The notes under the pieces: generated by a model
The model's input: only the letters and a program-made list of their open reading frames with translations
Database searches by the model: none
What the model was told of the DNA's origin: nothing
Part shown: one piece after another, positions 1 to 64,000 of the stretch
Layout of the letters: every line of letters begins with the position of its first letter
Numbering within the stretch: position 1 is the stretch's first letter
Origin: Leptolyngbya sp. NIES-3755
GTDB lineage: Bacteria > Cyanobacteriota > Cyanobacteriia > Leptolyngbyales > Leptolyngbyaceae
Assembly (NCBI GenBank): GCA_001548435.1
Contig: AP017308.1
Location: 2,737,030 to 2,801,029 of the forward strand
Direction: 5' to 3'
DNA length: 64,000 nucleotides
Program-made: the position numbers and the translations under genes

Positions 1-699
1 ATCGCGAATCGCCTCTACATCAGTTGGAACATCATTGGGCACATCTGGATCTTCCACATCTTCGAGCAATTCACCCGATAGCCAGTAGTAAATTTTGCCT
101 CTCGGATCAACGCGCTTTTCAAACACATCCGTATAACGACGAACCCCTTGACGAGTGACGATCGCACCTCGAATCTGATCCCGCTCGATCGCTGGAACAT
201 TCACATTTAATAACATCAATTCTGACAGCGGATCTTTTTTTAATTGTCGAACCAGCGTACAAGCAAAATCCGCCGCAGGTTGAAATTCTTTTGATTCAAA
301 GCTAGTGAGACTAAACGCGATACTCGGAATCCCTTCGATCACCCCTTCCATTGCAGCAGAAACCGTTCCCGAATAAAGCACATCGGTTCCAAGATTCGAG
401 CCGTGATTAATTCCAGACAATACGAAATCTGGTTTCTCATCAAGCAACGCCCAGAGCGCAAGTTTGACACAATCCGAAGGAGTTCCCGAACACGCCCAAG
501 CTTTTACGGATGACTGAAAAACATGATCCATCTGCACCACACGAATCGGATCGTGCAAAGTCAAACCGTGTCCTGTGGCGGATCGTTCTCGATCGGGGCA
601 CACCACCGTTACTTCGTGTCCCGCTGCCGCCAGCGTATTTGCCAGCGTCCGAATTCCCAGCGCGTAAACACCATCATCGTTACTGATCAAGAGTCGCAT
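1..699 (-). CDS. surE: 5'/3'-nucleotidase SurE (C-terminus cut by window edge)
   Basis: SurE is a metal-dependent phosphatase that removes phosphate from nucleoside 5'- or 3'-monophosphates in the cytoplasm. The protein begins [19 protein letters not shown], which holds the NDDG metal-binding signature of the family at residues 7-10. Further in, [10 protein letters not shown] and [10 protein letters not shown] are the other two conserved SurE blocks. The ATG at 697-699 fits the usual N-terminus exactly, directly ahead of the ISNDDG strand. 233 codons are present and the frame is still open at base 1, so only the last part of the protein is missing. It is divergent from pheS, with 65 bases between the start codons. 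The family assignment is secure; substrate preference cannot be read from sequence. Confidence 0.95.
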
Positions 700-764
700 A
701 TCCACTACAATAAACAAGTTCGCAGTTCATTGTGACGCGAATTAGGTTCTACAACTCACTGATT

Positions 765-1766
765 ATGGCGGCTCAACCGAACGAACTTGAATCTCAATTA
801 GATGCCATTCGGCAAGAAGCGAAAACCGCGATCGCCGAATCCACCACACTCGATCAACTTGAACAATTGCGGGTCAAGTATCTCGGTAAAAAAGGTCCAA
901 TCCCTCAAGTTCTGGGCGGAATGGGCAAACTCGATCCGGCAGAACGTCCAAGAATCGGGGCACGTGCCAATGAAGTGAAAGAAGCGATTCAAGTTGATCT
1001 AGACGAGAAGAAGTCTGCACTTCAAACGGCAGCGATCGCGGCTCGACTCGAAGCGGAAACGATCGATGTCACGATGCCTGGAGTAACACGCCCTCAAGGT
1101 CGATTGCATCCTTTGAATAGCACGATCGATCAAGTGCTCGATATTTTTGTTGGACTCGGCTACACAGTGGCAGAAGGTCCCGAAATGGAGACGGATTACT
1201 ATAATTTCGAGGCGTTGAACTTCTTGCCCGATCACCCGGCGCGAGATATGCAGGACACGCTTTATCTTCCCGATGGCAATCTGTTGAGAACTCATACTTC
1301 TCCGGTACAAATCCGCTATATGGAAACGAATGATCCACCGATTCGGGTCGCAGTTCCAGGAAAAACTTACAGACGCGATACCGTCGATGCGACTCACTCG
1401 GCTGTGTTTCATCAGATTGAAATTTTGGCGATCGATGAAGGTTTGACGTTTACAGATCTCAAAGGAACGATCAAAGTGTTCTTACAAGAACTTTTTGGCG
1501 AAGTTGAAATTCGATTCCGTCCCAGTTTCTTCCCGTTTACAGAACCTTCTGCCGAAGTGGATGTGAAGTGGAAAGGACGCTGGCTGGAAATTCTCGGCTG
1601 TGGAATGGTCGATCCGAATGTGTTGAAAGCAGTGGGATACGATCCAGAGATCTATACCGGATTTGCGGCTGGATTTGGAGTCGAACGATTGGCAATGGTG
1701 CTGCACCAGATCGATGATATTCGACGATTGTACAACAGCGATTTGAGGTTTCTCAAGCAGTTTTAA
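765..1766 (+). CDS. pheS: Phenylalanine-tRNA ligase alpha subunit
   Basis: Catalytic subunit of the alpha2-beta2 enzyme that charges tRNA-Phe. The 333-residue protein has the N-terminal helical coiled-coil region (about 1-85, with YLGKKGPI) and then the class II core. Motif 2 is seen as [12 protein letters not shown] and [18 protein letters not shown], and motif 3 as [13 protein letters not shown] near the C-terminus. A GTG at 732 would add 11 residues; I chose the ATG at 765 because the protein then starts [19 protein letters not shown], as in the family. No pheT lies beside it, which is common in cyanobacteria. It ends in a 4-base convergent overlap with the next gene. Confidence 0.96.
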
Positions 1767-2302
1767 TCAAACAATTGCTGTGCGGCTTGTGTTATTCCGG
1801 CTACGACCTGAATGAATGGAAACCACAACAAACAAATCAAGGCAGCCCGACGAGTGCCAATATCTAAGCCTTGACGGACTGCCACAATGACAGCAAGTAA
1901 TGTCCAGCCTGAAAGTAAAAGCTCGATCGCTCTTCCCAACAAGGGAATCACGGTGAGGAAATTGAGAATCTGTGGCGCATATGCGAACCCGATCGGACCT
2001 AATAGAGCTTGGTAGCTTGGTACATCCGTCTTCATCCAATGTCCAATTCTCCAAATGGTGAATGTCCAAACGTAATAGCTGACTACCACACTGAGAAGAT
2101 CGAGAAAGAAAGACAGCACAGCAGCGATTAATGTCGTTCGCGTTAGCAGCAAAATCACGACGCTCCCAATGGCACGAGAGATCGCAGCGAGAAGCACGAT
2201 CGATAAAGCGAGTCCTTGTATTTTTGGCGTGTTCTGAGCATCTTCATAAAATTGTCCGTTCAGTGTCAGTGCCTCCCGAATCGTTCGCCAAATTCCAGCC
2301 AT
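1763..2302 (-). CDS. Yip1-family integral membrane protein
   Basis: A 179-residue protein with about five hydrophobic segments (near residues 28-55, 60-85, 100-125, 125-145 and 150-172) and a soluble N-terminus [22 protein letters not shown]. The pattern of an amphipathic N-terminal helix, the [15 protein letters not shown] segment and evenly spaced membrane helices fits the YIP1 superfamily, whose bacterial members have no firmly established function. It is transcribed toward pheS and the two stop codons overlap by 4 bases. It could be a general membrane-organising protein; nothing in the sequence indicates a substrate. Confidence 0.75.
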
Positions 2303-2376
2303 AGTTCTACCTTTCGAGGGTGATGTCGATCGAATCTGTTTGAGAAAGTGATCACAGACTATACCGCGATCGACTC

Positions 2377-3399
2377 ATGAAGGAATGGCTCAGAAGTGCA
2401 ATTCAAGAGTTAAGCGGCACGACCTCTAAGCTGATTTTTGCAGTCGGAGGATTTTTGCTGCTCTGGGGAATTTTTGCGCCTGTCACAACGATCGTTTGGT
2501 GGTTGAATCATAGTGGTGAAGAATTAGGGCTGCTTCGAGAAGAAGAGCCAAATCCAGTTCCAAGTTTGCCTAAAAACGGTTCGGCGAAAGAAATTGATTG
2601 TTACATTGTCTTTATGCCTGGAGTCGGAAACTTCTCACCCGATGAAATTGCCCCAGGAGAGAAGTATTTTATCGAGCAGTTAGCTAAGCAGCATTCCAAC
2701 TGCGTGGTTGTGCGAGATGTGTTTCCGTATTCGATCGCGAATCGAGATTTAGGCAGCCAGAGATTGTTAGCCCCGTTGTGGGAAGAAGCAAAGAGAAGTG
2801 ATGAATGGATTGGGGGTGTGTTGATTCAGCTTCGGAACTTATGGAGATTCGCGATCGCGGCTGACTATCGCTACAGTCCCGTTTACAGTCTGGGAATTGC
2901 CAATACGATCGTGGAGCGAATGAATGCTGCTCATCCCATTTCTAGTTCTAAAAAACCCATTAATTTAATTCTGATCAGTACCAGCGGCGGAACCCAAGTT
3001 GCATTAGGCTCAACCGCTTATTTAGATGAATGGTTGAACGCTCGACTTACAGTAGTTTCTGTTGGTGGAGCTTTCGATGGCAACACTGGATTTGAACACA
3101 TTCAACACATGTATCATTTTGAGGGCGAAAACGACTTCGTTCCAACCTTAAGCTATCTCGTGTTTCCGTCGCGTTGGAATTGGACAGTCGGATCGCCGAT
3201 TAATCAAGCAAACCAACAAGGAAAATTCACCGTTTGTAGCTCTGGAGCGCATGAACATAGTGGTGATCAAGGTTACTTCGGAACGGATAAAGCGGAGAAT
3301 GGTGAACCTTACGTTGAACAAATGATCGCTCAAGTTGCACAGTTACCGATTTGGTCGATCGATCAGCCTTTGACCTCGAACTGTCCCTCAGTCAAGTAA
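2377..3399 (+). CDS. Membrane-anchored alpha/beta-hydrolase-like protein, unknown function
   Basis: 340 residues with one N-terminal membrane segment at about 17-39 (LIFAVGGFLLLWGIFAPVTT) and a large soluble part. DCYIVFMPGVGNFSP looks like the first strand and oxyanion-hole region of an alpha/beta hydrolase, and INLILISTSGGTQVALG resembles a nucleophile elbow with S-x-S-G-G. A candidate His appears in CSSGAHEHSGDQGYFG. I do not recognise a named family and give no substrate. It is the only gene between the Yip1-type gene (divergent, 74 bases apart) and the GntR gene, with which it overlaps convergently by 12 bases. Fold assignment is inference; the reading frame is convincing because it fills the space with cyanobacterial codon usage. 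Confidence 0.7.
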   Translation: MKEWLRSAIQELSGTTSKLIFAVGGFLLLWGIFAPVTTIVWWLNHSGEELGLLREEEPNPVPSLPKNGSAKEIDCYIVFMPGVGNFSPDEIAPGEKYFIEQLAKQHSNCVVVRDVFPYSIANRDLGSQRLLAPLWEEAKRSDEWIGGVLIQLRNLWRFAIAADYRYSPVYSLGIANTIVERMNAAHPISSSKKPINLILISTSGGTQVALGSTAYLDEWLNARLTVVSVGGAFDGNTGFEHIQHMYHFEGENDFVPTLSYLVFPSRWNWTVGSPINQANQQGKFTVCSSGAHEHSGDQGYFGTDKAENGEPYVEQMIAQVAQLPIWSIDQPLTSNCPSVK

Positions 3400-4125
3400 T
3401 CCTTTAAGTAGGCTGCTAGTTCGTGCAATGTGTTCTGTCATCCAAAGACGTGCCATTTCTGATTCTCCTTCTGCGATCGCGTCTAAAATCTGTTGATGTT
3501 GAGTTGCAGAAGCTAAACAGGCAGCGGAACTATGCGGAATGATCGCGAGTAAATCAGACAGTTCTGCATGAATTCCAGCCACGATCGAGATCAATCGATC
3601 GCTATGAGTCGCACGAGCAATAGACAGATGAAATTCCGTATCTAAATGCCGATGTTCTCCAAATCGATCGGCAACTTGAACCATTTGTTTTACTAGCGCT
3701 TGCATTGCATCGACTTGATCTCGATCGACTCTCTGAGCCGCTAATGCTGCGACACCAGGTTCCACAATCAATCGATGATCCAAAATATCGCTTAAAGTTG
3801 CACCCGTTTGTAACAATCGTTGTTTTAGCTCTCGAACACTTGGAACCGTTAATACATCCGCAACGAATGTTCCTCCAGTCCGTCCTCGTTTCACTGTGAG
3901 AAAGCCTTGAACCACTAACACTCGAATCGCTTCTCTCAAGGTTGTACGGCTCACTCCCATGATTTCAGCGAGTTCACGTTCTGTTGGTAACTGTTCCCCT
4001 GCACGATACAGCCCCATTTTGATCGCAGCACTCAACCGTTCTACCGTCACTTCATAAGCATTGGTTGAAGATTTCACACCTTGAACAAGAGCATCGATCG
4101 CATTAATCGGTTGAAGATTCGTCAT
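3388..4125 (-). CDS. GntR/FadR-subfamily transcriptional regulator with FCD domain
   Basis: 245 residues. The N-terminal winged helix spans about 20-90 (GEQLPTERELAEIMGVSRTT followed by LREAIRVLVVQGFLTVKRG), and the C-terminal FCD ligand-binding domain spans about 100-235. The FCD metal site can be followed as D and H in LDTEFHLSIARATHS plus later His residues. GntR/FadR regulators bind a small carboxylate or amine-derived metabolite and usually repress a neighbouring catabolic operon. It is divergent from the permease-dehydrogenase-ligase run starting at 4268, so that run is its likely target. A GTG one codon upstream (4128) is possible, but the ATG at 4125 is preferred. The effector is unknown; a gamma-glutamyl amine or amino acid would fit the neighbours. 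Confidence 0.9.
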   Translation of the reverse strand: MTNLQPINAIDALVQGVKSSTNAYEVTVERLSAAIKMGLYRAGEQLPTERELAEIMGVSRTTLREAIRVLVVQGFLTVKRGRTGGTFVADVLTVPSVRELKQRLLQTGATLSDILDHRLIVEPGVAALAAQRVDRDQVDAMQALVKQMVQVADRFGEHRHLDTEFHLSIARATHSDRLISIVAGIHAELSDLLAIIPHSSAACLASATQHQQILDAIAEGESEMARLWMTEHIARTSSLLKGLLD

Positions 4126-4185
4126 CACTTTGCGCTGAACAATTTAAAGAAAAGTATACCGAGCCACCGAATTCGCAGATTTTAA

Positions 4186-4201
4186 GGTCTAATGTTAAAC
4201 C
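4186..4201. promoter_or_regulatory. Candidate operator for the GntR regulator
   Basis: GGTCTAATGTTAAACC is a near-perfect dyad: the 7-base arms GGTCTAA and TTAAACC match at 6 of 7 positions around a 2-base centre. It lies in the 142-base divergent spacer, 66 bases before the permease start and 60 bases before the regulator start, where an operator controlling both genes would sit. FadR-type regulators bind dyads of this size. Assignment is inference from position and symmetry only. Confidence 0.4.
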
Positions 4202-4267
4202 ATATCTTGAAAAGTCCAGGTTCTGAGCATAACGCAACACTTTATTTCTCAGTATTCGGGGGAGAGG

Positions 4268-5737
4268 ATGAATAAGTCTCGAAATTCGGGCGGGGTTCGC
4301 TATGAAGATGTGGACGATCAGTATTTAGAACGGCGCAAACTTCAACGCAGTGCAGGATGGATCTTGCTCTGGGCGTTAGGAGTCGGAGCAGTAATTTCCG
4401 GCGAGTTTTCAGGCTGGAATCTCGGACTAGCAGCGGGCGGATTTTGGGGATTAGCGATCGCAACCGTTCTCATGGCAACGATGTATGTTTGTATGGTGTT
4501 TAGTATCGCGGAAATGTCTTCTGCTCTGCCTCATGCGGGCGGCTCATACTCGTTTACACGCAATGCTTTTGGTCCCTTTGGTGGCTTTGTTAATGGAATC
4601 ACAGATGCGTGTGAGTTTGTATTAACGCCAGCAGTGGTTGTATTTTTCATTGGTGGTTATCTCAACACATTGGAACCTTTGAAAAATATCCCGGTTCCGG
4701 TGTGGTGGATCTTGTTCTATGCGGTTTTCGTATTTATCAATATTGTTGGAGTTGAACTCACTCTAAAGTTTGGATTGATCATTACGCTCATTGCTGCAAG
4801 CGTGTTAGGAATCTTTTACATCGGAGCATTAGGCAAGTTCGATCCAAATCTGCTCACCAACATTCCACCCGATCCAGGACAGACAGCGATCTTACCAAAA
4901 GGAACAGGTGGAATTTTTGCAGCTTTACCGTATGCGATTTGGTTTTTCCTGGGAATTGAACAGTTACCACTCGCCGCAGAAGAAGCACATGATTCAGGGC
5001 GTGATGTTCCGAAAGCTTTGACTTGGGGCATTGGAACATTGTTAATTCTTGCGTTTTTAGTACTAATTCTAAATTCCGGGGTTGCTCCAGGCGCGTTGGG
5101 AATTGGTACATCAGCGGCTCCATTAGCAGATGGATTTAAGACCGTTTTCGGTGAAGGTATCGTTTCCAGCACACTGATTGTGCTTGCAGTAAGTGGATTG
5201 ATTGCAAGCTTTCACACCATCATTTATGGTTACGGCAGAGTCTTGTTCTCGCTGTCTCGTGCAGGATACATACCGCGTTGGTTATCTTTGACCAGTCGAT
5301 ATCATACCCCTGCGATCGCATTAACGTTCGGAGGTGTAATTGGCTTACTCTGCACCTTCACGATTCAGTTTGCAGGAAAAGAAGTTGGAGCCGCATTGTT
5401 AAACATGGCGGTGTTTGCAGCAGTAATCTCTTACTTCTTGAACATGATTAGCTACATTCAACTAAAGCTCAATCGCCCGGATTTAGAGCGTCCTTACCAA
5501 AGCCCACTCGGAATTCCAGGCGCGATCGTGGGAGCCGTTCTTTCTCTCGTTGCATTACTCGCGTGTTTTGCTGATCCGGGTTATCGTCCTGGTGTTTGGG
5601 GCGTAGTGATCTTTGTCGGTGCAATGATTGTGTATTTCTTCTTGTATTCGCGTCGTCGATTAGTTGCCCGCGCTCCAGAAGAAGAGAACGCACTGTTAGC
5701 AAATGCACTACAAGAAATTGAGCATTCAGAAACTTAG
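4268..5737 (+). CDS. APC-superfamily amine/amino-acid permease, ethanolamine-permease-like
   Basis: 489 residues with about 12 hydrophobic segments, starting after the soluble N-terminus with GWILLWALGVGAVISGEFSG, the glycine-rich first helix of APC transporters. The segments SGEFSGWNLGL and LPHAGGSYSFTRNAFGPFGG strongly recall the ethanolamine permease branch (Eat type). It probably imports an amine such as ethanolamine in symport with protons; other small amines or amino acids cannot be excluded. A good ribosome site (GGGGGAGAGG) lies directly before the ATG. It is the first gene of a same-strand run with the aldehyde dehydrogenase, the glutamine-synthetase-like gene and the SDR, and is probably under control of the divergent GntR protein. 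Confidence 0.85.
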   Translation: MNKSRNSGGVRYEDVDDQYLERRKLQRSAGWILLWALGVGAVISGEFSGWNLGLAAGGFWGLAIATVLMATMYVCMVFSIAEMSSALPHAGGSYSFTRNAFGPFGGFVNGITDACEFVLTPAVVVFFIGGYLNTLEPLKNIPVPVWWILFYAVFVFINIVGVELTLKFGLIITLIAASVLGIFYIGALGKFDPNLLTNIPPDPGQTAILPKGTGGIFAALPYAIWFFLGIEQLPLAAEEAHDSGRDVPKALTWGIGTLLILAFLVLILNSGVAPGALGIGTSAAPLADGFKTVFGEGIVSSTLIVLAVSGLIASFHTIIYGYGRVLFSLSRAGYIPRWLSLTSRYHTPAIALTFGGVIGLLCTFTIQFAGKEVGAALLNMAVFAAVISYFLNMISYIQLKLNRPDLERPYQSPLGIPGAIVGAVLSLVALLACFADPGYRPGVWGVVIFVGAMIVYFFLYSRRRLVARAPEEENALLANALQEIEHSET

Positions 5738-5759
5738 AAAGATACTTAGAGTTATGGTG

Positions 5760-7178
5760 ATGTCCGAAGAACTATTAATCGGGGGCGATCGCGTTCCTGC
5801 AAAATTGGGCGAACAGTCTGAGATTGTTGATCCAGCAACTCAGGAAGTTTGGGCGACGGTTGCAATGGGCGATGAAAATGATATTGATCGAGCGGTGATT
5901 TGCGCCGATCAAGCCCGTTCCGAATGGCGAAAAGTCAACAGTCGCGATCGCACTCAACTCCTTCATCGATTAGCAACTCTGATTCGAGAAGACTTAGAAG
6001 CGATCGCACAATTGGAAAGTCGCAATGTGGGTAAGCCGATTCGAGAAGCAAGAGACGAAGTAAACTTAGCAGCGGATTGCTTTGATTACTATGCAGGAGC
6101 AATTAACAAAGTCGGAGGTCAAACGATTCCAGTTGCGGCTTCAGGAACTTGTTTAACGCTGAGGGAACCGATCGGAGTTTGCGGCATGATTGCGCCGTGG
6201 AATTTCCCGATCGCGATTACCTCTTGGAAGGTTGCTCCTGCGTTGGCGATGGGAAATACGATCGTGCTAAAACCTGCCAGTCAAACACCATTAACGGCAC
6301 TGAAGCTCGGTGAACTTGCACTCAAAGCAGGCATTCCAGCAGGCGTGTTTAATGTTGTTCCAGGAGCAGGCAGCAAAGCCGGAAACGCTCTCGTTCAGCA
6401 TCCTTTAGTGAGAAAGATTTCATTTACTGGATCAACCGAAATCGGAAGTCAGGTGATGAAATTTGCAGCCGATGACATTAAGCGAGTCACTTTAGAGCTA
6501 GGCGGGAAGTCTGCGAACATCATTTTTGCAGATGCAGACTTAGAGAAAGCAGTTCCAAAAGCGATGTGGAGTGTATTGGGAAATGCAGGTCAAGATTGTT
6601 GTGCAAGATCGAGAATCTTAGTCGATCGAGCAATCTACGATGATTTCGTTGAACAATTAGCCGCTCAGTTTCGCGCTCTCAGAGTTGGACATCCTTTATC
6701 TGAAGAGACCGAAATTGGAGCTTTGATTTCAATGCAACATCGCGATCGAGTTGCCGAATACATCAATATTGGAAAATCTGAAGGTGCAAAATTGGTGTGT
6801 GGTGGACTCTCTTTTGATCAAGGAGCATTCTTAGAGCCTGCGATTTTTGCCGATGTTAGCTCAAAGATGCGAATTGCTCAAGAAGAAATCTTTGGTCCGG
6901 TTGTCTGTGTGATTCCCTTCTGTCGAGAAGAAGAAGCCATTGCGATCGCAAATGATAGTTTCTACGGATTATCAGGTTCGATTTGGACTCGTGATATCAG
7001 TCGAGCTTTGCGAGTTGCAAAAGCGATCGAGACTGGAGTACTTTCAATCAACACAGGTCACAGTGTCCATTTAGAAGCGCCATTTGGAGGAGTGAAACGG
7101 AGTGGAGTTGGACGAGAATTGGGCATGAATGCGATCGATCATTACAGTGAAATCAAAAGTATTTTTATCGCAGAATAA
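5760..7178 (+). CDS. NAD(P)-dependent aldehyde dehydrogenase
   Basis: 472 residues counted from the ATG at 5760 (an ATG two codons earlier, at 5754, or one at 5703 overlapping the permease are alternatives). It oxidises an aldehyde to a carboxylate. The full ALDH signature is present: the oxyanion Asn in PWNFPIAITSWK (N147), the general base Glu in VTLELGGKS (E246) and the nucleophile Cys in GNAGQDCCARS (C280), followed by EEIFGPVV. The GQDCC form is typical of ALDHs found with gamma-glutamylamide synthetases and betaine-aldehyde-type enzymes. It follows the permease by 22 bases and precedes the ligase by 2 bases, so it is almost certainly co-transcribed. Likely substrate by context: a gamma-glutamyl-amino-aldehyde; this is inference. 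Confidence 0.92.
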   Translation: MSEELLIGGDRVPAKLGEQSEIVDPATQEVWATVAMGDENDIDRAVICADQARSEWRKVNSRDRTQLLHRLATLIREDLEAIAQLESRNVGKPIREARDEVNLAADCFDYYAGAINKVGGQTIPVAASGTCLTLREPIGVCGMIAPWNFPIAITSWKVAPALAMGNTIVLKPASQTPLTALKLGELALKAGIPAGVFNVVPGAGSKAGNALVQHPLVRKISFTGSTEIGSQVMKFAADDIKRVTLELGGKSANIIFADADLEKAVPKAMWSVLGNAGQDCCARSRILVDRAIYDDFVEQLAAQFRALRVGHPLSEETEIGALISMQHRDRVAEYINIGKSEGAKLVCGGLSFDQGAFLEPAIFADVSSKMRIAQEEIFGPVVCVIPFCREEEAIAIANDSFYGLSGSIWTRDISRALRVAKAIETGVLSINTGHSVHLEAPFGGVKRSGVGRELGMNAIDHYSEIKSIFIAE

Positions 7179-7180
7179 CG

Positions 7181-8569
7181 ATGTCACAGCTAAAACAACG
7201 AGGGCGATTAACAGTTGATGCGCTCAAACAAATGGTTGCCGATGAACAGCTCGAAACGGTGTTAACAGTCTTTCCCGATATCTATGGGCGATTGATTGGT
7301 AAACGAATTACTGGAGAGTACTTTGTTCATGATGTGTTGGATCATGAGGTTCATGCGTGTGACTATCTTCTAGCCTGCGACATGGAGATGGACCCAGTAC
7401 CAGGCTATCAATTCACCAGTTGGGCAACGGGATATGGCGATCTACGAATGGTTCCAGATCTAAGCACTCTACGAATTGCATCTTGGTTGGAAAAAACTGC
7501 GATCGTCATTTGCAATCTGCTCAATGAAGAAGAAGACATTCCAATCACAGTCGCTCCCCGAAACATTCTACTTAAACAAATCGAAGCTGCTGCTGCAATG
7601 GGCTATACCGCAATGGGAGCCTCTGAACTAGAACTCTATCTATTCTCAGATTCCTACGAAGATGCTCGACGTAAGAACTATCACGACTTGCAACCCATTG
7701 GACATTACATTGAGGACTATCACATTTTTCAGGGCACAAAAGAAGAATTCGTGATTGGAGCGATTCGCAAACATCTCGATCGCTCTGGTATTCCAGTTGA
7801 ATTCTCCAAAGGTGAATGGGGACCCGGACAGCAAGAAATTAATCTGCGCTATGCGGACTTTTTAGAAATGTGCGATCGACATGTTCTCTACAAGCATCTT
7901 GCTAAAGAGATCGCATGGCAGAACAATATCGCGCTCACCTTTATGGCAAAGTGGGATGAACGATACGCAGGTTCTAGTATGCACCTGCACGTTAGCTTAC
8001 AAGATTCAGAAGGTAAGCCACTTTTCCCTGGTGATGAACCTTTCGGATCAGTAAAAAGCGCTCCATTGTTTCGCTGGTTCTTAGGCGGTTGGATGAAGCA
8101 TATCCGCGAGATTTTCGCCTTTTATGCACCTTATCCCAGTTCCTACAAACGCTATGTTGCAGGTTCATTTGCTCCGACTGGAATTGCTTGGTCGTATGAC
8201 AATCGCACCGCAGGCTTTCGCGTGTTAGGACATGGCTCTAGTTTGCGATTAGAATGTCGCGCCCCTGGAGCCGATGCAAATCCTTATCTTGCGTTTGCGG
8301 TCACACTTGCGGCAGGTTTGGATGGAATCAAACATCAAATCGAACCACCACCCATGTTCGAGGGCGATGTTTACGAAGCTCAGAACTTACCTCAAGTTCC
8401 TCATAGTTTAAATGAATCGATCGATGCTCTGGAAAACAGTTCTTGGGCACGAGAAACCCTGACACCAGAAGTAGTTGATCACTATCTCCATTTCTTCCGA
8501 ACTGAGCAACGGAAATTTGATGAAGTTGTCACCAGTTGGGAGCGATCGCGTTATTTCGAGCGGGCTTAA
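7181..8569 (+). CDS. Glutamine-synthetase-like gamma-glutamylamide ligase
   Basis: 462 residues of the glutamine synthetase fold: MGASELELYLF and FSKGEWGPGQQEINLRYAD carry metal-binding Glu residues, SSMHLHVSL the His loop, and GIAWSYDNRTAGFRVLG with RLECRAPGADANPYLA the nucleotide and glutamate site. The protein lacks the usual start of type I GlnA and is placed among permease and dehydrogenase genes rather than nitrogen-assimilation genes. That matches the PuuA / GlnA4 / IpuC group, which couples glutamate to polyamines, ethanolamine or isopropylamine with ATP. The neighbouring ethanolamine-type permease makes gamma-glutamyl-ethanolamide the best guess for the product. Two bases separate it from the aldehyde dehydrogenase and 17 from the SDR. 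Substrate is inferred, not shown. Confidence 0.85.
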   Translation: MSQLKQRGRLTVDALKQMVADEQLETVLTVFPDIYGRLIGKRITGEYFVHDVLDHEVHACDYLLACDMEMDPVPGYQFTSWATGYGDLRMVPDLSTLRIASWLEKTAIVICNLLNEEEDIPITVAPRNILLKQIEAAAAMGYTAMGASELELYLFSDSYEDARRKNYHDLQPIGHYIEDYHIFQGTKEEFVIGAIRKHLDRSGIPVEFSKGEWGPGQQEINLRYADFLEMCDRHVLYKHLAKEIAWQNNIALTFMAKWDERYAGSSMHLHVSLQDSEGKPLFPGDEPFGSVKSAPLFRWFLGGWMKHIREIFAFYAPYPSSYKRYVAGSFAPTGIAWSYDNRTAGFRVLGHGSSLRLECRAPGADANPYLAFAVTLAAGLDGIKHQIEPPPMFEGDVYEAQNLPQVPHSLNESIDALENSSWARETLTPEVVDHYLHFFRTEQRKFDEVVTSWERSRYFERA

Positions 8570-8586
8570 AAAATAGGAATTGAACG

Positions 8587-9360
8587 ATGCGTTTAACAGA
8601 AAAAGTTGCCTTGATTACTGGAGCAGGAAGCGGAATTGGTCGAGAATCCGCGCTTCTGTTTGCCAAAGAAGGGGCGAAAGTGATTGTGTGTGATGTGAAT
8701 GAAACAGGTGGAAAAGAAACTGTCGATCGTATTCTTGCTGCCAAGGGAGAAGCCATTTTTGTCAAGGCGGATGTCTCCAAGAGCGGAGAAGTGAAAAGTG
8801 CGATCGACACTGCTGAATCCACTTACGGCAAGCTCAATGTTCTTTTCAACAATGCCGGAATCTTTCATGGTGCAGATAATTCTGTTCTCGATACTGAAGA
8901 GGATGTTTGGGAACTAACGATGAACATTAACCTCAAAGGCGTGTTTCTCGGCTGTAAATATGGAATTCCTGCTCTTCAACGTGCTGGAGGTGGCTCGATT
9001 ATTAACACTGCTTCGTTTGTAGCTGTAATGGGGGCTGCTACACCTCAAATTGCCTACACTGCCAGCAAAGGAGGGGTATTAGCAATGACACGAGAGATTG
9101 CAGTCGAATTCGCCCGACAAAACATTCGAGCCAATTCACTTTGTCCGGGTCCTGTTCAAACTCCATTGCTCGATGAACTTATGTCTGATCCGGCTCGAAA
9201 ACAACGTCGAATGGTTCATATTCCCTCTGGGCGACTAGCTCAAGCGACGGAAATTGCTCAAGCAGCACTATTTCTAGCTAGTGATGAATCTTCTTATGTG
9301 AATGGTTCTACTTTCCTAGTAGATGGTGGAATTTCTTCGGCTTATGTCACTCCAGAGTGA
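8587..9360 (+). CDS. Short-chain dehydrogenase/reductase (SDR)
   Basis: 257 residues of the classical SDR type. The cofactor motif TGAGSGIGRE is at about 11-20, NNAG follows at about 88-91, the catalytic Ser lies in INTASFVAVMG, and the Y-x-x-x-K pair is seen as YTASKGG. CPGPVQTPL and the C-terminal YVNGSTFLVDGG are standard for the family. An Asp after strand 2 (VCDVNE) favours NAD over NADP. As the last gene of the amine run it could oxidise the alcohol of a gamma-glutamylated amino alcohol to the aldehyde that the ALDH then takes, the step a polyamine route would not need. The reaction is inferred from context only. Confidence 0.9.
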   Translation: MRLTEKVALITGAGSGIGRESALLFAKEGAKVIVCDVNETGGKETVDRILAAKGEAIFVKADVSKSGEVKSAIDTAESTYGKLNVLFNNAGIFHGADNSVLDTEEDVWELTMNINLKGVFLGCKYGIPALQRAGGGSIINTASFVAVMGAATPQIAYTASKGGVLAMTREIAVEFARQNIRANSLCPGPVQTPLLDELMSDPARKQRRMVHIPSGRLAQATEIAQAALFLASDESSYVNGSTFLVDGGISSAYVTPE

Positions 9361-9415
9361 TTTTGTGCCTCAATAGATTTCTTGTGAATGCTTCGGCAAA
9401 TAAAACTGGGTAGGA

Positions 9416-9478
9416 GTTTTGCAAAACTTCCTCAAACCAAAATTAGTAGATGTTTTGCAAAACTCCCTCAAACCAAAA
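9416..9478. repeat. Two 27-base direct repeats in the SDR-ppx spacer
   Basis: Units at 9416-9442 and 9452-9478 are identical except for one base and start 36 bases apart. Each begins with the palindrome GTTTTGCAAAAC and ends CTCAAACCAAAA. The second unit runs over the ppx stop codon (9468-9470), so the first looks like a copy of the ppx 3' end. Their role is unknown; a tail-to-tail termination or repeat-sequence origin is possible. Confidence 0.8.
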
Positions 9479-11108
9479 CAGGTGTAAGTTTTACCCCATA
9501 TCCCGCTTCAAAGCTTTCCTTTTTCACTTCCAAACTCCAAAGCTCTAACTCACAAGGATCATTCGGATGCTTGGGATGAATCAACAATTTCATCTCTTTC
9601 GGTTCTAGATTGAACTGACAGTCGATCGATTGAATCGCTCCAATCTGACGACGATCGAGCGCAACCGCCAATCGCAACAACGAATAAAGTTCTTCCACGA
9701 CCCGACGATGCCGCTTGCTGGTTAAATTTCGATAAGTCTCATGTCGTTTTTTCGGTGCATTCTTCCGATGATACCGAGCCAGATTCGCGATCGTTTCAAT
9801 TTCCATCTCGGTAAATCCAAGCAATTCCGCATGTCGAATCAAATAGTAAGAATGCTTGTGATGCGAGGAATGCCCAACATGATGCCCAGAGTTATGCAAA
9901 ATCGCCGCTGCCCAGAGTAGTATCCGCTCTTCATCTCCCCAAGCGTGTAATTTACCTTGAGTTTGATCAAACAAACTGAGCGCGAATTCTGCCACTCGTT
10001 GACTATGCTCTAAGTTCACCTGATACTTTTGAGCCGTTTTGATCACGCTGCGTTCTCGAACTGATCCTTGATAGCGCAATCGATCTTCAATCAGACCATG
10101 CGAAACCATCCAATCAACGATCACGCCTTCACGTAGCGATCGCTCACAAATGACGATCGATTCCGCTTTCAATTGCGTCATCACTTCCTGCAAAACCATC
10201 GCACCCGCAAGAATAATTTCTGCTCGTCGCTCCGATAATCCCGGAATGGCTAATCGCTCTGCCAAAGTCATCCTCCGCAGACGATTCACCCATTCTCTAA
10301 GATCTTTCAGCCACAATTCACAGCCATTGAGCGGGACTGGAACCGTTCCCAATTTTTCGCGAGCATTCAGCGCGACCAAGGTTTCGATCGTTCCCGATGT
10401 TCCCACCAATCGCGGCTGTTCTCCCGGTCTCAAATGCGATTGAAGTTCATCGATCGATCTCTCCAACATGCCGCGAATATAAGCCTGAAGTCCACCAAAT
10501 TCGACCAAACTAATTGGATCAGTCGTCACTTGTTCAGCCGTCAGTCGAACTGCTCCCACCTTTGTACTGCTCAGAGTTCGCGGCTCATGTCCATCCCCTA
10601 AAATTAACTCCGTCGAGCCGCCCCCAATATCGACAATCACATGCGGCTGATTGTTAAAATTCATCCCCGACAGCACACCAAGATAAATTCGTCGTGCTTC
10701 CTCAGTGCCAGAGATCAAATTCACCAACAATCCGAGTTCATCCTCAATCCGCTGTAAAAATGCCTGTCCATTCGGAGCTTCACGAACCGCGCTGGTTGCG
10801 ACTGCGATCGTTTGTTCCGCGTTGACACTTTTCGCGACTTCCTGACAGCGCCTCAAAGCCACCATCGCTCGATCCATCGCTTCAGCGGACAATTCGCCCG
10901 TTTTCTTACAAAAATCACCCAGTCGCACTGTTGCCTTTTCGCGTCCTACGATCGTAAATGCAGGAATATTTGGATCAATTCGGGCGATTACCATGTGAAT
11001 CGAATTTGTCCCCACATCGATCGCGGCAAGAATACGATCGCGATCGGCGGGAACATTAGGAAACATTACTGAGCTTTCTTCAGGCGGTTTTGAAAGGGAC
11101 TTTACCAT
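9468..11108 (-). CDS. ppx: Ppx/GppA-family exopolyphosphatase
   Basis: 546 residues. The N-terminal ASKHA fold has the first phosphate loop AAIDVGTNSIHMVIARI at about 28-44 and the second in HVIVDIGGGSTELILG; the Glu in SAVREAPNG is the family's conserved acidic residue. The C-terminal half (about 330-546) carries the HD-like helical part with LHNSGHHVGHSSHHKHS, typical of the long Ppx form. It removes terminal phosphates from polyphosphate, or hydrolyses pppGpp in the GppA branch; the length and HD part favour Ppx. Its last codons lie in a short direct repeat. It is divergent from the prenyltransferase at 11256. Confidence 0.93.
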   Translation of the reverse strand: MVKSLSKPPEESSVMFPNVPADRDRILAAIDVGTNSIHMVIARIDPNIPAFTIVGREKATVRLGDFCKKTGELSAEAMDRAMVALRRCQEVAKSVNAEQTIAVATSAVREAPNGQAFLQRIEDELGLLVNLISGTEEARRIYLGVLSGMNFNNQPHVIVDIGGGSTELILGDGHEPRTLSSTKVGAVRLTAEQVTTDPISLVEFGGLQAYIRGMLERSIDELQSHLRPGEQPRLVGTSGTIETLVALNAREKLGTVPVPLNGCELWLKDLREWVNRLRRMTLAERLAIPGLSERRAEIILAGAMVLQEVMTQLKAESIVICERSLREGVIVDWMVSHGLIEDRLRYQGSVRERSVIKTAQKYQVNLEHSQRVAEFALSLFDQTQGKLHAWGDEERILLWAAAILHNSGHHVGHSSHHKHSYYLIRHAELLGFTEMEIETIANLARYHRKNAPKKRHETYRNLTSKRHRRVVEELYSLLRLAVALDRRQIGAIQSIDCQFNLEPKEMKLLIHPKHPNDPCELELWSLEVKKESFEAGYGVKLTPVLV

Positions 11109-11255
11109 GACGTACTGCGATCGAAGAGATGGACGAGTGCGAGGGAACAGCGAACAAGATTGTTTCTAAACTAAGGTTCTACCGCAATTCCTGAGCAATT
11201 CAGCGGATTTTTGGTCAAGAACCGCGCTAAGTTCTTCTTATAGACTTGCGATCGA

Positions 11256-12161
11256 ATGTGTATGTGGACTCAGCCGAACCCCTCTTCAGAACCGACATGG
11301 CTCATCATTGCGCGATTATTGCGCTGGCATAAACCCGAAGGACGACTTATTCTAATGATTCCAGCGCTATGGGCTGTGTTCCTGGCATCAGGAGGAACGC
11401 CGCCTTGGTTACTGGTGGTCATCATTATTTTAGGCACGTTAGCGACGAGTGCGGCGGGTTGTGTAGCAAATGATTTATGGGATCGCAATATTGATCCGCA
11501 TGTGGAACGAACCCGCGATCGTCCTTTGGCTTCGAGAGCACTGTCTGTCAAAGTCGGAATCGTGGTGGGTATCGTTTCGCTCCTTTGTGCGGCAGGATTA
11601 GCGCTATTTTTGAATCCGCTCACCTTTTGGCTGTGTGTCGCAGCCGTTCCGGTGATTTTGCTGTATCCCGCTGCGAAACGAGTTTTTCCTGTGCCGCAAT
11701 TAGTTTTGTCGATCGCCTGGGGTTTCGCGGTTCTAATCAGTTGGAGTGCCGTCAGTTGTAACACAACCTCAAACGCTTCTTGCCTACCTCAAGCAATGTG
11801 GCTTCTCTGGGGGGCAACGGTACTTTGGACATTAGGATTTGACACCGTTTACGCCATGTCCGATCGCGAAGACGATAAACGAATTGGCGTGAAATCGAGT
11901 GCGTTATTTTTTGGACGATATGCCCCTTATGCAATTGCAGCTTTCTACGTTGGAACCGTTCTGATTCTCGCAAAACTCGGAATCGTCATGCAGTTAAACG
12001 TTTGGTACTGGGGCGCATTGGGATTAAGCGCGATCGTCTGGGCATGGCAATCTTACAAATTAGCTCAACCTACGATTCCAACGCCTTTCTACGCTTTCAG
12101 CTTCAAGCAAAATGTTTGGATTGGATTTCTTTTACTCGCTGGCATGATTGCCGGAAGCTAA
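11256..12161 (+). CDS. 4-hydroxybenzoate polyprenyltransferase (UbiA family), plastoquinone pathway
   Basis: 301 residues with about eight membrane helices. The two Asp-rich prenyl-diphosphate motifs are intact: NDLWDRNIDPHVERTRDRP and DTVYAMSDREDDKRIG. In cyanobacteria this protein joins a solanesyl-length chain to 4-hydroxybenzoate, an early step to plastoquinone-9. The soluble N-terminus ends with LLRWHKPEGRLILMIPALWA, as in this group. The start may be the ATG at 11256 or the one at 11262. It overlaps the next, convergent gene by 4 bases. The family is certain; the substrate follows from the organism, since cyanobacteria lack ubiquinone. Confidence 0.92.
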   Translation: MCMWTQPNPSSEPTWLIIARLLRWHKPEGRLILMIPALWAVFLASGGTPPWLLVVIIILGTLATSAAGCVANDLWDRNIDPHVERTRDRPLASRALSVKVGIVVGIVSLLCAAGLALFLNPLTFWLCVAAVPVILLYPAAKRVFPVPQLVLSIAWGFAVLISWSAVSCNTTSNASCLPQAMWLLWGATVLWTLGFDTVYAMSDREDDKRIGVKSSALFFGRYAPYAIAAFYVGTVLILAKLGIVMQLNVWYWGALGLSAIVWAWQSYKLAQPTIPTPFYAFSFKQNVWIGFLLLAGMIAGS

Positions 12162-12784
12162 TCGATCCATTCGGTTTGCACAAAATGTGCGGGACGACCC
12201 CAAGAATCTTGAACGATCGACACATCTCGCACTCTGAGATTGAACGGAATCGAAGTCGTCACATATTGCTGTACGAATCGTCCTAATTCGGGTGCAAGTT
12301 GAGAAGCCGTGGTTGCTGCGACCCCCAGTCCGACTAATTGTTCGATCGGGTTTCGCGGCAAAATCAAATGAATTCCGAATGCGATCGAGGCAGTCAATAA
12401 CATTCCAACTGAAAGATTCGTCCCACAGCGAGGATGCACAGCCAAATTCCATTCTCCGGTCGTAATCCGCTCTAACGCTTGATTCACAGCCCGTTTCACT
12501 TCAGCCGTATTCGCCTGCCCATACAAATAGAAGCCTTGTTCCGTCGAGAGTCCACCTAAACCGCTGTTATCCGTCCAGTCAGGTGGCGCAATTCTACGAT
12601 CGAGCAATCCACTCAAAATCCAAACGGTTGCATGTTCGAGTGCATGAACCTGCCGCACCATCAGCATTTCCCGCACTCCAGGAACAAATCCAATCTGCTG
12701 AAGCAACTCCGTATCCTGAGAAGCCTGAGGAGTTGGCAACAAAGAATTTAAAAACGTATCAAACTCAGAAACACTGGCAGTCAT
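12158..12784 (-). CDS. Conserved cyanobacterial protein of unknown function (DUF6391-like)
   Basis: 208 residues. The central part has VRQVHALEHATVWILSG, with two His in H-A-L-E-H that look like a metal or active-site motif, and VHPRCGTNLSVGMLLTASIAF, which starts a hydrophobic stretch. Two to three weak membrane segments lie between about 125 and 175. From memory this arrangement belongs to a DUF found in cyanobacteria (DUF6391), but I cannot verify it here. It ends in a 4-base convergent overlap with the prenyltransferase. No function is proposed. Confidence 0.75.
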   Translation of the reverse strand: MTASVSEFDTFLNSLLPTPQASQDTELLQQIGFVPGVREMLMVRQVHALEHATVWILSGLLDRRIAPPDWTDNSGLGGLSTEQGFYLYGQANTAEVKRAVNQALERITTGEWNLAVHPRCGTNLSVGMLLTASIAFGIHLILPRNPIEQLVGLGVAATTASQLAPELGRFVQQYVTTSIPFNLRVRDVSIVQDSWGRPAHFVQTEWID

Positions 12785-12884
12785 AACAACGCAACTTCGG
12801 GAAACCGCGCTAAAGGATCAGTGTTTCAACTCTAGCGTCTGTCTCCCGAAGTTGTCCGAAGGCTGTTGCAAATTGTGACGAGTT

Positions 12885-13670
12885 TTAGCCGAAGAAACTG
12901 AGACTTGGCATCATCGCCGTGGGTGCGGGAGGGGCGGGAGGTGCGCCCGGTGCAGTAGAGGGAGCCGCTGGACTACCGACTGCACGAGCCACTTCAACAC
13001 CATTCTGTTCCAAAATCACGATCGGGTCTGACCCACTATTCATTTCAATTCGCTTCACCAAAACTTGTCCGTTTGAAATCCGCTGTCCAACTTGTACATA
13101 GCGGCTAGTGGATTCATTCGGAGCTTGTACGATCGCTTGAGGAACACCAGCCACGACAATTACGCCTGTGACTTGAACCGCTTTCGCTAAGGTCGGATCG
13201 GGCAACGGCGGCAACGATTTAATCGGCGACTTCGGTTCTGGTTTCGGAGTGGTTCTCGGTTGAACAGGTCTCTCTGGAGTCTCAGGTCTTGCTTGTGGAG
13301 CAGGTGAGGATGATTGCCCTTCAGGCTGCACGATCGGAACCTTGAACGAGACGAGCGGGGGAACACTAGAAAACGGATCTTTTCCAGTGGTGATTCCTCG
13401 TTGAACTTGTCTTGCTCGTTCGTCTGGATTGGTCGATTGCAGCAAACCCGCAATTCGATTCCCTGAACCCTTCTTCGTTGTATCTTTAGCAGGAACCGTC
13501 GGTTTTGCGAAAGATTGAGCAGGGGTTGACGAGTTCGCTGCTGGAGAAGGGCTGGCTTCGGTCACAACCGTTTCTTCACCGACTGTACAGCCACTCATCC
13601 AAAGCATTAACGCCCCTGCACAGACAACTTTTGTACTCCGCGAAATTCGCTTTGTGAACCGCTTGCTCAT
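12885..13670 (-). CDS. Proline-rich lipoprotein with PilP/GspC-like C-terminal domain
   Basis: 261 residues. The start is set at the ATG at 13670, which follows a GGGAG ribosome site; a TTG four codons earlier is less likely. Residues 1-28 form a basic, hydrophobic signal ending LMLWMSGC, a lipobox whose Cys would be lipidated. A long Pro/Ser/Lys-rich linker (about 35-165) follows, then a compact domain (about 170-235) beginning KAVQVTGVIVVAGVPQAIVQ and continuing with GQRISNGQVLVKRIE, which resembles the small beta domain of PilP and GspC. That would place it between inner membrane and outer-membrane secretin in a type IV pilus. The tail is Pro/Ala-rich. sigF, a pilus regulator in Synechocystis, is upstream on the same strand. 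The PilP-like call is inference. Confidence 0.7.
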   Translation of the reverse strand: MSKRFTKRISRSTKVVCAGALMLWMSGCTVGEETVVTEASPSPAANSSTPAQSFAKPTVPAKDTTKKGSGNRIAGLLQSTNPDERARQVQRGITTGKDPFSSVPPLVSFKVPIVQPEGQSSSPAPQARPETPERPVQPRTTPKPEPKSPIKSLPPLPDPTLAKAVQVTGVIVVAGVPQAIVQAPNESTSRYVQVGQRISNGQVLVKRIEMNSGSDPIVILEQNGVEVARAVGSPAAPSTAPGAPPAPPAPTAMMPSLSFFG

Positions 13671-13834
13671 GATCACTCCCAAAAATTCGACTCTTGACTT
13701 CGCCTCGATCGCTGTTCACAGTCCAAGTTTGAAATGACCCACAACAGAGAACGATCTAGGGTTAGTGTGCCCCGGTTGGCTCGATTTGTCGCTCTGAGGA
13801 AAATTTTTGGGTAGATTTTCGGAGCCGTTTCAGA

Positions 13835-14608
13835 TCAAGCTTCGCTACAGGTCATGATCGCTTGCAGTTTTTGCAGTCCTTTTTTCACCTGCCGAGAAAC
13901 CGTGACCGCACTAATTCCTAAGCGTTCGGCAGTCTCTTTCTGGGTCAGGTCATATAAAAAGACGAATTCCAAAACTTCGCGAGTTCGGTGCTCCAATTGT
14001 ACTAAAGCCTGCTGAAGTCGAATTTGATCTTCCTGTGCCAGTTGGAAACTGCGATACCGAGAATCCGGAACCAGATCACCCAAAAACGCTGTTCCATCTT
14101 CGTCACCGACCGGAGCATCTAGGCTGAGGAGCGCTCGATTTTGAGCCGAGAGCCGAATTTCTTGCCATTCCTCGATCGAGATTTCCAATGCGGACGCAAT
14201 CTCTAAATCGCTCGGTGCTCTCCGATGTTCTGCTTGAAACTCTCGAATAACCCAAACGGCTTGACGTTGAAGGGCTTGCCAACGACGCGGAATTCTCACC
14301 GACGGACTTTTATCGCGTAGATAGTGCTGAATTTCGCCCCTGATATACGGAATTGCGAACGAGCTAAAAGCGTGACCTTTCGACATATCAAAACGCTCGA
14401 TCGCACGAATCAACCCGATCGATCCCACTTGAAGCAGATCATCGTAATTCTCCGTACACTGATTCACCCAATGATGAGCTTCTTTTCTCACCAATCCGAT
14501 ATTCAATTCAACCAATTGGTTTCGGACAGAAGCCGATCCCGACTTTTGATATTCGCGGAGAAGTTGCAACGTTTCGCTTCTTAAATCGCTGGAAACAAGA
14601 TTAGGCAT
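13835..14608 (-). CDS. sigF: Group 3 RNA polymerase sigma factor, SigF type
   Basis: 257 residues with sigma region 2 (DDLLQVGSIGLIRAIERFD then FSSFAIPYIRGEIQHYLRD), region 3 and region 4 with a clear helix-turn-helix (LTQKETAERLGISAVTVSR). The lack of region 1.1 and the region 2 sequence are those of the sigma-B/F/G group, called SigF in cyanobacteria. In Synechocystis SigF is needed for pilin gene expression and motility, which would fit the PilP-like lipoprotein gene just downstream on the same strand (164 bases apart). No anti-sigma factor gene is seen nearby. Confidence 0.9.
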   Translation of the reverse strand: MPNLVSSDLRSETLQLLREYQKSGSASVRNQLVELNIGLVRKEAHHWVNQCTENYDDLLQVGSIGLIRAIERFDMSKGHAFSSFAIPYIRGEIQHYLRDKSPSVRIPRRWQALQRQAVWVIREFQAEHRRAPSDLEIASALEISIEEWQEIRLSAQNRALLSLDAPVGDEDGTAFLGDLVPDSRYRSFQLAQEDQIRLQQALVQLEHRTREVLEFVFLYDLTQKETAERLGISAVTVSRQVKKGLQKLQAIMTCSEA

Positions 14609-14874
14609 GACGAAGTTCAGTAAGTGCTTAAGAAGATGTCAAACCCGATTTTTAGACGGCTTCTGAACAAAACTGTGATGGTAGAAATCACACCCAGAAA
14701 GCGATCGGACTTCGGAGAACAAAAGACAGAATTTCTGTTCACTTCTTAGTGACAAATTAAACTTATTTCCTGCACTGAAAGCATTCAACGGCATTTCCAC
14801 GGAACGTTGAACAGCGGTGATTTCGGTCACTTTTGGGACTGATTTCAAACAATTTTAATAAAGAGTTTTTTCCC
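14609..14874. other. Spacer between sigF and psbO
   Basis: About 270 bases upstream of sigF. It must hold the sigF promoter, but I see no convincing -10/-35 pair and no RNA gene. A 69-codon minus-strand frame here lacks a ribosome site and family resemblance and is not called. The psbO terminator follows at 14875. Confidence 0.5.
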
Positions 14875-14900
14875 AATAAAAAAGGGGCATTTCGCCCCTA
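14875..14900 (-). terminator. Rho-independent terminator of psbO
   Basis: Read on the minus strand, AGGGGC-GAAAT-GCCCCT forms a 6-bp GC-rich stem with a 5-base loop (14883-14899), followed at once by a run of T. It lies 60 bases past the psbO stop codon. Confidence 0.88.
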
Positions 14901-14960
14901 ATTGCCAATATTTCGAGAACCGATCGATTTTACGATCGCTCAATTCCAAACGTCATCAAA

Positions 14961-15785
14961 CTAAGCGTTCGGTGCGACTCGTGCATAGAACAAGCCACGA
15001 ATCTTCACGTCGCTTGCTTCACGAGATCCCATATCGGTTTCGGAAGGCTGTTCGCTTTCAAACGTGCCTGCAATTTCACCCGATGCACTGTCAATCTTCG
15101 CTACTTGCAGCGAGATCGTTCCTTTATCAAGCTGGAATCGCTTGACATTCTCTTTTCTCAGTTCTTCCGAATCTGCCGAAGCTGGAAGTGCAACCGCATT
15201 ATCATATCCGGTAGTCAAACCGCGACCTTTCGGATCGAGGAAGTTAGAAGTCCGATAAGACGGAACGCGGAACTGTCCGATGAAGTCGGTCGAAGTGTTG
15301 ATGCTAGCTGAACCGGGAGCGGTAGTCGCCTCCAGTCCTTTGATCGTGAACAAGAACGGAACTCGTTCGCCACCCGGCAATTGAACGGTGATTGCTTGGA
15401 AGTCAAGACCGTCTTCTTCTTTGAAGGTCAAGCTACCGTCGCTGTTCGCCGTCAAAGTTCCCGAAACCGCATCGATCGACGATGTGTAACGGGTCATCAC
15501 TTTAGCCGGGACGAATTCAGCTTCCCGACGCTTGTTCGCGGATTCTTCCTTCACGAAGTAGGTCGTCGGTTGTAGGCATAATCCAGTGATCGAATAGGTT
15601 TTGCCGTTTTCGATCGGGAGTGAGCCGCGAGATGTTTCCTCAATTTGGGGGCAGCTATTGGCTAAGCCTGTGCCCCGAATTTGCTCATACGTGAGTCCTT
15701 CCGCACTCTGCGCGGGTTCACTACAAGCAGTTAAAACACTCAGGCAGAACGCCAGCAGTGTCACAAAGAATGCGCGATACCTCAT
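14961..15785 (-). CDS. psbO: Photosystem II manganese-stabilising protein PsbO
   Basis: 274-residue precursor. PsbO binds the lumenal face of photosystem II and stabilises the Mn4CaO5 cluster. Residues 1-27 are a signal with a lipobox-like LSVLTACSE, followed by the mature start GLTYEQIRGTGLANSCPQI. The second Cys of the conserved disulfide is in ITGLCLQPTTYF. GGERVPFLFTIKG, FRVPSYRTSNFLDPKGRG and GYDNAVALPA are signature stretches. The ATG at 15785 has a GAGG site before it, whereas the frame extends only to a TTG upstream. It has its own terminator and a 240-base upstream region, and stands beside psbM, psbB and psbT. Confidence 0.97.
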   Translation of the reverse strand: MRYRAFFVTLLAFCLSVLTACSEPAQSAEGLTYEQIRGTGLANSCPQIEETSRGSLPIENGKTYSITGLCLQPTTYFVKEESANKRREAEFVPAKVMTRYTSSIDAVSGTLTANSDGSLTFKEEDGLDFQAITVQLPGGERVPFLFTIKGLEATTAPGSASINTSTDFIGQFRVPSYRTSNFLDPKGRGLTTGYDNAVALPASADSEELRKENVKRFQLDKGTISLQVAKIDSASGEIAGTFESEQPSETDMGSREASDVKIRGLFYARVAPNA

Positions 15786-16026
15786 GGTCAACCTCAAAGT
15801 AATGTAAAAATTCTGTCAGGGTGATTTGTCACTGCTGTACAGATCTCGTCGAGTTTCTATAAATTCTGGTTTGGTTTTGATCGAACCTCTCATAGCATTT
15901 TACAGATATTCGTAATCTTTTTAAGAATCGGGGCTAGAGAACTCTTTTACAGTAAGTTCGGCAACGGTTGAATTTGCCAAAACGCGATACGGTATTAAAG
16001 CTTTGGGGCGTATGAGGAGTGGTGGT

Positions 16027-16377
16027 ATGGATGATGATGCAATGCTCAGAGACTATACGAAGAGCGGAACAGATGAGATTACGCTGAAGTCACCGGAGCT
16101 TGAGGAGTTGGCTCGATCGATCAGAGCGATCGCACAACAATTTACAGGCGATGGAATGGAACTTTTGGCGTTACTGAGAGTGCTTGAAATTTTGCATCGT
16201 GAAATTCGTGAAGGACTGTTTCAGGACGCACTCCCCACCAATCGTCAAGCCCTTTACTCCCTGTTAAGAGATATTGAAGCGACGGGGGGATGGCCCTACA
16301 TTCATCGGATGCGACTTCAAGAATTTCTAAGCAAAATGATTGAACAAGAGAAAAGCCATACGGAACCTGAGAAATAG
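16027..16377 (+). CDS. Small conserved protein of unknown function next to psbO
   Basis: 116 residues, soluble and helical, with no Cys and no membrane segment. The start is placed at the ATG at 16027 because AGGAG lies 7 bases upstream; ATG 16012 is an alternative. After an acidic N-terminus (MDDDAMLRDYTKSG), residues about 20-110 form amphipathic helices: ELEELARSIRAIAQQFTGD, LLALLRVLEILHREIREGLF and ALYSLLRDIEATGGWPYIHR. I do not recognise a named domain. It is divergent from psbO and convergent with psbM. Location suggests a photosynthesis-related role, but that is a guess. Confidence 0.75.
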   Translation: MDDDAMLRDYTKSGTDEITLKSPELEELARSIRAIAQQFTGDGMELLALLRVLEILHREIREGLFQDALPTNRQALYSLLRDIEATGGWPYIHRMRLQEFLSKMIEQEKSHTEPEK

Positions 16378-16385
16378 CTTCCCAA

Positions 16386-16422
16386 TCAAAAAACGCCAAA
16401 GATGAAAAATCCTTAGCGTTTT
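16386..16422 (-). terminator. Terminator of psbM
   Basis: On the minus strand AAAACGC pairs with GCGTTTT, with further pairs inside (AAGGA with TCTTT), followed by a run of six T. It lies 24 bases past the psbM stop. The stem could also serve the plus-strand 116-residue gene ending at 16377, though no T run follows on that side. Confidence 0.8.
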
Positions 16423-16445
16423 CTGAACGAGACTGTAAAGTTTTA

Positions 16446-16559
16446 TTACTCGTCTTTCGTCTGACGGCTGGCAGTTTGGATATAGAGAATCAGCAGAAAC
16501 ACGCTTGGCACAAGCACAAACAAAATCGACGCAATAAATCCCAAATCATTAACTTGCAT
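16446..16559 (-). CDS. psbM: Photosystem II reaction centre protein M
   Basis: A 37-residue frame, [20 protein letters not shown] then [17 protein letters not shown], matching PsbM over its whole length. The single membrane helix (about 5-27) sits at the photosystem II dimer interface. An AGAAGGGA site lies before the ATG. It follows the ferredoxin gene by 47 bases on the same strand and ends in its own terminator, so it is probably co-transcribed with the ferredoxin. Confidence 0.97.
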
Positions 16560-16606
16560 AAAGCCCGATCCCTTCTAAACTCGGCATCAACACTCTAAGA
16601 ATACCA

Positions 16607-16984
16607 CTAAGGTTTGGTCTTAACGCTGACTGGACCGTTCACTAATGCTTGACACGCGAGGCGATAGGAAGCGGGTTTTTTCTTCAATTTCCGTTCTTCA
16701 AAGGCGGTGCGGGGAGAAAGATTTTCCAAGCCTTCGGTGACTTCTACAATGCAAGTGCCACACTGCCCGTAGCCGCCACAGTTCATCAATTTGCCACCAA
16801 ACGTGTAGAGATCGACTTGATTCTCGATCGCTTTAATCCGCAAATTTGCCCCTTGTGCCGCGACTACTTCTTTACCTTCTTTCACAAAATTGATCGAGGC
16901 AGACTGGAACGCAGGTTTGGGCGCTTCTACGACGACTTCTTCAATGGGTTCAACAGATTGGAGATCAGTGTCTGCGGGTTGCAT
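16607..16984 (-). CDS. 2Fe-2S ferredoxin-type protein beside psbB
   Basis: 125 residues. An acidic N-terminal extension (about 1-28, rich in E, V and P) precedes a ferredoxin fold starting [20 protein letters not shown]. Four Cys fit a 2Fe-2S cluster: C69, C75 and C78 in [11 protein letters not shown], and C111 in YRLACQA. The spacing C-x5-C-x2-C is that of plant- and adrenodoxin-type ferredoxins. In many cyanobacteria such a ferredoxin gene lies between psbM and psbB, as here. Its electron partner is not known to me. It is divergent from psbB across a 351-base spacer. Confidence 0.9.
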
Positions 16985-17335
16985 AGTCTTCCTCTCGAAG
17001 AGAATTTAGTGATAAAAATGCTTTCTTTAGTTGTACCTCATTTTGTTCAGGAATTAAGAATTATTAAGAAGTGAAACGTAAGTAAGTGGCGGAATTTCAG
17101 ACGATCGCTCATTCGCTTGCAAAGGTTTCTAACACTGGTTACACTTCTTTATACACTTTCATTTTTTATGAATCCCTTGTCAGGGTCGCGCTTTAACGCT
17201 GTAAATCACAGTGGAATCGCGTTCACTACGGGGTTACGGGCTGCCTTGTCTGGTAAAGTTACCAGTATTAGGCACTTTAACAAAAGGCTGAAAGAAGCGT
17301 TGCAGTAGACGTAATTTAGAGGAGGAGAGTAGTCA
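16985..17335. promoter_or_regulatory. Divergent ferredoxin/psbB control region
   Basis: A 351-base spacer with no gene. It contains a candidate psbB promoter, TTGCAA at 17117-17122 and TACACT at 17140-17145 with a 17-base gap; a second -10-like TATACA lies at 17150. The 7-base inverted repeat CTGGTAAAGTTACCAG is at 17250-17265, inside the predicted psbB leader. A strong ribosome site GGAGGAGAG is at 17321-17329. A 63-codon frame within it has no support as a gene. Confidence 0.5.
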
Positions 17336-18868
17336 ATGGGACTACCCTGGTACCGCGTACACACAGTCCTGGTGAATGATCCAGGACGGTTGATCGCCAC
17401 CCACCTGATGCACACCGCACTCGTCGCAGGTTGGGCGGGATCAATGGCGCTTTATGAGCTTGCGATTTTTGATCCAAGCGATCCAGTTTTAAACCCCATG
17501 TGGAGACAAGGGATGTTCGTGCTGCCGTTTATGGCGCGGCTCGGAGTCACTTCTTCCTGGGGCGGTTGGAGCATTACGGGTGAAACCGTGACCGATCCAG
17601 GCTACTGGTCGTTTGAGGGCGTTGCGGCTGCCCATATCGTTTTATCGGGCTTGCTGTTCTTGGCAGCTTGCTGGCATTGGGTTTATTGGGATTTGGAACT
17701 TTTCCGCGATCCACGTACAGGGGAACCTGCACTCGATTTGCCGAAAATGTTCGGAATTCACTTGTTCTTGTCGGGTTTACTTTGCTTCGGATTTGGCGCG
17801 TTCCACTTGACTGGATTGTTTGGTCCGGGAATGTGGGTGTCTGATCCCTATGGCGTAACAGGGCACGTTCAGCCCGTTGCACCAGAATGGGGTCCGGCTG
17901 GCTTTAACCCATTTAATCCGGGTGGAGTCGTCGCGCACCACATTGCAGCGGGAATTGTCGGTATTATTGCCGGATTATTCCACCTCAGTGTTCGTCCACC
18001 TGAGCGCCTCTATCGGGCGCTGAGAATGGGGAACATCGAAACCGTGTTGTCGAGCAGTATTGCAGCCGTGTTCTTTGCAGCGTTTATCGTGGCGGGAACC
18101 ATGTGGTACGGCAACGCAACCACCCCGATCGAGCTTTTCGGACCGACCCGCTATCAGTGGGATAGCAGCTACTTCCGTCAAGAAATCGATCGACGGGTGC
18201 AAAATGCGGTGGCTGATGGTGCAAGCCTGTCACAAGCGTATAATCAAATTCCTGACAAACTGGCGTTCTATGATTACGTCGGTAACAGCCCCGCAAAAGG
18301 TGGTTTGTTCCGTACAGGTCAAATGAACAAAGGGGATGGGATTGCTCAAACTTGGCTCGGTCATCCGGTGTTCAAGGATAGCGAAGGTCGCGAATTGTTT
18401 GTCCGTCGCTTGCCGAACTTCTTCGAGAACTTCCCAGTGGTTCTGCAAGATAGCGATGGCGTAATTCGGGCTGACATTCCGTTCCGTAAAGCTGAATCGA
18501 AATATAGCTTTGAACAAGCTGGTGTTACGGCAAGCTTCTACGGCGGTAAGTTAGATGGTCAAGTGATCAGCGATCCGTCACAAGTCAAACGCTATGCACG
18601 GGCGGCTCAGTTGGGCGAACCGTTTGAATTCGATCGTGAAACTCTAAATTCGGATGGTGTATTCCGCACTAGCCCGCGTGGATGGTTCACGTTCGGTCAT
18701 GCAGTCTTCGCGCTGTTGTTCTTCTTTGGTCATATCTGGCACGGTTCGAGAACGATCTTCCGGGATGTGTTCGCTGGGGTTGACCCCGATCTGTCAGAAG
18801 AACAAGTCGAATGGGGACGCTTTGCGAAAGTGGGTGATAAGTCCACTCTCCAACGTACTGAAGCTTAA
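17336..18868 (+). CDS. psbB: Photosystem II CP47 chlorophyll-binding protein
   Basis: 510 residues, the normal CP47 length. It begins [20 protein letters not shown] and has six membrane helices whose His residues ligate chlorophyll (for example [54 protein letters not shown]). The long lumenal loop between helices five and six covers about 265-440. The last helix is [20 protein letters not shown]47 is an inner antenna of photosystem II. GGAGGAGAG sets the start. psbT follows after 64 bases on the same strand, ending in one terminator, so the two form an operon. Confidence 0.98.
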
Positions 18869-18932
18869 TTGCCTTTACGGGTCTAGGCAATTTGCTTAGA
18901 CCCGGTACAACCCTTTATTCTGGGACACCATC

Positions 18933-19028
18933 ATGGAAGCTGTTGCATATATTCTGATTTTGGCTTTGGCGATCGGCGTTCTGTTTTTTGCGATCGCATT
19001 TCGCGAACCACCGAGAATTGGTAAATAA
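18933..19028 (+). CDS. psbT: Photosystem II reaction centre protein T
   Basis: A 31-residue frame starting [20 protein letters not shown] and ending [11 protein letters not shown]. The start, the single membrane helix and the charged REPPRI tail match PsbT, which lies near the dimer interface and the acceptor side of photosystem II. It follows psbB directly, the usual cyanobacterial order. Confidence 0.97.
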
Positions 19029-19042
19029 TTCAATCCGCCGAA

Positions 19043-19078
19043 AAGAACCCGCTTCATTACGAGGCGGGTTCTTTTTTA
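19043..19078 (+). terminator. Terminator of psbB-psbT
   Basis: AAGAACCCGC pairs perfectly with GCGGGTTCTT (10 bp, 11-base loop), followed by TTTTT. It starts 15 bases past the psbT stop codon. Confidence 0.93.
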
Positions 19079-19125
19079 CGAGGTTTCGCGTCACGCTATG
19101 ATGTTTCCTAAATATTTGGTGTGAG

Positions 19126-20238
19126 ATGAAAAAGCGAAGTTTACTTTTGATTGTTGGAGCAAGTTTAACGGTTTCTTTTAGTGCGATCGCAAAAGAAGCG
19201 AATCCTGAAGCAGTGCCGTCAACGATTCGATCGACCGATTGGCAATTTCAAGTTTTGAAGTCGATCGATCGTCAATGTTTTCCAGGAAATCTTGCGTTTG
19301 CAGAACGGAACAATCAATCGGTGAGCCGCTACGAGTTTGCGGCTGTGGTAAACGCTTGCCGAGAGCGGATGGAAAAATTACTTCCAAAACTTGTTCGTCG
19401 AGAAGATATAAAGAATTTGCGAATTTTGGAGCGAGAGTTTGCAGCGGAATTGATCGTTTTGCGCGATCGTAATGCTGAAGTAGAACGGCGAAGTGCTGAA
19501 TTAGAACGGCAACAATTCTCAACCGAAACGAAATCGCAACCTACCGTTTTTGTGACTCTCCCTTACGAACAGTTCTCAACCGAGACAAAATCGGGAGTGA
19601 CTGTTGCTTTTGAAGTTCTTCCTGACGATTCGAGACATCAAGCACTCATATCATTGATTCAGCGATATGGTTGTCTGGTTGGGTCTGAATTCTCTGCAAA
19701 TCAGGCGCTTACACGAATGCAGTTTGCAACCGCTTTGAACGCTTGTGTTGATCGAGCCAACGAACTGATTGCAGCAGCTACATCGGATTTGGTAAAGAAA
19801 GAAGATCTGGAGATGCTTCAGAAGCTAGAGCGGGAGTTTGCCCTAGAACTTCACATTCTGCGCGATTTGGTTACTCAAGTTGGCATACCGGAGAGACCGC
19901 AATTTTCTACAACAGGCGTTCTACGATCGCAGGTAATTCTTGCGGTGACTCCTGATATGAAAGTGAAGTCAACGGATTGGGAGTTTGGAGAATTACGATC
20001 GCTGTCTCAGCGCTACAACTGCTCGATCGACTTCTTGAGCAAAAATCAACCTGTAACTCGAATTGAATTTGCTGCAAAACTCAGTGATTGCTTAAATCAC
20101 ATCAATGAATTGACTGCTCAAAGTACCGATACCGTCCAGAAAGCAGATATCGTAAGGTTTCAGAAGTTAGCTGAGGTGTTTTCTGCTGAATTGTTGAGTC
20201 GTGATAAGCCCGATTTACAACCGAGTCGATCGTACTAA
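19126..20238 (+). CDS. Exported protein of three porin-type SLH/coiled-coil modules, no barrel
   Basis: 370 residues with a signal peptide (about 1-22, KKRSLLLIVGASLTVSFSA). Three copies of one module follow at about 34-122, 166-252 and 280-360. Each has an SLH-like part (STDWQFQVLKSIDRQ, then SRYEFAAVVNACRERM, in the first copy) and a helix such as EDLEMLQKLEREFALELHIL. This is the N-terminal SLH plus coiled coil seen in cyanobacterial OprB/SomA outer-membrane porins, which binds cell-wall polysaccharide, but the beta-barrel that should follow is absent. The linkers repeat QFSTETKS. It is probably a periplasmic cell-wall-binding protein; its job is unknown. Confidence 0.82.
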   Translation: MKKRSLLLIVGASLTVSFSAIAKEANPEAVPSTIRSTDWQFQVLKSIDRQCFPGNLAFAERNNQSVSRYEFAAVVNACRERMEKLLPKLVRREDIKNLRILEREFAAELIVLRDRNAEVERRSAELERQQFSTETKSQPTVFVTLPYEQFSTETKSGVTVAFEVLPDDSRHQALISLIQRYGCLVGSEFSANQALTRMQFATALNACVDRANELIAAATSDLVKKEDLEMLQKLEREFALELHILRDLVTQVGIPERPQFSTTGVLRSQVILAVTPDMKVKSTDWEFGELRSLSQRYNCSIDFLSKNQPVTRIEFAAKLSDCLNHINELTAQSTDTVQKADIVRFQKLAEVFSAELLSRDKPDLQPSRSY

Positions 20239-20312
20239 ATCTGTTATCACATCTCTTTTTTGAGACAGTTTCAGACAAGCTGATTTAGGATGTGAAGTGT
20301 TGGGTTTAGTCG

Positions 20313-20891
20313 GTGCTTGTGAGCGTTTCTTCGCGTGAGAAAGATTTTTCGAGTCCTACTCGGTATCGAATTCGGGAGGTGCAGCCTGCGGATTTGTACG
20401 AAATTGCGGGAATTTTAGTCGATAGTTTTCCGCTGTATCCGTCGTTTTTGCCGTGGTTGGCTCCGATTATTCGAGTCGGAATTCACGAAGATTTGCGGAG
20501 TCGGACACGATTTCCAGCCCCGAATTATGTTTGCTTGGTTGCGATCGATACGAGCGAGCGATCGGAACGCATTGTCGGCACGGTTGAGATCGGATTACGC
20601 ACCTCGAACCCTTGGCAACCGCGAAATAATCAGTATGTGTATTTGTCGAATCTGGCCGTACGAGAAGACGTGAGGCGGCAAGGAGTCGCACAGCAATTGT
20701 TACTTGCGTGTGAGCCGTATGTGCGCGAGTGGGGCTATCGCAATATTTATCTGCACGTCTTGGAAACGAATGAAGCGGCGAAGCGATTGTATTTTAAGTT
20801 GGGGTATCGGTTAGAGGAAATTCAGCCGAGTTGGGATTGGTTTTTGGGGCGACCGAGACGGATGTTTTTGCGGAAGGAAGTTGCGTCTTAG
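20313..20891 (+). CDS. GNAT-family N-acetyltransferase
   Basis: 192 residues. The acetyl-CoA site is clear: YVYLSNLAVREDVRRQGVAQ with the R/Q-x-x-G-V/A motif, followed by QLLLACEPYVREWGYRNIYL, HVLETNEAAKRLYFKLGYR and a Trp-rich end. The N-terminus IREVQPADLYEIAGILVDSF is the first strand-helix of the fold. The start is uncertain: GTG at 20313 or GTG at 20319, as no ATG is in frame. The substrate cannot be predicted; RimI-like protein acetylation and small-molecule acetylation are both possible. It stands alone on the plus strand. Confidence 0.87.
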   Translation: MLVSVSSREKDFSSPTRYRIREVQPADLYEIAGILVDSFPLYPSFLPWLAPIIRVGIHEDLRSRTRFPAPNYVCLVAIDTSERSERIVGTVEIGLRTSNPWQPRNNQYVYLSNLAVREDVRRQGVAQQLLLACEPYVREWGYRNIYLHVLETNEAAKRLYFKLGYRLEEIQPSWDWFLGRPRRMFLRKEVAS

Positions 20892-20972
20892 GCTTATTAA
20901 TTGAGAGTTAACGATGACTAATTGATTTGGGCATTCTTCTGACTGTGACTTCTGCATTTCAGTCAAAGAGCT

Positions 20973-21686
20973 ATGACTACTTATCGACTCTCACCCAGAT
21001 TCTTCTCACGGTATCGTCAGCGTATGTCATTGTTAATGGGATCGGCGATTTTTGGAGTTCTTGTTTACAGCTTTGCTGACAGAATCAACCGCTACCCTCC
21101 CGTTGTCATCATTAGCTCAATTATCTTTATGGTGTTGATTGCTGGCATTAGTTTGCCGCTCATACTTCGTGGTGAATTCAAAAAACATCAGCGGATATGG
21201 TCAAGTTATGAGTTAACGCTGAGCGAGGATTCGATTGCGAGAACTCAAGACGGCTATGAAAGGGTGCAGATTTCTAGAAGTGAAATTACTAGAATCATTG
21301 AAGTTACAGATTATGGGCTGACGATCGTGGGCACGAATAACGCTCAAATCTTTGTGCCAAGGCTTGTAGAAAATTATGTCTTGCTGAGAAATTTGCTTGC
21401 TGAATGGCGATCGATAGAAGTACAAGCGCTTTGGCGTAATCTCACTCTATGTTTCACAATTGCCTTTTTACCTTGGGGGTTAATTTACGGCATTGCTCGA
21501 ATTTTTCAAAATAAGTTTCTCACGGCTGGCAGCTTAACGATCTACTTGGCATACATTGTGTATTCGATGAGTACTCTGGTTAGAAGTGGCGATGTCAATC
21601 GCGAAGAAAAACAGAATATTTTGAGAGCGCTAGGTGGTTTTTCGGCATTAATTATCAGCGTTATTGTTCTGTTGATTATCCGTTAA
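20973..21686 (+). CDS. Hypothetical membrane protein
   Basis: 237 residues with two hydrophobic segments near the N-terminus (about 22-38 and 46-66) and two or three near the C-terminus (about 153-175, 185-203, 218-236). The soluble middle (about 75-150), with WSSYELTLSEDSIARTQDGY and VQISRSEITRIIEVTDYGLT, resembles the PH-like beta fold found in small bacterial membrane proteins; that is inference. No named family is recognised and neighbours give no hint. Confidence 0.65.
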   Translation: MTTYRLSPRFFSRYRQRMSLLMGSAIFGVLVYSFADRINRYPPVVIISSIIFMVLIAGISLPLILRGEFKKHQRIWSSYELTLSEDSIARTQDGYERVQISRSEITRIIEVTDYGLTIVGTNNAQIFVPRLVENYVLLRNLLAEWRSIEVQALWRNLTLCFTIAFLPWGLIYGIARIFQNKFLTAGSLTIYLAYIVYSMSTLVRSGDVNREEKQNILRALGGFSALIISVIVLLIIR

Positions 21687-21718
21687 GATGCGAAGAAACA
21701 CGCGCAATCACACGTTTT

Positions 21719-21949
21719 ATGGAATCTTTGAAACGAATTACATTTAATCCTCAAGTCATGGGTGGAAAGCCTTGTATTCGAGGAATGCGCGTTACGGTCG
21801 GTACGGTGGTCGGATTAGTGGCTTCTGGACGAACAATTCCTGAAATCCTCAAAGCTTATCCCTATCTAGAAGAAGCAGATATCTATGAGGCATTGATGTA
21901 TGCGGCGTGGCGGGTAGAAGAAATGGAAGTTCCGCTCGAAACTGCATGA
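21719..21949 (+). CDS. DUF433-family antitoxin
   Basis: 76 residues, the normal DUF433 length. The core MESLKRITFNPQVMGGKPCI and RGMRVTVGTVVGLVASGRTI, then EILKAYPYLEEADIYEALMY, is the family signature: a small helical DNA-binding-like fold. DUF433 proteins are predicted antitoxins paired with a PIN-like partner. The next gene starts within its stop codon (ATGA overlap), the usual arrangement for a toxin-antitoxin pair. The pair probably represses its own promoter; no operator was identified. Confidence 0.9.
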   Translation: MESLKRITFNPQVMGGKPCIRGMRVTVGTVVGLVASGRTIPEILKAYPYLEEADIYEALMYAAWRVEEMEVPLETA

Positions 21950-22317
21950 AAATTTTGATTGATATGAACTTGTCGCCGGATTGGGTTGGCGTTTTTGAAC
22001 AGAACGGAATTGAAACGATTCACTGGTCGAACGTGGGAGATCGAGGTGAAATTGATCGAGTGATTTTGGAATGGGCAAAAGTCCGTCAATACATTGTTTT
22101 TACTCACGATCTGGATTTTGGGACTCTACTGGCTGCAACTCAAGCTGATGCTCCAAGTGTGATTCAGGTAAGAACTCAAGATACATTTCCGTCGAGCATT
22201 TCAGCGATCGTACTTTCAGCATTGCGCCAATTTGAAATACAGCTTGAAGAAGGGGCACTTGTGACGATCGACGCTGCAAAAGCCAGAGTTCGAGTTTTGC
22301 CAATCCTGCGACCTTGA
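21946..22317 (+). CDS. DUF5615 PIN-like toxin
   Basis: 123 residues. MKILIDMNLSPDWVGVFEQN has the first PIN Asp (D6), and further acidic residues follow in DREIDR-like GDRGEIDRVILEWA and VFTHDLDFGTLLA, the last being the conserved D-x-D-F block of the DUF5615 family. The fold is that of PIN ribonucleases. The start is set at the ATG at 21946, which overlaps the DUF433 stop by 4 bases. It is the predicted toxin of the pair; activity on RNA is known for related PIN proteins but not shown for this one. Confidence 0.87.
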   Translation: MKILIDMNLSPDWVGVFEQNGIETIHWSNVGDRGEIDRVILEWAKVRQYIVFTHDLDFGTLLAATQADAPSVIQVRTQDTFPSSISAIVLSALRQFEIQLEEGALVTIDAAKARVRVLPILRP

Positions 22318-22494
22318 AGCTATACAAGTCTTTCTATTTTCTTCAAACTTCTACGGATGCAGCCGAGGAGCCATACGGTAGGATGAGTGTGCCATTTGCT
22401 CGATCGACAAACTCTGTGATTCCACATTGTTCTGCGTCGGCACTTGCGATCGCGCTTTCCGTCTCTTCCAATGTCGCCTCTCAACCGCGCTGTC

Positions 22495-23472
22495 ATGCAC
22501 CTCAAAAAAATTCTGAGCGCTACCTCGTTTAGTTTGCTGGTGGGATGTTCCACATCAGCACCCAATCTGAGCAATTCAACTCCAAAAAGCGCTTCTCCGC
22601 TTCCCGTACCTGCTGCGCCTCAAGCTGTTTCACAGCCTAAGATTTCGACACCGCCCGTAACTGCACCCTCTTCAACAACATCAGGATTGAACTATCAGCT
22701 TGTGACTTATCAGAGTCAGGTGATGGGGAGCGATCGACAATATGGAATTGTTTTACCGCCTGGATACGATCAACGATCGCAAGCTCGATATCCAGTCGTA
22801 TTTCTACTGCATGGCGGACATGGTGATCCGACGGCTTGGTTTGTGAAAGGGAAAGCGCTCAAAGTAATCTTAAACTTGTATGCGAGTGGGAAATTGCCAC
22901 CGTCGATTATTGTGACACCGGATGGAAATGATAGTCGGGGAACGAGTCCATATTGGGACCCGGAATATGTGAATGGGCGATATGGGAATGTCGTAAGCGC
23001 GATCGGAGATGAGTTAGTTCAGGAAATTAAAACGCGATATCGGACGCAGAATGATCCGCGGCTCTGGGCGATCGGAGGATTGTCTTCGGGCGGTTGGGGT
23101 GCTTTGAATGTGGGGTTACACAATCCGCAGAATTTCAAAACTATGTTTAGTCATAGTGGCTATTTCATTGATAAAAGTGGGGTGGAAAATAGTCCGATCG
23201 AATATATTCGGACGCTTGATCCACAGACTCGGAACTCGATCGCGGTTTATCTAGATGCAGGCGAGGGAGATGGAAAGTATTTGGTGCAATCGCAGGAATT
23301 TCATCAAGTGTTGAATCAGCTTGATGTGGAGAATCAATTTAATGAATTTCCGGGTGGACATGGGGTGAAAGGGCAAGATGTTGGCTGGGGATTTTGGGGT
23401 AAACATCTTGCAGATTCGTTGAGCTATGTGGGAGAGCGGTTTCGGACGGTCGATCGCATTTCTAAACAATAA
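22495..23472 (+). CDS. Lipoprotein esterase, enterochelin-esterase-like alpha/beta hydrolase
   Basis: 325 residues from the ATG at 22495, chosen because it begins a proper lipoprotein signal: MHLKKILSATSFSLLVGCS with the lipobox LVGC. A Ser/Pro/Thr-rich linker (about 20-60) leads to the catalytic domain. YPVVFLLHGGHGDPTAWFV is the oxyanion region, LWAIGGLSSGGWGALNVG holds the nucleophile Ser in G-x-S-S-G-G, and FNEFPGGHGVKGQDVGWGFW the catalytic His. The type is COG0627/COG2382, close to S-formylglutathione hydrolase and enterochelin esterase. It would act in the periplasm or at the outer membrane. Substrate unknown. Earlier in-frame ATGs (22444, 22471) lack a signal. Confidence 0.83.
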   Translation: MHLKKILSATSFSLLVGCSTSAPNLSNSTPKSASPLPVPAAPQAVSQPKISTPPVTAPSSTTSGLNYQLVTYQSQVMGSDRQYGIVLPPGYDQRSQARYPVVFLLHGGHGDPTAWFVKGKALKVILNLYASGKLPPSIIVTPDGNDSRGTSPYWDPEYVNGRYGNVVSAIGDELVQEIKTRYRTQNDPRLWAIGGLSSGGWGALNVGLHNPQNFKTMFSHSGYFIDKSGVENSPIEYIRTLDPQTRNSIAVYLDAGEGDGKYLVQSQEFHQVLNQLDVENQFNEFPGGHGVKGQDVGWGFWGKHLADSLSYVGERFRTVDRISKQ

Positions 23473-23500
23473 AAAAGTGATTCAGATTGCTCCAAATCAC
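23471..23500 (-). terminator. Terminator of the 134-residue acidic protein gene
   Basis: On the minus strand GTGATT and AATCAC form a 6-bp stem (23477-23482 with 23495-23500), followed by TTTTTTA. It lies 30 bases past the stop of the minus-strand gene ending at 23531. Confidence 0.7.
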
Positions 23501-23530
23501 CGTTGCGATATGACCACACATTCTTAGAAC

Positions 23531-23935
23531 CTAGACTGCTCCGCTACCATGACCTCGCTTATCATCTTCCATCGTCAGCTTGCCGGATTCATCCTGGTTG
23601 ATGTCGCGATATTCTTCAACGCGCTCTTGATGAAGTTCTTCCTCAGCTTGACGAGCATCGCCAGGGACTTCGTAGTACATTTCAGGCTCGATCGCATAGT
23701 TGTTCAGTAAGCCTTCTTGGTCTACCGTGTAGCCATCTGTGGTGTGGATGCTTTCGGGATCAGTTTGATCATCCGTGGGGGCAGAGGCTTCACGTTCTTC
23801 GGTTGGAGTTGTTTTGTATTCGCCACCTTCACGCTCCATCCGAGCGGCGGTTTCTGCGGGAACGATATGCGGATCGTAAGCATCGCTTTTGACTCGATCG
23901 GAAGTGTCCGTTGCAACCTGCCTGTCTTGACTCAT
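23531..23935 (-). CDS. Acidic, disordered small protein
   Basis: 134 residues, strongly acidic and hydrophilic, with no Cys, no membrane segment and low complexity typical of disordered proteins. It has short conserved-looking blocks: HIVPAETAARMEREGGEYKT, TDGYTVDQEGLLNNYAIEPE, MYYEVPGDARQAEEELHQER and VEEYRDINQDESGKLTMEDD. The last resembles a single EF-hand-like acidic loop, but one loop is not enough for that call. It precedes a terminator and follows the YeaQ-type gene by 42 bases on the same strand. A stress or desiccation role is a guess from this neighbour. Confidence 0.7.
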   Translation of the reverse strand: MSQDRQVATDTSDRVKSDAYDPHIVPAETAARMEREGGEYKTTPTEEREASAPTDDQTDPESIHTTDGYTVDQEGLLNNYAIEPEMYYEVPGDARQAEEELHQERVEEYRDINQDESGKLTMEDDKRGHGSGAV

Positions 23936-23977
23936 AAAACTTTCCTCATAATATGGTTTGCAGTGCGTAACCGAAGC

Positions 23978-24247
23978 TTAGTAAGCGCGGCTTGCGAACT
24001 TGTTGTAGATGAAGATTGCCAAGATTGCACCCAAGACAGCGACGAATACACCCGGAATGCTCAGAGAAGTTGCAGCAAACGAGAGGGTCCCAGTCTCCAA
24101 GATGGTGACGATCGTACCTCCAATGAATGCGCCAACGATTCCCAAAACCATTGTTGCGAGAATGCCACCACCTTGACGACCGGGATAGATCGCTTTCGCG
24201 ATCGCGCCTGCCAGTAATCCCAAAACAATCCACGCTAGAATGTTCAT
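23978..24247 (-). CDS. GlsB/YeaQ/YmgE-family stress membrane protein
   Basis: 89 residues with three hydrophobic helices. MNILAWIVLGLLAGAIAKAI, the charged loop YPGRQGGG and TMVLGIVGAFIGGTI are the transglycosylase-associated signature of this family. Members are small inner-membrane proteins linked to general or acid/osmotic stress; their molecular role is not established. The frame closes with a second glycine-rich helix AVLGAILAIFIYNKF. It is probably transcribed with the acidic protein gene 42 bases downstream. Confidence 0.9.
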   Translation of the reverse strand: MNILAWIVLGLLAGAIAKAIYPGRQGGGILATMVLGIVGAFIGGTIVTILETGTLSFAATSLSIPGVFVAVLGAILAIFIYNKFASRAY

Positions 24248-24521
24248 AGTTATGTCCTTAACGTTTAGTTACTTGTAAATAATCAATTCACTTCAAGATT
24301 GGTAAATTATGTTTTTTCTCGAAGCAACGTTTGATGCAATTAAGCTAACAGGACGGGGATCGGATTCGTACCTTTCTAGAGTTAGATTCGCAGTTTGCAA
24401 CAGTTAGAGCAATTGATAGATTTCCCTCAATCGCAAGGTAGAAACTGATTCTCACTCGTGAACGATGACAGGCGATCGGACTTCCGTGTAGGGTCGTGCT
24501 GTAGGGATTACTTTTAAGGCG
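24248..24521. other. Divergent spacer upstream of yeaQ-type and yihY-type genes
   Basis: 274 bases that must carry promoters for both directions. I see no RNA gene and no strong promoter or repeat in it. Confidence 0.4.
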
Positions 24522-25436
24522 ATGAGATTTAAAACAATTGTGCGATTGATGCGCGATACGGTGAACGAGTGGAATGAAGATAATGTTCCATTGTTGGCAG
24601 CGGCGTTGTCGTATTACACGATGTTTTCGTTAGCGCCCTTGTTGATTATTGTGATTGCGATCGCAGGTGCAATCTACGGGGAAGAAGCGGCGCGGGGTGA
24701 GATCGTTCAGCAGATTCAAGGGTTAGTGGGTCCAGAGGGAGCGAAATTTATCCAATCGATGATTCAGAATGCAAGTAGACCGGACTCTGGAGGCGGAATT
24801 GCGACGCTGATTGGGGTTGGGTTTTTGATCTTTGGGGCATCGGGTGTTTTTGGTCAGTTGCAGACAGCATTGAATACGATTTGGGAAGTGAAACCGAAAC
24901 CGGGACGAGCGGTTAAGAGTTTTCTTCAAGCTCGATTTTTATCGTTTGCAATGGTGTTGGTGATTGGATTCTTACTGCTGGTTTCGTTAGTGTTATCGGC
25001 AGCGTTATCAGGAGTCAGCGGTTACTTTAATGGGTTTTTACCAGAAGTGTTTCAGATTGGTAGAATTCTTAATTTTGTGCTTTCATTTGCACTAATCACA
25101 GTGTTATTTGCGTCAATCTATAAGTTTCTTCCTGATGTTGAAGTGCCCTGGAAAAATCTTTGGGTTGGATCTGCTGTAACTGCGATTCTCTTTAATATTG
25201 GTAAGTTCTTGATCGGACTTTATCTCGGTAACAGTAGCGTTGGCTCTACTTATGGTGCTGCGGGATCGTTGGTCGTTGTATTACTTTGGGTGTTTTATTC
25301 AGCGCAAATTTTACTGTTTGGGGCTGAGTTCACCCAGGTTTATTCTAAGTATCGTGGAAGACCGATCGAGCCTGCGAAACATGCGGTTGCAGTGAAAGAA
25401 CAAACGATTGATTCCGCTACGAAACGCGATCGCTAG
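24522..25436 (+). CDS. YihY/BrkB-family inner-membrane protein
   Basis: 304 residues with six hydrophobic helices. The N-terminal WNEDNVPLLAAALSYYTMFS and LAPLLIIVIAIAGAIYGEEA, then GASGVFGQLQTALNTIWEV, and late GSTYGAAGSLVVVLLWVFYS AQ, are the family's conserved blocks (YihY, once misnamed RNase BN). Function remains unclear; transport or envelope roles have been proposed for relatives. The C-terminal 25 residues are soluble. Its end overlaps the convergent next gene by 20 bases. Confidence 0.93.
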   Translation: MRFKTIVRLMRDTVNEWNEDNVPLLAAALSYYTMFSLAPLLIIVIAIAGAIYGEEAARGEIVQQIQGLVGPEGAKFIQSMIQNASRPDSGGGIATLIGVGFLIFGASGVFGQLQTALNTIWEVKPKPGRAVKSFLQARFLSFAMVLVIGFLLLVSLVLSAALSGVSGYFNGFLPEVFQIGRILNFVLSFALITVLFASIYKFLPDVEVPWKNLWVGSAVTAILFNIGKFLIGLYLGNSSVGSTYGAAGSLVVVLLWVFYSAQILLFGAEFTQVYSKYRGRPIEPAKHAVAVKEQTIDSATKRDR

Positions 25437-25776
25437 CTTTTAACAACGCATGAATGCTCTGAAGTTCTGCCAAAATCGCTTCTAGCACTTCCTGAGTTTT
25501 ATTTGGTTGGGGTTCTTGGATCTCGATCGTGACTTGCTTAATTTTCAACACGTCTTTGGCAAACCGCGCCACCTCGTTTGAGTGAAAGATCAGCGGATCA
25601 TTCGCGGAGGTGCGTAGTTCTGGATTGAGCTTTTTGGGATCAAACGGCGGATTGAGCAATTCGGGGTCAGTATTGGCATAGCGGTACACAGATGCTCTCG
25701 ATCGATTGAGCGTTTTCTGTACCGCTTCGACATCCATTAACCCCGTGGTAGCTCCGAACTCGACTTCTGTTCCCAT
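25417..25776 (-). CDS. Small conserved cyanobacterial protein with helix-turn-helix-like N-terminus
   Basis: 119 residues from the ATG at 25776; a longer frame to 25857 would overlap the giant gene and lacks family character. TTGLMDVEAVQKTLNRSRAS followed by VYRYANTDPELLNPPFDPKK reads like a MerR/excisionase-type helix-turn-helix that reads a short DNA motif. The C-terminal helix QEVLEAILAELQSIHALLKA may dimerise. Similar proteins are common in cyanobacteria, but no function is known to me. It is transcribed after the giant gene (50 bases between). Confidence 0.65.
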   Translation of the reverse strand: MGTEVEFGATTGLMDVEAVQKTLNRSRASVYRYANTDPELLNPPFDPKKLNPELRTSANDPLIFHSNEVARFAKDVLKIKQVTIEIQEPQPNKTQEVLEAILAELQSIHALLKASDRVS

Positions 25777-25826
25777 TGTTGGATTCTCGCAATTAGACGC
25801 GAAAATCTTACCATAAGAAGCGCCGT

Positions 25827-28800
25827 CTAGAAGTCGTTGATATCTTTGACTTGCCAATCGATATCCCGGATAGCGGGAATGAAGTTAGACAGGGCAAATC
25901 GACCGTTGTTGAGATACCAAACCGCATTTGTTCCGTTCGTGCGATCGCGCCAGATCAGGTCAATTTGATTATCCAGGTTAAAATCGCCCACGCCCGCAAT
26001 ATCCCAGCTTGGTAGCGCACTCGGCAGCACGACACCATCGACAATTCTTGATCCATCCATCATCCAGAGTACCGTCTCATTCGAGCCATCATTGCGCCAG
26101 ACTAAATCCATCCGTCCGTCGCGGTTGAAATCGCCAAAGTCCTTGATCTGCCAATTTGTTGGAACTACAGGACCGAGAACACCGAGTCGAACTTGAGTGC
26201 GATCGAAGAACCAAAATGCAAGTTCACCAGAGAGCGAATGTCGCCAGAGCAGATCAGGATTGCGATCGCCGTTCAGATCGGTCACGCCTTCGATCCGCCA
26301 ACCGGAATCCGTAGACGGTAGCTCGAATCCGCTCACGACTTGAGTGCCGTTGAATAGCCACATTGAGAGTCCACCGGAGTTCTGATTGCGCCAGAGAATA
26401 TCGGGACTCCCATCAGCACTAAAGTCTGCTACACCCACAATCTTCCAATCATTGGTGACAATCACCCCTGCCGGAACCGTGACCTTACTCAGAACTGCGC
26501 CCCGATCGGTGAGCCAGATCGAGAGTTCACGAGTCCGAAGATTGCGCCAGAGAACGTCCGCGCTGCCATTCTGATCGAAGTCTGCGGTTCCTTGGATTTC
26601 CCAATCGATCGACTGGGATTCCATTTCGACGGTGCGATTGAACAGATCGCGATGAATCCGCCAGAGTCGATTCTCTCCGGTCTGATAATTCCGCAACAAG
26701 ATTTCACCTTTGCTCGGATTGCCAAATTTGCCTGTTCCTTCAATTTGCCAATTGCGATCGGGCAAGCTCGGTAAGAGTGCCGCTGTTCCAACCTGTTCGC
26801 CATTGAGGAACCAAATCACCGTTTCTTGGCTCACCGTTTGTCGCCATAAGATATCAAGGTTTTGATCGGCGTTGAAATCAAAGACCTGTTCGATTTTCCA
26901 ATTTGCATCGGGCACAACAGGCAGAGTAATCGAACCCGTAACCCAGCCATCTTTCATGAACCAAACGACGTTCTCGCCGCTGCGTCCATGTCGCCAAATC
27001 AAATCGGCAAATCCATCCCGGTTCACATCTCCTGCTGAAACGGGTTGCCACATCACATCGGCAACTTGATTGAGCAATCGACCGAATCGCGGTGATGTCC
27101 CATCCATTAACCAAATTGCCGTTGCGCCATTATTTTGATTCGACCAGAACAGATCCGATTTGCCATCATTATCAAAATCAGCGATCGATTTAATTCGCCA
27201 TCCAGGTTGAGCGACTTGAGCCGTTTCTACCCCAAAGAACGGAGTCGTTCCGCGCAGTAACCAAACGACATTGCCACCGTTGAGTGAGTTGCGCCAGAAC
27301 AAATCAGGACTACGATCGCCGTTAAAGTCCCCAATTCCTGCCACTTCCCAATCGCCGCTGACCGTGGGTAAATCGATTTCAGCAAAAGTCAGATCAGGAT
27401 TTGTACGCCAGATCTGATTCTCTCCGGTCTGAGCATTGCGCCAGAACACATCTAGTGCGCCATCGTTGTCAAAATCAGCCGTACCCACAATTCTCCACAG
27501 CGGATCACGAACAGAGGGGAGCGGGATTTCTCGATCGAGGAACGTTCCAGAGGGCATCCACAGCAGGTTCTCGCCTGTACGACGATTGCGCCAGAGAATA
27601 TCGTAGAGACTATCACTATCATCCGTGTTGTCGGGAGTATCATCTCCTACGATCGTTGCGATTGCCAATGCGGTTTGAATCGTGGCGTTGTTCGGAGTGT
27701 TTAATCTGATTTGGAACGTTTCGTCTCCTTCAAATTCTGTGTCTCCGAGAACGTCGATCGTGATTGTCTTTTTCGTTTCACCGGGTGCGAACGTAAGCGT
27801 GTTTGTTGCTTGGAGATAATCTTTGTTTGCGGTGGTTGCGGTTCCATCGATCGTGGTGTAACTGACCGTGATGGGAACAAAACTAGCATCGCTTAAACTC
27901 ACTTCAAACGTAAATGGAGTTGTCCCTTCGTTACCTTCCGCTTTGGAAGGGGGAACAGCGGAGATCGACAATTGCGGTACGGGATCATCGTTCCGAATCG
28001 TGGCAACCGTTCGACCCGTTGCAATTTGAGCATTCGTGGGGTCGCTGAGTTCGATGCTGAAGGTTTCATCCGGTTCAAATCGAGTATCACCGATGACTTG
28101 CAGTTCGATGAATTGTTCTGTTTGTCCCGGTGCAAACGTAAGTGTCGCTGGAGTGTTTACTGCGGTGTAATCAGAATCATTCGTCGTAATGTTTCGAGTG
28201 ACGTATTTTACGGTAACAGTTTCGCTGCTAGGATTAGAAAGGCGAACGGTAAAACGAGCGGGAGTGTTCGCGGAATTGCCTTCTGTTACGGGAAGCAATG
28301 ATGTGTCAGAGATCGAGATCGTTGGGCGGAAGTCATCACTTTGAATTGTGCCTACGCCCTGATTTGGAGCATCAAAGAGATTGGCATTCACCGGTGAAGA
28401 GAGACGAACCGTGAAGAATTCATCGGGTTCAAATTTGAAATCGCCTCGGACTCGAACTGTGATGGTTTGAGAGGTGATGCCTGGTAGGAACGTGAGTTTA
28501 CCGGATGTTTGCTCGAAATCCTCATCGTCTACTTTTGCCGTTCCATTATCGGTTGCGTAATTTACTTCGATCGTTTGATCGCTTGAGTTCGATAACGAAA
28601 CGGTAAACGTTGCATTCACAAACCCGTCATTTCCTTCAGCAACTGCAACGGTTCCAATACTAATCGTCGGTGTTGCATCGTCGTTACTGATTACGCCGCG
28701 TCCTCGACTGACGGTGGATAAATTCGCATTCGTGGGATTGAGCAAATCGACAAAGAAGAATTCATTTTGCTCGAACTTCGTATCACCGCGAACGACGATC

Positions 28801-31800
28801 GAGATCTCTTTCTCAATTTCTCCCGGATTGAATGTTAAAGTCTGCGGTGACGTGATTCCCACATAGTCGTTATCAAGGGTTCTGGCAGATCCATCATCGG
28901 TACGATATTGAACAGTGACCGTGTTCGTCGTGGCTTGTGAGAGTCTGACTTTGAAGGTATAAGTCTGATCTGCACTGCCTTCAGGAGCAACGACATCCTC
29001 GATTTGAATAGTCGGAGTCACAACTCCATCATCATTGACGATCGTGCCTCGAACTTCGGTGTTTGACAGTTTGGCATTGATCGGATCGCTTAAGCGCACC
29101 AAGAAGGCTTCTTCTGGCTCAAAATCCGCGTCCCCATTGACATTCACTGTAATGATCTGTTCTTCGGTTCCAGGTGCGAAAACGAGCGTTCCATTGGTTG
29201 CATCGAAGTCTGATCCCGCGATCGCTAAACCCTCTACAGTCGTGTAATTCACGCGAATTTCCTGACTGCTTGGATTGTTTAGTGACACCACGAATTGGAA
29301 CGCGGTTTTACCTGAATTTCCTTCCGATCGAGTGACGGAACGGATTGATAATTCTGGTTCTGCATCATCATTGGTCAGAACGCCAAACGCATCGGTAGCA
29401 GAGGACGAAATATCTGCATTCAAAGCATCTTCAAGGCGAACAATAAAGCGTTCGGTCGGTTCAAATTTGCGATCGGCATTCACTCGAACGAAGATCGTTT
29501 TTTCCACTTCACCCGGATTAAAGGTTACAGTTCCATTTGCTGCAACGTAATCGTTATCGCTAACCAGTGCAGAATCCGTGAGTGGAGCACCTTCGATCGT
29601 GCGATATTTTACTGTTACCGTTTCGGTTGTCGGATTGGATAACCGGATCGTGAATGGATAGTTTTCAGCAATCGAATCATCTTCGCTCAAAGCTGGACTG
29701 GTAATCGTGAGAGTAGGACGCTGATCATCATTCACAATCGTTCCGGTCGCAGTTCCAGTTCCATCGATCGTACCGTTCACCGCATTCGACAGCGTTAGAT
29801 TGATGGTTTCATCTGGCTCAAGTTTGTTATCACTTGTCGTTTGAATCTCGATCGTCTGGATGAGTTCATTTGGATTGAATGTAACAGTTCGATTTGCGAT
29901 CGCAGTGTAGTCCAAGTCATCGGTCTTAGCTGCTCCGTCACTGGTTGAAACATTGACCGTAATCACTTCATCGCTGACTTCAGACAGTGAAACTGTAAAC
30001 GAAAGGATGCCGCCTTCTCGAACGGTTGCGGGTGAAACGCTGATCACTGGGAAAGCAGAATCATCGGTTTGAATCGTACCAACCCCGATGGCAGTTGTTG
30101 GGATCGTTACGAGCGTCGGAGTCGCTGTGCTTAATTCAACCGAGAATGTTTCTTCTCTTTCGCGTTTTGTGTCCCCTTTTACATTTACGGTAACGATCTG
30201 GCTCGTTGTTCCGGGTGCAAATCGAACAATTCCTGATTCGACTCTTTCATAATCGTTATCTGCGATCGTAGCTGTTCCATCTTTTGTTGAGTAATTCAGA
30301 ACAATTTCTTGATCGCTTGCATTTGACAATGTGACCTCAAACTGAAACACAGTACTGCCGCTGTTTCCTTCTGCTTGAGAGACGTTTGTGATTGAAACTG
30401 TTGGAATTGCATCATTATCGACGATCGTTGCAATTGCACTCTCGGTGGTAATCGTGGCATCAATTGGATTGGTCAATCTGACAGAGAACGATTCATTGCT
30501 TTCACGGATTGCATTGTCAGCGATCGCGATCTGAATGGTTTGACTCGTTTCACCCGGCGCAAAGGTCAGTGTCCCAGTGGTTGCAGTAAAGTCTTCTCCT
30601 GTGAGTGCAGTTCCCGCAATCGTTTCATAATCGACAGTGACAGGGCGACCAGAAGCCTCGGACAATCTGACTGTGAATGTATAAGGTGTTGTATTTTCAG
30701 ACTGTTCGGAAGCTGCTTCGATCGTAAGGGTTGGCGCAGTATCGTTATCTACGATCGTTCCAGTGACTAACTTTTGATCATCGCGCAGAATTGCGCCAGT
30801 TGGATTCGACAATTCGATCTGGAACTGTTCATCCACTTCAAATAAGCGATCGCCTTTTACCGAAACCACGATCGTTTGAGTGGTTTGTCCTGGAGCAAAC
30901 GTTACCTTTCTAGTTGGGGTTGCAGCATAATCAACCTCGATCGTAGAAGTTAAATCACGAATCACATAATCGACTTCAACTTCTGTGCTGCTGACTTCAC
31001 TCAGTGACACGGTGAAAACGTAGTCTTGTGACCCTGTATCGCCTTCATTGATTGAAGTTGCTCCTGAAATCGTCACCGTGGGCACAGTATCATCGTTTGT
31101 GATGGTTGCGATCGCAGTTCCTTGACCGTTTGCAATTCTCGCATTCGCACTCGGATCGCTCAGAACGAAGCTAAAGGTTTCATCTGCTTCAAACTGTGTA
31201 TCGCCTTTGACTCGAACAACCACAGTCTTCGTATCTTCGCCCATCCCAAAGGTGACTTCACCAAACGTTTCAGTAAAGTCATCTGTGCCCGCTGTTCCAG
31301 TTTGAGTTGCATAACGAACCGTTACCGGAGCAGTAAACGGCACAGTATCCAGTTTGATTTGGAAGGTAAATTCTTTTTCGTCAGCATTGCCTTCTGCGCT
31401 GTCTACGGTGGTATTAGAAACCGAAACGAGAATGGGAATGTCGTTATCGATAATTCGGAGTGAAGTCGTTCCAAAGCTTTCTGCAACGGAATAGTCAGGA
31501 GTTGCAACTAGGCTGAGATTGACGACTTCTTCATTTTCGACGATCGTATCGTTAATCGGATTCAGCGTGAGGAAGGCTTCTTCGACTCCATCTGCCAGTT
31601 GGATTGTGAGTTCAGAACCGTTTCGCGTCAAGTTCAGACCTGCGTTGCCTCCCAGCAAGTAATCGAGATCGATCGTTGCAGTACTCGAAGCGTCGATCGC
31701 TAATTTCACCGTCAATTCACCCACCGATCGATTGCGCCAAATTCGATACTGCACTGGACTGGGAGAAGAACTTTCTGCTGTTGCTTGTACTGTATCTGGA

Positions 31801-34800
31801 ACGATCGCAATACTGACAGTTGTTGCTAAATTCAATCCAAAAACATCAGTTGTTCCATTCAAATCACGCGGGACTAAATCCGTTGCGCGACTGTTGAAGA
31901 CAATATAACCTCCATTGCCACTGATTACAGGAGCAAATGAAGCTCCGCGACCACTATTCACATCGTTTACAGTGGAACTCACTAACGAAGTAATATTAGA
32001 AGTCGTATCGCGAACGAATACATCCAGTGCACCATTATTATCGCCGTTCACTAAATCATTAGAGAAGCTACTAAAGACAACAAAACGACCATCATTGCTA
32101 ATTGCTGGAGAAGACGATCCAGATCCAGATCCGCCACCCGTTCCACCATCTGACCCTGGAATTCCAGAACCGCTTCCAGTTCCAGACTGATTCACGCTAA
32201 TCAGTTGAGTTGTGCCTGTTGCCAAATCGCGACGGAATACATCATTTGCACTGTTCGCATCTCCAGCAACGAGATTGTCAAAATCACTTGTAAAGACCAC
32301 ATATTGACCATTCCCGCTGATCACTGGATTGAATGCTCTCAAGCTAAAGCCTGCATTCGGACCCGTCTGTGGTGTTGTGCTATATCCACCCGCTTGATTT
32401 GCACTAACATGAACGGTTGTGTTCGTCTCTAAATTGCGAACAAACACATCTTCATCACTATCAACATCTGGAGTGCCTGCTAGATTCCGAGCCGTACTGG
32501 TGAATGCGATCAATCGTCCATTGCGACTGATGCTGATTTGCGACGAATCCCCATCCGAAATCACGCCACCCGTAGACTGACTCACGAGTGCGATCGCTCC
32601 AGTGGTACGATCCCATACAAATACATCCCGCTGCCCATTCGTATCGCCACTCACCAAGTTCGATCCAGCACTGACAAACGCGACAAATCGCCCATCTTCA
32701 CTCATCACGGGCTGTTCAGAAGTGCCATTACTTCCCGCACTCACAAGCACGATCGAATTATCTGCACTATTCCACAAAAATACGTCTTGCTGAGCATTCG
32801 TGTCACCATTCACCAAATTTGTTGCACTACTGGTAAACGCGACAAATAATCCATCTGCACTAACAACCGGAGTGAGTGAAGCCGCATTTGCACTTCCGCC
32901 CGCGATCGCACGACTGACCAAACGAATTTGCTGTGTTTCGCGATCGACCCAGAAAATATCGATCGCGGTATTGCTATCACCCGCCACTAAGTTCGAGGCA
33001 GCACTGGTAAACACGATGTAGCGACCGTTTGCACTAATGACTGCATTCCCAGAAGCCCCATTCGCAATCTCCGTTCCACGACTAATGAGCGTCGTCGTAT
33101 TGGTTTGTCGATCGCGTAAAAATACATCTGCAACTCCATTCGTATCCCCATTCACGATTTCAGGAGCGGCACTGGTAAACACAATATAGCGCCCATCTTC
33201 ACTAATCGAATTCGCTCCTGCTGTAGAAGTACCACTTCCAGTACGAGAAGCCAGAGTTGGATCATCATTTCGACGACTGAACACTGTAGCGTTTCCAGCC
33301 GCAACCGAAACGGCAAATCCATCAACGAGATCATTCGTGTCGTCTGGTGCGAGATCTTTTGCGAGACTGACAAAGATAGCAGTTGTCCCATCGCTAGTGA
33401 GAACTGGAACAGAAGTCGGAGCGCCAATGCTAGTAGAATTCGTTCCGGAAGTATTATTGCCAACGCTACCGGTTGGAGTACGGCTAATTAAAAAGGTGCT
33501 GCTCGTGGTCAAATCACGCACAAAGACATCTTGTTGAGCATTCGTATCCCCATTGATCAAATTCGTCGCAGTACTGGTAAAGATCACACGGGTTCCATCC
33601 GCGCTCAGACCAACGTTGCCCGAACTCCCATTCGCGATCGCGCCTCCACTACTACGACTAACTAACACCGTTTGATTCGTGGTCAGATTCCGAACAAAGA
33701 CATCGATCGCGTTATTGTCGTCGCCATCGACCAAATCCGTCGAAGAACTCGTAAATGCGATCGCGTTTCCATTCCGACTGATGACCGGACTTTGTGATCC
33801 TCCAGCACTGCCAAATCCATTCGTTGCATTACCAGAGGTCGTTCCCGTCCGATCGACGCTCACCAATTGAATACTGCCCTGTGCCACGCCTACCTGATCA
33901 AATCCAGAGCGCGACCAGACAAACACATTCGCAACTCTGCGACTCGGATCAGTCGAAGTGTCAGGATCGCCCACAAATGCCACGCGACTTCCATCTTGGC
34001 TAATCACCGGACTCGCCGAGGTGGAGAATCGGTCGATCGTCAAGTTCACAACCTGATCATTCGAGGCTTGCCACAAGAACACGTCCTGAGTGCGATTGAT
34101 GTCCCCAAACGCAAGGTTCGTATAAAGGCTCGTAAAGGCAACATAGTTTCCGTCGCCGCTAATTACCGGAGAATCCGCGCCCTGAGTCCGACTGCGTTCA
34201 TCGGTGCGGTTTCGACTGACATGGGTGAGTCCTGTGCCGCGCTCCCAGACATAGACATCTGGAACGGTGCTGGTATCGGTGAATAGGAGTTGGGATTGAG
34301 TTTGAAAGGCAATCCGCTGACCATCATCGCTGATACTCGGTGCGGCAGAGTCTTCGATGCCACTGGTTCCATCTTGGGTGCGACTAACTAAGGTGATTGC
34401 GTTTGTCGATCGCTCCCAGACGAAGATATTGTTCGCTTGCTCAGTCGTGTTCATGTCCGAAACTAAGTCGTTGGCATCGCTAATAAATGCGATCGAGTTG
34501 CCATCAAAGCTAATGACTGGGTTGAATGAATTGCCCGCAGCCGTTCCGGTATCGCCAAAATTGCGGCTAATCAGCGAGATTGTATCGGTTGTGCGATCGT
34601 ACAAGAATACGTCTGATGTGCCGTTCGCGTCATTGGGTGAAAGAATGGCACTACTGGTAAACACTACATATCGCCCATTCCCACTCACTGAGTTGCGTCC
34701 GATGTTGTTGAGTCCGACACTGCCACTCACGAGCGTTGGATTGCCACCCGAAATCAGATCGACGGGCAAAATTCCAGCGTATTGAGTGCGGGTCTCGGCG

Positions 34801-35384
34801 TTGAATGCGATCGCGCTTGCAATCTCTCCTGTATTTGCTTCAAGAATCCAATCTCCGTTAAGTTTGGCATTTCCAGTTAAATCATCCGAGGCTGCGATAT
34901 CCGCGCCAGTCAATTGGCTGAATTGTCGAATAAATGCTTGTCCCGCTTCTCCTTGAGCGACTTCGCAACCGTAGATTAAAATATCGGCTTCATCGGTGAG
35001 CGATTTTGCCCAAAGTTGGAATTCGGATCGATAGCGATCGAGGCTGGCTCGATCGAGCCAAGTGCCACCGAGTTGAATGCCGCCCGATTTCCCATGTGAC
35101 ACGAGATGCAAACTAGAAATGCCGCTCTGTCCCAATAGCGTTTGAGTAATTTGCGCGATCGCATCTTGTACTGGATCAAGGATCAGAACTTGCGAATCCG
35201 GTTGCAGTCCAGCGATCAATTCTTGATAATTCGGAATCGTTGGATCAATCACGATTAGAGACGATCCACGATGGTGAAGGGTCGGAGACTGGGTTAAGTA
35301 ATTCTGTGGAATCGCGATCGTAGATCCACGATCGAGTTCAGTTGAAAGGGGGCGATTCCAATTGGGTAATCCCGCGAATTCCAT
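25827..35384 (-). CDS. Giant DUF4347 / PD40-propeller / Calx-beta / FG-GAP repeat protein
   Basis: 3185 residues from the ATG at 35384 (GGAG 7 bases upstream; a TTG 13 codons earlier is less likely). Four regions follow in order. About 40-200 is a DUF4347 domain (VLILDPVQDAIAQITQTLLG, SSLHLVSHGKSGGIQLGG, DILIYGCEVAQGEAGQAFI). About 205-1190 holds some 16 repeats of the form GRYVVFTS..NLV.GD.N..DVF, i.e. TolB/PD40 propeller blades. About 1195-2585 holds 12 Calx-beta modules ending TI.NDD. About 2590-3185 holds 12 FG-GAP/VCBS-like repeats of the form PDILWRN..G....W. DUF4347 is typical of large secreted or surface adhesins of cyanobacteria. There is no classical signal peptide. It is probably a calcium-binding surface or matrix protein; the target is unknown. 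Confidence 0.93.
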   Translation of the reverse strand: MEFAGLPNWNRPLSTELDRGSTIAIPQNYLTQSPTLHHRGSSLIVIDPTIPNYQELIAGLQPDSQVLILDPVQDAIAQITQTLLGQSGISSLHLVSHGKSGGIQLGGTWLDRASLDRYRSEFQLWAKSLTDEADILIYGCEVAQGEAGQAFIRQFSQLTGADIAASDDLTGNAKLNGDWILEANTGEIASAIAFNAETRTQYAGILPVDLISGGNPTLVSGSVGLNNIGRNSVSGNGRYVVFTSSAILSPNDANGTSDVFLYDRTTDTISLISRNFGDTGTAAGNSFNPVISFDGNSIAFISDANDLVSDMNTTEQANNIFVWERSTNAITLVSRTQDGTSGIEDSAAPSISDDGQRIAFQTQSQLLFTDTSTVPDVYVWERGTGLTHVSRNRTDERSRTQGADSPVISGDGNYVAFTSLYTNLAFGDINRTQDVFLWQASNDQVVNLTIDRFSTSASPVISQDGSRVAFVGDPDTSTDPSRRVANVFVWSRSGFDQVGVAQGSIQLVSVDRTGTTSGNATNGFGSAGGSQSPVISRNGNAIAFTSSSTDLVDGDDNNAIDVFVRNLTTNQTVLVSRSSGGAIANGSSGNVGLSADGTRVIFTSTATNLINGDTNAQQDVFVRDLTTSSTFLISRTPTGSVGNNTSGTNSTSIGAPTSVPVLTSDGTTAIFVSLAKDLAPDDTNDLVDGFAVSVAAGNATVFSRRNDDPTLASRTGSGTSTAGANSISEDGRYIVFTSAAPEIVNGDTNGVADVFLRDRQTNTTTLISRGTEIANGASGNAVISANGRYIVFTSAASNLVAGDSNTAIDIFWVDRETQQIRLVSRAIAGGSANAASLTPVVSADGLFVAFTSSATNLVNGDTNAQQDVFLWNSADNSIVLVSAGSNGTSEQPVMSEDGRFVAFVSAGSNLVSGDTNGQRDVFVWDRTTGAIALVSQSTGGVISDGDSSQISISRNGRLIAFTSTARNLAGTPDVDSDEDVFVRNLETNTTVHVSANQAGGYSTTPQTGPNAGFSLRAFNPVISGNGQYVVFTSDFDNLVAGDANSANDVFRRDLATGTTQLISVNQSGTGSGSGIPGSDGGTGGGSGSGSSSPAISNDGRFVVFSSFSNDLVNGDNNGALDVFVRDTTSNITSLVSSTVNDVNSGRGASFAPVISGNGGYIVFNSRATDLVPRDLNGTTDVFGLNLATTVSIAIVPDTVQATAESSSPSPVQYRIWRNRSVGELTVKLAIDASSTATIDLDYLLGGNAGLNLTRNGSELTIQLADGVEEAFLTLNPINDTIVENEEVVNLSLVATPDYSVAESFGTTSLRIIDNDIPILVSVSNTTVDSAEGNADEKEFTFQIKLDTVPFTAPVTVRYATQTGTAGTDDFTETFGEVTFGMGEDTKTVVVRVKGDTQFEADETFSFVLSDPSANARIANGQGTAIATITNDDTVPTVTISGATSINEGDTGSQDYVFTVSLSEVSSTEVEVDYVIRDLTSTIEVDYAATPTRKVTFAPGQTTQTIVVSVKGDRLFEVDEQFQIELSNPTGAILRDDQKLVTGTIVDNDTAPTLTIEAASEQSENTTPYTFTVRLSEASGRPVTVDYETIAGTALTGEDFTATTGTLTFAPGETSQTIQIAIADNAIRESNESFSVRLTNPIDATITTESAIATIVDNDAIPTVSITNVSQAEGNSGSTVFQFEVTLSNASDQEIVLNYSTKDGTATIADNDYERVESGIVRFAPGTTSQIVTVNVKGDTKREREETFSVELSTATPTLVTIPTTAIGVGTIQTDDSAFPVISVSPATVREGGILSFTVSLSEVSDEVITVNVSTSDGAAKTDDLDYTAIANRTVTFNPNELIQTIEIQTTSDNKLEPDETINLTLSNAVNGTIDGTGTATGTIVNDDQRPTLTITSPALSEDDSIAENYPFTIRLSNPTTETVTVKYRTIEGAPLTDSALVSDNDYVAANGTVTFNPGEVEKTIFVRVNADRKFEPTERFIVRLEDALNADISSSATDAFGVLTNDDAEPELSIRSVTRSEGNSGKTAFQFVVSLNNPSSQEIRVNYTTVEGLAIAGSDFDATNGTLVFAPGTEEQIITVNVNGDADFEPEEAFLVRLSDPINAKLSNTEVRGTIVNDDGVVTPTIQIEDVVAPEGSADQTYTFKVRLSQATTNTVTVQYRTDDGSARTLDNDYVGITSPQTLTFNPGEIEKEISIVVRGDTKFEQNEFFFVDLLNPTNANLSTVSRGRGVISNDDATPTISIGTVAVAEGNDGFVNATFTVSLSNSSDQTIEVNYATDNGTAKVDDEDFEQTSGKLTFLPGITSQTITVRVRGDFKFEPDEFFTVRLSSPVNANLFDAPNQGVGTIQSDDFRPTISISDTSLLPVTEGNSANTPARFTVRLSNPSSETVTVKYVTRNITTNDSDYTAVNTPATLTFAPGQTEQFIELQVIGDTRFEPDETFSIELSDPTNAQIATGRTVATIRNDDPVPQLSISAVPPSKAEGNEGTTPFTFEVSLSDASFVPITVSYTTIDGTATTANKDYLQATNTLTFAPGETKKTITIDVLGDTEFEGDETFQIRLNTPNNATIQTALAIATIVGDDTPDNTDDSDSLYDILWRNRRTGENLLWMPSGTFLDREIPLPSVRDPLWRIVGTADFDNDGALDVFWRNAQTGENQIWRTNPDLTFAEIDLPTVSGDWEVAGIGDFNGDRSPDLFWRNSLNGGNVVWLLRGTTPFFGVETAQVAQPGWRIKSIADFDNDGKSDLFWSNQNNGATAIWLMDGTSPRFGRLLNQVADVMWQPVSAGDVNRDGFADLIWRHGRSGENVVWFMKDGWVTGSITLPVVPDANWKIEQVFDFNADQNLDILWRQTVSQETVIWFLNGEQVGTAALLPSLPDRNWQIEGTGKFGNPSKGEILLRNYQTGENRLWRIHRDLFNRTVEMESQSIDWEIQGTADFDQNGSADVLWRNLRTRELSIWLTDRGAVLSKVTVPAGVIVTNDWKIVGVADFSADGSPDILWRNQNSGGLSMWLFNGTQVVSGFELPSTDSGWRIEGVTDLNGDRNPDLLWRHSLSGELAFWFFDRTQVRLGVLGPVVPTNWQIKDFGDFNRDGRMDLVWRNDGSNETVLWMMDGSRIVDGVVLPSALPSWDIAGVGDFNLDNQIDLIWRDRTNGTNAVWYLNNGRFALSNFIPAIRDIDWQVKDINDF

Positions 35385-35559
35385 AAGTTTCTCCAGTGGG
35401 GGCGAGGGTTCTAGTTTGCTCAATCGGTAGATTGCCCAAGTCGGGTGCTAGAACATTCACACGCGAAAACAAAGCAGTGAATTTACGCATTTTTCTCACT
35501 AGAAAATTTACGGATCGACAAAATATCGGATAATGTCTTCCAACGTATGAGATCACAGA

Positions 35560-36651
35560 ATGATTCAAATTCAGAACAATCTCAGTCCAATCGCAACTCA
35601 GTTCGCAAACAGTGCAGTTAAAAACATTCAGTCGTTCGGAAGCGGTAATATTAATGACACATTTTTAGTAACACTAGAAGAATCAAAATTTGTATTACAA
35701 CGAATTAATACTCAAGTATTTCGTCAGCCGAAAGCCGTAATGCAAAATATGAGGCTTTGTACACAGCATATTTACGATCGCTTATCTCAACAATCGCTTG
35801 ATCGTAGATGGGAAACGCCTCAAGTGATTTGTACTTCTGAAAACCAAGATTACTACATTGATGAGAATGGCTCATTTTGGAGGGCGTTGAGTTTGATCGA
35901 AGATTCTCGATCGCATGACACGATTCAAAATTCCAATCATGCTGAAGAGGTTGGTTTTGCCCTTGGAATGTTTCACAGCTTGATCAGCGATTTACCACCG
36001 GAGCAATTAACCGATACGTTAGAAGGATTTCACATTACGCCGCGATATTTGGAACAGTACGATCGTGTTCTATCAGAAACAACCGTAACGCGATCAACTG
36101 AAGTAAAGTACTGCTTGGAATTTATTCGCGATCGACAATCTTGGGCACATGTTTTAGAGAATGCGAAAAGCTCAGGAAAGTTGTCACTTCGATTAATGCA
36201 CGGCGATCCAAAAATCAATAATATTTTGATGGATACGACAACCGGAAAAGCCGTAAGCATAATTGATCTCGATACTGTAAAACCGGGCTTAATTCATTAC
36301 GATATTGGCGACTGTTTGCGATCGGGATGTAATGCGATCGGGGAAGAAACTCAAGACTGGGAAGCCGTTCAATTCGAGCCTGATCTCTGCCAAGGAATTC
36401 TACGCGGTTATCTTTCTGTTGCAAAAACCTTTCTGACTGAACAAGACTATCTTTATCTGTTCGATGCCATTCGCCTAATCGCGTTTGAACTTGGCTTGCG
36501 ATTCTTTACGGATTATCTTGCCGGAAATGTCTATTTCAAAACGACTTATCCGGAGCATAATCTGATGCGTTCTCTCGTTCAATTTGCGCTCACTAAAAGT
36601 ATCGAATCTCAAGAATCAGCTATCTGTACTGTGGTTGAGGATCTTCGATGA
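35560..36651 (+). CDS. APH-family phosphotransferase, N-acetylhexosamine-kinase-like
   Basis: 363 residues of the aminoglycoside-phosphotransferase/choline-kinase fold. The N-lobe has IQSFGSGNINDTFLVTLEES, a nucleotide loop, and FVLQRINTQVF with the conserved Lys replaced by Gln-Arg as in NahK-type kinases. The catalytic loop is LRLMHGDPKINNILMD (H-G-D..N) and the metal Asp lies in AVSIIDLDTVKPGLIHYDIG. The sequence most resembles N-acetylhexosamine 1-kinases, which phosphorylate free GlcNAc/GalNAc at C1. A sugar kinase role is plausible but substrate is inferred. It overlaps the next gene by 4 bases (ATGA), so the two are translated together. Confidence 0.85.
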   Translation: MIQIQNNLSPIATQFANSAVKNIQSFGSGNINDTFLVTLEESKFVLQRINTQVFRQPKAVMQNMRLCTQHIYDRLSQQSLDRRWETPQVICTSENQDYYIDENGSFWRALSLIEDSRSHDTIQNSNHAEEVGFALGMFHSLISDLPPEQLTDTLEGFHITPRYLEQYDRVLSETTVTRSTEVKYCLEFIRDRQSWAHVLENAKSSGKLSLRLMHGDPKINNILMDTTTGKAVSIIDLDTVKPGLIHYDIGDCLRSGCNAIGEETQDWEAVQFEPDLCQGILRGYLSVAKTFLTEQDYLYLFDAIRLIAFELGLRFFTDYLAGNVYFKTTYPEHNLMRSLVQFALTKSIESQESAICTVVEDLR

Positions 36652-37175
36652 AAATTCGCAAGTTCTCCCTTTATCCCTTTAGTACAACATTCGATTTATC
36701 ATGCTTAAACCTTTCCGGGTGTGTTACTAGAGCCAATCACCGTCTGATGATTGAATTTAATCTAATTGATGATCAATCTCAGGTTTTGATTCCCAATCCA
36801 AAAACTCCCACTCGTCAAGATAATCTATGGCAGACAACTTGTTTTGAGTGTTTCATCGGAGTACAAGATTCACCACGATATTGGGAGATTAATCTATCCC
36901 CAAGTGGCGATTGGAACGTTTACCGATTCGAGAATTACCGAACTGGAATGCAAGAAGAAACAGCGTTTTCGTCGCTGCCCTTTACTGTTACAACATCGCC
37001 AAATCACATCTCTATCGCGATCGCACTCGATCTAACTCAACTCAACCTCACTCAGTCGATCGACCTCGGAATCACAGCGGTGATCGAAACGGATCAAATC
37101 AGCTATTGGGCACTCAAACATTGCGGTAAAGAAGCCGATTTCCACATCCGAGAAAGTTTCGCGATCGAACTCTAA
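36648..37175 (+). CDS. DOMON-like domain protein
   Basis: 175 residues, all-beta in character, without signal peptide or Cys clusters beyond a few scattered ones. CFECFIGVQDSPRYWEINLS and PSGDWNVYRFENYRTGMQEE are the hallmark of the DOMON-like family, predicted to bind heme or sugar. DLGITAVIETDQISYWALKH is the closing strand pair. Translational coupling to the hexosamine-kinase-like gene suggests that both handle one sugar or glycoconjugate; this is inference. Confidence 0.83.
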   Translation: MKIRKFSLYPFSTTFDLSCLNLSGCVTRANHRLMIEFNLIDDQSQVLIPNPKTPTRQDNLWQTTCFECFIGVQDSPRYWEINLSPSGDWNVYRFENYRTGMQEETAFSSLPFTVTTSPNHISIAIALDLTQLNLTQSIDLGITAVIETDQISYWALKHCGKEADFHIRESFAIEL

Positions 37176-37203
37176 AATAAAGAAAAATTACTTCTACCGA
37201 GCG

Positions 37204-37749
37204 ATGTTGACCTCAACCGATTTCAGCGGCTTAATCAATCAGCGATTTTTCAAGAATTTCATGCCGATCCCAGCGACAAATTCCCTATCGCTCAGACAAG
37301 CCACACCCGAATTTGAACTACCCGATATCAAGAACGATCGCCGCGTCAAACTGTCCGATTACCGCAACGATCGCCCTGTGATTCTCGCGTTCACCCGAAT
37401 CTTCACCGAGAAACAGTACTGCCCATTTTGCTTTCCGCACATCAAAGCGCTGAATGATCAGTATCAAGAATTTGTCGATCGACAAGTCGAACTCTTAATG
37501 ATCACCAGCACCGACGAACAGCAAAGCAAAAAAGTCGTCGAAGATTTAGGGCTAAAATTCCCTTTACTGAGTGATTCAAGCTGCAAAATCTTCTGGAAAT
37601 ATCAAACGGGACAGGCTTTAGGTGCGCCATTACCTGCTCAATTTTTGCTCGATCGACAAGGCATCTTGAAATATAAACATCTCTTTTCCTTCCTCGATCA
37701 CAATGCCAGCGTTGAAACATTGTTAAATGAAATCGATCAACTTACCTAG
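37204..37749 (+). CDS. Peroxiredoxin/AhpC-TSA-like thioredoxin-fold protein
   Basis: 181 residues. PEFELPDIKNDRRVKLSDYR starts the thioredoxin fold, and PVILAFTRIFTEKQYCPFCF has a C-P-F-C pair where peroxiredoxins have P-x-x-x-T-x-x-C, so the site is closer to a redoxin of the ResA/Bcp border. VELLMITSTDEQQSKKVVED, FPLLSDSSCKIFWKYQTGQA and APLPAQFLLDRQGILKYKHL complete the fold. It probably reduces peroxides or protein disulfides in the cytoplasm; no signal peptide is seen. The ATG at 37204 matches related proteins I recall; 37261 is an alternative. It lies 28 bases after the DOMON-like gene on the same strand. Confidence 0.85.
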   Translation: MLTSTDFSGLINQRFFKNFMPIPATNSLSLRQATPEFELPDIKNDRRVKLSDYRNDRPVILAFTRIFTEKQYCPFCFPHIKALNDQYQEFVDRQVELLMITSTDEQQSKKVVEDLGLKFPLLSDSSCKIFWKYQTGQALGAPLPAQFLLDRQGILKYKHLFSFLDHNASVETLLNEIDQLT

Positions 37750-37753
37750 AGTT

Positions 37754-37960
37754 TCATCGAGTACTGGCAACGCTGTAAGAATCTGGTTTACAGTCCACAA
37801 AGCTAAGCGCCTCTGAATCCAGAAACCCTGCCAGCGCCATTTCTAGAACAGCTTCAACTGGGTATTCAATTTCAGCAGCATGATCAAGATACGCCTGTCG
37901 AATGTGTTCAGGTAAAGCGTTCAAAATCCTTTGTGCCGTTATGTTATCAAGATGCTGCAT
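37754..37960 (-). CDS. Small conserved cyanobacterial protein, unknown function
   Basis: 68 residues: MQHLDNITAQRILNALPEHI, then RQAYLDHAAEIEYPVEAVLE and MALAGFLDSEALSFVDCKPD. The first part resembles a short helical unit and the FLDSEALSF.DC end recurs in cyanobacterial small proteins from memory. It is 11 bases downstream of the DnaJ gene on the same strand, so it may be its operon partner. A clear start (ATG at 37960) and fit between neighbours support it as a gene. No function can be given. Confidence 0.65.
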   Translation of the reverse strand: MQHLDNITAQRILNALPEHIRQAYLDHAAEIEYPVEAVLEMALAGFLDSEALSFVDCKPDSYSVASTR

Positions 37961-37971
37961 AACACACAGTC

Positions 37972-38970
37972 CTAGAGCGTGACCGATTTAATTGCACTGC
38001 GGGGATCGTAGCTCCGATTATCACGAATCTTCTCGTAAGCCTCACGCTCGATCGCACTTAATTCTTTCGGAGGTGCGATCGTAATTTTGACCATTTGATC
38101 GCCACGTTCGCCTTTCTGATTCTTCCAGCCTTTACCGCGTAAACGTAACGATTGTCCCGACCGCACACCCGCTGGAACATTCACTTTCACGGTTCCATCT
38201 GGAGTCGGTACATCGATCTGCGCTCCCAATACCGCTTCATCAGGGGTGATCGACACTTCACAAGTCAAATTCCCATCTGCATCGAATTGAAAGAACGAAT
38301 GCGGCAACAGTTCAACTGCCAGATACAAATCTCCCCGCTGACTGGTGTAGAACCGACTGTAGCGCCCTTTACCCCGGACTCTGATGCGACTGCCCACTTT
38401 GGCTCCCGCTGGAATCCGAACATTAATTTCTTCGTTGTTCACGCTCAAACGCTTTTCTGTTCCGTTGAACGCCTCAGAGAACGTGAGTTTGATCGAGGCA
38501 TCAATATCGAGATTTTCTCCGGTTGCAGCCCGTTCATCGGTTGAGAACCCACCCGGAGCGCGATAGTTCGCATTTCGGAACGGATCGCGTCCACCGTAAG
38601 GCGATCGACCTAATAAATCGTTAATAAATTCCTCAAAATTGTCATATCGACCAAATTCGACATCATCAAAGCCGCCTGTATTGAAGGGAGATCGAGAAGT
38701 GGAAGTCGATCGAGAATATCCGCCCGATTGATCGGCTTGTTTCCAATACTGTCCGTACTGATCGTACTTCTTGCGCTTATCGGGATCAGACAGAACTTCG
38801 TTCGCTTCGTTGACTTCTTTAAATTTTGCTTCTGCGGCTTTATCCCCAGGATTGACATCGGGGTGATACTGACGGGCGAGTTTGCGAAACGCCTTCTTAA
38901 TCTCGTCAGCGCTCGCGGTTTTGCTCACCCCTAGAACTTGGTAGTAATCTTTGAAGTTTGTTGCAGCCAC
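37972..38970 (-). CDS. DnaJ-type co-chaperone, CbpA-like
   Basis: 332 residues. The J domain spans about 6-72 ([20 protein letters not shown], then the H-P-D tripeptide in [11 protein letters not shown]). A Gly/Ser/Phe-rich linker follows (about 75-150, [12 protein letters not shown]), then the two C-terminal substrate-binding beta domains. The Cys-rich zinc region of full DnaJ is absent, as in CbpA. It stimulates DnaK ATPase and delivers unfolded clients. Translation starts at GTG (38968-38970) with GAGGGG upstream; an ATG just before it is in another frame. It is divergent from mutS. Confidence 0.93.
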
Positions 38971-39098
38971 TCGCTCATCCCCTCGTAAAAATATCGTAGT
39001 TAACTTATGTGAACATCCTAAATGCAGAATGCCCGATTTCTTGTATTTCTAGGCTAACAAACTTGCTACTGTTGCCTTAGAAAATTCTGATAGGAATT

Positions 39099-39121
39099 CC
39101 CGAACTCGATCGAGTCGGGAT
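39099..39121. repeat. Inverted repeat in the dnaJ-mutS spacer
   Basis: TCCCGA and TCGGGA flank the palindrome CTCGATCGAG, giving a dyad with a single unpaired A. It lies about 87 bases before mutS and 129 before the dnaJ start. There is no T run, so it is not a normal terminator; an operator or a HIP1-like repeat remains possible. Confidence 0.6.
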
Positions 39122-39207
39122 CGTCTGCTTCAGTTGTCCCCAATTGATCCACGCTAAAATGATTGGGCTAATGCTAGATTTTAGTAATATTGTACTAAAT
39201 TTCTTTC

Positions 39208-41880
39208 ATGACTGTTCCCGCTGCTCAACCTGATCCGACTCAAGGAGTTCCCGATCGCTTAATCAAGCATTCGGTTCGCTATGCCGATCATCGTGCGGTC
39301 AAACGTGACCATCTCACGCCGATGATGCGACACTATGCAGATCTCAAAGATCAATATCCTCATGCGATTTTGGTGTACCGAGTGGGCGATTTTTATGAGA
39401 CGTTTTTCCAAGATGCGCTGATTATTTCACGCGAACTAGAAATCGTTCTCACTTCCAAGGATGGCGGGAAGGAAGTCGGGCGCGTTCCCCTGTCAGGAAT
39501 TCCCCATCATGCCCTCGATCGCTATTCGGCGCAGCTAGTCGAAAAAGGATATGCGATCGCGGTGTGTGATCAGGTTGAAGATCCAGCCGAAGCACAGGGA
39601 TTAGTTCGTCGTGAGATCACTCGCGTGATTACTCCAGGAACCATTCTTGAAGAAGGAATGTTGAATGCAAAACGCAATAATTTCTTAGCTGCAATTGTTG
39701 TCGCTGGAACGCATTGGGGATTAGCTTACGCAGATATCTCAACCGGGGAATTTCTCACGACACAATCAAACGGATTAGATCAACTTAGTAGTGAATTAAT
39801 GCGGCTACAGCCTGCGGAAATTTTAGTCCCTACGAATGCACCCGATTTAGGTGGATTATTGCGACCCGGAGAACGTTCTCCTCACATTCCCGAAAGTTTA
39901 CCGACACAATTTTGTTATACCTTGCGATCGCAGTCTCCATTCTCTCAAGCCGAAGCCCGCCAGCGATTAGTCGAACGGTTTAAGGTGCGATCGCTCGAAG
40001 GAATGGGATGCGAACACTTGCCATTAGCAGTTCGGGCTGCGGGTGGACTATTGGAATATATCGAATCCACTTCAGAACGCAATGTAGTAGACACCACAAA
40101 ATCGAAAAATTCAGAGCCAACGCAAGTTCCACTCCAGCCAATTTGCACCTATACAATCACAGAATATTTAACCCTTGATCCACAGACTCGCCGCAATCTA
40201 GAAATTACACAAACGGTTCGAGATGGAACCTTTCTCGGATCGCTTCTCTGGGCAGTCGATCATACCGAGACTCCCATGGGAAGCCGCGCCCTAAGACGTT
40301 GGTTATTGCAGCCATTATTGAAGGTTGCAGAAATCGAAGCCCGTCAGGACACGATCGAGGAACTTGTAAAAGATGGTGTTTTTCGAGAAGATCTCAAGCA
40401 GATGCTTTCTCAAATCTATGACTTAGAACGATTAGCAGGTCGAGCCGGATCAGGAAGTGCAAGTCCAAGAGATTTGGTCAATATTGCAGAATCCCTGAGC
40501 AAACTTCCAGAGTTGGCGCGATTAGTCACGAGAGCAAAATCTTCTTATCTTCGTGCGTTGCAACAGGTTCCACCGCTTCTAGAAGAGTTAGGTCAAAATC
40601 TTTTAGCTCACTTTGTCGAACGCCCACCGCTCGCAATTAAAGAAGGCGGACTTATTCGATCGAACATTGTGAAACCACTCGATGAAATGCGCTCTCAAGC
40701 CGCAGAAGACGAGAAATGGTTAGCAGAATTAGAAAAAACCGAGCGCGATCGTACCGGGATTCAAACGCTAAAAGTCGGATACAACAAAGCTTTTGGCTAT
40801 TACATTAGTATTTCTCGTGCCAAAGCTGGACAATATCCCGAAGGCTACGAGCGCAAGCAAACTTTAACGAGCGAAGAACGATTTACAACCGATGACCTAA
40901 AAACCCGTGAAAACCGAATCATGAATGCGCGGCGAGAAATTAGCGAACTCGAATACGAAATTTTTGTGGAACTGCGATCGACGGTCGGTGAACAAGCCGA
41001 ACTCATTCGCAAAGTCGCTCACGCTGTCGCAGCAGTGGACGCTTTAACGGGACTGGCTGAACTCGCAGTATTCAAAAACTTCTGTCGTCCGAAACTTTCA
41101 GCGGGACGAGAAATCTCGATCGTCGAAGGTCGTCACCCAGTCGTAGAGCAATCCTTACCCGCTGGTTTCTTTGTTCCAAATTCGGCTGAACTCGGTTCTC
41201 CTGCTCCCGATCTCATTGTTCTCACGGGTCCGAATGCCAGCGGAAAAAGCTGCTATCTGCGGCAAATTGGACTCATTCAACTCTTGGCGCAAACCGGAAG
41301 CTTTGTTCCTGCCGATTCTGCCCGATTAGGAATTTGCGATCGCATCTTCACCCGTGTCGGTGCAGTCGATGATCTCGCCACCGGACAATCAACCTTTATG
41401 GTGGAAATGAACGAAACTGCGAATATTTTGAATCACGCGACGGATCGCTCTCTGGTTCTCTTAGATGAAATTGGACGTGGAACCGCGACGTTTGATGGAT
41501 TGTCGATCGCTTGGGCAGTCGCGGAGCATTTAGCAACCGAAATTCGCGCTCGAACTATTTTCGCAACACACTATCACGAACTCAACGAACTCGCATCGAT
41601 TCTGCCAAACGTCGCGAACTATCAAGTGACTGTGCGAGAGATGCCAGAGCAAATTATTTTCCTGCACAAAGTCCAACCCGGAGGAGCCGATCGCTCTTAT
41701 GGTATCGAAGCGGGACGACTGGCAGGATTACCCAGTTCGGTGATCGATCGCGCCCGTCAAGTGATGACGCAAATCGAGAAACATAGCAAAATCGCGATCG
41801 GGCTTCGCAAAACCAAATCCAAACCTGCTGAACCCCCGAAAGATCCCACACAGCAACTCGACATCTTTAGCGACTTTTAG
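39208..41880 (+). CDS. mutS: DNA mismatch repair protein MutS
   Basis: 890 residues, full MutS1 length. The mismatch-reading N-terminal motif is [16 protein letters not shown], where the Phe-x-Glu pair stacks on and contacts the mismatched base. Connector, lever and clamp domains follow. The ATPase has Walker A at [15 protein letters not shown], Walker B with [16 protein letters not shown] and the IFATHYHEL His loop. The C-terminus ends QQLDIFSDF. It recognises mismatches and starts repair with MutL, which is not in this window. It is well separated on the plus strand, 5 bases before the convergent PIN-like gene. Confidence 0.97.
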
Positions 41881-41885
41881 AATCT

Positions 41886-42374
41886 CTACTGATCTTCTTG
41901 TGCCAGTGTTAGTGCTTGATCATAGAGTCGATCGCTAATTCTTGTTCCTTTTTCGATCAGCGCATTCAAGACATCTTTCACACTTTCGAGCCGTCCTCGC
42001 TGTTTTGCCAGTATCAGGATGCCGATCGTGCCAATTACAGGCAATTGTCTTGAAATCGCAACTCGTCGTGCGGCTCGTTCGTCAATGAGTACTTGATTTG
42101 CCTTGAGTTCTTCTGCTAAAGCGATCGCCGCAGATTCTCCTAAGTCCAAATTAAAATCGCGCTGTAAAACTTGACACGATTGAAAATCGATTAATGATCG
42201 AACTTCTAACCAGTCTAACTCTGGTACAAGTTGTGCCGCTGGATGATCTCCGATTGTGAGTTCGGCATAAACTTCCTCCGGAATGATCACGATGCCAAAA
42301 AGCTCATGTAGCAAGTGAAGTTGTCCAACTTTGGCTAACTCACTTAAAGGAGTCGCATCAGACACAACAATCAT
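41886..42374 (-). CDS. DUF3368 PIN-like toxin
   Basis: 162 residues. MIVVSDATPLSELAKVGQLH has the first Asp and the P-L-x-x-L-x-K-x-x-x-L pattern of DUF3368 proteins. LDLGESAAIALAEELKANQV gives the middle acidic residue of the PIN fold, and LIDERAARRVAISRQLPVIG with TIGILILAKQRG is the signature end. PIN domains are Mg-dependent RNases. Its ATG overlaps the stop of the upstream UPF0175 gene by 4 bases. It is read as the toxin of a UPF0175/DUF3368 pair. Confidence 0.9.
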   Translation of the reverse strand: MIVVSDATPLSELAKVGQLHLLHELFGIVIIPEEVYAELTIGDHPAAQLVPELDWLEVRSLIDFQSCQVLQRDFNLDLGESAAIALAEELKANQVLIDERAARRVAISRQLPVIGTIGILILAKQRGRLESVKDVLNALIEKGTRISDRLYDQALTLAQEDQ

Positions 42375-42685
42375 GCTGAGTGCTTGTCTAAAGTGCGACT
42401 TGCCTGCTCGATTTCATCCTGCAAATCTTCAAGTTCTAAAGAGTCATCGAACAGAGAAATTCCGAATCGTCCCATTCGATCGAACATTTCGATCCGAGAC
42501 ACACCTAACAAATTCGCTGCCTTGCCGCTACTAATTTCACCTGCTGCCAGTAAAGTCATGACATAAGCTTCTTTGGCGTTTTCTAGAGCCTCTGCTTGAA
42601 CCGCATCTGCGATTTTGACAACAGGCAACGTGAAAGTCACTTGCAATGCTTCTATGCCTTTATCCTGCGAAATGTGGGTATTCAT
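42371..42685 (-). CDS. UPF0175-family antitoxin
   Basis: 104 residues. VTFTLPVVKIADAVQAEALE is the beginning of the UPF0175 domain, and AYVMTLLAAGEISSGKAANL followed by LGVSRIEMFDRMGRFGIS contains its helix-turn-helix that binds DNA. The acidic C-terminal helix (LFDDSLELEDLQDEIEQASR) would bind the toxin. It lies upstream of and translationally coupled to the DUF3368 gene. Control is likely autoregulation by the pair; I saw no operator. Confidence 0.9.
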   Translation of the reverse strand: MNTHISQDKGIEALQVTFTLPVVKIADAVQAEALENAKEAYVMTLLAAGEISSGKAANLLGVSRIEMFDRMGRFGISLFDDSLELEDLQDEIEQASRTLDKHSA

Positions 42686-42883
42686 CAGTGGATGGCTCTC
42701 ATGATTCCAAAACGATCAAACAAATCGACTCATATTCTCAGCGTACTTCGGATTTGCAAACTCATCGACCCAAATTCGTCGTCTAAAACTCAGTCCAGCC
42801 CTTGAAGCTCAAGGATGAAATGACGCTCGATTTTAGTGGAGAAAGGGTAGCCAAACCTTTTCTTGGGATTTGCGACAAGTTCG

Positions 42884-45085
42884 CTAAACATCTTCAGCGA
42901 GTCTGCCATTGGAAGGCGAAACCTGGGTGAGATGTAGAAACGGGTTAGATTGCGGAATGAGCTTTGCTGCATCGATTCGGGTCAGCGGTTTGGAGAAGAG
43001 ATAGCCTTGAGCGTATTCGCATTTCAGTGCTTTTAACTGTGCGAGTTGCTTGGTCGTTTCGACTCCTTCCGCGACCACATCCATGCCCAGATTCCAGGCT
43101 AGTGTGATGATCGTGCGAACGAGTTCTAACTTTTCGCCATCAATATCGACGCGGCTGACAAAAGAACGATCGATTTTCAGCACGTCCATCGGGAAGCGAT
43201 AGAGATACCCTAACGAAGAGTAGCCCGTTCCAAAATCATCCACGGAAAGCTGAATTCCCATTGCTTTGAGTTGAAGCAACATATCCATAGCGGATTCGGT
43301 GTTCTCCATAATCGCGCTTTCGGTGATTTCGAGCTTGATACAGTGGGCATCGACTCCGGTATCCGTGAGAATTTGCCGGATTTGATTGATCAAACTCGGC
43401 TGTGAAAATTGCCGACTAGAGAGATTGACACTAATCGTTAAGGGTGGTTCTGGTGCAAATTCATCCTGCCAGCGTTTCAACTGGCGACAGGCTTCACGCA
43501 GTACCCAATGTCCAAGAGGAATGATTAATCCGGTTTCTTCTGCGATCGGCACAAATTTTCCAGGTGAAATAATGCCTTGTTCGGGATGTTGCCATCGGAC
43601 TAAGGCTTCAAAGCCCATAATTCGTCCGGTTGCCAGTGCCACGATCGGTTGATAGTACAGTTCAAAATCTTGCCGCTCCACTGCTTTTCGCAAGTCATTT
43701 TCTAACTGCATCAAAGCGACCACGTGCGTGTGCATATCGGTATCAAACACTTCGTGGCAAGCTTTTCCTTGAGCTTTAGCGCGATACATGGCGATATCTG
43801 CACCCCGCAGCAAATCTTCAGGTCGATCGAAGTCAGTTGAGGAAAGTGTGATCCCGATACTCGCAGAAGTAAACACTTCATGCCCATTCAAATTAAACGG
43901 GGTGGAAAGGGCTTGCTGAACTCGTTCTGCGATTTTTGTCGCATCATTATCGCTCTGAATATTTTCGAGCAAAATCGTAAATTCATCGCCACCGAGTCTT
44001 GCCACCGTATCGTTTTTACTCAAACACGCTTCTAATCGACGGGCGATCGCAATGAGCAACTGATCCCCAATCATGTGCCCCAAACTATCGTTGATCACTT
44101 TAAAGCGATCGAGATCGAGAAACAATAATGCAAATCGCTGTGCTGGATTATCATTCGCACGTTCTACAGTCTGACTTAACCGCTCCATGAACAGTAAGCG
44201 ATTCGGCAATCCCGTCAACGAATCATGGAACGCATTACGACGAAGTTGTTCTTCAACGATCTTACGTTCAGTGACTTCTCGCATCACAGAGACAAAATGA
44301 GTCACTTGTCCCTGTTCATTGCGAATTGGAACCATGTTGACATCAACCCAGAAATGCGACCCGTTCTTGCGATAAAAAATCACTTCCGCACGAACAGGTT
44401 CAAACGCTTTCAACGTGTCTCGAATCCGATCGACTTCCATTCTCGAAGTTTTTTCACCCAGTAACACGAGCGCAGATTTGCCGATCGCTTCACCCGAAGA
44501 GTATCCAGTCGTGCGCGAAAACGCATCATTCACATAGATAATTCTGAGACTCAGCGGATCGTCGATCGCTTCTTCGGTCTGCGAAATCATCACAATCTCA
44601 TTCGCGTTCACCACGACCGATTCGAGCAGTCGCAAGTATTCTTCGAGCCATTTGCGCTCGGTAATATCTTTCACCGTGATCAAAGTTCCAGTCGCTTCTC
44701 CAGCAGAATTACACAGCAGAGTTGCGTTCACTTCTGCCCAAAACTTTCGTCCATCTTTGCGGCGGAGTTGTCCCTCTTTCCAGCCGTAAAAGGGTTGTGC
44801 CTCATTGGATGTGCCTTGAAAATCGAACCAACCTTCGATCGCATGAAAAAAATGATGCGCGGGCTTCCCAGCCATTTCGCCGACTGAACAGCCGACTAAT
44901 TTAGCAAGCCGTGAGTTAACGTATAGGACTTGATCCTGTGAATCGGTAATTACAACCCCATCGTTGAGATTTTCAACAACGGTTTGCAGTAGCCATTCGG
45001 GTTCTTTGATCAGAGCGGGTGCAGGATTAGGCTCTACTGCCGGGTTTGGCTGATTGGAGGTCTCCAGATCGATCGACTTTGCCAT
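42884..45085 (-). CDS. PAS-PAS-GGDEF-EAL cyclic-di-GMP protein
   Basis: 733 residues from the ATG at 45085 (AAGG upstream; the longer frame begins with TTG). Two PAS domains come first (about 28-150, with FFHAIEGWFDFQG, and 160-285), then GGDEF (about 290-455) with DLDRFKVINDSLGHMIGDQL and the intact A-site VARLGGDEFTILLEN. EAL follows (about 465-715) with the catalytic start GFEALVRWQHPEQG, KLEITESAIM and the DDFGTGYSSLGYL metal loop. Both the synthase and phosphodiesterase motifs look complete, so it may be bifunctional or one domain may regulate the other. No membrane segment is present; it is probably a soluble sensor. Confidence 0.93.
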   Translation of the reverse strand: MAKSIDLETSNQPNPAVEPNPAPALIKEPEWLLQTVVENLNDGVVITDSQDQVLYVNSRLAKLVGCSVGEMAGKPAHHFFHAIEGWFDFQGTSNEAQPFYGWKEGQLRRKDGRKFWAEVNATLLCNSAGEATGTLITVKDITERKWLEEYLRLLESVVVNANEIVMISQTEEAIDDPLSLRIIYVNDAFSRTTGYSSGEAIGKSALVLLGEKTSRMEVDRIRDTLKAFEPVRAEVIFYRKNGSHFWVDVNMVPIRNEQGQVTHFVSVMREVTERKIVEEQLRRNAFHDSLTGLPNRLLFMERLSQTVERANDNPAQRFALLFLDLDRFKVINDSLGHMIGDQLLIAIARRLEACLSKNDTVARLGGDEFTILLENIQSDNDATKIAERVQQALSTPFNLNGHEVFTSASIGITLSSTDFDRPEDLLRGADIAMYRAKAQGKACHEVFDTDMHTHVVALMQLENDLRKAVERQDFELYYQPIVALATGRIMGFEALVRWQHPEQGIISPGKFVPIAEETGLIIPLGHWVLREACRQLKRWQDEFAPEPPLTISVNLSSRQFSQPSLINQIRQILTDTGVDAHCIKLEITESAIMENTESAMDMLLQLKAMGIQLSVDDFGTGYSSLGYLYRFPMDVLKIDRSFVSRVDIDGEKLELVRTIITLAWNLGMDVVAEGVETTKQLAQLKALKCEYAQGYLFSKPLTRIDAAKLIPQSNPFLHLTQVSPSNGRLAEDV

Positions 45086-45259
45086 GCCTGCTACCTTGGG
45101 AAAATGACGCAACAGAAAGACATTTGAGAAATGATGACTTTCTGAGGTGGGTGAATGAAGTAGATCACGCGAAATCAGTGAAAAACGATCGCACCTCTCT
45201 CAATGAGAAAGTGCAGTGTGACTAGGTTCAGTCTGCCCACGATCGTGCAGTTAAGAACG

Positions 45260-46081
45260 TTAGGAATGAGTGGAAGACCATTGTGTGATCTGGGTTGCAA
45301 GTTCAAGTGCGAATTTCTGTGGAAGGCTGTGATCTGCGTTCGGTAAGATGACTAATTTAGCGTTCGGTATTTCATTTGCGTAGGTTTCACTGTGCCAAAG
45401 TGGAATTGTTTCGTCTTGGTCGCCTGTAATCACTAGAGTTGGCACTGTGAGGCGATGAATCTCTTTTTCTACAGTGTCGATCGCGTCTTCAGGTCTGAGT
45501 CGATCAACGAGAAACGATCGTGCCGCAGGTTGCGTATTCAGTTCACGTCGCATCCAGGAAATTTGCCCGATTAATTTTTCTTGTCCAAATAGTCCCGCGA
45601 TCGGTTTTATCAAGTCCAAGCCCCAATCGATCGCTGGCGTTTCCCACAAGATTGGACGCAGATGATCATACCGTCCAGCAAAGCTATCATCTCGAATTCC
45701 AGCAGGAGCCGCTAGAATCAAACCCTTCACAGAATCAGGATATTGAAGCGAATATGCAGCAGACACCCAACCGCCAAATGAGTGCCCTAATAGATAAAAC
45801 GAATCTAGTTCCAAAGCTTCAACAACTTGCCGTAGGAAAGCAACTTCTTTAGCAATGTCATATCGAATGATGGGACGGGCAGACTCTCCGAACCCGAATA
45901 GGTCTAATCCAATACAGCGAAAGTTCGATTTCAGGTGATTGCTCAAAGGCAGCCAGCCAGCGGATTCTCCCATAAAGCCATGCAGCATGACCAACGGCAT
46001 TCCCTCTCCAACTTCTAGATAAGCAGCGGGAACTGTGTTTAAGTTGTCGAAATCAAGCTGAATTTGGATAATTTTTTTCAT
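45260..46081 (-). CDS. Alpha/beta-hydrolase fold protein
   Basis: 273 residues. The oxyanion motif is GMPLVMLHGFMGESAGWLPL, the nucleophile elbow YLLGHSFGGWVSAAYSLQYP (G-H-S-F-G-G), the acidic residue lies in TGDQDETIPLWH and the His in ILPNADHSLPQKFA. This is the canonical triad of the large Mes-like hydrolase family. The AFAGRYDHLRPI stretch is the lid. No signal peptide. The substrate cannot be inferred. It is divergent from the Lin0512 gene. Confidence 0.9.
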   Translation of the reverse strand: MKKIIQIQLDFDNLNTVPAAYLEVGEGMPLVMLHGFMGESAGWLPLSNHLKSNFRCIGLDLFGFGESARPIIRYDIAKEVAFLRQVVEALELDSFYLLGHSFGGWVSAAYSLQYPDSVKGLILAAPAGIRDDSFAGRYDHLRPILWETPAIDWGLDLIKPIAGLFGQEKLIGQISWMRRELNTQPAARSFLVDRLRPEDAIDTVEKEIHRLTVPTLVITGDQDETIPLWHSETYANEIPNAKLVILPNADHSLPQKFALELATQITQWSSTHS

Positions 46082-46146
46082 ATCGATCGAGCCACTTCAG
46101 CCTCTAATTTAACGTACTATCAATAAGCGATATTTGGAACGCAGCA

Positions 46147-46509
46147 ATGGCATTAAAACGGTTTGTGATCGAGATGGGAATGGGTGTGGATCAACATGGA
46201 CAAGATCCAACAGTTGCAGCATCGAGAGCGGTAAGAAATGCGATCGCTCATAATGCCTTGCCCGGAATTTGGGAAGTCGCAAAGCTCGATCATCCGAGTC
46301 AAATGGTGATCGAAGTTCAGATCGCAGTTCCATATCCTGAGCAAGTTCGAGCCGAAGAAGTACTGCAAGTTTTACCATTCGGGCAAAAAACACTCAAGGT
46401 TGAATCTGGTGGAATGATTGTCCAGGGAAGAGCGATCGAGGAATTCAACGATAAAAATGATGATATGTATGTCGCGGTTGCATCCGTTACTGTGTTTGTT
46501 GAACAATGA
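46147..46509 (+). CDS. Lin0512-family protein
   Basis: 120 residues. MALKRFVIEMGMGVDQHGQD, then PTVAASRAVRNAIAHNALPG and MVIEVQIAVPYPEQVRAEEV match the Lin0512 family over its whole length, a small cyclic-amide-related fold without an established function. It overlaps the pseudouridine-synthase-like gene by 4 bases (ATGA), so the two are translated together. No function is proposed. Confidence 0.9.
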   Translation: MALKRFVIEMGMGVDQHGQDPTVAASRAVRNAIAHNALPGIWEVAKLDHPSQMVIEVQIAVPYPEQVRAEEVLQVLPFGQKTLKVESGGMIVQGRAIEEFNDKNDDMYVAVASVTVFVEQ

Positions 46510-47408
46510 ATCGAGGTTGGGTCTACGAGGATCGGGTGAGCCAATCCGAAATTACATTGTTAGATTACTATGCTCAGCGCTATCAGCATTCAACTAGAGC
46601 AGAATGGCTCGATCGGATTCGATCGGGTGCAATTTCGATTAACAACATTCCCAACCCTGATCCAGATACAGTATTACAACGCGGACAAGTATTGAACTAT
46701 CATCGTGCTCCGTGGATTGAGCCAGAAGTTTCTTTTGAGATTGCCACACTGTACGAAGATGATCAGCTATTGATTCTAGATAAGCCTTCTGGGTTGCCTG
46801 TTTTACCAGGTGGAGGCTTTCTTGAAAATACCTTGTGGGGATGGCTCAGACGAGAATATCAAACGCCTCCGGTTCCGATTCATCGATTGGGACGAGGAAC
46901 ATCGGGAGTGATTGTTTTAGCAAAAACTGAAGAAGCACGATCGAGCTTATCGAAACAGTTGCGCGATCGCAAAATTCAAAAGCGATATTGTGCCCTCGCT
47001 ATGGGAATGCCAGAACTTGATCAATTCACAATTAATGCTCGAATCGGCAAAGTTGCTTATCCACAACTAGGCTATCTCTACGCAGCCACCGATACCGGAA
47101 AAGAAGCAATTAGTAACTGTATCGTTCTAGAGCGAAATCGAATTCCAGATGCAACATTACTAGAAGTCACAATTCCAACAGGTAGACCGCATCAGATCCG
47201 AATTCATCTTGCATTTGCAGGCTATCCGCTCTTAGGAGATCCGCTCTATGGAATGGGTGGAATTGCTATCAATCACAGTTCAATTCCGAGTGATTGTGGA
47301 TATTTGCTGCATAGCTATGAAGTCTGTCTAAATCATCCGACTCAAGCAAAATCCCTCACCGTTCAATCTCCACCGCCGGAACTATTATCTCCCTCAAAGA
47401 TTCGCTAG
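46506..47408 (+). CDS. RluA-family pseudouridine synthase-like protein lacking the catalytic Asp
   Basis: 300 residues. An S4-like N-terminus (about 15-65, with EWLDRIRSGAISINN) precedes the RluA fold, shown by LLILDKPSGLPVLPGGGFLE, the active-site segment IHRLGRGTSGVIVLAK, and GRPHQIRIHLAFAGYPLLGD. The usual signature is HRLDxxTSG, in which Asp attacks the uridine; here position 129 is Gly (HRLG). That makes pseudouridine formation doubtful unless another residue substitutes, though a subfamily with HRLGRGTSG is recalled from cyanobacteria and plants. It overlaps the Lin0512 gene. Role on rRNA, tRNA or another substrate is unresolved. Confidence 0.85.
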   Translation: MNRGWVYEDRVSQSEITLLDYYAQRYQHSTRAEWLDRIRSGAISINNIPNPDPDTVLQRGQVLNYHRAPWIEPEVSFEIATLYEDDQLLILDKPSGLPVLPGGGFLENTLWGWLRREYQTPPVPIHRLGRGTSGVIVLAKTEEARSSLSKQLRDRKIQKRYCALAMGMPELDQFTINARIGKVAYPQLGYLYAATDTGKEAISNCIVLERNRIPDATLLEVTIPTGRPHQIRIHLAFAGYPLLGDPLYGMGGIAINHSSIPSDCGYLLHSYEVCLNHPTQAKSLTVQSPPPELLSPSKIR

Positions 47409-47437
47409 ATTGAGAGCATCGCTTTCTAAGGTTCACT

Positions 47438-47737
47438 ATGTTTAAACCTTTGTTCCTGATTGTTCCAGTCGTCACTCTGATTGCAAGTTCTCCAGGATTT
47501 GCTCAAACCATTCCGAACTTATCGAGCTTCGATCGACAACGGATTGTTCGCGATTTGACTCCAACTCAGTCGCAGGATTTCTTTATCCAGGGACGTGCAC
47601 AATTAGAGCGAGAAATTCAACTGTTGAATGAGCGATCGCGACGACAGCAAGAAAATCTGCTAAAAATTGATCCAGCAACCCGCTACCCGGAGAATCCAGT
47701 TCCGAGGTCGCTGAATCAGTCTAGACGGACGAATTGA
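47438..47737 (+). CDS. Small secreted protein, unknown function; 3' end at element boundary
   Basis: 99 residues with a signal peptide (about 1-22: LFLIVPVVTLIASSPGFAQT). The mature part is helical and charged: SFDRQRIVRDLTPTQSQDFF and IQGRAQLEREIQLLNERSRR, a possible coiled coil, and then PATRYPENPVPRSLNQSRR. Its TGA stop (47735-47737) falls exactly in the TTGA that forms the right end of the IS200/IS605-like element, so the last codons may have been set or truncated by that insertion. No family is recognised. Confidence 0.7.
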   Translation: MFKPLFLIVPVVTLIASSPGFAQTIPNLSSFDRQRIVRDLTPTQSQDFFIQGRAQLEREIQLLNERSRRQQENLLKIDPATRYPENPVPRSLNQSRRTN

Positions 47738-48138
47738 CATCCTCACCAGGCTAAAGCCACGGTGATTCCAAGAATCGCTTCTTGAACCTTTCTGCTTCAT
47801 TGCAACTGCCTCCACCCGCAAGGAGTTTTATGGTCTTACGTTCGCTCCACAGACTATCCCCGCAAGCCCTGCGGTTCTCATGGGTCGAAATCCAAAAGAG
47901 GAATTCTATCCAGTGGGTTGATTCAAGGGATGTTCACCATTGCCCTGTCCTCTTTTCCCGGTCTACCGATTTTTCTTCCCCGTTGCGAGTGTTCGCAAGC
48001 TTTGGTGTTAGGGTTTATGTCTCCATCGTCGCGGGTGGGTCAGTGACCAGTTCTAGTGTATCGGCTAGGGCTTCTGCTTGTAAAGCCGTCGTAGAAGCGC
48101 TCAGCCCTGTAGGAGGGTTTCTCTCCGTAGGGGACTGA
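47734..48138 (-). mobile_element. IS200/IS605-type remnant or non-autonomous element without transposase
   Basis: About 405 bases with both kinds of end expected for this family, read on the minus strand. The right end is GGTGAGGATGTCAA: a hairpin (CACC/GGTG and GGC/GCC, 47744-47764) precedes the TCAA cleavage-type tetranucleotide at 47734-47737. The other end begins after TTAC (48139-48142) with a long imperfect hairpin at 48100-48139; an outer dyad reaches 48151, so the left limit is uncertain. The GGAGGCAGTTGCAATGAAGC stretch resembles the 3' noncoding zone of cyanobacterial tnpB elements, from memory. No tnpA or tnpB is present; a 46-codon end of tnpB may remain at 48009-48150. Confidence 0.6.
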
Positions 48139-48171
48139 GTAAGAACGACGGGGTTTCTACCCATTTTTCTG

Positions 48172-50127
48172 ATGAAATTTTTTACTCGCTTTATCGCCGC
48201 AGTTTTAGCGGTTCTTTTGATTACTGGGTTTATGACAGTCGCACAAGCAGCAGACACGATTACCCCTGGCGATAACCTTGTCGTTGAAGGGATTCCACCG
48301 ATTCCCGCATCGTTGGCGCAAACCGTCGATCGATATACTCAGTTTCGATCGGCAGGAATGCTCAGTTGGCATCCTCAACGGCGCGAAATGTTGATTACAA
48401 CTCGATTTGGAGATGTGCCTCAAATCCATCGGGTTTCCACTCCGCTCGGTAGTCGGCAGCAAATGACATTCTTTCCTGAGCCAGTTTTTCGAGCAGGATA
48501 TCAACCGACAAAAGGCGATTATTTTGTCTTTAGTAAAGACATTGGCGGCAATGAGTTTAATCAACTCTACCGCTATGATTTTGCGTCCGGAGATGTCACA
48601 TTATTGACTGATGGTAAGTCGAGAAATAGCGGTGGAGTGTGGTCGAATCAAGGCGATCGCATGATTTACAATTCGACTCGTCGGACGGGAAAAGATAACG
48701 ATTTTTATCTGATTGATCCATCGAATCCGAAAAGCGATCGCTTACTCGCTCAAGTTGAAGGTGGCGGTTGGGGTGGCATGAATTGGTCGCCTGACGATCG
48801 ACAATTATTAATGATGGAATTTGTATCGGTGAATGAGAGTTATCTCTGGACTCTAGATACAAATTCAGGTGAGAAGAAGCTGATCACGCCAAAAGGTGGA
48901 AAAGAGAAAGTTTCTTATCAAGGCGGTGTGTTTAGTAAAGATGGAAAAGGGCTTTATGTTGTGACCGATCGAGAGTCGGAATTTCAACGTTTAGCTTATA
49001 TCGATCTGGCAACTCTGAAACATACTTATTTGACGACACAAATTCCTTGGGATGTCGAAGAATTCGATTTGTCAGAAGATGGAAAATTGCTGGCGTATGT
49101 CTCAAATGAAGATGGAATCAGTGTTTTGCATCTGATTGATACTGCAACGAATCAAGAGAAATCCTTGCCAAAATTACCGATCGGACAAGTCAGCGGAATT
49201 AGTTGGCATCGGAATAATCAGGATTTGGGATTTACTTTGGTTTCAGCGCGATCGACAGCGGATGCTTATTCGTTGAATGTGACGACAAATAAAATCGATC
49301 GCTGGACAGAAAGTGAAACAGGCGGACTAAATACCGCGAATTTTTCTGAGCCTGAATTAGTTCGTTGGAAGAGTTTTGACGGTAGAACAATTTCAGGTTT
49401 TCTCTACCGTCCATCTGCGAAATTCGCGGGCAAACGTCCGGTTATTATTAACATCCACGGTGGACCTGAAGCGCAATTTCGACCGAGCTTCTTGGGGCGC
49501 AATAACTATTACTTGAATGAATTAGGTGCTGCAATTCTTTTCCCGAATGTGCGTGGCTCAACAGGCTACGGAAAAACATTTTTGCAGCTTGATAATGGTT
49601 TTCTACGCGAAGATTCAGTCAAAGATATTGGTGCATTACTCGATTGGATTGCGACACAACCGAACTTAGATAAAGACCGAATTCTAGTGACCGGAGGAAG
49701 CTACGGCGGTTATATGTCTCTGGCAGTCGCGACGAATTATAGCGATCGTATTCGTGCCGCGATCAATATTGTCGGAATCTCGAACTTTGTTAGTTTTCTA
49801 GAACGAACTGAAAGCTATCGTCGAGATCTCCGTCGAGTTGAATACGGAGATGAACGCGATCCGAAAATGCGAGAGTTTCTGTTAAGAATTTCGCCGCTGA
49901 ACAATGCTGAAAAAATCAGAAAGCCGCTATTTGTGATTCACGGTCAAAACGATCCACGTGTGCCGCTGAACGAGGCAGAACAGATTGTTAAAACCGTGAG
50001 AAACAATGGCATTCCAGTTTGGTATCTGATGGCAAAAGATGAAGGACACGGATTTTCTAAAAAGAAAAATGTGGACTTTCAATTCTATTCCACGATTATG
50101 TTTATCAGAGAAACCTTGCTGAAATAA
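48172..50127 (+). CDS. Secreted S9-family serine peptidase (prolyl oligopeptidase type)
   Basis: 651 residues. Signal peptide about 1-27 (TRFIAAVLAVLLITGFMTVA then QAAD). A beta-propeller spans about 45-390. The catalytic alpha/beta-hydrolase domain begins around IINIHGGPEAQFRPSFLGRN. The nucleophile is in VTGGSYGGYMSLAVATNY (G-G-S-Y-G-G), the Asp in IHGQNDPRVPLNEAEQI and the His in DEGHGFSKKKN. It cuts peptides from the N-terminal side, acting as dipeptidyl or acylaminoacyl peptidase in the periplasm. Its ATG is 34 bases from the element, so its promoter may lie within the insertion. It ends one base before the convergent PP2C gene. Confidence 0.95.
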   Translation: MKFFTRFIAAVLAVLLITGFMTVAQAADTITPGDNLVVEGIPPIPASLAQTVDRYTQFRSAGMLSWHPQRREMLITTRFGDVPQIHRVSTPLGSRQQMTFFPEPVFRAGYQPTKGDYFVFSKDIGGNEFNQLYRYDFASGDVTLLTDGKSRNSGGVWSNQGDRMIYNSTRRTGKDNDFYLIDPSNPKSDRLLAQVEGGGWGGMNWSPDDRQLLMMEFVSVNESYLWTLDTNSGEKKLITPKGGKEKVSYQGGVFSKDGKGLYVVTDRESEFQRLAYIDLATLKHTYLTTQIPWDVEEFDLSEDGKLLAYVSNEDGISVLHLIDTATNQEKSLPKLPIGQVSGISWHRNNQDLGFTLVSARSTADAYSLNVTTNKIDRWTESETGGLNTANFSEPELVRWKSFDGRTISGFLYRPSAKFAGKRPVIINIHGGPEAQFRPSFLGRNNYYLNELGAAILFPNVRGSTGYGKTFLQLDNGFLREDSVKDIGALLDWIATQPNLDKDRILVTGGSYGGYMSLAVATNYSDRIRAAINIVGISNFVSFLERTESYRRDLRRVEYGDERDPKMREFLLRISPLNNAEKIRKPLFVIHGQNDPRVPLNEAEQIVKTVRNNGIPVWYLMAKDEGHGFSKKKNVDFQFYSTIMFIRETLLK

Positions 50128-51282
50128 TCAGTATCCGTGATCGTCGCTGATTTTGTCCTGAGTCTTTTTTGGCTTCGATCGTGGAGATTGTTTCGGCAAC
50201 GGAGATGGACTAACTTGAACTGGTGCAGGTTGAACCGAGGATGGCACGATCGTAGGTGGAACCGTATTCGTCATCGATCGCTGTTGTAAAAAGACAAAAT
50301 AGCCAATTCCAGCAATCAAAATTGGGATTGGCATGACCCAAAACCACGATCGCGTTCTCGGTTGAGTTGCGCTAGTTCTAACGGGTTCTATCACAGTTGA
50401 AACAGGCAAATTCTCCTGTACCGAAGAGCTTACGGAATTTACTTCCTCTAAGTACATAATGCCGAGTGTGACATCATCACCGCTTCCCCGTCGTGAAGTT
50501 TCTTGGAGAATGATCGGTAAGTTTGCAATCACTCGATCGAATCCCTCTCGTCGTATCTTCTTTAAATAATCTGCACCAATTTGCTGAAAGTCCTCATCGG
50601 TTGCATAAGAGTTCGCATATCCATCTGTTGAGGCAAGTATCATCGCAGGTAAAGCAGTACTAGAAGCAATCTTAAGTCGTGATTCTTGCCAAACTTGCGG
50701 GGTACAGAGTGAAATCGTTCGATTCGCTACCAGTCGCGGATCAGGCGGTAAAGGATGCTGAATCTTACCATCCGGTTGAACACAGAGAATATCCCCATCA
50801 CCAATCTGGAAATAGATAGTAAATTTATTGGTGATCACCACCATCACTAAAGTTGCACCATACGCGATCGAGGGATCTTGTTCAATCTGCGATCGCGAAA
50901 CGTCTCCCTGCCAAAGTCCTTGCACCTGAAGCTCTTCCCATTCTGCCTCAGTAATGGGATGCTGTTCAACATGAGTGATCACACTCCTTCGCCATTGTTC
51001 TACGATTTGCTGAGGTAGCTGTTTTATCGATCGAGAACTCGCTTGATTCAGAACCGTTTCTTTAACAGTATTTACAGCAACTTGAACGGCATGGTTCGCT
51101 CCAATATGACTGCGAAAATAACTCTGTCCTCCATGTCCATCCGAAATCACCATGATTAAAGCTTGCTGCTGTCCGATCTCCAGCGTTTCACAATGAATCG
51201 CATCTTGATTCACCAATCCAGTTCTTTGATGCGATGCTCCTTGGATCGATCGACCATCGCAGCGCCAGGATAAATAATTCAT
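50128..51282 (-). CDS. PP2C-type protein phosphatase with C-terminal membrane anchor
   Basis: 384 residues from the ATG at 51282; a TTG five codons earlier would overlap the kinase gene. PP2C signature residues are complete: NQDAIHC (D27), MVISDGHGGQSYF (D48-G-H), FQIGDGDILCV, LASTDGYANSYA and RRGSGDDVTLGIMYL. These Asp bind two metals and a phosphate-attacking water. A membrane helix (about 325-340, FWVMPIPILIAGIGYFVFLQ) and a Pro-rich basic tail follow. It would dephosphorylate Ser/Thr targets of the kinases encoded upstream. It is the last gene of the seven-gene minus-strand operon; 8 bases separate it from the kinase-VWA gene. Confidence 0.93.
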   Translation of the reverse strand: MNYLSWRCDGRSIQGASHQRTGLVNQDAIHCETLEIGQQQALIMVISDGHGGQSYFRSHIGANHAVQVAVNTVKETVLNQASSRSIKQLPQQIVEQWRRSVITHVEQHPITEAEWEELQVQGLWQGDVSRSQIEQDPSIAYGATLVMVVITNKFTIYFQIGDGDILCVQPDGKIQHPLPPDPRLVANRTISLCTPQVWQESRLKIASSTALPAMILASTDGYANSYATDEDFQQIGADYLKKIRREGFDRVIANLPIILQETSRRGSGDDVTLGIMYLEEVNSVSSSVQENLPVSTVIEPVRTSATQPRTRSWFWVMPIPILIAGIGYFVFLQQRSMTNTVPPTIVPSSVQPAPVQVSPSPLPKQSPRSKPKKTQDKISDDHGY

Positions 51283-51290
51283 GACTGTTA

Positions 51291-52868
51291 TTACCAACGA
51301 TCGTCATAGGTTCCACTCAACACCGGAGACGGAGTAGATAACGGAATTGGAAGACTATTCAGCGACCCATCTTTTGCAAAGCTCGCAGGTGCAGAAGCCG
51401 CTTTGAGTACCGCAGTCGAAGCCCATTTAATCTGTCGTACCAATGCTTCGGGATTATTCGCTCGAAGCGGTTTCAAGTTGGAATGACCAATAAATTGCTG
51501 AAGCACCTCATAATCCGCATCTCGACCAATTGCGATCGCGACTCGAATCGCTTTGCGTCCCCAAAATTGCTCAAATAAAGCATTCAATCCTTCAATATAT
51601 TGATCGGTTGGATGTCCATCTGAGATTAGAACTAACACAGGGGGAAGCGCACGAGTGTTCATCGGCGGTGATTTTAATTGTTCTGCAACTTGAAATAAAG
51701 CAGCCGCTAAATCGGTATCTCCATCGGCGGTCAGCGGATTCCAGCGAAAAGATTCGATCGGGGTTGGCTCTGGAATCACCCACTTTGCACCCGTTGAAAA
51801 TCGAATTGCCCGGAGTAGAACTTGAGCATTCGGATTATCTCCAGCAGCGGCTTTCATGTGTGGAATCACTTCCTCGATCGCAGTATTCAACGCTTGAATT
51901 TTGCCATCAATCTCCATCGAGCTAGAACAATCACAAATCCAGATAAAGTGCAGCGGTCGTGTTGCCATTTCTCCACCCGGAAGATCAGGCATCGAGGTAA
52001 ACACATCAGGCACGATCGGGAATTGAGCATTGACAGATAGATTCGTCGCTGGAACTTTGATCGCTTGCAGGGCATAGAGAACTTCATCTGCCGATTGATA
52101 ACGTTCTTCAGGCAGAAAAGCCAGCATCCGTGAGAGAATCTGAGCAAAAGTATCTGTCACCGTAATGCACGATCGCCAAGCTGCACTCCCATTCTTCGGA
52201 GCTAATAAATGATTCGGTTGTCGTCCGCTGAGAAGGACGATCGCACAAATCGCTAACGCATACAGATCACTACTCGGCAAACATCTTCCTTCGCTCAATT
52301 GCTCAAACGGTGAATATCCAGGCTTTCCGACAAATGATGACGGAGGTTGATTCAGATTAAGCTGAGTTCCAACTCCAAAATCGATCAACACAGGCATCCC
52401 GTTGGAAAGCATCATATTGTCGATCGAAATATCCCGATGCAAAATTCCTTGATCATGCACGGTGCTGAGAACAGGAAGTAATGCTTTGAACAATTGAACG
52501 ACTTCTGCTTCAGAAAAGACTTGATTGTGATCTAATCGCTGATAAAGCAATTTTGCATAAGTTTCACCTTCGATAAATTGCTGCACCAAGAACAATCGCT
52601 CATCCTCTTCAAAGAATGCAGAAAATTCGGGAATCTGAGGGTGCTTGATTTGATGAAGAATTTTAGCTTCTCGATTAAACAGTTCTCGTGCTTTAGGCAG
52701 ACTTTGTTCACTAATGCCGACTGGCGCGAATTCTTTAAGCACACAGCGCTCTTCAAAGCGTTCCTGATCAAATGCGAGATAGGTTCGTCCTAATCCACCT
52801 TGTCCAAGAACATCGTGGATTCGATAGCGTTTGTGAATGATCGTGTTAGGAGAAATTTCTGGTTTCAT
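51291..52868 (-). CDS. Ser/Thr protein kinase fused to a VWA domain
   Basis: 525 residues. The kinase domain covers about 12-270: GQGGLG at 22-27, Lys45 in CVLKEF, HRD at 144-146 in ILHRDISIDNMML and DFG at 163-165. So it should be active. A VWA domain follows (about 300-480): the MIDAS metal site is IWICDCSSSMEI (D313, S315, S317) with a late Asp in VLVLISDGHPTDQY. VWA domains bind proteins via a metal ion. The tail (about 480-525) is Pro/Ser-rich and unstructured. In the TerY-P triad, vWA, kinase and PP2C are separate genes, while here two are one chain and PP2C is next. It is fifth downstream of the FHA genes in the operon. Confidence 0.95.
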   Translation of the reverse strand: MKPEISPNTIIHKRYRIHDVLGQGGLGRTYLAFDQERFEERCVLKEFAPVGISEQSLPKARELFNREAKILHQIKHPQIPEFSAFFEEDERLFLVQQFIEGETYAKLLYQRLDHNQVFSEAEVVQLFKALLPVLSTVHDQGILHRDISIDNMMLSNGMPVLIDFGVGTQLNLNQPPSSFVGKPGYSPFEQLSEGRCLPSSDLYALAICAIVLLSGRQPNHLLAPKNGSAAWRSCITVTDTFAQILSRMLAFLPEERYQSADEVLYALQAIKVPATNLSVNAQFPIVPDVFTSMPDLPGGEMATRPLHFIWICDCSSSMEIDGKIQALNTAIEEVIPHMKAAAGDNPNAQVLLRAIRFSTGAKWVIPEPTPIESFRWNPLTADGDTDLAAALFQVAEQLKSPPMNTRALPPVLVLISDGHPTDQYIEGLNALFEQFWGRKAIRVAIAIGRDADYEVLQQFIGHSNLKPLRANNPEALVRQIKWASTAVLKAASAPASFAKDGSLNSLPIPLSTPSPVLSGTYDDRW

Positions 52869-52980
52869 GCGTGTGATACCGATGAGAAAATGATGCGATT
52901 TACCCGTTGCCGTAGAGACGCTGAGTATAAATTACGACTCTAACTGGATTGAGCAGTGGACTGTCTCGCAGAAATCAAAT

Positions 52981-54660
52981 CTACTGTGCAGGGAGCGGTT
53001 TAATCTGATTCGTTGCCGTAATTCGGAGTTCTCCTTGTTCATTCGGAGTTACCCCTGTCACTGCTAATCGCTTCACCTTACTCACATCAGGCACTCCTGC
53101 ATCCGCTAAAATCTGCTTTGGAACAATCACTCGATGTACCTTGCCACCATCAACTTGAAGCGTAAGATAGTCCGTATTCTCATCTGCAAATCCAAATCCG
53201 TTCACTCGACCTGTAATCGCATTCGAGCAGCTAAATTGAATCCGATCGCCCGATTTCCACTTAGTCGGATCAGTACAAGCAAGAAACTGATCGACTCGCT
53301 CGGCAATCTTCACCAGTTCAGCATAGTCTCCTGATGCTCCTTCTCGATATCGTGCGGCTCTGCGCGTTTCTTCAGGAGCTTCGAGCAAGGCTTTCCGCAG
53401 CGTTTCTTGATCCGCTTGGCTAATCTTCGGTGAGAAATACACCCCTGCGGTTGGAATCGATCGACTGGCACTAATCAGTCTCAATCCACTCCGTAACCGT
53501 TGCCGAATGGTTCTAAATCGCTCTGGCAAGTCTCTAGAAGGTTCTTCTGTAATCCATTCAGCAGGCAATACACCGACATCCGCTCGACCTTCTAACACAC
53601 TGTTACCCGCAGCAACCGGAGTCGAATTGTTCGGCTCAACGCGCAAGGTTCGACCATAAGAATCGAAGACGGGAACATAGAAGAAAGGACTATCTGGATT
53701 ACCGAGCGCGATCGTATAGTCAGGATTGCGATTGAGGTCTTCCAGCGACTTGATCGGACTATCGTTTCGCGTCACGAGTGCAATGTGAAAGCTTTCATTG
53801 TTCGAGGGTTGCATTCGGGCTGCAAACGCATAGTTATTTTGAATTGCAGCGGCAGAAAGCAGCGGATTTGCCGTGAAAGCCAGATCCCATTCTTGGTTTT
53901 TCAGCTTCGATCGGACTTGATCAAATGCTTCTCTTCCAGTTGCATCAATAAACTCAACATTCACTTCAATGTTCCGATTAAAGCGCTTCGGCAATTCCGC
54001 TTTCAAATAGTCCGCAAATTTCTGATAGCCATCTTTGGGATTAAATGCGGGTTGATTCGGCTGACCTCCATTTTGATTCGGAATTACTGGAATATAAACG
54101 CCCACAGTTAAACGGGTAAGGGGTGCTAGTGTTTGTTCAGTTGGAGTGCCGCCACCGCCCACAGTGCTCAAAGAGGTTGAGAACAGTCGCGAACCTGTCA
54201 ATCCAATTCCAGCGATCGCGCCCAATGCTAACAGTCCCATTGCCAATCGTCGCTTAGGATTGTTCTTATTATTGGACAAAACTGCATCGACTTTCGTGCG
54301 TGGTTCTCTTGAAGGCTTACTTTTCGCAATTCCTAATGCTACTGCCCAAGATTCAACTGCCCATCGTGCCACATCCGGTTGCAATCCAAGGTGCTCGACT
54401 AAGCGTGAGGACAATCGCTCGATTTGAACTTCAGGCGCGATCGACACTTGGGAAGAAAGCAATTCCTCTGGAACGTGTTCATTCAGTGCGGTGGTTAAGG
54501 CTCTACGCTCTAATTGATAGTGCGCTAGTCGATCGTTGAGATAGCCTCGCCATTGTTGAGGATTATCTGCAACATTACTCCCCAGTTCTTCGACTAGCTT
54601 TCTTAGAATATCTCTGGCTGCACTATTCATAGTTTGGCTTCGCATCGTTTGGTTCCTCAT
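52981..54660 (-). CDS. Transmembrane protein with helical adaptor and PhnD-like ligand-binding domain
   Basis: 559 residues. About 12-115 is a helical cytoplasmic region (ARDILRKLVEELGSNVADNP and ERRALTTALNEHVPEELLSS), a unit I recall from kinase-associated proteins. A membrane helix lies at about 139-158 (LAMGLLALGAIAGIGLTGS). Outside the membrane, about 183-460 is a PhnD-type periplasmic binding fold: LTVGVYIPVIPNQNG, KFADYLKAELPKRFN, WDLAFTANPLLSAAAI and RADVGVLPAEWITEEPSRDL. PhnD proteins bind phosphonate or phosphate esters. A C-terminal beta region follows (about 465-559, SGDRIQFSCSNAITGRVNGF). It may act as the receptor of the operon, with ligand unknown. It has three ATGs near the start. 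Confidence 0.8.
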   Translation of the reverse strand: MRNQTMRSQTMNSAARDILRKLVEELGSNVADNPQQWRGYLNDRLAHYQLERRALTTALNEHVPEELLSSQVSIAPEVQIERLSSRLVEHLGLQPDVARWAVESWAVALGIAKSKPSREPRTKVDAVLSNNKNNPKRRLAMGLLALGAIAGIGLTGSRLFSTSLSTVGGGGTPTEQTLAPLTRLTVGVYIPVIPNQNGGQPNQPAFNPKDGYQKFADYLKAELPKRFNRNIEVNVEFIDATGREAFDQVRSKLKNQEWDLAFTANPLLSAAAIQNNYAFAARMQPSNNESFHIALVTRNDSPIKSLEDLNRNPDYTIALGNPDSPFFYVPVFDSYGRTLRVEPNNSTPVAAGNSVLEGRADVGVLPAEWITEEPSRDLPERFRTIRQRLRSGLRLISASRSIPTAGVYFSPKISQADQETLRKALLEAPEETRRAARYREGASGDYAELVKIAERVDQFLACTDPTKWKSGDRIQFSCSNAITGRVNGFGFADENTDYLTLQVDGGKVHRVIVPKQILADAGVPDVSKVKRLAVTGVTPNEQGELRITATNQIKPLPAQ

Positions 54661-54670
54661 TCAATGGTGT

Positions 54671-56002
54671 TTACAGTCGAATTTCTCCCAGCGTGTTACC
54701 GAAGTGAATCTTCATGCCAGATTCGAGCGGCAACATCTGGAGCGGTTGGATATCTTGCATTGTTCCGATCACTTTCCAGGGTTGATCAGATAGATTTTGC
54801 AGAATCAGTTGATCGCGATCGAAGCGGGGAATAATTCGCGCCGCAGGTTGAGAAAAATCGTAGGCACAATTGCGATCGAGATGATGCGGATACAACAGCG
54901 TATCAATGTTCAACATCACTGTCAGTCCTGAATCTAATCGCATTCTGGGCGGTGCTTGTAAAGGTTGATCGCAACGCCAGCAGGACTTTACAGTATCGAT
55001 CGTGGTTCTAAAAGTCTGAAGATCATAAAAATTCTCAGCTTCGCACTGCGGACAGTGAAAGATCGAATCTCGCAATTTCACCATTTCCGATCGCCACACA
55101 CTTTCCAGTACTCGTCCTTGTTTCGGATTGTGCAGTCCATCGGTAAAAGACTGTACAAATAGCGTTTTCAAGAACTGTGGATAGATCGACCAAAATGCGA
55201 TCGCGTTCGCGCCTGCTTCGATTGGATGTGAGTTTGACAAGGCAGCATTCGATGGATTGTGCGGATCAAAGATAAATACGGGATCAGTTCCACACAGCCG
55301 CATTCGAGCAGGCAAATCCAAGCAAGGAATATCTAATACCTTTTTGCCGTAAAGCGGATGGTGATTGTGAAGTAAACAGAAGAGTAATACTGCCAGCGAA
55401 TATCGATCGGTTTGCTTACTCGGTAATGCTTCTCGGCGAACCACTTCTGGAGCCATAAAGTCCGGTGTTCCAAGGACTCCACCGCTGGTCGAACCATCGA
55501 TCGTGACATTGTCGTTATCGCCGATCAGAACATGACCCGATTGAGGATGGAAGTAAACGTTATTCAGCGAAATATCGCGATAACACAATCCCCGGAGATG
55601 TAATTGTAAAAAGCTATTTGCTAACTCTAACCCGATCGTCGATAACACTCGAAAGCTCAGTTTCACTTTCCGCTTCACTAAATCCACGGTGCTGAGGTAT
55701 CCTGCCTCTCGAAGTTGCATCACATAACCAAATCCCGAAGTCTCTGGAGAAGTGACGATCGCAAAGGGCCAAAGAAACTGATCGGTTGGAGCATCTAAAT
55801 GCACAAGTTCAGTTAAACGCTCCAACAATCCAGCATCTTCATGAATGTAGTAAGAATGAAACCATTTCAGCGCGACTGCTCGATCGCTTAATCGTGCTCG
55901 GTAGACTTCGCCCTGAGTTCCACTGCCGAGAAGTTCTTCAACCTGACAGGGTAGACCCATTGTGGTTTGGATGCACTGTTGCGGTGATAAAAGCTGGCTC
56001 AT
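54671..56002 (-). CDS. Divergent protein kinase with zinc ribbon and C-terminal beta domain
   Basis: 443 residues from the ATG at 56002 (GAGGG upstream; a GTG 7 codons earlier is possible). The kinase fold is seen in LGSGTQGEVYRAR (Gly-loop), VALKWFH (Lys46), LCYRDISLNNV and VLIGDNDNVTIDG. So the catalytic HRD is YRD and DFG is DND; both key Asp are kept. APE is present in FMAPEVVRRE. About 315-350 has two Cys pairs, C317/C320 in FHCPQC and C341/C344 in SCWRC, a zinc ribbon. The rest (about 365-443) is a beta-rich, FHA- or SHS2-like region. Such YegI-like kinases form the TerY-P triad with VWA and PP2C in E. coli. Confidence 0.85.
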   Translation of the reverse strand: MSQLLSPQQCIQTTMGLPCQVEELLGSGTQGEVYRARLSDRAVALKWFHSYYIHEDAGLLERLTELVHLDAPTDQFLWPFAIVTSPETSGFGYVMQLREAGYLSTVDLVKRKVKLSFRVLSTIGLELANSFLQLHLRGLCYRDISLNNVYFHPQSGHVLIGDNDNVTIDGSTSGGVLGTPDFMAPEVVRREALPSKQTDRYSLAVLLFCLLHNHHPLYGKKVLDIPCLDLPARMRLCGTDPVFIFDPHNPSNAALSNSHPIEAGANAIAFWSIYPQFLKTLFVQSFTDGLHNPKQGRVLESVWRSEMVKLRDSIFHCPQCEAENFYDLQTFRTTIDTVKSCWRCDQPLQAPPRMRLDSGLTVMLNIDTLLYPHHLDRNCAYDFSQPAARIIPRFDRDQLILQNLSDQPWKVIGTMQDIQPLQMLPLESGMKIHFGNTLGEIRL

Positions 56003-56112
56003 TGTTCCCTCGTCCAAGCTCACAGTCTAATTCTGGATCGAATCCGATCTGTGGGGATTGCACTTTTATGTAGTTCTCAGTGCGGGAAACAGAAGCAATT
56101 ACACTGAAACAA

Positions 56113-56556
56113 CTACACTGACCAGCGACCGATCCATTCTCCACCCCGAAACCGCCAACGTGGAAACAACAGCCGCATTACCACCCAAGAGGAGAGATAG
56201 TCTGCAATCCAAACCAAACTATAGTGCAAGGCAAATAAATCAAGATGTGCCGCAGCAAGTTCTGTTCCAGGCAGTCCGACCCAGCGTATCGCTCCAGCGA
56301 GAAACAATCCTTCTACGATCGCGGCTCCCAACTGAAACAGTCCGGGCCAATCATGATCCCACATGAACTGCTGCAACTGATGATAAAGCACATCCCAGCA
56401 CAGTCCAAACGCCCAAACATAGAGCAAAACCCAGTAGTATACTGTGCCTGGTGCATGACCGATGATTCCTGTAGAAAATAGAAAGCTAACAAAAAGTCCG
56501 ATCGTGGCAAGCAAAAATGTCCGCGTTTGCCACCGTCCAATCAATGTAGGTGTCAT
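56113..56556 (-). CDS. Small four-helix membrane protein of the signalling operon
   Basis: 147 residues with about four membrane helices (near 14-32, 40-60, 72-92, 112-132). It has conserved-looking blocks TPTLIGRWQTRTFLLATIGL and YYWVLLYVWAFGLCWDVLYH, and several aromatic His/Trp residues (QFMWDHDWPGLFQLGAA). No named family is recognised. It lies between the FHA-oxidoreductase (20 bases) and the YegI-like kinase (110 bases), so it is likely co-transcribed and may be a membrane partner or anchor for the cluster; this is inference. Confidence 0.72.
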   Translation of the reverse strand: MTPTLIGRWQTRTFLLATIGLFVSFLFSTGIIGHAPGTVYYWVLLYVWAFGLCWDVLYHQLQQFMWDHDWPGLFQLGAAIVEGLFLAGAIRWVGLPGTELAAAHLDLFALHYSLVWIADYLSSWVVMRLLFPRWRFRGGEWIGRWSV

Positions 56557-56576
56557 CGTAGTTCTCCTCTAAATAA

Positions 56577-58607
56577 CTAAGGCGCTTGGTTTGTTGCCCA
56601 CTTGATCCATTGAAACAGCGATCGTAGTCCTTCGATATACCGAACATTCGGTGCTCGGAATCGCGCTAAGCTTTCAACGGCTCGATGTGCGGCGTACTGT
56701 AAGCCCAAGAAGGTATCAACAGGTGCATAAGGTCCACCCAATGTGATGATGCCTGCTGCATACATTCGAGCGCGATCGTTCCGCATTTTCTTAATCTCAA
56801 AGCTGTTCTCAACGTGCAATCGCCCTTGAGGATTGAGATCAAGTTTGTAGTGGCTGATCATATCACCAAGCAGTGGATTATCTTTCGGGTCTGAAATCAA
56901 CCCTGTACAGTCAATTACAAAGTCAGCTTCAATCTTGTCAAACCCTGGATAGTCTCGATTTTTTACATAAGTGATCGGCTTGCCATCCGGACTGCGTTCG
57001 ACTTTTTCCACTTGCCCAAACTTGAGGACATACCAACCTTCTTGAATGCCTTGTTTGACAATTTTCCGCCAGCGCGATCGACTTGCCGTGGTCGTTCCGC
57101 CCCAAGCTTCTAAGAGTTCTCTCCGTTTGAGTGGATCAGCCGATTCTAAGCGCGATCGCATATCGCCACCCCAAGTTGCTTTGGGCCAATTAAACGGCTG
57201 AAACTCCCACTGATTCTCAACATACCGTTTAGCTACTCCAAATCGATTCCCCTTCTTCGGAGTGCGGCTGAGATGCACGATCGTAATTTTCGGATTCTGC
57301 TTCCGAGCTTCATAAACGCGATCGAGAATTTGTGATCCAACAATCCCAAATCCGCGGACAAGCAATGTTCCACCATGCTTTTCTAAATGCTCAAAAATAT
57401 GATCATGCGGTTCATAGCCTTGAACTACAGATTTTAAGTCGCCTGTTGTTTCCCGATACTGTTGCAAGTCAGGCAGTAACTTTAATGCTGGATAACCCGT
57501 TGCTAGATGAATATATCGAGCAATCAAGAATCGATAGTTTGGTGCACCTGGAGGACGAGTTGCAGAATAAGCAATCACATAGCGTCCATCTTCTGTTTTC
57601 CGAATGCTCCGAACACTCGCATAGCGCCACATCCGATCCCAACTAATTCGAGTGGCTTCACGATCCATCGAATCAAACACATCTCTCGCTCTTGGTGTGT
57701 AAGTATCTGCGATCGGCTCTGAAAAGACTTGCCATAAGAATCCGAAGGCTGATCCAATCTGTCCCGTACTCACCGATCGACAAGCATCTCTCAAGGCATA
57801 ACCCGGAAAGCCCCAAATGTTATCAGGACAAGAATCTGACCCAGATCGAATCCGTTTATATCTTGGAATTTGACAGTTTCTTAACAGTGTTTCATATCGC
57901 TTATAAGGCTTTTCTTGAATGCTTAAGACTGCAATCTGTTCAGACTTTACCCCTGAAATTCTGAGGGTATCGGCAAACACAAAGCTACCCATTCCGCCCC
58001 CGATCGTGACGTATTCGATTTCATCGATCGGATATCCAGAAGCGTGAAGTGCTGACACCGAGACTAATTCACCTGCAAACAACGACGCAGGCGGAAATGA
58101 TTGACGTGCAGGAGTTGGAATCTTGATCTGAGTCTGAATCGCATCCGTTTCTGGATTAAAAATAATCGTCGAAGGTCGAGGTGCAGCATCTTGAGGAACG
58201 GTTCCCACCTGAGAGAGCGGAGTCACGATCGTCGGTAATTTCGTTTCAACGATCGTATTCTCTTGTGCCGCAGGTTCCAGCACCATCACCGTAATATCGT
58301 AGGCTCCAATCCGTAAAACATCTCCGCTATTGATCGGGCGTTGTTGACCTTGAAATTTCTCGCCATTTAACAAGCAACCATTCGCGCTCCGGTCTTCTAC
58401 GATCAATTGGTTCTGCTCAACCGTAATCCAAGCATGAAACCGAGAAATCTTACGATTTGCATCCAGTAGCATCAATTGAGAAACCGTTTGACCTTGATCA
58501 GTTTTGGGTAACTGGTCTAGCTCTCGACCAATCGCGATCGGGGTTTCAAATTGATATTGCTGTTGTTCTTCAGTGATGGGATCATCCCAAGAAAGTTGAA
58601 TCTGCAT
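56577..58607 (-). CDS. FHA domain fused to FAD/NAD(P)-dependent oxidoreductase
   Basis: 676 residues. About 20-110 is an FHA phosphothreonine-binding domain: AIGREL (R28), NRKISRFHAWI (S55, H58), SANGCLLNG. A linker of about 80 residues leads to a Rossmann fold at about 195-230, EIEYVTIGGGMGSFVFADTL with GGGMG at 203-207 for FAD. YIHLATGYPALKLL and a second dinucleotide motif LLVRGFGIVGSQILD (G419, G421, G424), followed by HLSRTPKK, bind NAD(P). FVIDCTGLISDPKDNPLLGD is the typical late FAD motif. It resembles lysine-hydroxylase-like flavoproteins. Only 4 bases separate it from the upstream FHA gene, implying coupled translation. Substrate unknown. Confidence 0.88.
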   Translation of the reverse strand: MQIQLSWDDPITEEQQQYQFETPIAIGRELDQLPKTDQGQTVSQLMLLDANRKISRFHAWITVEQNQLIVEDRSANGCLLNGEKFQGQQRPINSGDVLRIGAYDITVMVLEPAAQENTIVETKLPTIVTPLSQVGTVPQDAAPRPSTIIFNPETDAIQTQIKIPTPARQSFPPASLFAGELVSVSALHASGYPIDEIEYVTIGGGMGSFVFADTLRISGVKSEQIAVLSIQEKPYKRYETLLRNCQIPRYKRIRSGSDSCPDNIWGFPGYALRDACRSVSTGQIGSAFGFLWQVFSEPIADTYTPRARDVFDSMDREATRISWDRMWRYASVRSIRKTEDGRYVIAYSATRPPGAPNYRFLIARYIHLATGYPALKLLPDLQQYRETTGDLKSVVQGYEPHDHIFEHLEKHGGTLLVRGFGIVGSQILDRVYEARKQNPKITIVHLSRTPKKGNRFGVAKRYVENQWEFQPFNWPKATWGGDMRSRLESADPLKRRELLEAWGGTTTASRSRWRKIVKQGIQEGWYVLKFGQVEKVERSPDGKPITYVKNRDYPGFDKIEADFVIDCTGLISDPKDNPLLGDMISHYKLDLNPQGRLHVENSFEIKKMRNDRARMYAAGIITLGGPYAPVDTFLGLQYAAHRAVESLARFRAPNVRYIEGLRSLFQWIKWATNQAP

Positions 58608-58611
58608 ACAC

Positions 58612-59148
58612 CTAAAGTTGAGGAATGATGTTTTCAGAAATCATCGTTGCGCCGAGGACTTGATAGCCACAGTGACAAGTCAGCAGCGAATAGTCTGCGG
58701 GAAGAATATGTGCACCTTTGGGATTGGTACATTTACACACAAAACGATTAGCTCTGACAGGTTCGGGCTGATGCGCTGGCTTTGAGTCTATTTCGAGTGC
58801 TTTAATTCGCACTGTCATTTTTCCGAGTTTAATATTGCTGTTTTCTGCGATCGCAATTTCTTGTTCTACGATTCTCTGCCCATCGACAAAGACAGGATTC
58901 GGCGGAGTGCGATCACGTGTTAAATTCCGAACATACAATCGCTGCTTAGATTCATTCCAAAAGAGTTCAATATGCAAACCCGAAACGGTTCTTTCAATAT
59001 TGCGATCGGGATGTTGCAAGACGATATCACAGCGGTCTCGATCGCGTCCAATCCGAATCGTTCCAGACTGTTTTGTTTGATCTTGGGATGATACGTTTTG
59101 TGAACAGTTGCGGGTGTTTTCCTGCCATTCCAGAGTAAGGCGGTACAT
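58612..59148 (-). CDS. FHA-domain protein with C-terminal CxC/CxC zinc motif
   Basis: 178 residues. The FHA domain is at about 28-115: IRIGRDRDRCDIVL (G34, R35), TVSGLHIELFWN (S56, H59), LYVRNLTRDRTPPN and PVFVDGQRI, the last being the usual N-G equivalent. A short C-terminal zinc module follows, with C138 and C140 (FVCKCTN) and C158 and C160 (TCHCGYQ). FHA domains bind phosphothreonine, so this protein is a likely reader of the kinases encoded downstream. It is the first gene of the minus-strand operon, so the promoter should lie in 59149-59379. Confidence 0.9.
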   Translation of the reverse strand: MYRLTLEWQENTRNCSQNVSSQDQTKQSGTIRIGRDRDRCDIVLQHPDRNIERTVSGLHIELFWNESKQRLYVRNLTRDRTPPNPVFVDGQRIVEQEIAIAENSNIKLGKMTVRIKALEIDSKPAHQPEPVRANRFVCKCTNPKGAHILPADYSLLTCHCGYQVLGATMISENIIPQL

Positions 59149-59379
59149 AGCTGTTCAAACCTGCTAGATGGATTATGTTGTTGTCTTAAATTTCAAGAAC
59201 ACCACACTTAGACTATCTGCTCATTCCAGTAGATGTGATGCAGTTTTCTGCAAGGATGAGCAAGCTCCCTTAAATTCATCATTGTGTCTTACCTTTCCGG
59301 ATGGAGCGGATTTGATCACGGAAATTTCTAATTTGCTCAATTCTTTGTAGAATAAGCAAACTTCTGTTACATCAAGGCT
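59149..59379. promoter_or_regulatory. Divergent spacer before signalling operon and glycosyltransferase
   Basis: 231 bases holding the presumed promoters of the seven-gene operon and of the glycosyltransferase. A 60-codon plus-strand frame (59168-59350) has no ribosome site or family match. I see no strong promoter or structural RNA. Confidence 0.4.
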
Positions 59380-60471
59380 GTGTCTCAACTTCCCAGGCTC
59401 AATCTTTTGTTCGTTTCAACTCCCGTCGGCGCGATCGGCTCCGGACTCGGTGGCGGTGTGGAACTGACCTTAACGAATATTGCTCGATCGCTCATTGCTC
59501 TCGGTCATTCTGTGACGGTTGTTGCTCCTGAAGGTTCAGTGCTCGACGGAATTCCCTTAGTTACAATTCCCGGAAATCTCCAAAGCACGGCGCAATCCCA
59601 AGGACGCGATGCTCTGATTACTTTACCTGCAAATTCAGTACTAAGTAACTGTTGGAACTATGCGCGTCAAATTCAGCACCAGTACGATGTATTGATTAAC
59701 TTTGCTTACGATTGGTTGCCGTTCTATCTCACACCCTTTTTTGAACGCTCGATCGCACATTTGGTCAGCATGGGTTCGCTTACGGATGCAATGGATCACA
59801 TTATTGCTGAAGTCGCCGAACAGTTTCCCAATACGATCGCAGTTCATAGTCTCGCTCAGGCAGATACTTTTTCATTTCGCGATCGCTGTTTCAATCTGAA
59901 AAATGGCTTCGATCTGTCTCAATACCAATTCAATCCAACCCCAAAAAATCATTTAGCTTGGGTCGGTCGGATTGCTCCCGAAAAAGGTCTAGAAGATGCG
60001 ATCGCTGCCGTTCAACAGCTCGAAATTCCACTAAAAATCTGGGGTGTGATTCAAGATGAAGCTTACTGGAACCACATTCGATCGAACTATCCCAATGCTC
60101 CAATCGAGTACTGTGGCTTTCTCTCCACTCAAGACTTACAGAAAGCTTTAGGCGAATCTCGTGCCTTGTTAATGACTCCACATTGGATCGAGGCTTTTGG
60201 CAATGTTGCGATCGAAGCTTTAGCCTGTGGTGTTCCGGTGATTGCTTATCGTCGTGGCGGACCTGCTGAGATTGTAAAAGAGGGTGAAACCGGATGGTTA
60301 GTAGAGCCTGATAGTGTTGCTGGATTAGTCGAAGCGATTTCTAAGTTAGAGAAAATCGATCGAGCTAATTGTCGTCTAGATGCTGAGCGCGAGTACTCTT
60401 TAGAAGCAATGGGGAAGCGTTTGGAAAATTGGCTCGATCGCATTGTACAATCGCAAAATTTACCATCATGA
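59380..60471 (+). CDS. Family-4 glycosyltransferase, possibly BH4 glucosyltransferase
   Basis: 363 residues. It begins with the donor-side N-terminus LLFVSTPVGAIGSGLGGGVE, which closely recalls cyanobacterial UDP-glucose:tetrahydrobiopterin glucosyltransferase. The GT4 C-terminal domain holds HLAWVGRIAPEKGLEDAIAA and EAFGNVAIEALACGVPVIAY, where the E-x7-E motif binds the nucleotide sugar. The start is a GTG at 59380 with AAGG before it. It is translationally coupled to the LD-carboxypeptidase gene (ATGA overlap). The pterin role is recalled, not proven; cell-wall or glycolipid glycosylation is an alternative, favoured by the neighbour. Confidence 0.82.
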   Translation: MSQLPRLNLLFVSTPVGAIGSGLGGGVELTLTNIARSLIALGHSVTVVAPEGSVLDGIPLVTIPGNLQSTAQSQGRDALITLPANSVLSNCWNYARQIQHQYDVLINFAYDWLPFYLTPFFERSIAHLVSMGSLTDAMDHIIAEVAEQFPNTIAVHSLAQADTFSFRDRCFNLKNGFDLSQYQFNPTPKNHLAWVGRIAPEKGLEDAIAAVQQLEIPLKIWGVIQDEAYWNHIRSNYPNAPIEYCGFLSTQDLQKALGESRALLMTPHWIEAFGNVAIEALACGVPVIAYRRGGPAEIVKEGETGWLVEPDSVAGLVEAISKLEKIDRANCRLDAEREYSLEAMGKRLENWLDRIVQSQNLPS

Positions 60472-61355
60472 AACGCTGTCAGACTCCTGCTCCTCTTCAA
60501 CCTGGTGATCTTCTGCGCGTCATTGCTCCGAGTGGCACATTGCGAGAATTCACTGCATTCAATCAAGGTGTTGAAGTCTGGAGATCAAGAGGCTATCAGG
60601 TGGAATTAATGCCTGGATTTGACGATCGACATGGCTACCTTGCTGGAACCGATGAGAACCGCCGCAATCAATTTCTCAGAGCACTCAAAGATCCGGACTG
60701 TCGCGGAATTCTCTGTGCTCGTGGCGGTTGGGGTGGTGCAAGACTGTTAGAAAAATGGAGATTTCCAGTCGTTGAACCTAAATGGCTCATTGGATTCTCA
60801 GATATCACTAGCTTGCTATGGGCTTATGCAGAAGAAGGAATTTCTGGAGTTCATGCGCCTTTACTAACTACGATCGCGTCTGAGCCAGATTGGTCAAAAA
60901 CTCGCTTATTTGATTGGGTAGAAGGTCGCTCTCTTGCTCCCCTCAAAGGTTCAGGCTGGGGAAATGGTCAAGCTTCAGGATTGTTACTTCCTGCAAATTT
61001 AACGGTTGCGACTCATCTACTTGGAACACCTTGGCAGCCTGATGTTTCGGGAGTCATTTTAGCGATCGAAGATGTCACCGAAGCTCCCTATCGCATTGAT
61101 CGAATGTTAACTCAATGGCGCTTGTGTGGAGAATTCCGCCATATTCGAGGCATTGCGATCGGTCGATTCAGTCAGTGTGATCCCCCTGCGAATGTTCCCA
61201 GTTTTAGCATCGAAGAAGTTTTACGCGATCGACTTTCTGATCTAGGAATTCCGATTGTTTCTGATTTGCCATTTGGTCACGATGGCGAGAATGCTGCTTT
61301 ACCTGTCGGAATTCCAGTCGAACTTGATGGCGATCAGGGCATTTTGAGCTTCTAA
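60468..61355 (+). CDS. LD-carboxypeptidase (peptidase family S66)
   Basis: 295 residues from the ATG at 60468, which overlaps the preceding stop. MKRCQTPAPLQPGDLLRVIA is the start, and GILCARGGWGGARLLEKW the family's first block. The Ser nucleophile is in LIGFSDITSLLWAYAEE, the Glu in AIEDVTEAPYRIDRM and the His in LPFGHDGENAALPVGIP. It removes the terminal D-Ala of murein tetrapeptides during cell-wall recycling. It carries no signal peptide, as in cytoplasmic LdcA. It ends in a 4-base convergent overlap with the Uma2 gene. Confidence 0.93.
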   Translation: MKRCQTPAPLQPGDLLRVIAPSGTLREFTAFNQGVEVWRSRGYQVELMPGFDDRHGYLAGTDENRRNQFLRALKDPDCRGILCARGGWGGARLLEKWRFPVVEPKWLIGFSDITSLLWAYAEEGISGVHAPLLTTIASEPDWSKTRLFDWVEGRSLAPLKGSGWGNGQASGLLLPANLTVATHLLGTPWQPDVSGVILAIEDVTEAPYRIDRMLTQWRLCGEFRHIRGIAIGRFSQCDPPANVPSFSIEEVLRDRLSDLGIPIVSDLPFGHDGENAALPVGIPVELDGDQGILSF

Positions 61356-61924
61356 GCGAACAATTGATCGATCGCAATACTAAAGCCTGTGAGAACTTTC
61401 TGAGTTGCGATCGTTTGTCCTGAACTATAGACTTGCCAAGATTGCTCGATCGTTTTCACCATGATGAGTTTTGCCAGGGGAAAAACGAGCCAAACCTCTT
61501 CGCAACCAGATTCTAGGTATTCGATCGCTTTAGCAAACAGTTCTTCTGCATAATCTGTTGGAGAAGCGATTTCTGCAATTAAAGGAGGACTCTGAGGTGA
61601 AGCGTCAAGTTGCATCACTTCTGGGTAGAGATTGGGAGGTAAATAAGAAACATCAGGTCGTCTACCCTGCTTGAGTGTTCTACAGACAAGCTCAGTCATC
61701 GCTTTTCCGCCCGGTTCATTCGCAGCGCTATAAATATTCCACTGTGTCACTATATTGCTCTGAGCTGCTGAATGTTTCGCTGTCATTCCCGTTTTTTCAA
61801 TCAATTCGCCATCAACCCACTCCATATCCTGTGGAGGATTTGCGATAAAGTCCTCTAGGGTAAATGGCTTAGAAGTCTCTTCCTGAATCGAGATGAGAAC
61901 TTCTGAGGGAGCAGTTGCAATCAT
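61352..61924 (-). CDS. Uma2-family (DUF820) nuclease-like protein
   Basis: 190 residues from the ATG at 61924, which has AAGGAGG right before it; the longer frame overlaps the M61 gene. FTLEDFIANPPQDMEWVDGE and RPDVSYLPPNLYPEV carry the acidic residues of the PD-(D/E)XK-like Uma2 fold, then QSPPLIAEIASPTDYAEELF and AIEYLESGCEEVWLVFPLAK. Uma2 proteins are numerous in cyanobacteria and are predicted nucleases of unknown role. It lies 25 bases downstream of the M61 gene on the same strand. Confidence 0.9.
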   Translation of the reverse strand: MIATAPSEVLISIQEETSKPFTLEDFIANPPQDMEWVDGELIEKTGMTAKHSAAQSNIVTQWNIYSAANEPGGKAMTELVCRTLKQGRRPDVSYLPPNLYPEVMQLDASPQSPPLIAEIASPTDYAEELFAKAIEYLESGCEEVWLVFPLAKLIMVKTIEQSWQVYSSGQTIATQKVLTGFSIAIDQLFA

Positions 61925-61949
61925 TAATTTTCCTCCTTGAGATCTAATT

Positions 61950-63752
61950 TTAGCGCGAGATGGAAGCCAGTGGAACTCCAAGCCATTGCTCAAAGTTTTG
62001 TTGTTGGAGTGTTGAGGAATTCTCAATCACATCGATCGAATAACTCGTCGCCCGTGGCTGTCCTAAAGTGAGCGATCGCTGTTTCAGTTCATCTCCATGA
62101 AATACTGTGATGGTGACCGTATCACCAGGCTGATAGTCCTTCAGTCGCTCATCAAACTGACCAGAACTCACCCGCAATCCATCCATTGCTAGTAGCTCGT
62201 CACCAGGATCGATCGCGGCTTTCTGAGCAGGTGAACCCGCCTCCACGAATTTGATCATTTCTCGTCCATTTTCAGATTTCACAGTCATTCCAGCAAATGG
62301 AGCTAAGTTTGGATTATCTGAATTCGATTTCAGTCTCAATCCGAATCCAGCTAAGTACTCATCAAACGGCAATTCCTCTGTACCGTGAAGATATCGATCG
62401 AAGAAATTAGTCAAATCAAATCCGGCAACAGACTCGATCGTGGTTTTCAACTGCTCAGGTGTGAATCCGATCTCATCTTTACCAAATTGCTGCCACATGA
62501 TTCGCATCACATCATCAAACGATCGTTGATTCTGATGTTTAATCCGAATGCCTAAATCGAGCAGCAATGTCACCATCTCACCTTTGAGATAATAGGAAAT
62601 CTGAGAATTTGCACTGTTTGAATCTGGGCGATAGAGCTTAATCCAAGCATCAAAACTCGATTCGCTCAAAGGCTGTACTAAACGTCCCGGTGTCGTTAGA
62701 TAGCGAGAAATTTCTTGTCCTAGCGCACTTAAATAAGCTTTCGCGTCATAAACTCCTGCACGATACGGAAAAGCGAGATCATAAAAGCTCGTTGTTCCTT
62801 CGCTAAACCAAAGAGACGGGGTGTAATTTTCGCGATCATAATCAAAAACTTCAAGCGCTTTGGGTCGAATCCGTTTCACATTCCACAGATGGAAGAATTC
62901 GTGAGCAACCAATTGAATGAATCGATCGTACTTTTCCTTCGCTCGAAATCCGAGCCGCGAATAAATCAATGAACAGCAATCTTTATGCTCTAATCCACCA
63001 AAAGAGTTTGCCGTTAAATGTAATAGAAAGAAATAGCGATCGTAGGGCAATCCCCCAAATATTTCTGCCTCAACTTCGATTACTTTCTTCGTATCTTGAA
63101 CAATACGATCGATATCGAGTTTTCCTTCTCCCCAAACCACAAATTGATGCGATTTTCCTAATACTTCAAACGAATAGATTTGATGCTGCCCAACCTCAAA
63201 CGGGCTATCAACCAACGTATCAAAATCTTTTGCTTCAAACGTATTCGTTCCTACTTCAGAAAGCGCCGTCACGACTTTCCAATCTGCACGAGGCGGAACG
63301 ATCGACACTCGAATCGGTTGCTTCTCAAATCCAGGAACGTAGAAGAACAACGCTGCTCCGTTGAAATAGCCGTGATTTTCGTCGAGATGGTTTGTTCTAA
63401 CAGTCAACTCATTCGCAAAAATCTGATAGCGAACCTCGATCGATTCCTTGCCCTGAGTGTCGATCTGATAATGATTTTTTGCTAATTTCTGCCAGGGATG
63501 TTCAGATTTGAAATTCTGCAAATGCCGCGAATATTCCCGCACCAAATACGATCCGGGTGTCCAAACTGGCATCTTTAAATCAAGTGTCGGCGACTTCCAG
63601 CCCTCAATTCGCAGCGTCACTTCAAATAGATGTGACTCCGGTGCAGGCATCGCTACCCAATAATGAATCGACAAAGTAGAAGGCGGCGAAGAGTTTGAGG
63701 ATTCATCTTCTGACTGTAGCGATCGAGCCACTTCAAACCCTTCATCATTCAT
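61950..63752 (-). CDS. M61-family metallopeptidase with C-terminal PDZ domain
   Basis: 600 residues from the ATG at 63752 (the upstream frame starts with TTG). An all-beta N-terminal domain (about 30-190, HYWVAMPAPESHLFEVTLRI) precedes the thermolysin-like catalytic part. The zinc motif is QLVAHEFFHLWNVKRIRPKA (H-E-x-x-H) with the third ligand in LWFSEGTTSFYDLAFPYRA. A PDZ domain follows at about 490-570: VEAGSPAQKAAIDPGDELLA, MDGLRVSSGQFDERLKDYQP. Family members are glycyl aminopeptidases. No signal peptide is visible. It lies 25 bases from the Uma2 gene in the same direction. Confidence 0.93.
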   Translation of the reverse strand: MNDEGFEVARSLQSEDESSNSSPPSTLSIHYWVAMPAPESHLFEVTLRIEGWKSPTLDLKMPVWTPGSYLVREYSRHLQNFKSEHPWQKLAKNHYQIDTQGKESIEVRYQIFANELTVRTNHLDENHGYFNGAALFFYVPGFEKQPIRVSIVPPRADWKVVTALSEVGTNTFEAKDFDTLVDSPFEVGQHQIYSFEVLGKSHQFVVWGEGKLDIDRIVQDTKKVIEVEAEIFGGLPYDRYFFLLHLTANSFGGLEHKDCCSLIYSRLGFRAKEKYDRFIQLVAHEFFHLWNVKRIRPKALEVFDYDRENYTPSLWFSEGTTSFYDLAFPYRAGVYDAKAYLSALGQEISRYLTTPGRLVQPLSESSFDAWIKLYRPDSNSANSQISYYLKGEMVTLLLDLGIRIKHQNQRSFDDVMRIMWQQFGKDEIGFTPEQLKTTIESVAGFDLTNFFDRYLHGTEELPFDEYLAGFGLRLKSNSDNPNLAPFAGMTVKSENGREMIKFVEAGSPAQKAAIDPGDELLAMDGLRVSSGQFDERLKDYQPGDTVTITVFHGDELKQRSLTLGQPRATSYSIDVIENSSTLQQQNFEQWLGVPLASISR

Positions 63753-63839
63753 AACGCTCAACTCCGGCAAACGAGATTCATCTCTCCATCATGCCGTAAA
63801 TTAGAGCGAACACGTCACCGTGTAGCGAAGCTATCGCTC

Positions 63840-64000
63840 TTACCCCTTTTTGGTTGCCAATTGAGTCAACTGTTTTAGATTCACTAGATGAATCACTTGC
63901 TTAGCCGGATTGACCTGAATCCAGCCTTTGCTATCGAGCTTTTCAAGAATTTTGCTCGTTTCCTCAACTGAGATATCTGTCACATCTGCGAGATCTTTTG
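63840..64000 (-). CDS. Crp/Fnr-type regulator, C-terminal end only
   Basis: The last 52 codons of a minus-strand gene cut by the window edge. KDLADVTDISVEETSKILEK then LDSKGWIQVNPAKQVIHLVN is a helix-turn-helix of the Crp/Fnr winged type, ending LKQLTQLATKKG before a TAA stop at 63840-63842. It would be the DNA-binding end of a cyclic-nucleotide- or redox-type regulator; the sensor part lies outside. Confidence 0.7.
   Translation of the reverse strand, partial: KDLADVTDISVEETSKILEKLDSKGWIQVNPAKQVIHLVNLKQLTQLATKKG

Follow-up and report, generated by a model that had tools for sequence, protein, structure and literature searches.

Two side-by-side modules in a seven-gene block of Leptolyngbya sp. 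NIES-3755: a TerY-P-type kinase cassette with a candidate receptor, and an FHA-flavoprotein set with a membrane partner

Do neighbouring bacterial genes that carry domains for making, erasing and reading Ser/Thr phosphorylation form one pathway? The question is raised by seven genes of the cyanobacterium Leptolyngbya sp. NIES-3755, lying within a stretch of 64,000 nucleotides (the window). What stimulates bacterial Ser/Thr kinases is presented as an open question in PMC6069109 (PMC articles are cited here from excerpts). The original prediction saw in the block a single pathway from ligand to redox enzyme. Our analysis shows two side-by-side modules with separate evolution, neighbours in few relatives, and not one old operon. 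The genes are as follows (window coordinates, Pfam E-values):

FHA1: 58612..59148, minus strand, 178 aa, FHA protein (Pfam FHA 2.8e-09), module A
FHA-flavoprotein: 56577..58607, minus strand, 676 aa (Pfam FHA 4.4e-10), module A
memP: 56113..56556, minus strand, 147 aa, small four-helix membrane protein, module A
kin2: 54671..56023, minus strand, 450 aa, kinase (Pfam Pkinase 2e-17), module B
SBP: 52981..54660, minus strand, 559 aa, PhnD-like protein (Pfam Phosphonate-bd 8.1e-21), module B
kinase-VWA fusion: 51291..52868, minus strand, 525 aa (Pfam Pkinase 2.7e-33, VWA 3.1e-05), module B
PP2C phosphatase: 50128..51297, minus strand, 389 aa (Pfam PP2C_2 9.3e-39), module B

The seven open reading frames lie where the original prediction had placed them, all on the minus strand. 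Using the longest starts, the gaps from FHA1 to PP2C are 4 (FHA1/flavoprotein), 20 (flavoprotein/memP), 89 (memP/kin2), 10 (kin2/SBP), 112 (SBP/kinase-VWA) and -7 bases (kinase-VWA/PP2C); the spacings of 4, 20, 10 and 112 had been given correctly, and those of 110 and 8 reflect later Met starts. The genes are confirmed as real, intact and under purifying selection, with dN/dS from 0.05 to 0.18 across the seven when the window is compared with its orthologues in G163, a genome of the same genus. Because these orthologues also keep order and strand, the block exceeds chance. Pfam profile searches of the seven proteins (matches up to E 0.1) place FHA in FHA1 and in the flavoprotein, Pkinase in kin2 and in the kinase-VWA protein, where VWA is fused to it, Phosphonate-bd in SBP and PP2C_2 in the phosphatase; memP has no match at all, and the flavin part of the FHA-flavoprotein belongs to no Pfam family above the curated cut-offs. 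In a pattern scan every gap of the block was free of minus-strand terminator patterns, the single one being located inside the SBP gene, and the counts of terminator and promoter patterns were below those of shuffled controls.

Separability of the two modules

The predicted conservation of gene order holds in part: order and strand are kept in G163, and in G166 up to the end of its contig past SBP. In another genome of the genus, G167, module B adjoins the same glycosyltransferase and LD-carboxypeptidase genes and module A is missing, no FHA-flavoprotein match being found in that genome. Only this flank is common: on the other side of the block lies an S9 peptidase gene, and the 20-kb stretch of G167 yielded no such gene. 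The arrangement fits either insertion or loss, two events that cannot be told apart. Module A is widespread in cyanobacteria, usually with no module B nearby. G167 and these neighbourhoods rule out one conserved seven-gene operon or pathway. The memP-kin2 junction is 89 bases long in the window, against 210 (G163) and 75 (G166) in the two relatives; it is the largest gap of the block in G163, the largest being 112 (before kinase-VWA) in the window, while G166 has 169 before memP. With junctions of these lengths, a separate promoter for module B is possible.

Concerning the surroundings of module A, a second copy in the genome of NIES-3755 adjoins a different cluster of PP2C, kinase, VWA and FHA genes. 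Kinase genes lie near module A at 8 of 28 loci, the figure for random regions being 3 of 37 (one-sided p 0.033; 0.057 without the window's own paralogue, 0.086 once related loci are dropped), a weak enrichment; among 80 named loci, 19 stretches contain kinase-type matches, these stretches being unequal in length and without a control. At two of these (L110 and L112) a PhnD-type gene with a weak match (28% identity) sits between memP and a kinase gene; both are provisionally taken as ordinary neighbours rather than as module B.

The kinase cassette and its candidate receptor

We know of no ligand for any TerY-P triad, and in module B such a triad comes together with a visible receptor and what may be an adaptor domain. 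The assignment of these genes to the TerY-P type is upheld: kin2 aligns over nearly its full length with a triad kinase that ends in a zinc ribbon, and kin2-VWA-PP2C occurs as a bare triad in genome G141, on a Methylomonas plasmid and on a Prevotella plasmid. Identity to kin2 is 44% for the Methylomonas triad kinase and 31% for that of Prevotella, where the alignment (residues 12-445) runs through the zinc ribbon of kin2 (CxxC..CxxC, about 54971-55054, CxxC at 324 and 348), which a further C-terminal domain follows. The HRD and DFG motifs are replaced in this kinase by YRD and DND. The fusion protein joins a kinase domain (about 52095-52826) with HRD and DFG to a TerY-type VWA domain (about 51321-51959) whose MIDAS is of the DxSxS form (D313CSSS, T385DL, S416DG), and its VWA part shares 49%, 56% and 35% identity with the stand-alone triad VWA proteins of G141, Methylomonas and Prevotella, respectively. 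PP2C carries the Asp motifs and, by hydropathy, a C-terminal TM segment (about 50281-50349). Within the definition of TerY-P in the excerpt of PMC11090510, which includes a TerY-like VWA with MIDAS, the block holds a VWA with MIDAS, a neighbouring PP2C-like phosphatase and a Ser/Thr kinase with a C-terminal zinc ribbon.

SBP consists of an N-terminal adaptor domain (about 54325-54630), a single TM helix (about 54190-54246; hydropathy segment 139-157) and a PhnD-like substrate-binding domain (about 53368-54039). Its reading as a receptor gains support from four genomes in which a predicted TM helix joins this PhnD-like domain to a Ser/Thr kinase within one protein; in the other seven genomes that supplied top SBP matches, its partner is a kinase (five) or a NERD protein (two). 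The adaptor domain, for which Pfam gives no match up to E 0.1, recurs in five genes directly behind the TerY-P triad of the Methylomonas plasmid, and is present in at least 6 of 386 genomes of the phylum (12 first-look candidates scored per genome). Among seven such places, five are in a distant family (f25) with no kin2, VWA or PP2C match nearby, one of these five having another kinase gene; the one f25 protein scanned contains an FGE-sulfatase domain. In G179 the gene after SBP codes for an unrelated protein of 579 aa, and the 13.5-kb contig yielded no VWA or PP2C match. The putative link between adaptor and triad is therefore drawn from this genus, from G179 (kin2 only) and from Methylomonas.

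The flavoprotein and memP

FHA1 shows the GR and SxxH motifs, lacks NG, and ends in a putative CxC...CxC zinc ribbon (about 58669-58737, CxC at residues 138 and 158). Upstream of the FHA-flavoprotein and no more than 900 bp away, it is present in 22 of 27 relatives and at 67 of 80 named loci; it is clearly absent there in 5 and 10 of these, respectively, three of the 80 not being decidable. The flavoprotein has an N-terminal FHA domain (about 58278-58547; Pfam match at residues 47-101) with GR, SxxH and NG all kept, whose profile finds its best solved relatives in the GarA/OdhI group, and a C-terminal FAD/NAD(P)-binding domain (about 56580-58130). A linker motif, I.FNP.T, is found between both domains in 74 of 99 sequences (107 taken, 8 left out that lacked the anchor used) and is absent from the window's own paralogue; it is a possible phospho-switch.

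That this protein is a flavoprotein is supported by the predicted fold of its AlphaFold model (pLDDT 80). Foldseek places the SidA hydroxylase best (E 2.5e-16) and gives PvdA a TM of 0.72 by target length; VIA-align gives PvdA Z 21.8 (rmsd 3.7, 375 aligned), its highest Z going to YpdA (23.0, 312 aligned). The model thus predicts a fold of the class B/N-hydroxylating flavin enzymes, with other flavin families fitting about as well. By VIA-align, N-hydroxylases align over 375-395 residues versus about 280-330 for reductases, and the protein has an ATGY motif, presumably meaningful in N-hydroxylases. Because of aligned length and motif the hydroxylase reading is preferred for the modelled domain, with a disulfide reductase as the less favoured option. 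The Cys in SDSCPDN is not retained in the Nonomuraea protein. Pfam gave no monooxygenase match for the flavin domain up to E 0.1, and a PDB sequence search up to E 1 matched the protein in its FHA region only.

The membrane protein memP follows the flavin domain and not the receptor, in presence as well as in copy number. Flavin domain and memP occupy one and the same set of 28 genomes out of 146 (from 21 genera and 10 families; Fisher 1.2e-30, a statistic that ignores phylogeny), and at least two genera contain both states. Among 42 genomes of the family, two of which belong to the 146 (186 compared in total), both occur in the same four, with equal copy numbers (2, 1, 2, 2, the rest 0). In G068 and G125 memP lies outside the 20-kb region around the flavoprotein, yet elsewhere in the genome. 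It is not listed at 3 of 27 loci, one of which (L057) has it by tblastn. In the actinomycete Nonomuraea, where FHA is lacking, the stop codon of the flavin gene and the start codon of memP overlap. A role for memP as part of the receptor is ruled out by this co-occurrence and the matching copy numbers. The sequences start with an invariant MTPxLxGxWQxR and show FxxxRxxGG near the end; among the conserved columns of 38 sequences, Trp, Asp and Glu are invariant and His (H111) nearly so. The model (pLDDT 85) has four long helices and, among the folds listed, no PDB match, a single hit to a designed protein (Foldseek E 9.7, VIA-align Z 6.1) being counted as none. Module A offers a defined output, with an enzyme open to testing, and a membrane protein family to which neither fold nor function has been assigned, and the strict pairing over 186 genomes makes a strong prediction that is cheap to test.

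Coupling of the modules and comparison with known systems

We tentatively propose that the two modules are coupled here, module B acting as a membrane-anchored TerY-P phospho-switch and module A as a phospho-reading flavoenzyme, a reading to which we give slightly less than an even chance. The PhnD-like domain would lie outside the membrane and bind a small anionic ligand, the signal passing by way of the single TM helix to the adaptor at the N-terminus and to the partner kinase (here VWA-fused). Both kinases and the membrane-anchored PP2C would set Thr phosphorylation near the membrane, and FHA1 and the flavoprotein FHA would bind phosphothreonine, with module A as the reader. This binding might place or gate an NAD(P)H-dependent flavin enzyme of class B type, an oxidase or a monooxygenase, at memP, the presumed obligate four-helix membrane partner of the flavoprotein. 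In most cyanobacteria other Ser/Thr kinases would serve module A, the coupling to module B being a feature of this genus. For this lineage a pathway from ligand to redox enzyme may be regarded as plausible; there is a precedent, in which a substrate-binding protein, GlnH, acts via PknG on the FHA protein GarA (PMC6069109, in excerpt). Against coupling one may set the missing NG of FHA1, the YRD and DND of kin2, and the presence of the adaptor domain also away from triads.

More broadly, module A may be an undescribed phospho-gated membrane flavoenzyme, made of an obligate class B-type flavoprotein and a new four-helix family, to which cyanobacteria added Ser/Thr kinase control, and which in this genus became coupled to a ligand-sensing TerY-P cassette whose adaptor recruits variable partners. 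The pair would pre-date its FHA domains, since the actinomycete pair has none. We regard this wider picture as possible, if doubtful.

The modules might also be coincidental neighbours, module B being a TerY-P unit with a function of its own and module A an unrelated upstream flavoenzyme set; we hold this for a serious possibility, well short of even. It agrees with the occurrence of each module without the other, in G167 and at the other cyanobacterial loci examined, and with the wide junction of G163 (the window and G166 differ), while order and strand kept across species within the genus argue against it. Antiphage defence would be the main rival function for module B. According to excerpts, TerY-P protects P. 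aeruginosa PAO1 from some phages (PMC10889362) and is associated with restriction systems (PMC11090510). The kinase of the kinase-VWA protein matches PADLOC PD-T4-6 models (up to 1.1e-72), but these match Ser/Thr kinases in general, kin2 too. The adjoining glycosyltransferase matches Pfam GT4-conflict (3.3e-09), behind Glycos_transf_1 (1.5e-27), and of eight flanking genes one, for a Uma2-type protein, matches PADLOC, none being a clear defence gene. To our knowledge, a membrane receptor with a ligand-binding domain would be unusual for defence.

For module A, flavoprotein and memP could form a transmembrane redox pair, in which memP would contain the quinone or haem that takes up electrons from NAD(P)H via FAD, with no hydroxylase involved. 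The strict co-occurrence, the conserved His, Trp, Asp and Glu of memP and the fold relatives, which include NADP oxidoreductases and disulfide reductases with YpdA first by Z, would suit such a pair; the longer alignment with N-hydroxylases, the ATGY motif and the presence of just one nearly invariant His in memP make us consider it rather unlikely. Finally, SBP belongs to the Pfam Phosphonate-bd family and might be an orphan scavenger serving the uptake of phosphonate or phosphite. This is very improbable: neither the block nor the flanking genes scanned include an ABC permease or ATPase, adaptor and TM anchor replace the signal peptide, and the nearest relatives other than orthologues are fused to kinases or NERD proteins or lie next to them.

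Turning from these alternatives to known systems, none of the open-licence PMC papers listed was recognisable as a description of the FHA-flavoprotein-membrane module or of a TerY-P triad with a substrate-binding receptor. All three TerY-P components are present here, in the kinase-VWA-PP2C order of G141, Methylomonas and Prevotella; the differences are a second kinase fused to VWA and a TM-anchored PhnD-like receptor inserted between kin2 and VWA. Unlike PhnD-type transport binding proteins, SBP has no partner ABC permease and ATPase genes in the block or among the scanned flanking genes. Pfam includes models of effector-associated domains (EADs), and the adaptor, carried here on a receptor, has no Pfam match up to E 0.1. 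It resembles EADs, as described in the excerpt of PMC7159879, in being a small domain repeated in neighbouring genes beside one core system (Methylomonas), and membership in a named EAD is conceivable.

The predicted flavoprotein fold is like that of the N-hydroxylating monooxygenases SidA, PvdA and KtzI over about 380 residues (Z 18.6-21.8), with the ATGY motif, at 11-14% identity in structural alignment; the likeness covers the FAD plus NADPH Rossmann-domain fold of the model, hydroxylation of a primary amine being a candidate reaction, and the fused FHA, the co-occurring membrane partner and the lack of Pfam membership set it apart. Zeaxanthin epoxidase has an FAD domain that we take to be class A, of which the flavoprotein gives no Pfam match. 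Its FHA is C-terminal, whereas here FHA is N-terminal and the flavin domain has an N-hydroxylase-like predicted fold. In this plant and algal enzyme, too, flavin monooxygenase and FHA share one chain, with the role of FHA left open in the excerpt of PMC12570779.

Similar in design, too, is the actinobacterial GlnH-GlnX-PknG-GarA/OdhI system, as far as the excerpt of PMC6069109 describes it, with an extracytoplasmic substrate-binding protein, a TM relay, a Ser/Thr kinase and an FHA protein acting on metabolism. PknG has a TPR domain (same excerpt), for which neither kinase here has a Pfam match up to E 0.1. Here, substrate-binding domain and TM helix form one protein, PP2C and VWA are part of the cassette, and FHA is fused to a flavoenzyme; the likeness described is one of architecture.

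The seven-gene block and its two parts

An ORF and domain check bears out the seven minus-strand genes and the domains claimed for them in the original prediction, except that the VWA is not a gene of its own, being fused to the second kinase.

50128-59148, minus strand: module A (FHA1; FHA-flavoprotein, with N-terminal FHA and C-terminal flavin domain; the membrane protein memP) and module B (kin2, a zinc-ribbon kinase; SBP, a TM-anchored PhnD-like protein; kinase-VWA; PP2C)

Sequence motifs of the seven products are largely intact, and both order and strand are kept in the same-genus genome G163, where aligned residues are 74 to 93% identical and dN/dS is 0.05 to 0.18, a sign of purifying selection. 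Composition is unremarkable (G+C 0.454 to 0.473, flanks 0.454 to 0.455). The observation behind the proposal of one operon leading from ligand to redox is confirmed, and the interpretation as a whole is supported in part; the block is a novel combination of parts already known.

Neighbourhoods were compared in 28 loci that encode a complete FHA-flavoprotein (from 27 cyanobacterial genomes, and the paralogue in the window's own genome), in 80 named loci retained from 402 relatives in a contig collection, and in same-family genomes. Within the sets of 28 and 80, a kin2 and SBP orthologue lies behind memP only in LEGE 13415 (L108, the same contig as G166); G163, which belongs to neither set, retains all seven genes. 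Another genome of this genus, G167, has kin2-SBP-kinaseVWA-PP2C (62, 47, 64 and 57% identity) directly behind its LD-carboxypeptidase and glycosyltransferase genes (83 and 81%), with no module A and no FHA-flavoprotein match in the genome; the flank on the other side differs from that of the window, so module A may have been either gained or lost there.

Elsewhere in the window a large ORF was observed, perhaps a giant surface protein.

25827-35423, minus strand: 3198-aa ORF with DUF4347, ten Calx-beta stretches and FG-GAP repeats

Module A: the flavin domain, memP and FHA1

The flavin domain occurs in 28 of 146 phylum genomes and memP in the identical set (Fisher 1.2e-30 over the 146 genomes, shared ancestry ignored); any flavoprotein match is found in 37/146, the other nine being FHA-type matches only. 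Presence and absence occur side by side within at least five families and two genera. The window's genome has two flavin domains and two memP, and across 42 family genomes (two also among the 146) the counts agree (2, 1, 2, 2, elsewhere none). In 13/27 loci (14 with L057) memP follows at most 450 bp downstream and shares the strand; in 11 of 27 it lies no further than 6 kb away, whatever the side or strand, and in G068 and G125 it is in the genome but outside the stretch examined around the flavoprotein. Nonomuraea gerenzanensis has a flavin gene without FHA (37% identity) whose stop codon overlaps the start codon of a memP homologue (40%). This overlap, together with the co-occurrence, argues for an obligate two-protein unit and, by inference, for one that existed before FHA was joined to the flavin domain. 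FHA1 lies upstream of the flavoprotein in 22/27 and 67/80 loci and is clearly absent in 5 and 10. No description of the flavin domain with memP was found in the accessible parts of the literature searched.

Concerning the fold, the C-terminal part of the flavoprotein matches no Pfam family above the curated cut-off. A structure model built from 42 sequences (pLDDT 80) has the SidA hydroxylase as best Foldseek match (E 2.5e-16), and in VIA-align the YpdA disulfide reductase (Z 23.0, rmsd 3.2, 312 aligned) is slightly ahead by Z of the PvdA hydroxylase (Z 21.8, rmsd 3.7, 375 aligned). Together with the GGGxGS, GxGxxxS and ATGY motifs, these model matches point to a flavoenzyme with two dinucleotide domains, likely a monooxygenase or oxidase. 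ATGY is a motif known from N-hydroxylases. The memP model shows four long helices (pLDDT 85), with no PDB match in the structure search.

The second copy of module A has its own surroundings.

L032, own genome, C1:3789000-3808999: memP, FHA-flavoprotein and FHA1, adjoining a Na/H exchanger gene and a divergent cluster (PP2C, kinase-RDD, RDD, kinase-FHA, zinc-ribbon VWA, FHA-PrsW protease, kinase)

In relatives of family f7, a gene of the Endonuclease V family lies upstream of FHA1 (e.g. L044:7821-8486; cluster in 15 loci) and one of the GDSL lipase family lies close to the flavoprotein (e.g. L044:14513-15235; 10 loci), each cluster assigned by Pfam from one member.

Module B: a TerY-P triad with a putative receptor

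PMC11090510 defines the TerY-P triad by three components, a TerY-like VWA, a PP2C and a kinase whose C-terminal part bears a zinc ribbon, and membership tests place kin2, the VWA part and PP2C of the window in this class. The bare triad, with its genes in this order, is present in G141, on a Methylomonas plasmid (44, 56 and 34% identity for kin2, VWA and PP2C) and on a Prevotella plasmid, and a P. putida plasmid has VWA-PP2C-kinase; to the bare triad module B adds the SBP gene and a kinase domain ahead of the VWA. In G145, G123, G111 and G131, PhnD-like domains of the SBP type share one chain with a kinase, linked to it by a predicted TM helix.

Cyanobacterial one-chain kinase-TM-PhnD receptor kinases
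L099:5214-8060
L100:5546-7870
L102:5535-7970
L103:6764-9592

In G118 and G131 a PhnD-like gene also has a kinase gene as its neighbour. Given these arrangements, SBP with kinase-VWA resembles, from sequence, a receptor kinase that is split in two and placed within the triad. Two further SBP relatives, in G078 and G068, are tied to NERD proteins, the PhnD-like domain being fused to or beside the nuclease-related domain protein (L101:7369-9261, L098:3989-7140). In G179 (L199:4943-6682) a 579-aa protein with no Pfam match, by eye hydrophobic over a stretch of the C-terminal half, replaces kinase-VWA behind kin2-SBP. In two relatives a Ser/Thr kinase gene and a gene with a weak PhnD-type match (28% identity) lie within 7 kb downstream of module A (L110:14653-19258, L112:15290-19078).

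The N-terminal domain of SBP (residues 11 to about 112), here called the adaptor, is found again at 39 to 42% identity in Methylomonas, where each of five successive genes that follow the triad carries it; its partner parts there are Sel1 repeats, a Tim44-like domain, Clp_N, a ClpX zinc finger and one unassigned part.

L256:7004-14433, Methylomonas sp. AM2-LC plasmid CP157007.1 (unannotated record): triad and five adaptor genes; adaptor very similar across genes, partner parts C- or N-terminal

In G131 it precedes an HSP70 domain. Effector-associated domains, as described in PMC7159879, have this layout. It suggests that the adaptor docks partners onto the triad; distant phylum members have the adaptor with no triad nearby, so the link is not universal. 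In one of them (L266:8464-10096) an adaptor-containing FGE-sulfatase-type protein gene overlaps a DCC1-like thiol oxidoreductase gene, and L267 and L268 hold similar pairs of an adaptor-protein gene and a small gene.

Signalling or defence

The strongest rival explanation takes module B for an antiphage defence, because TerY-P protects P. aeruginosa PAO1 (PMC10889362). A PADLOC scan of eight flanking genes gave a Uma2-type protein as sole match, and the neighbouring glycosyltransferase has a match to Pfam GT4-conflict that is weaker than its match to the general glycosyltransferase family. Phospho-signalling from a ligand to the flavoenzyme through modules B and A is the most likely reading: a ligand would bind SBP, the signal would be relayed through its TM helix, the kinases and PP2C would set pThr marks near the membrane, and the FHA would place or gate the flavoenzyme at memP. 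Coupling finds weak support in the second module A, which adjoins another PP2C-kinase-VWA-FHA cluster; kinase genes near module A are marginally enriched (8/28 loci, 3/37 control regions; p 0.033 to 0.086).

Each element of module B has precedent, as kinases that carry solute-binding domains, and kinases that carry VWA domains, were on record as early as 2005 (PMC1262709); its novelty is the combination. The best solved relatives of the flavoprotein FHA are the GarA/OdhI group, a general FHA similarity, and the closest worked-out analogue of the proposed pathway is GlnH-GlnX-PknG-GarA (PMC6069109).
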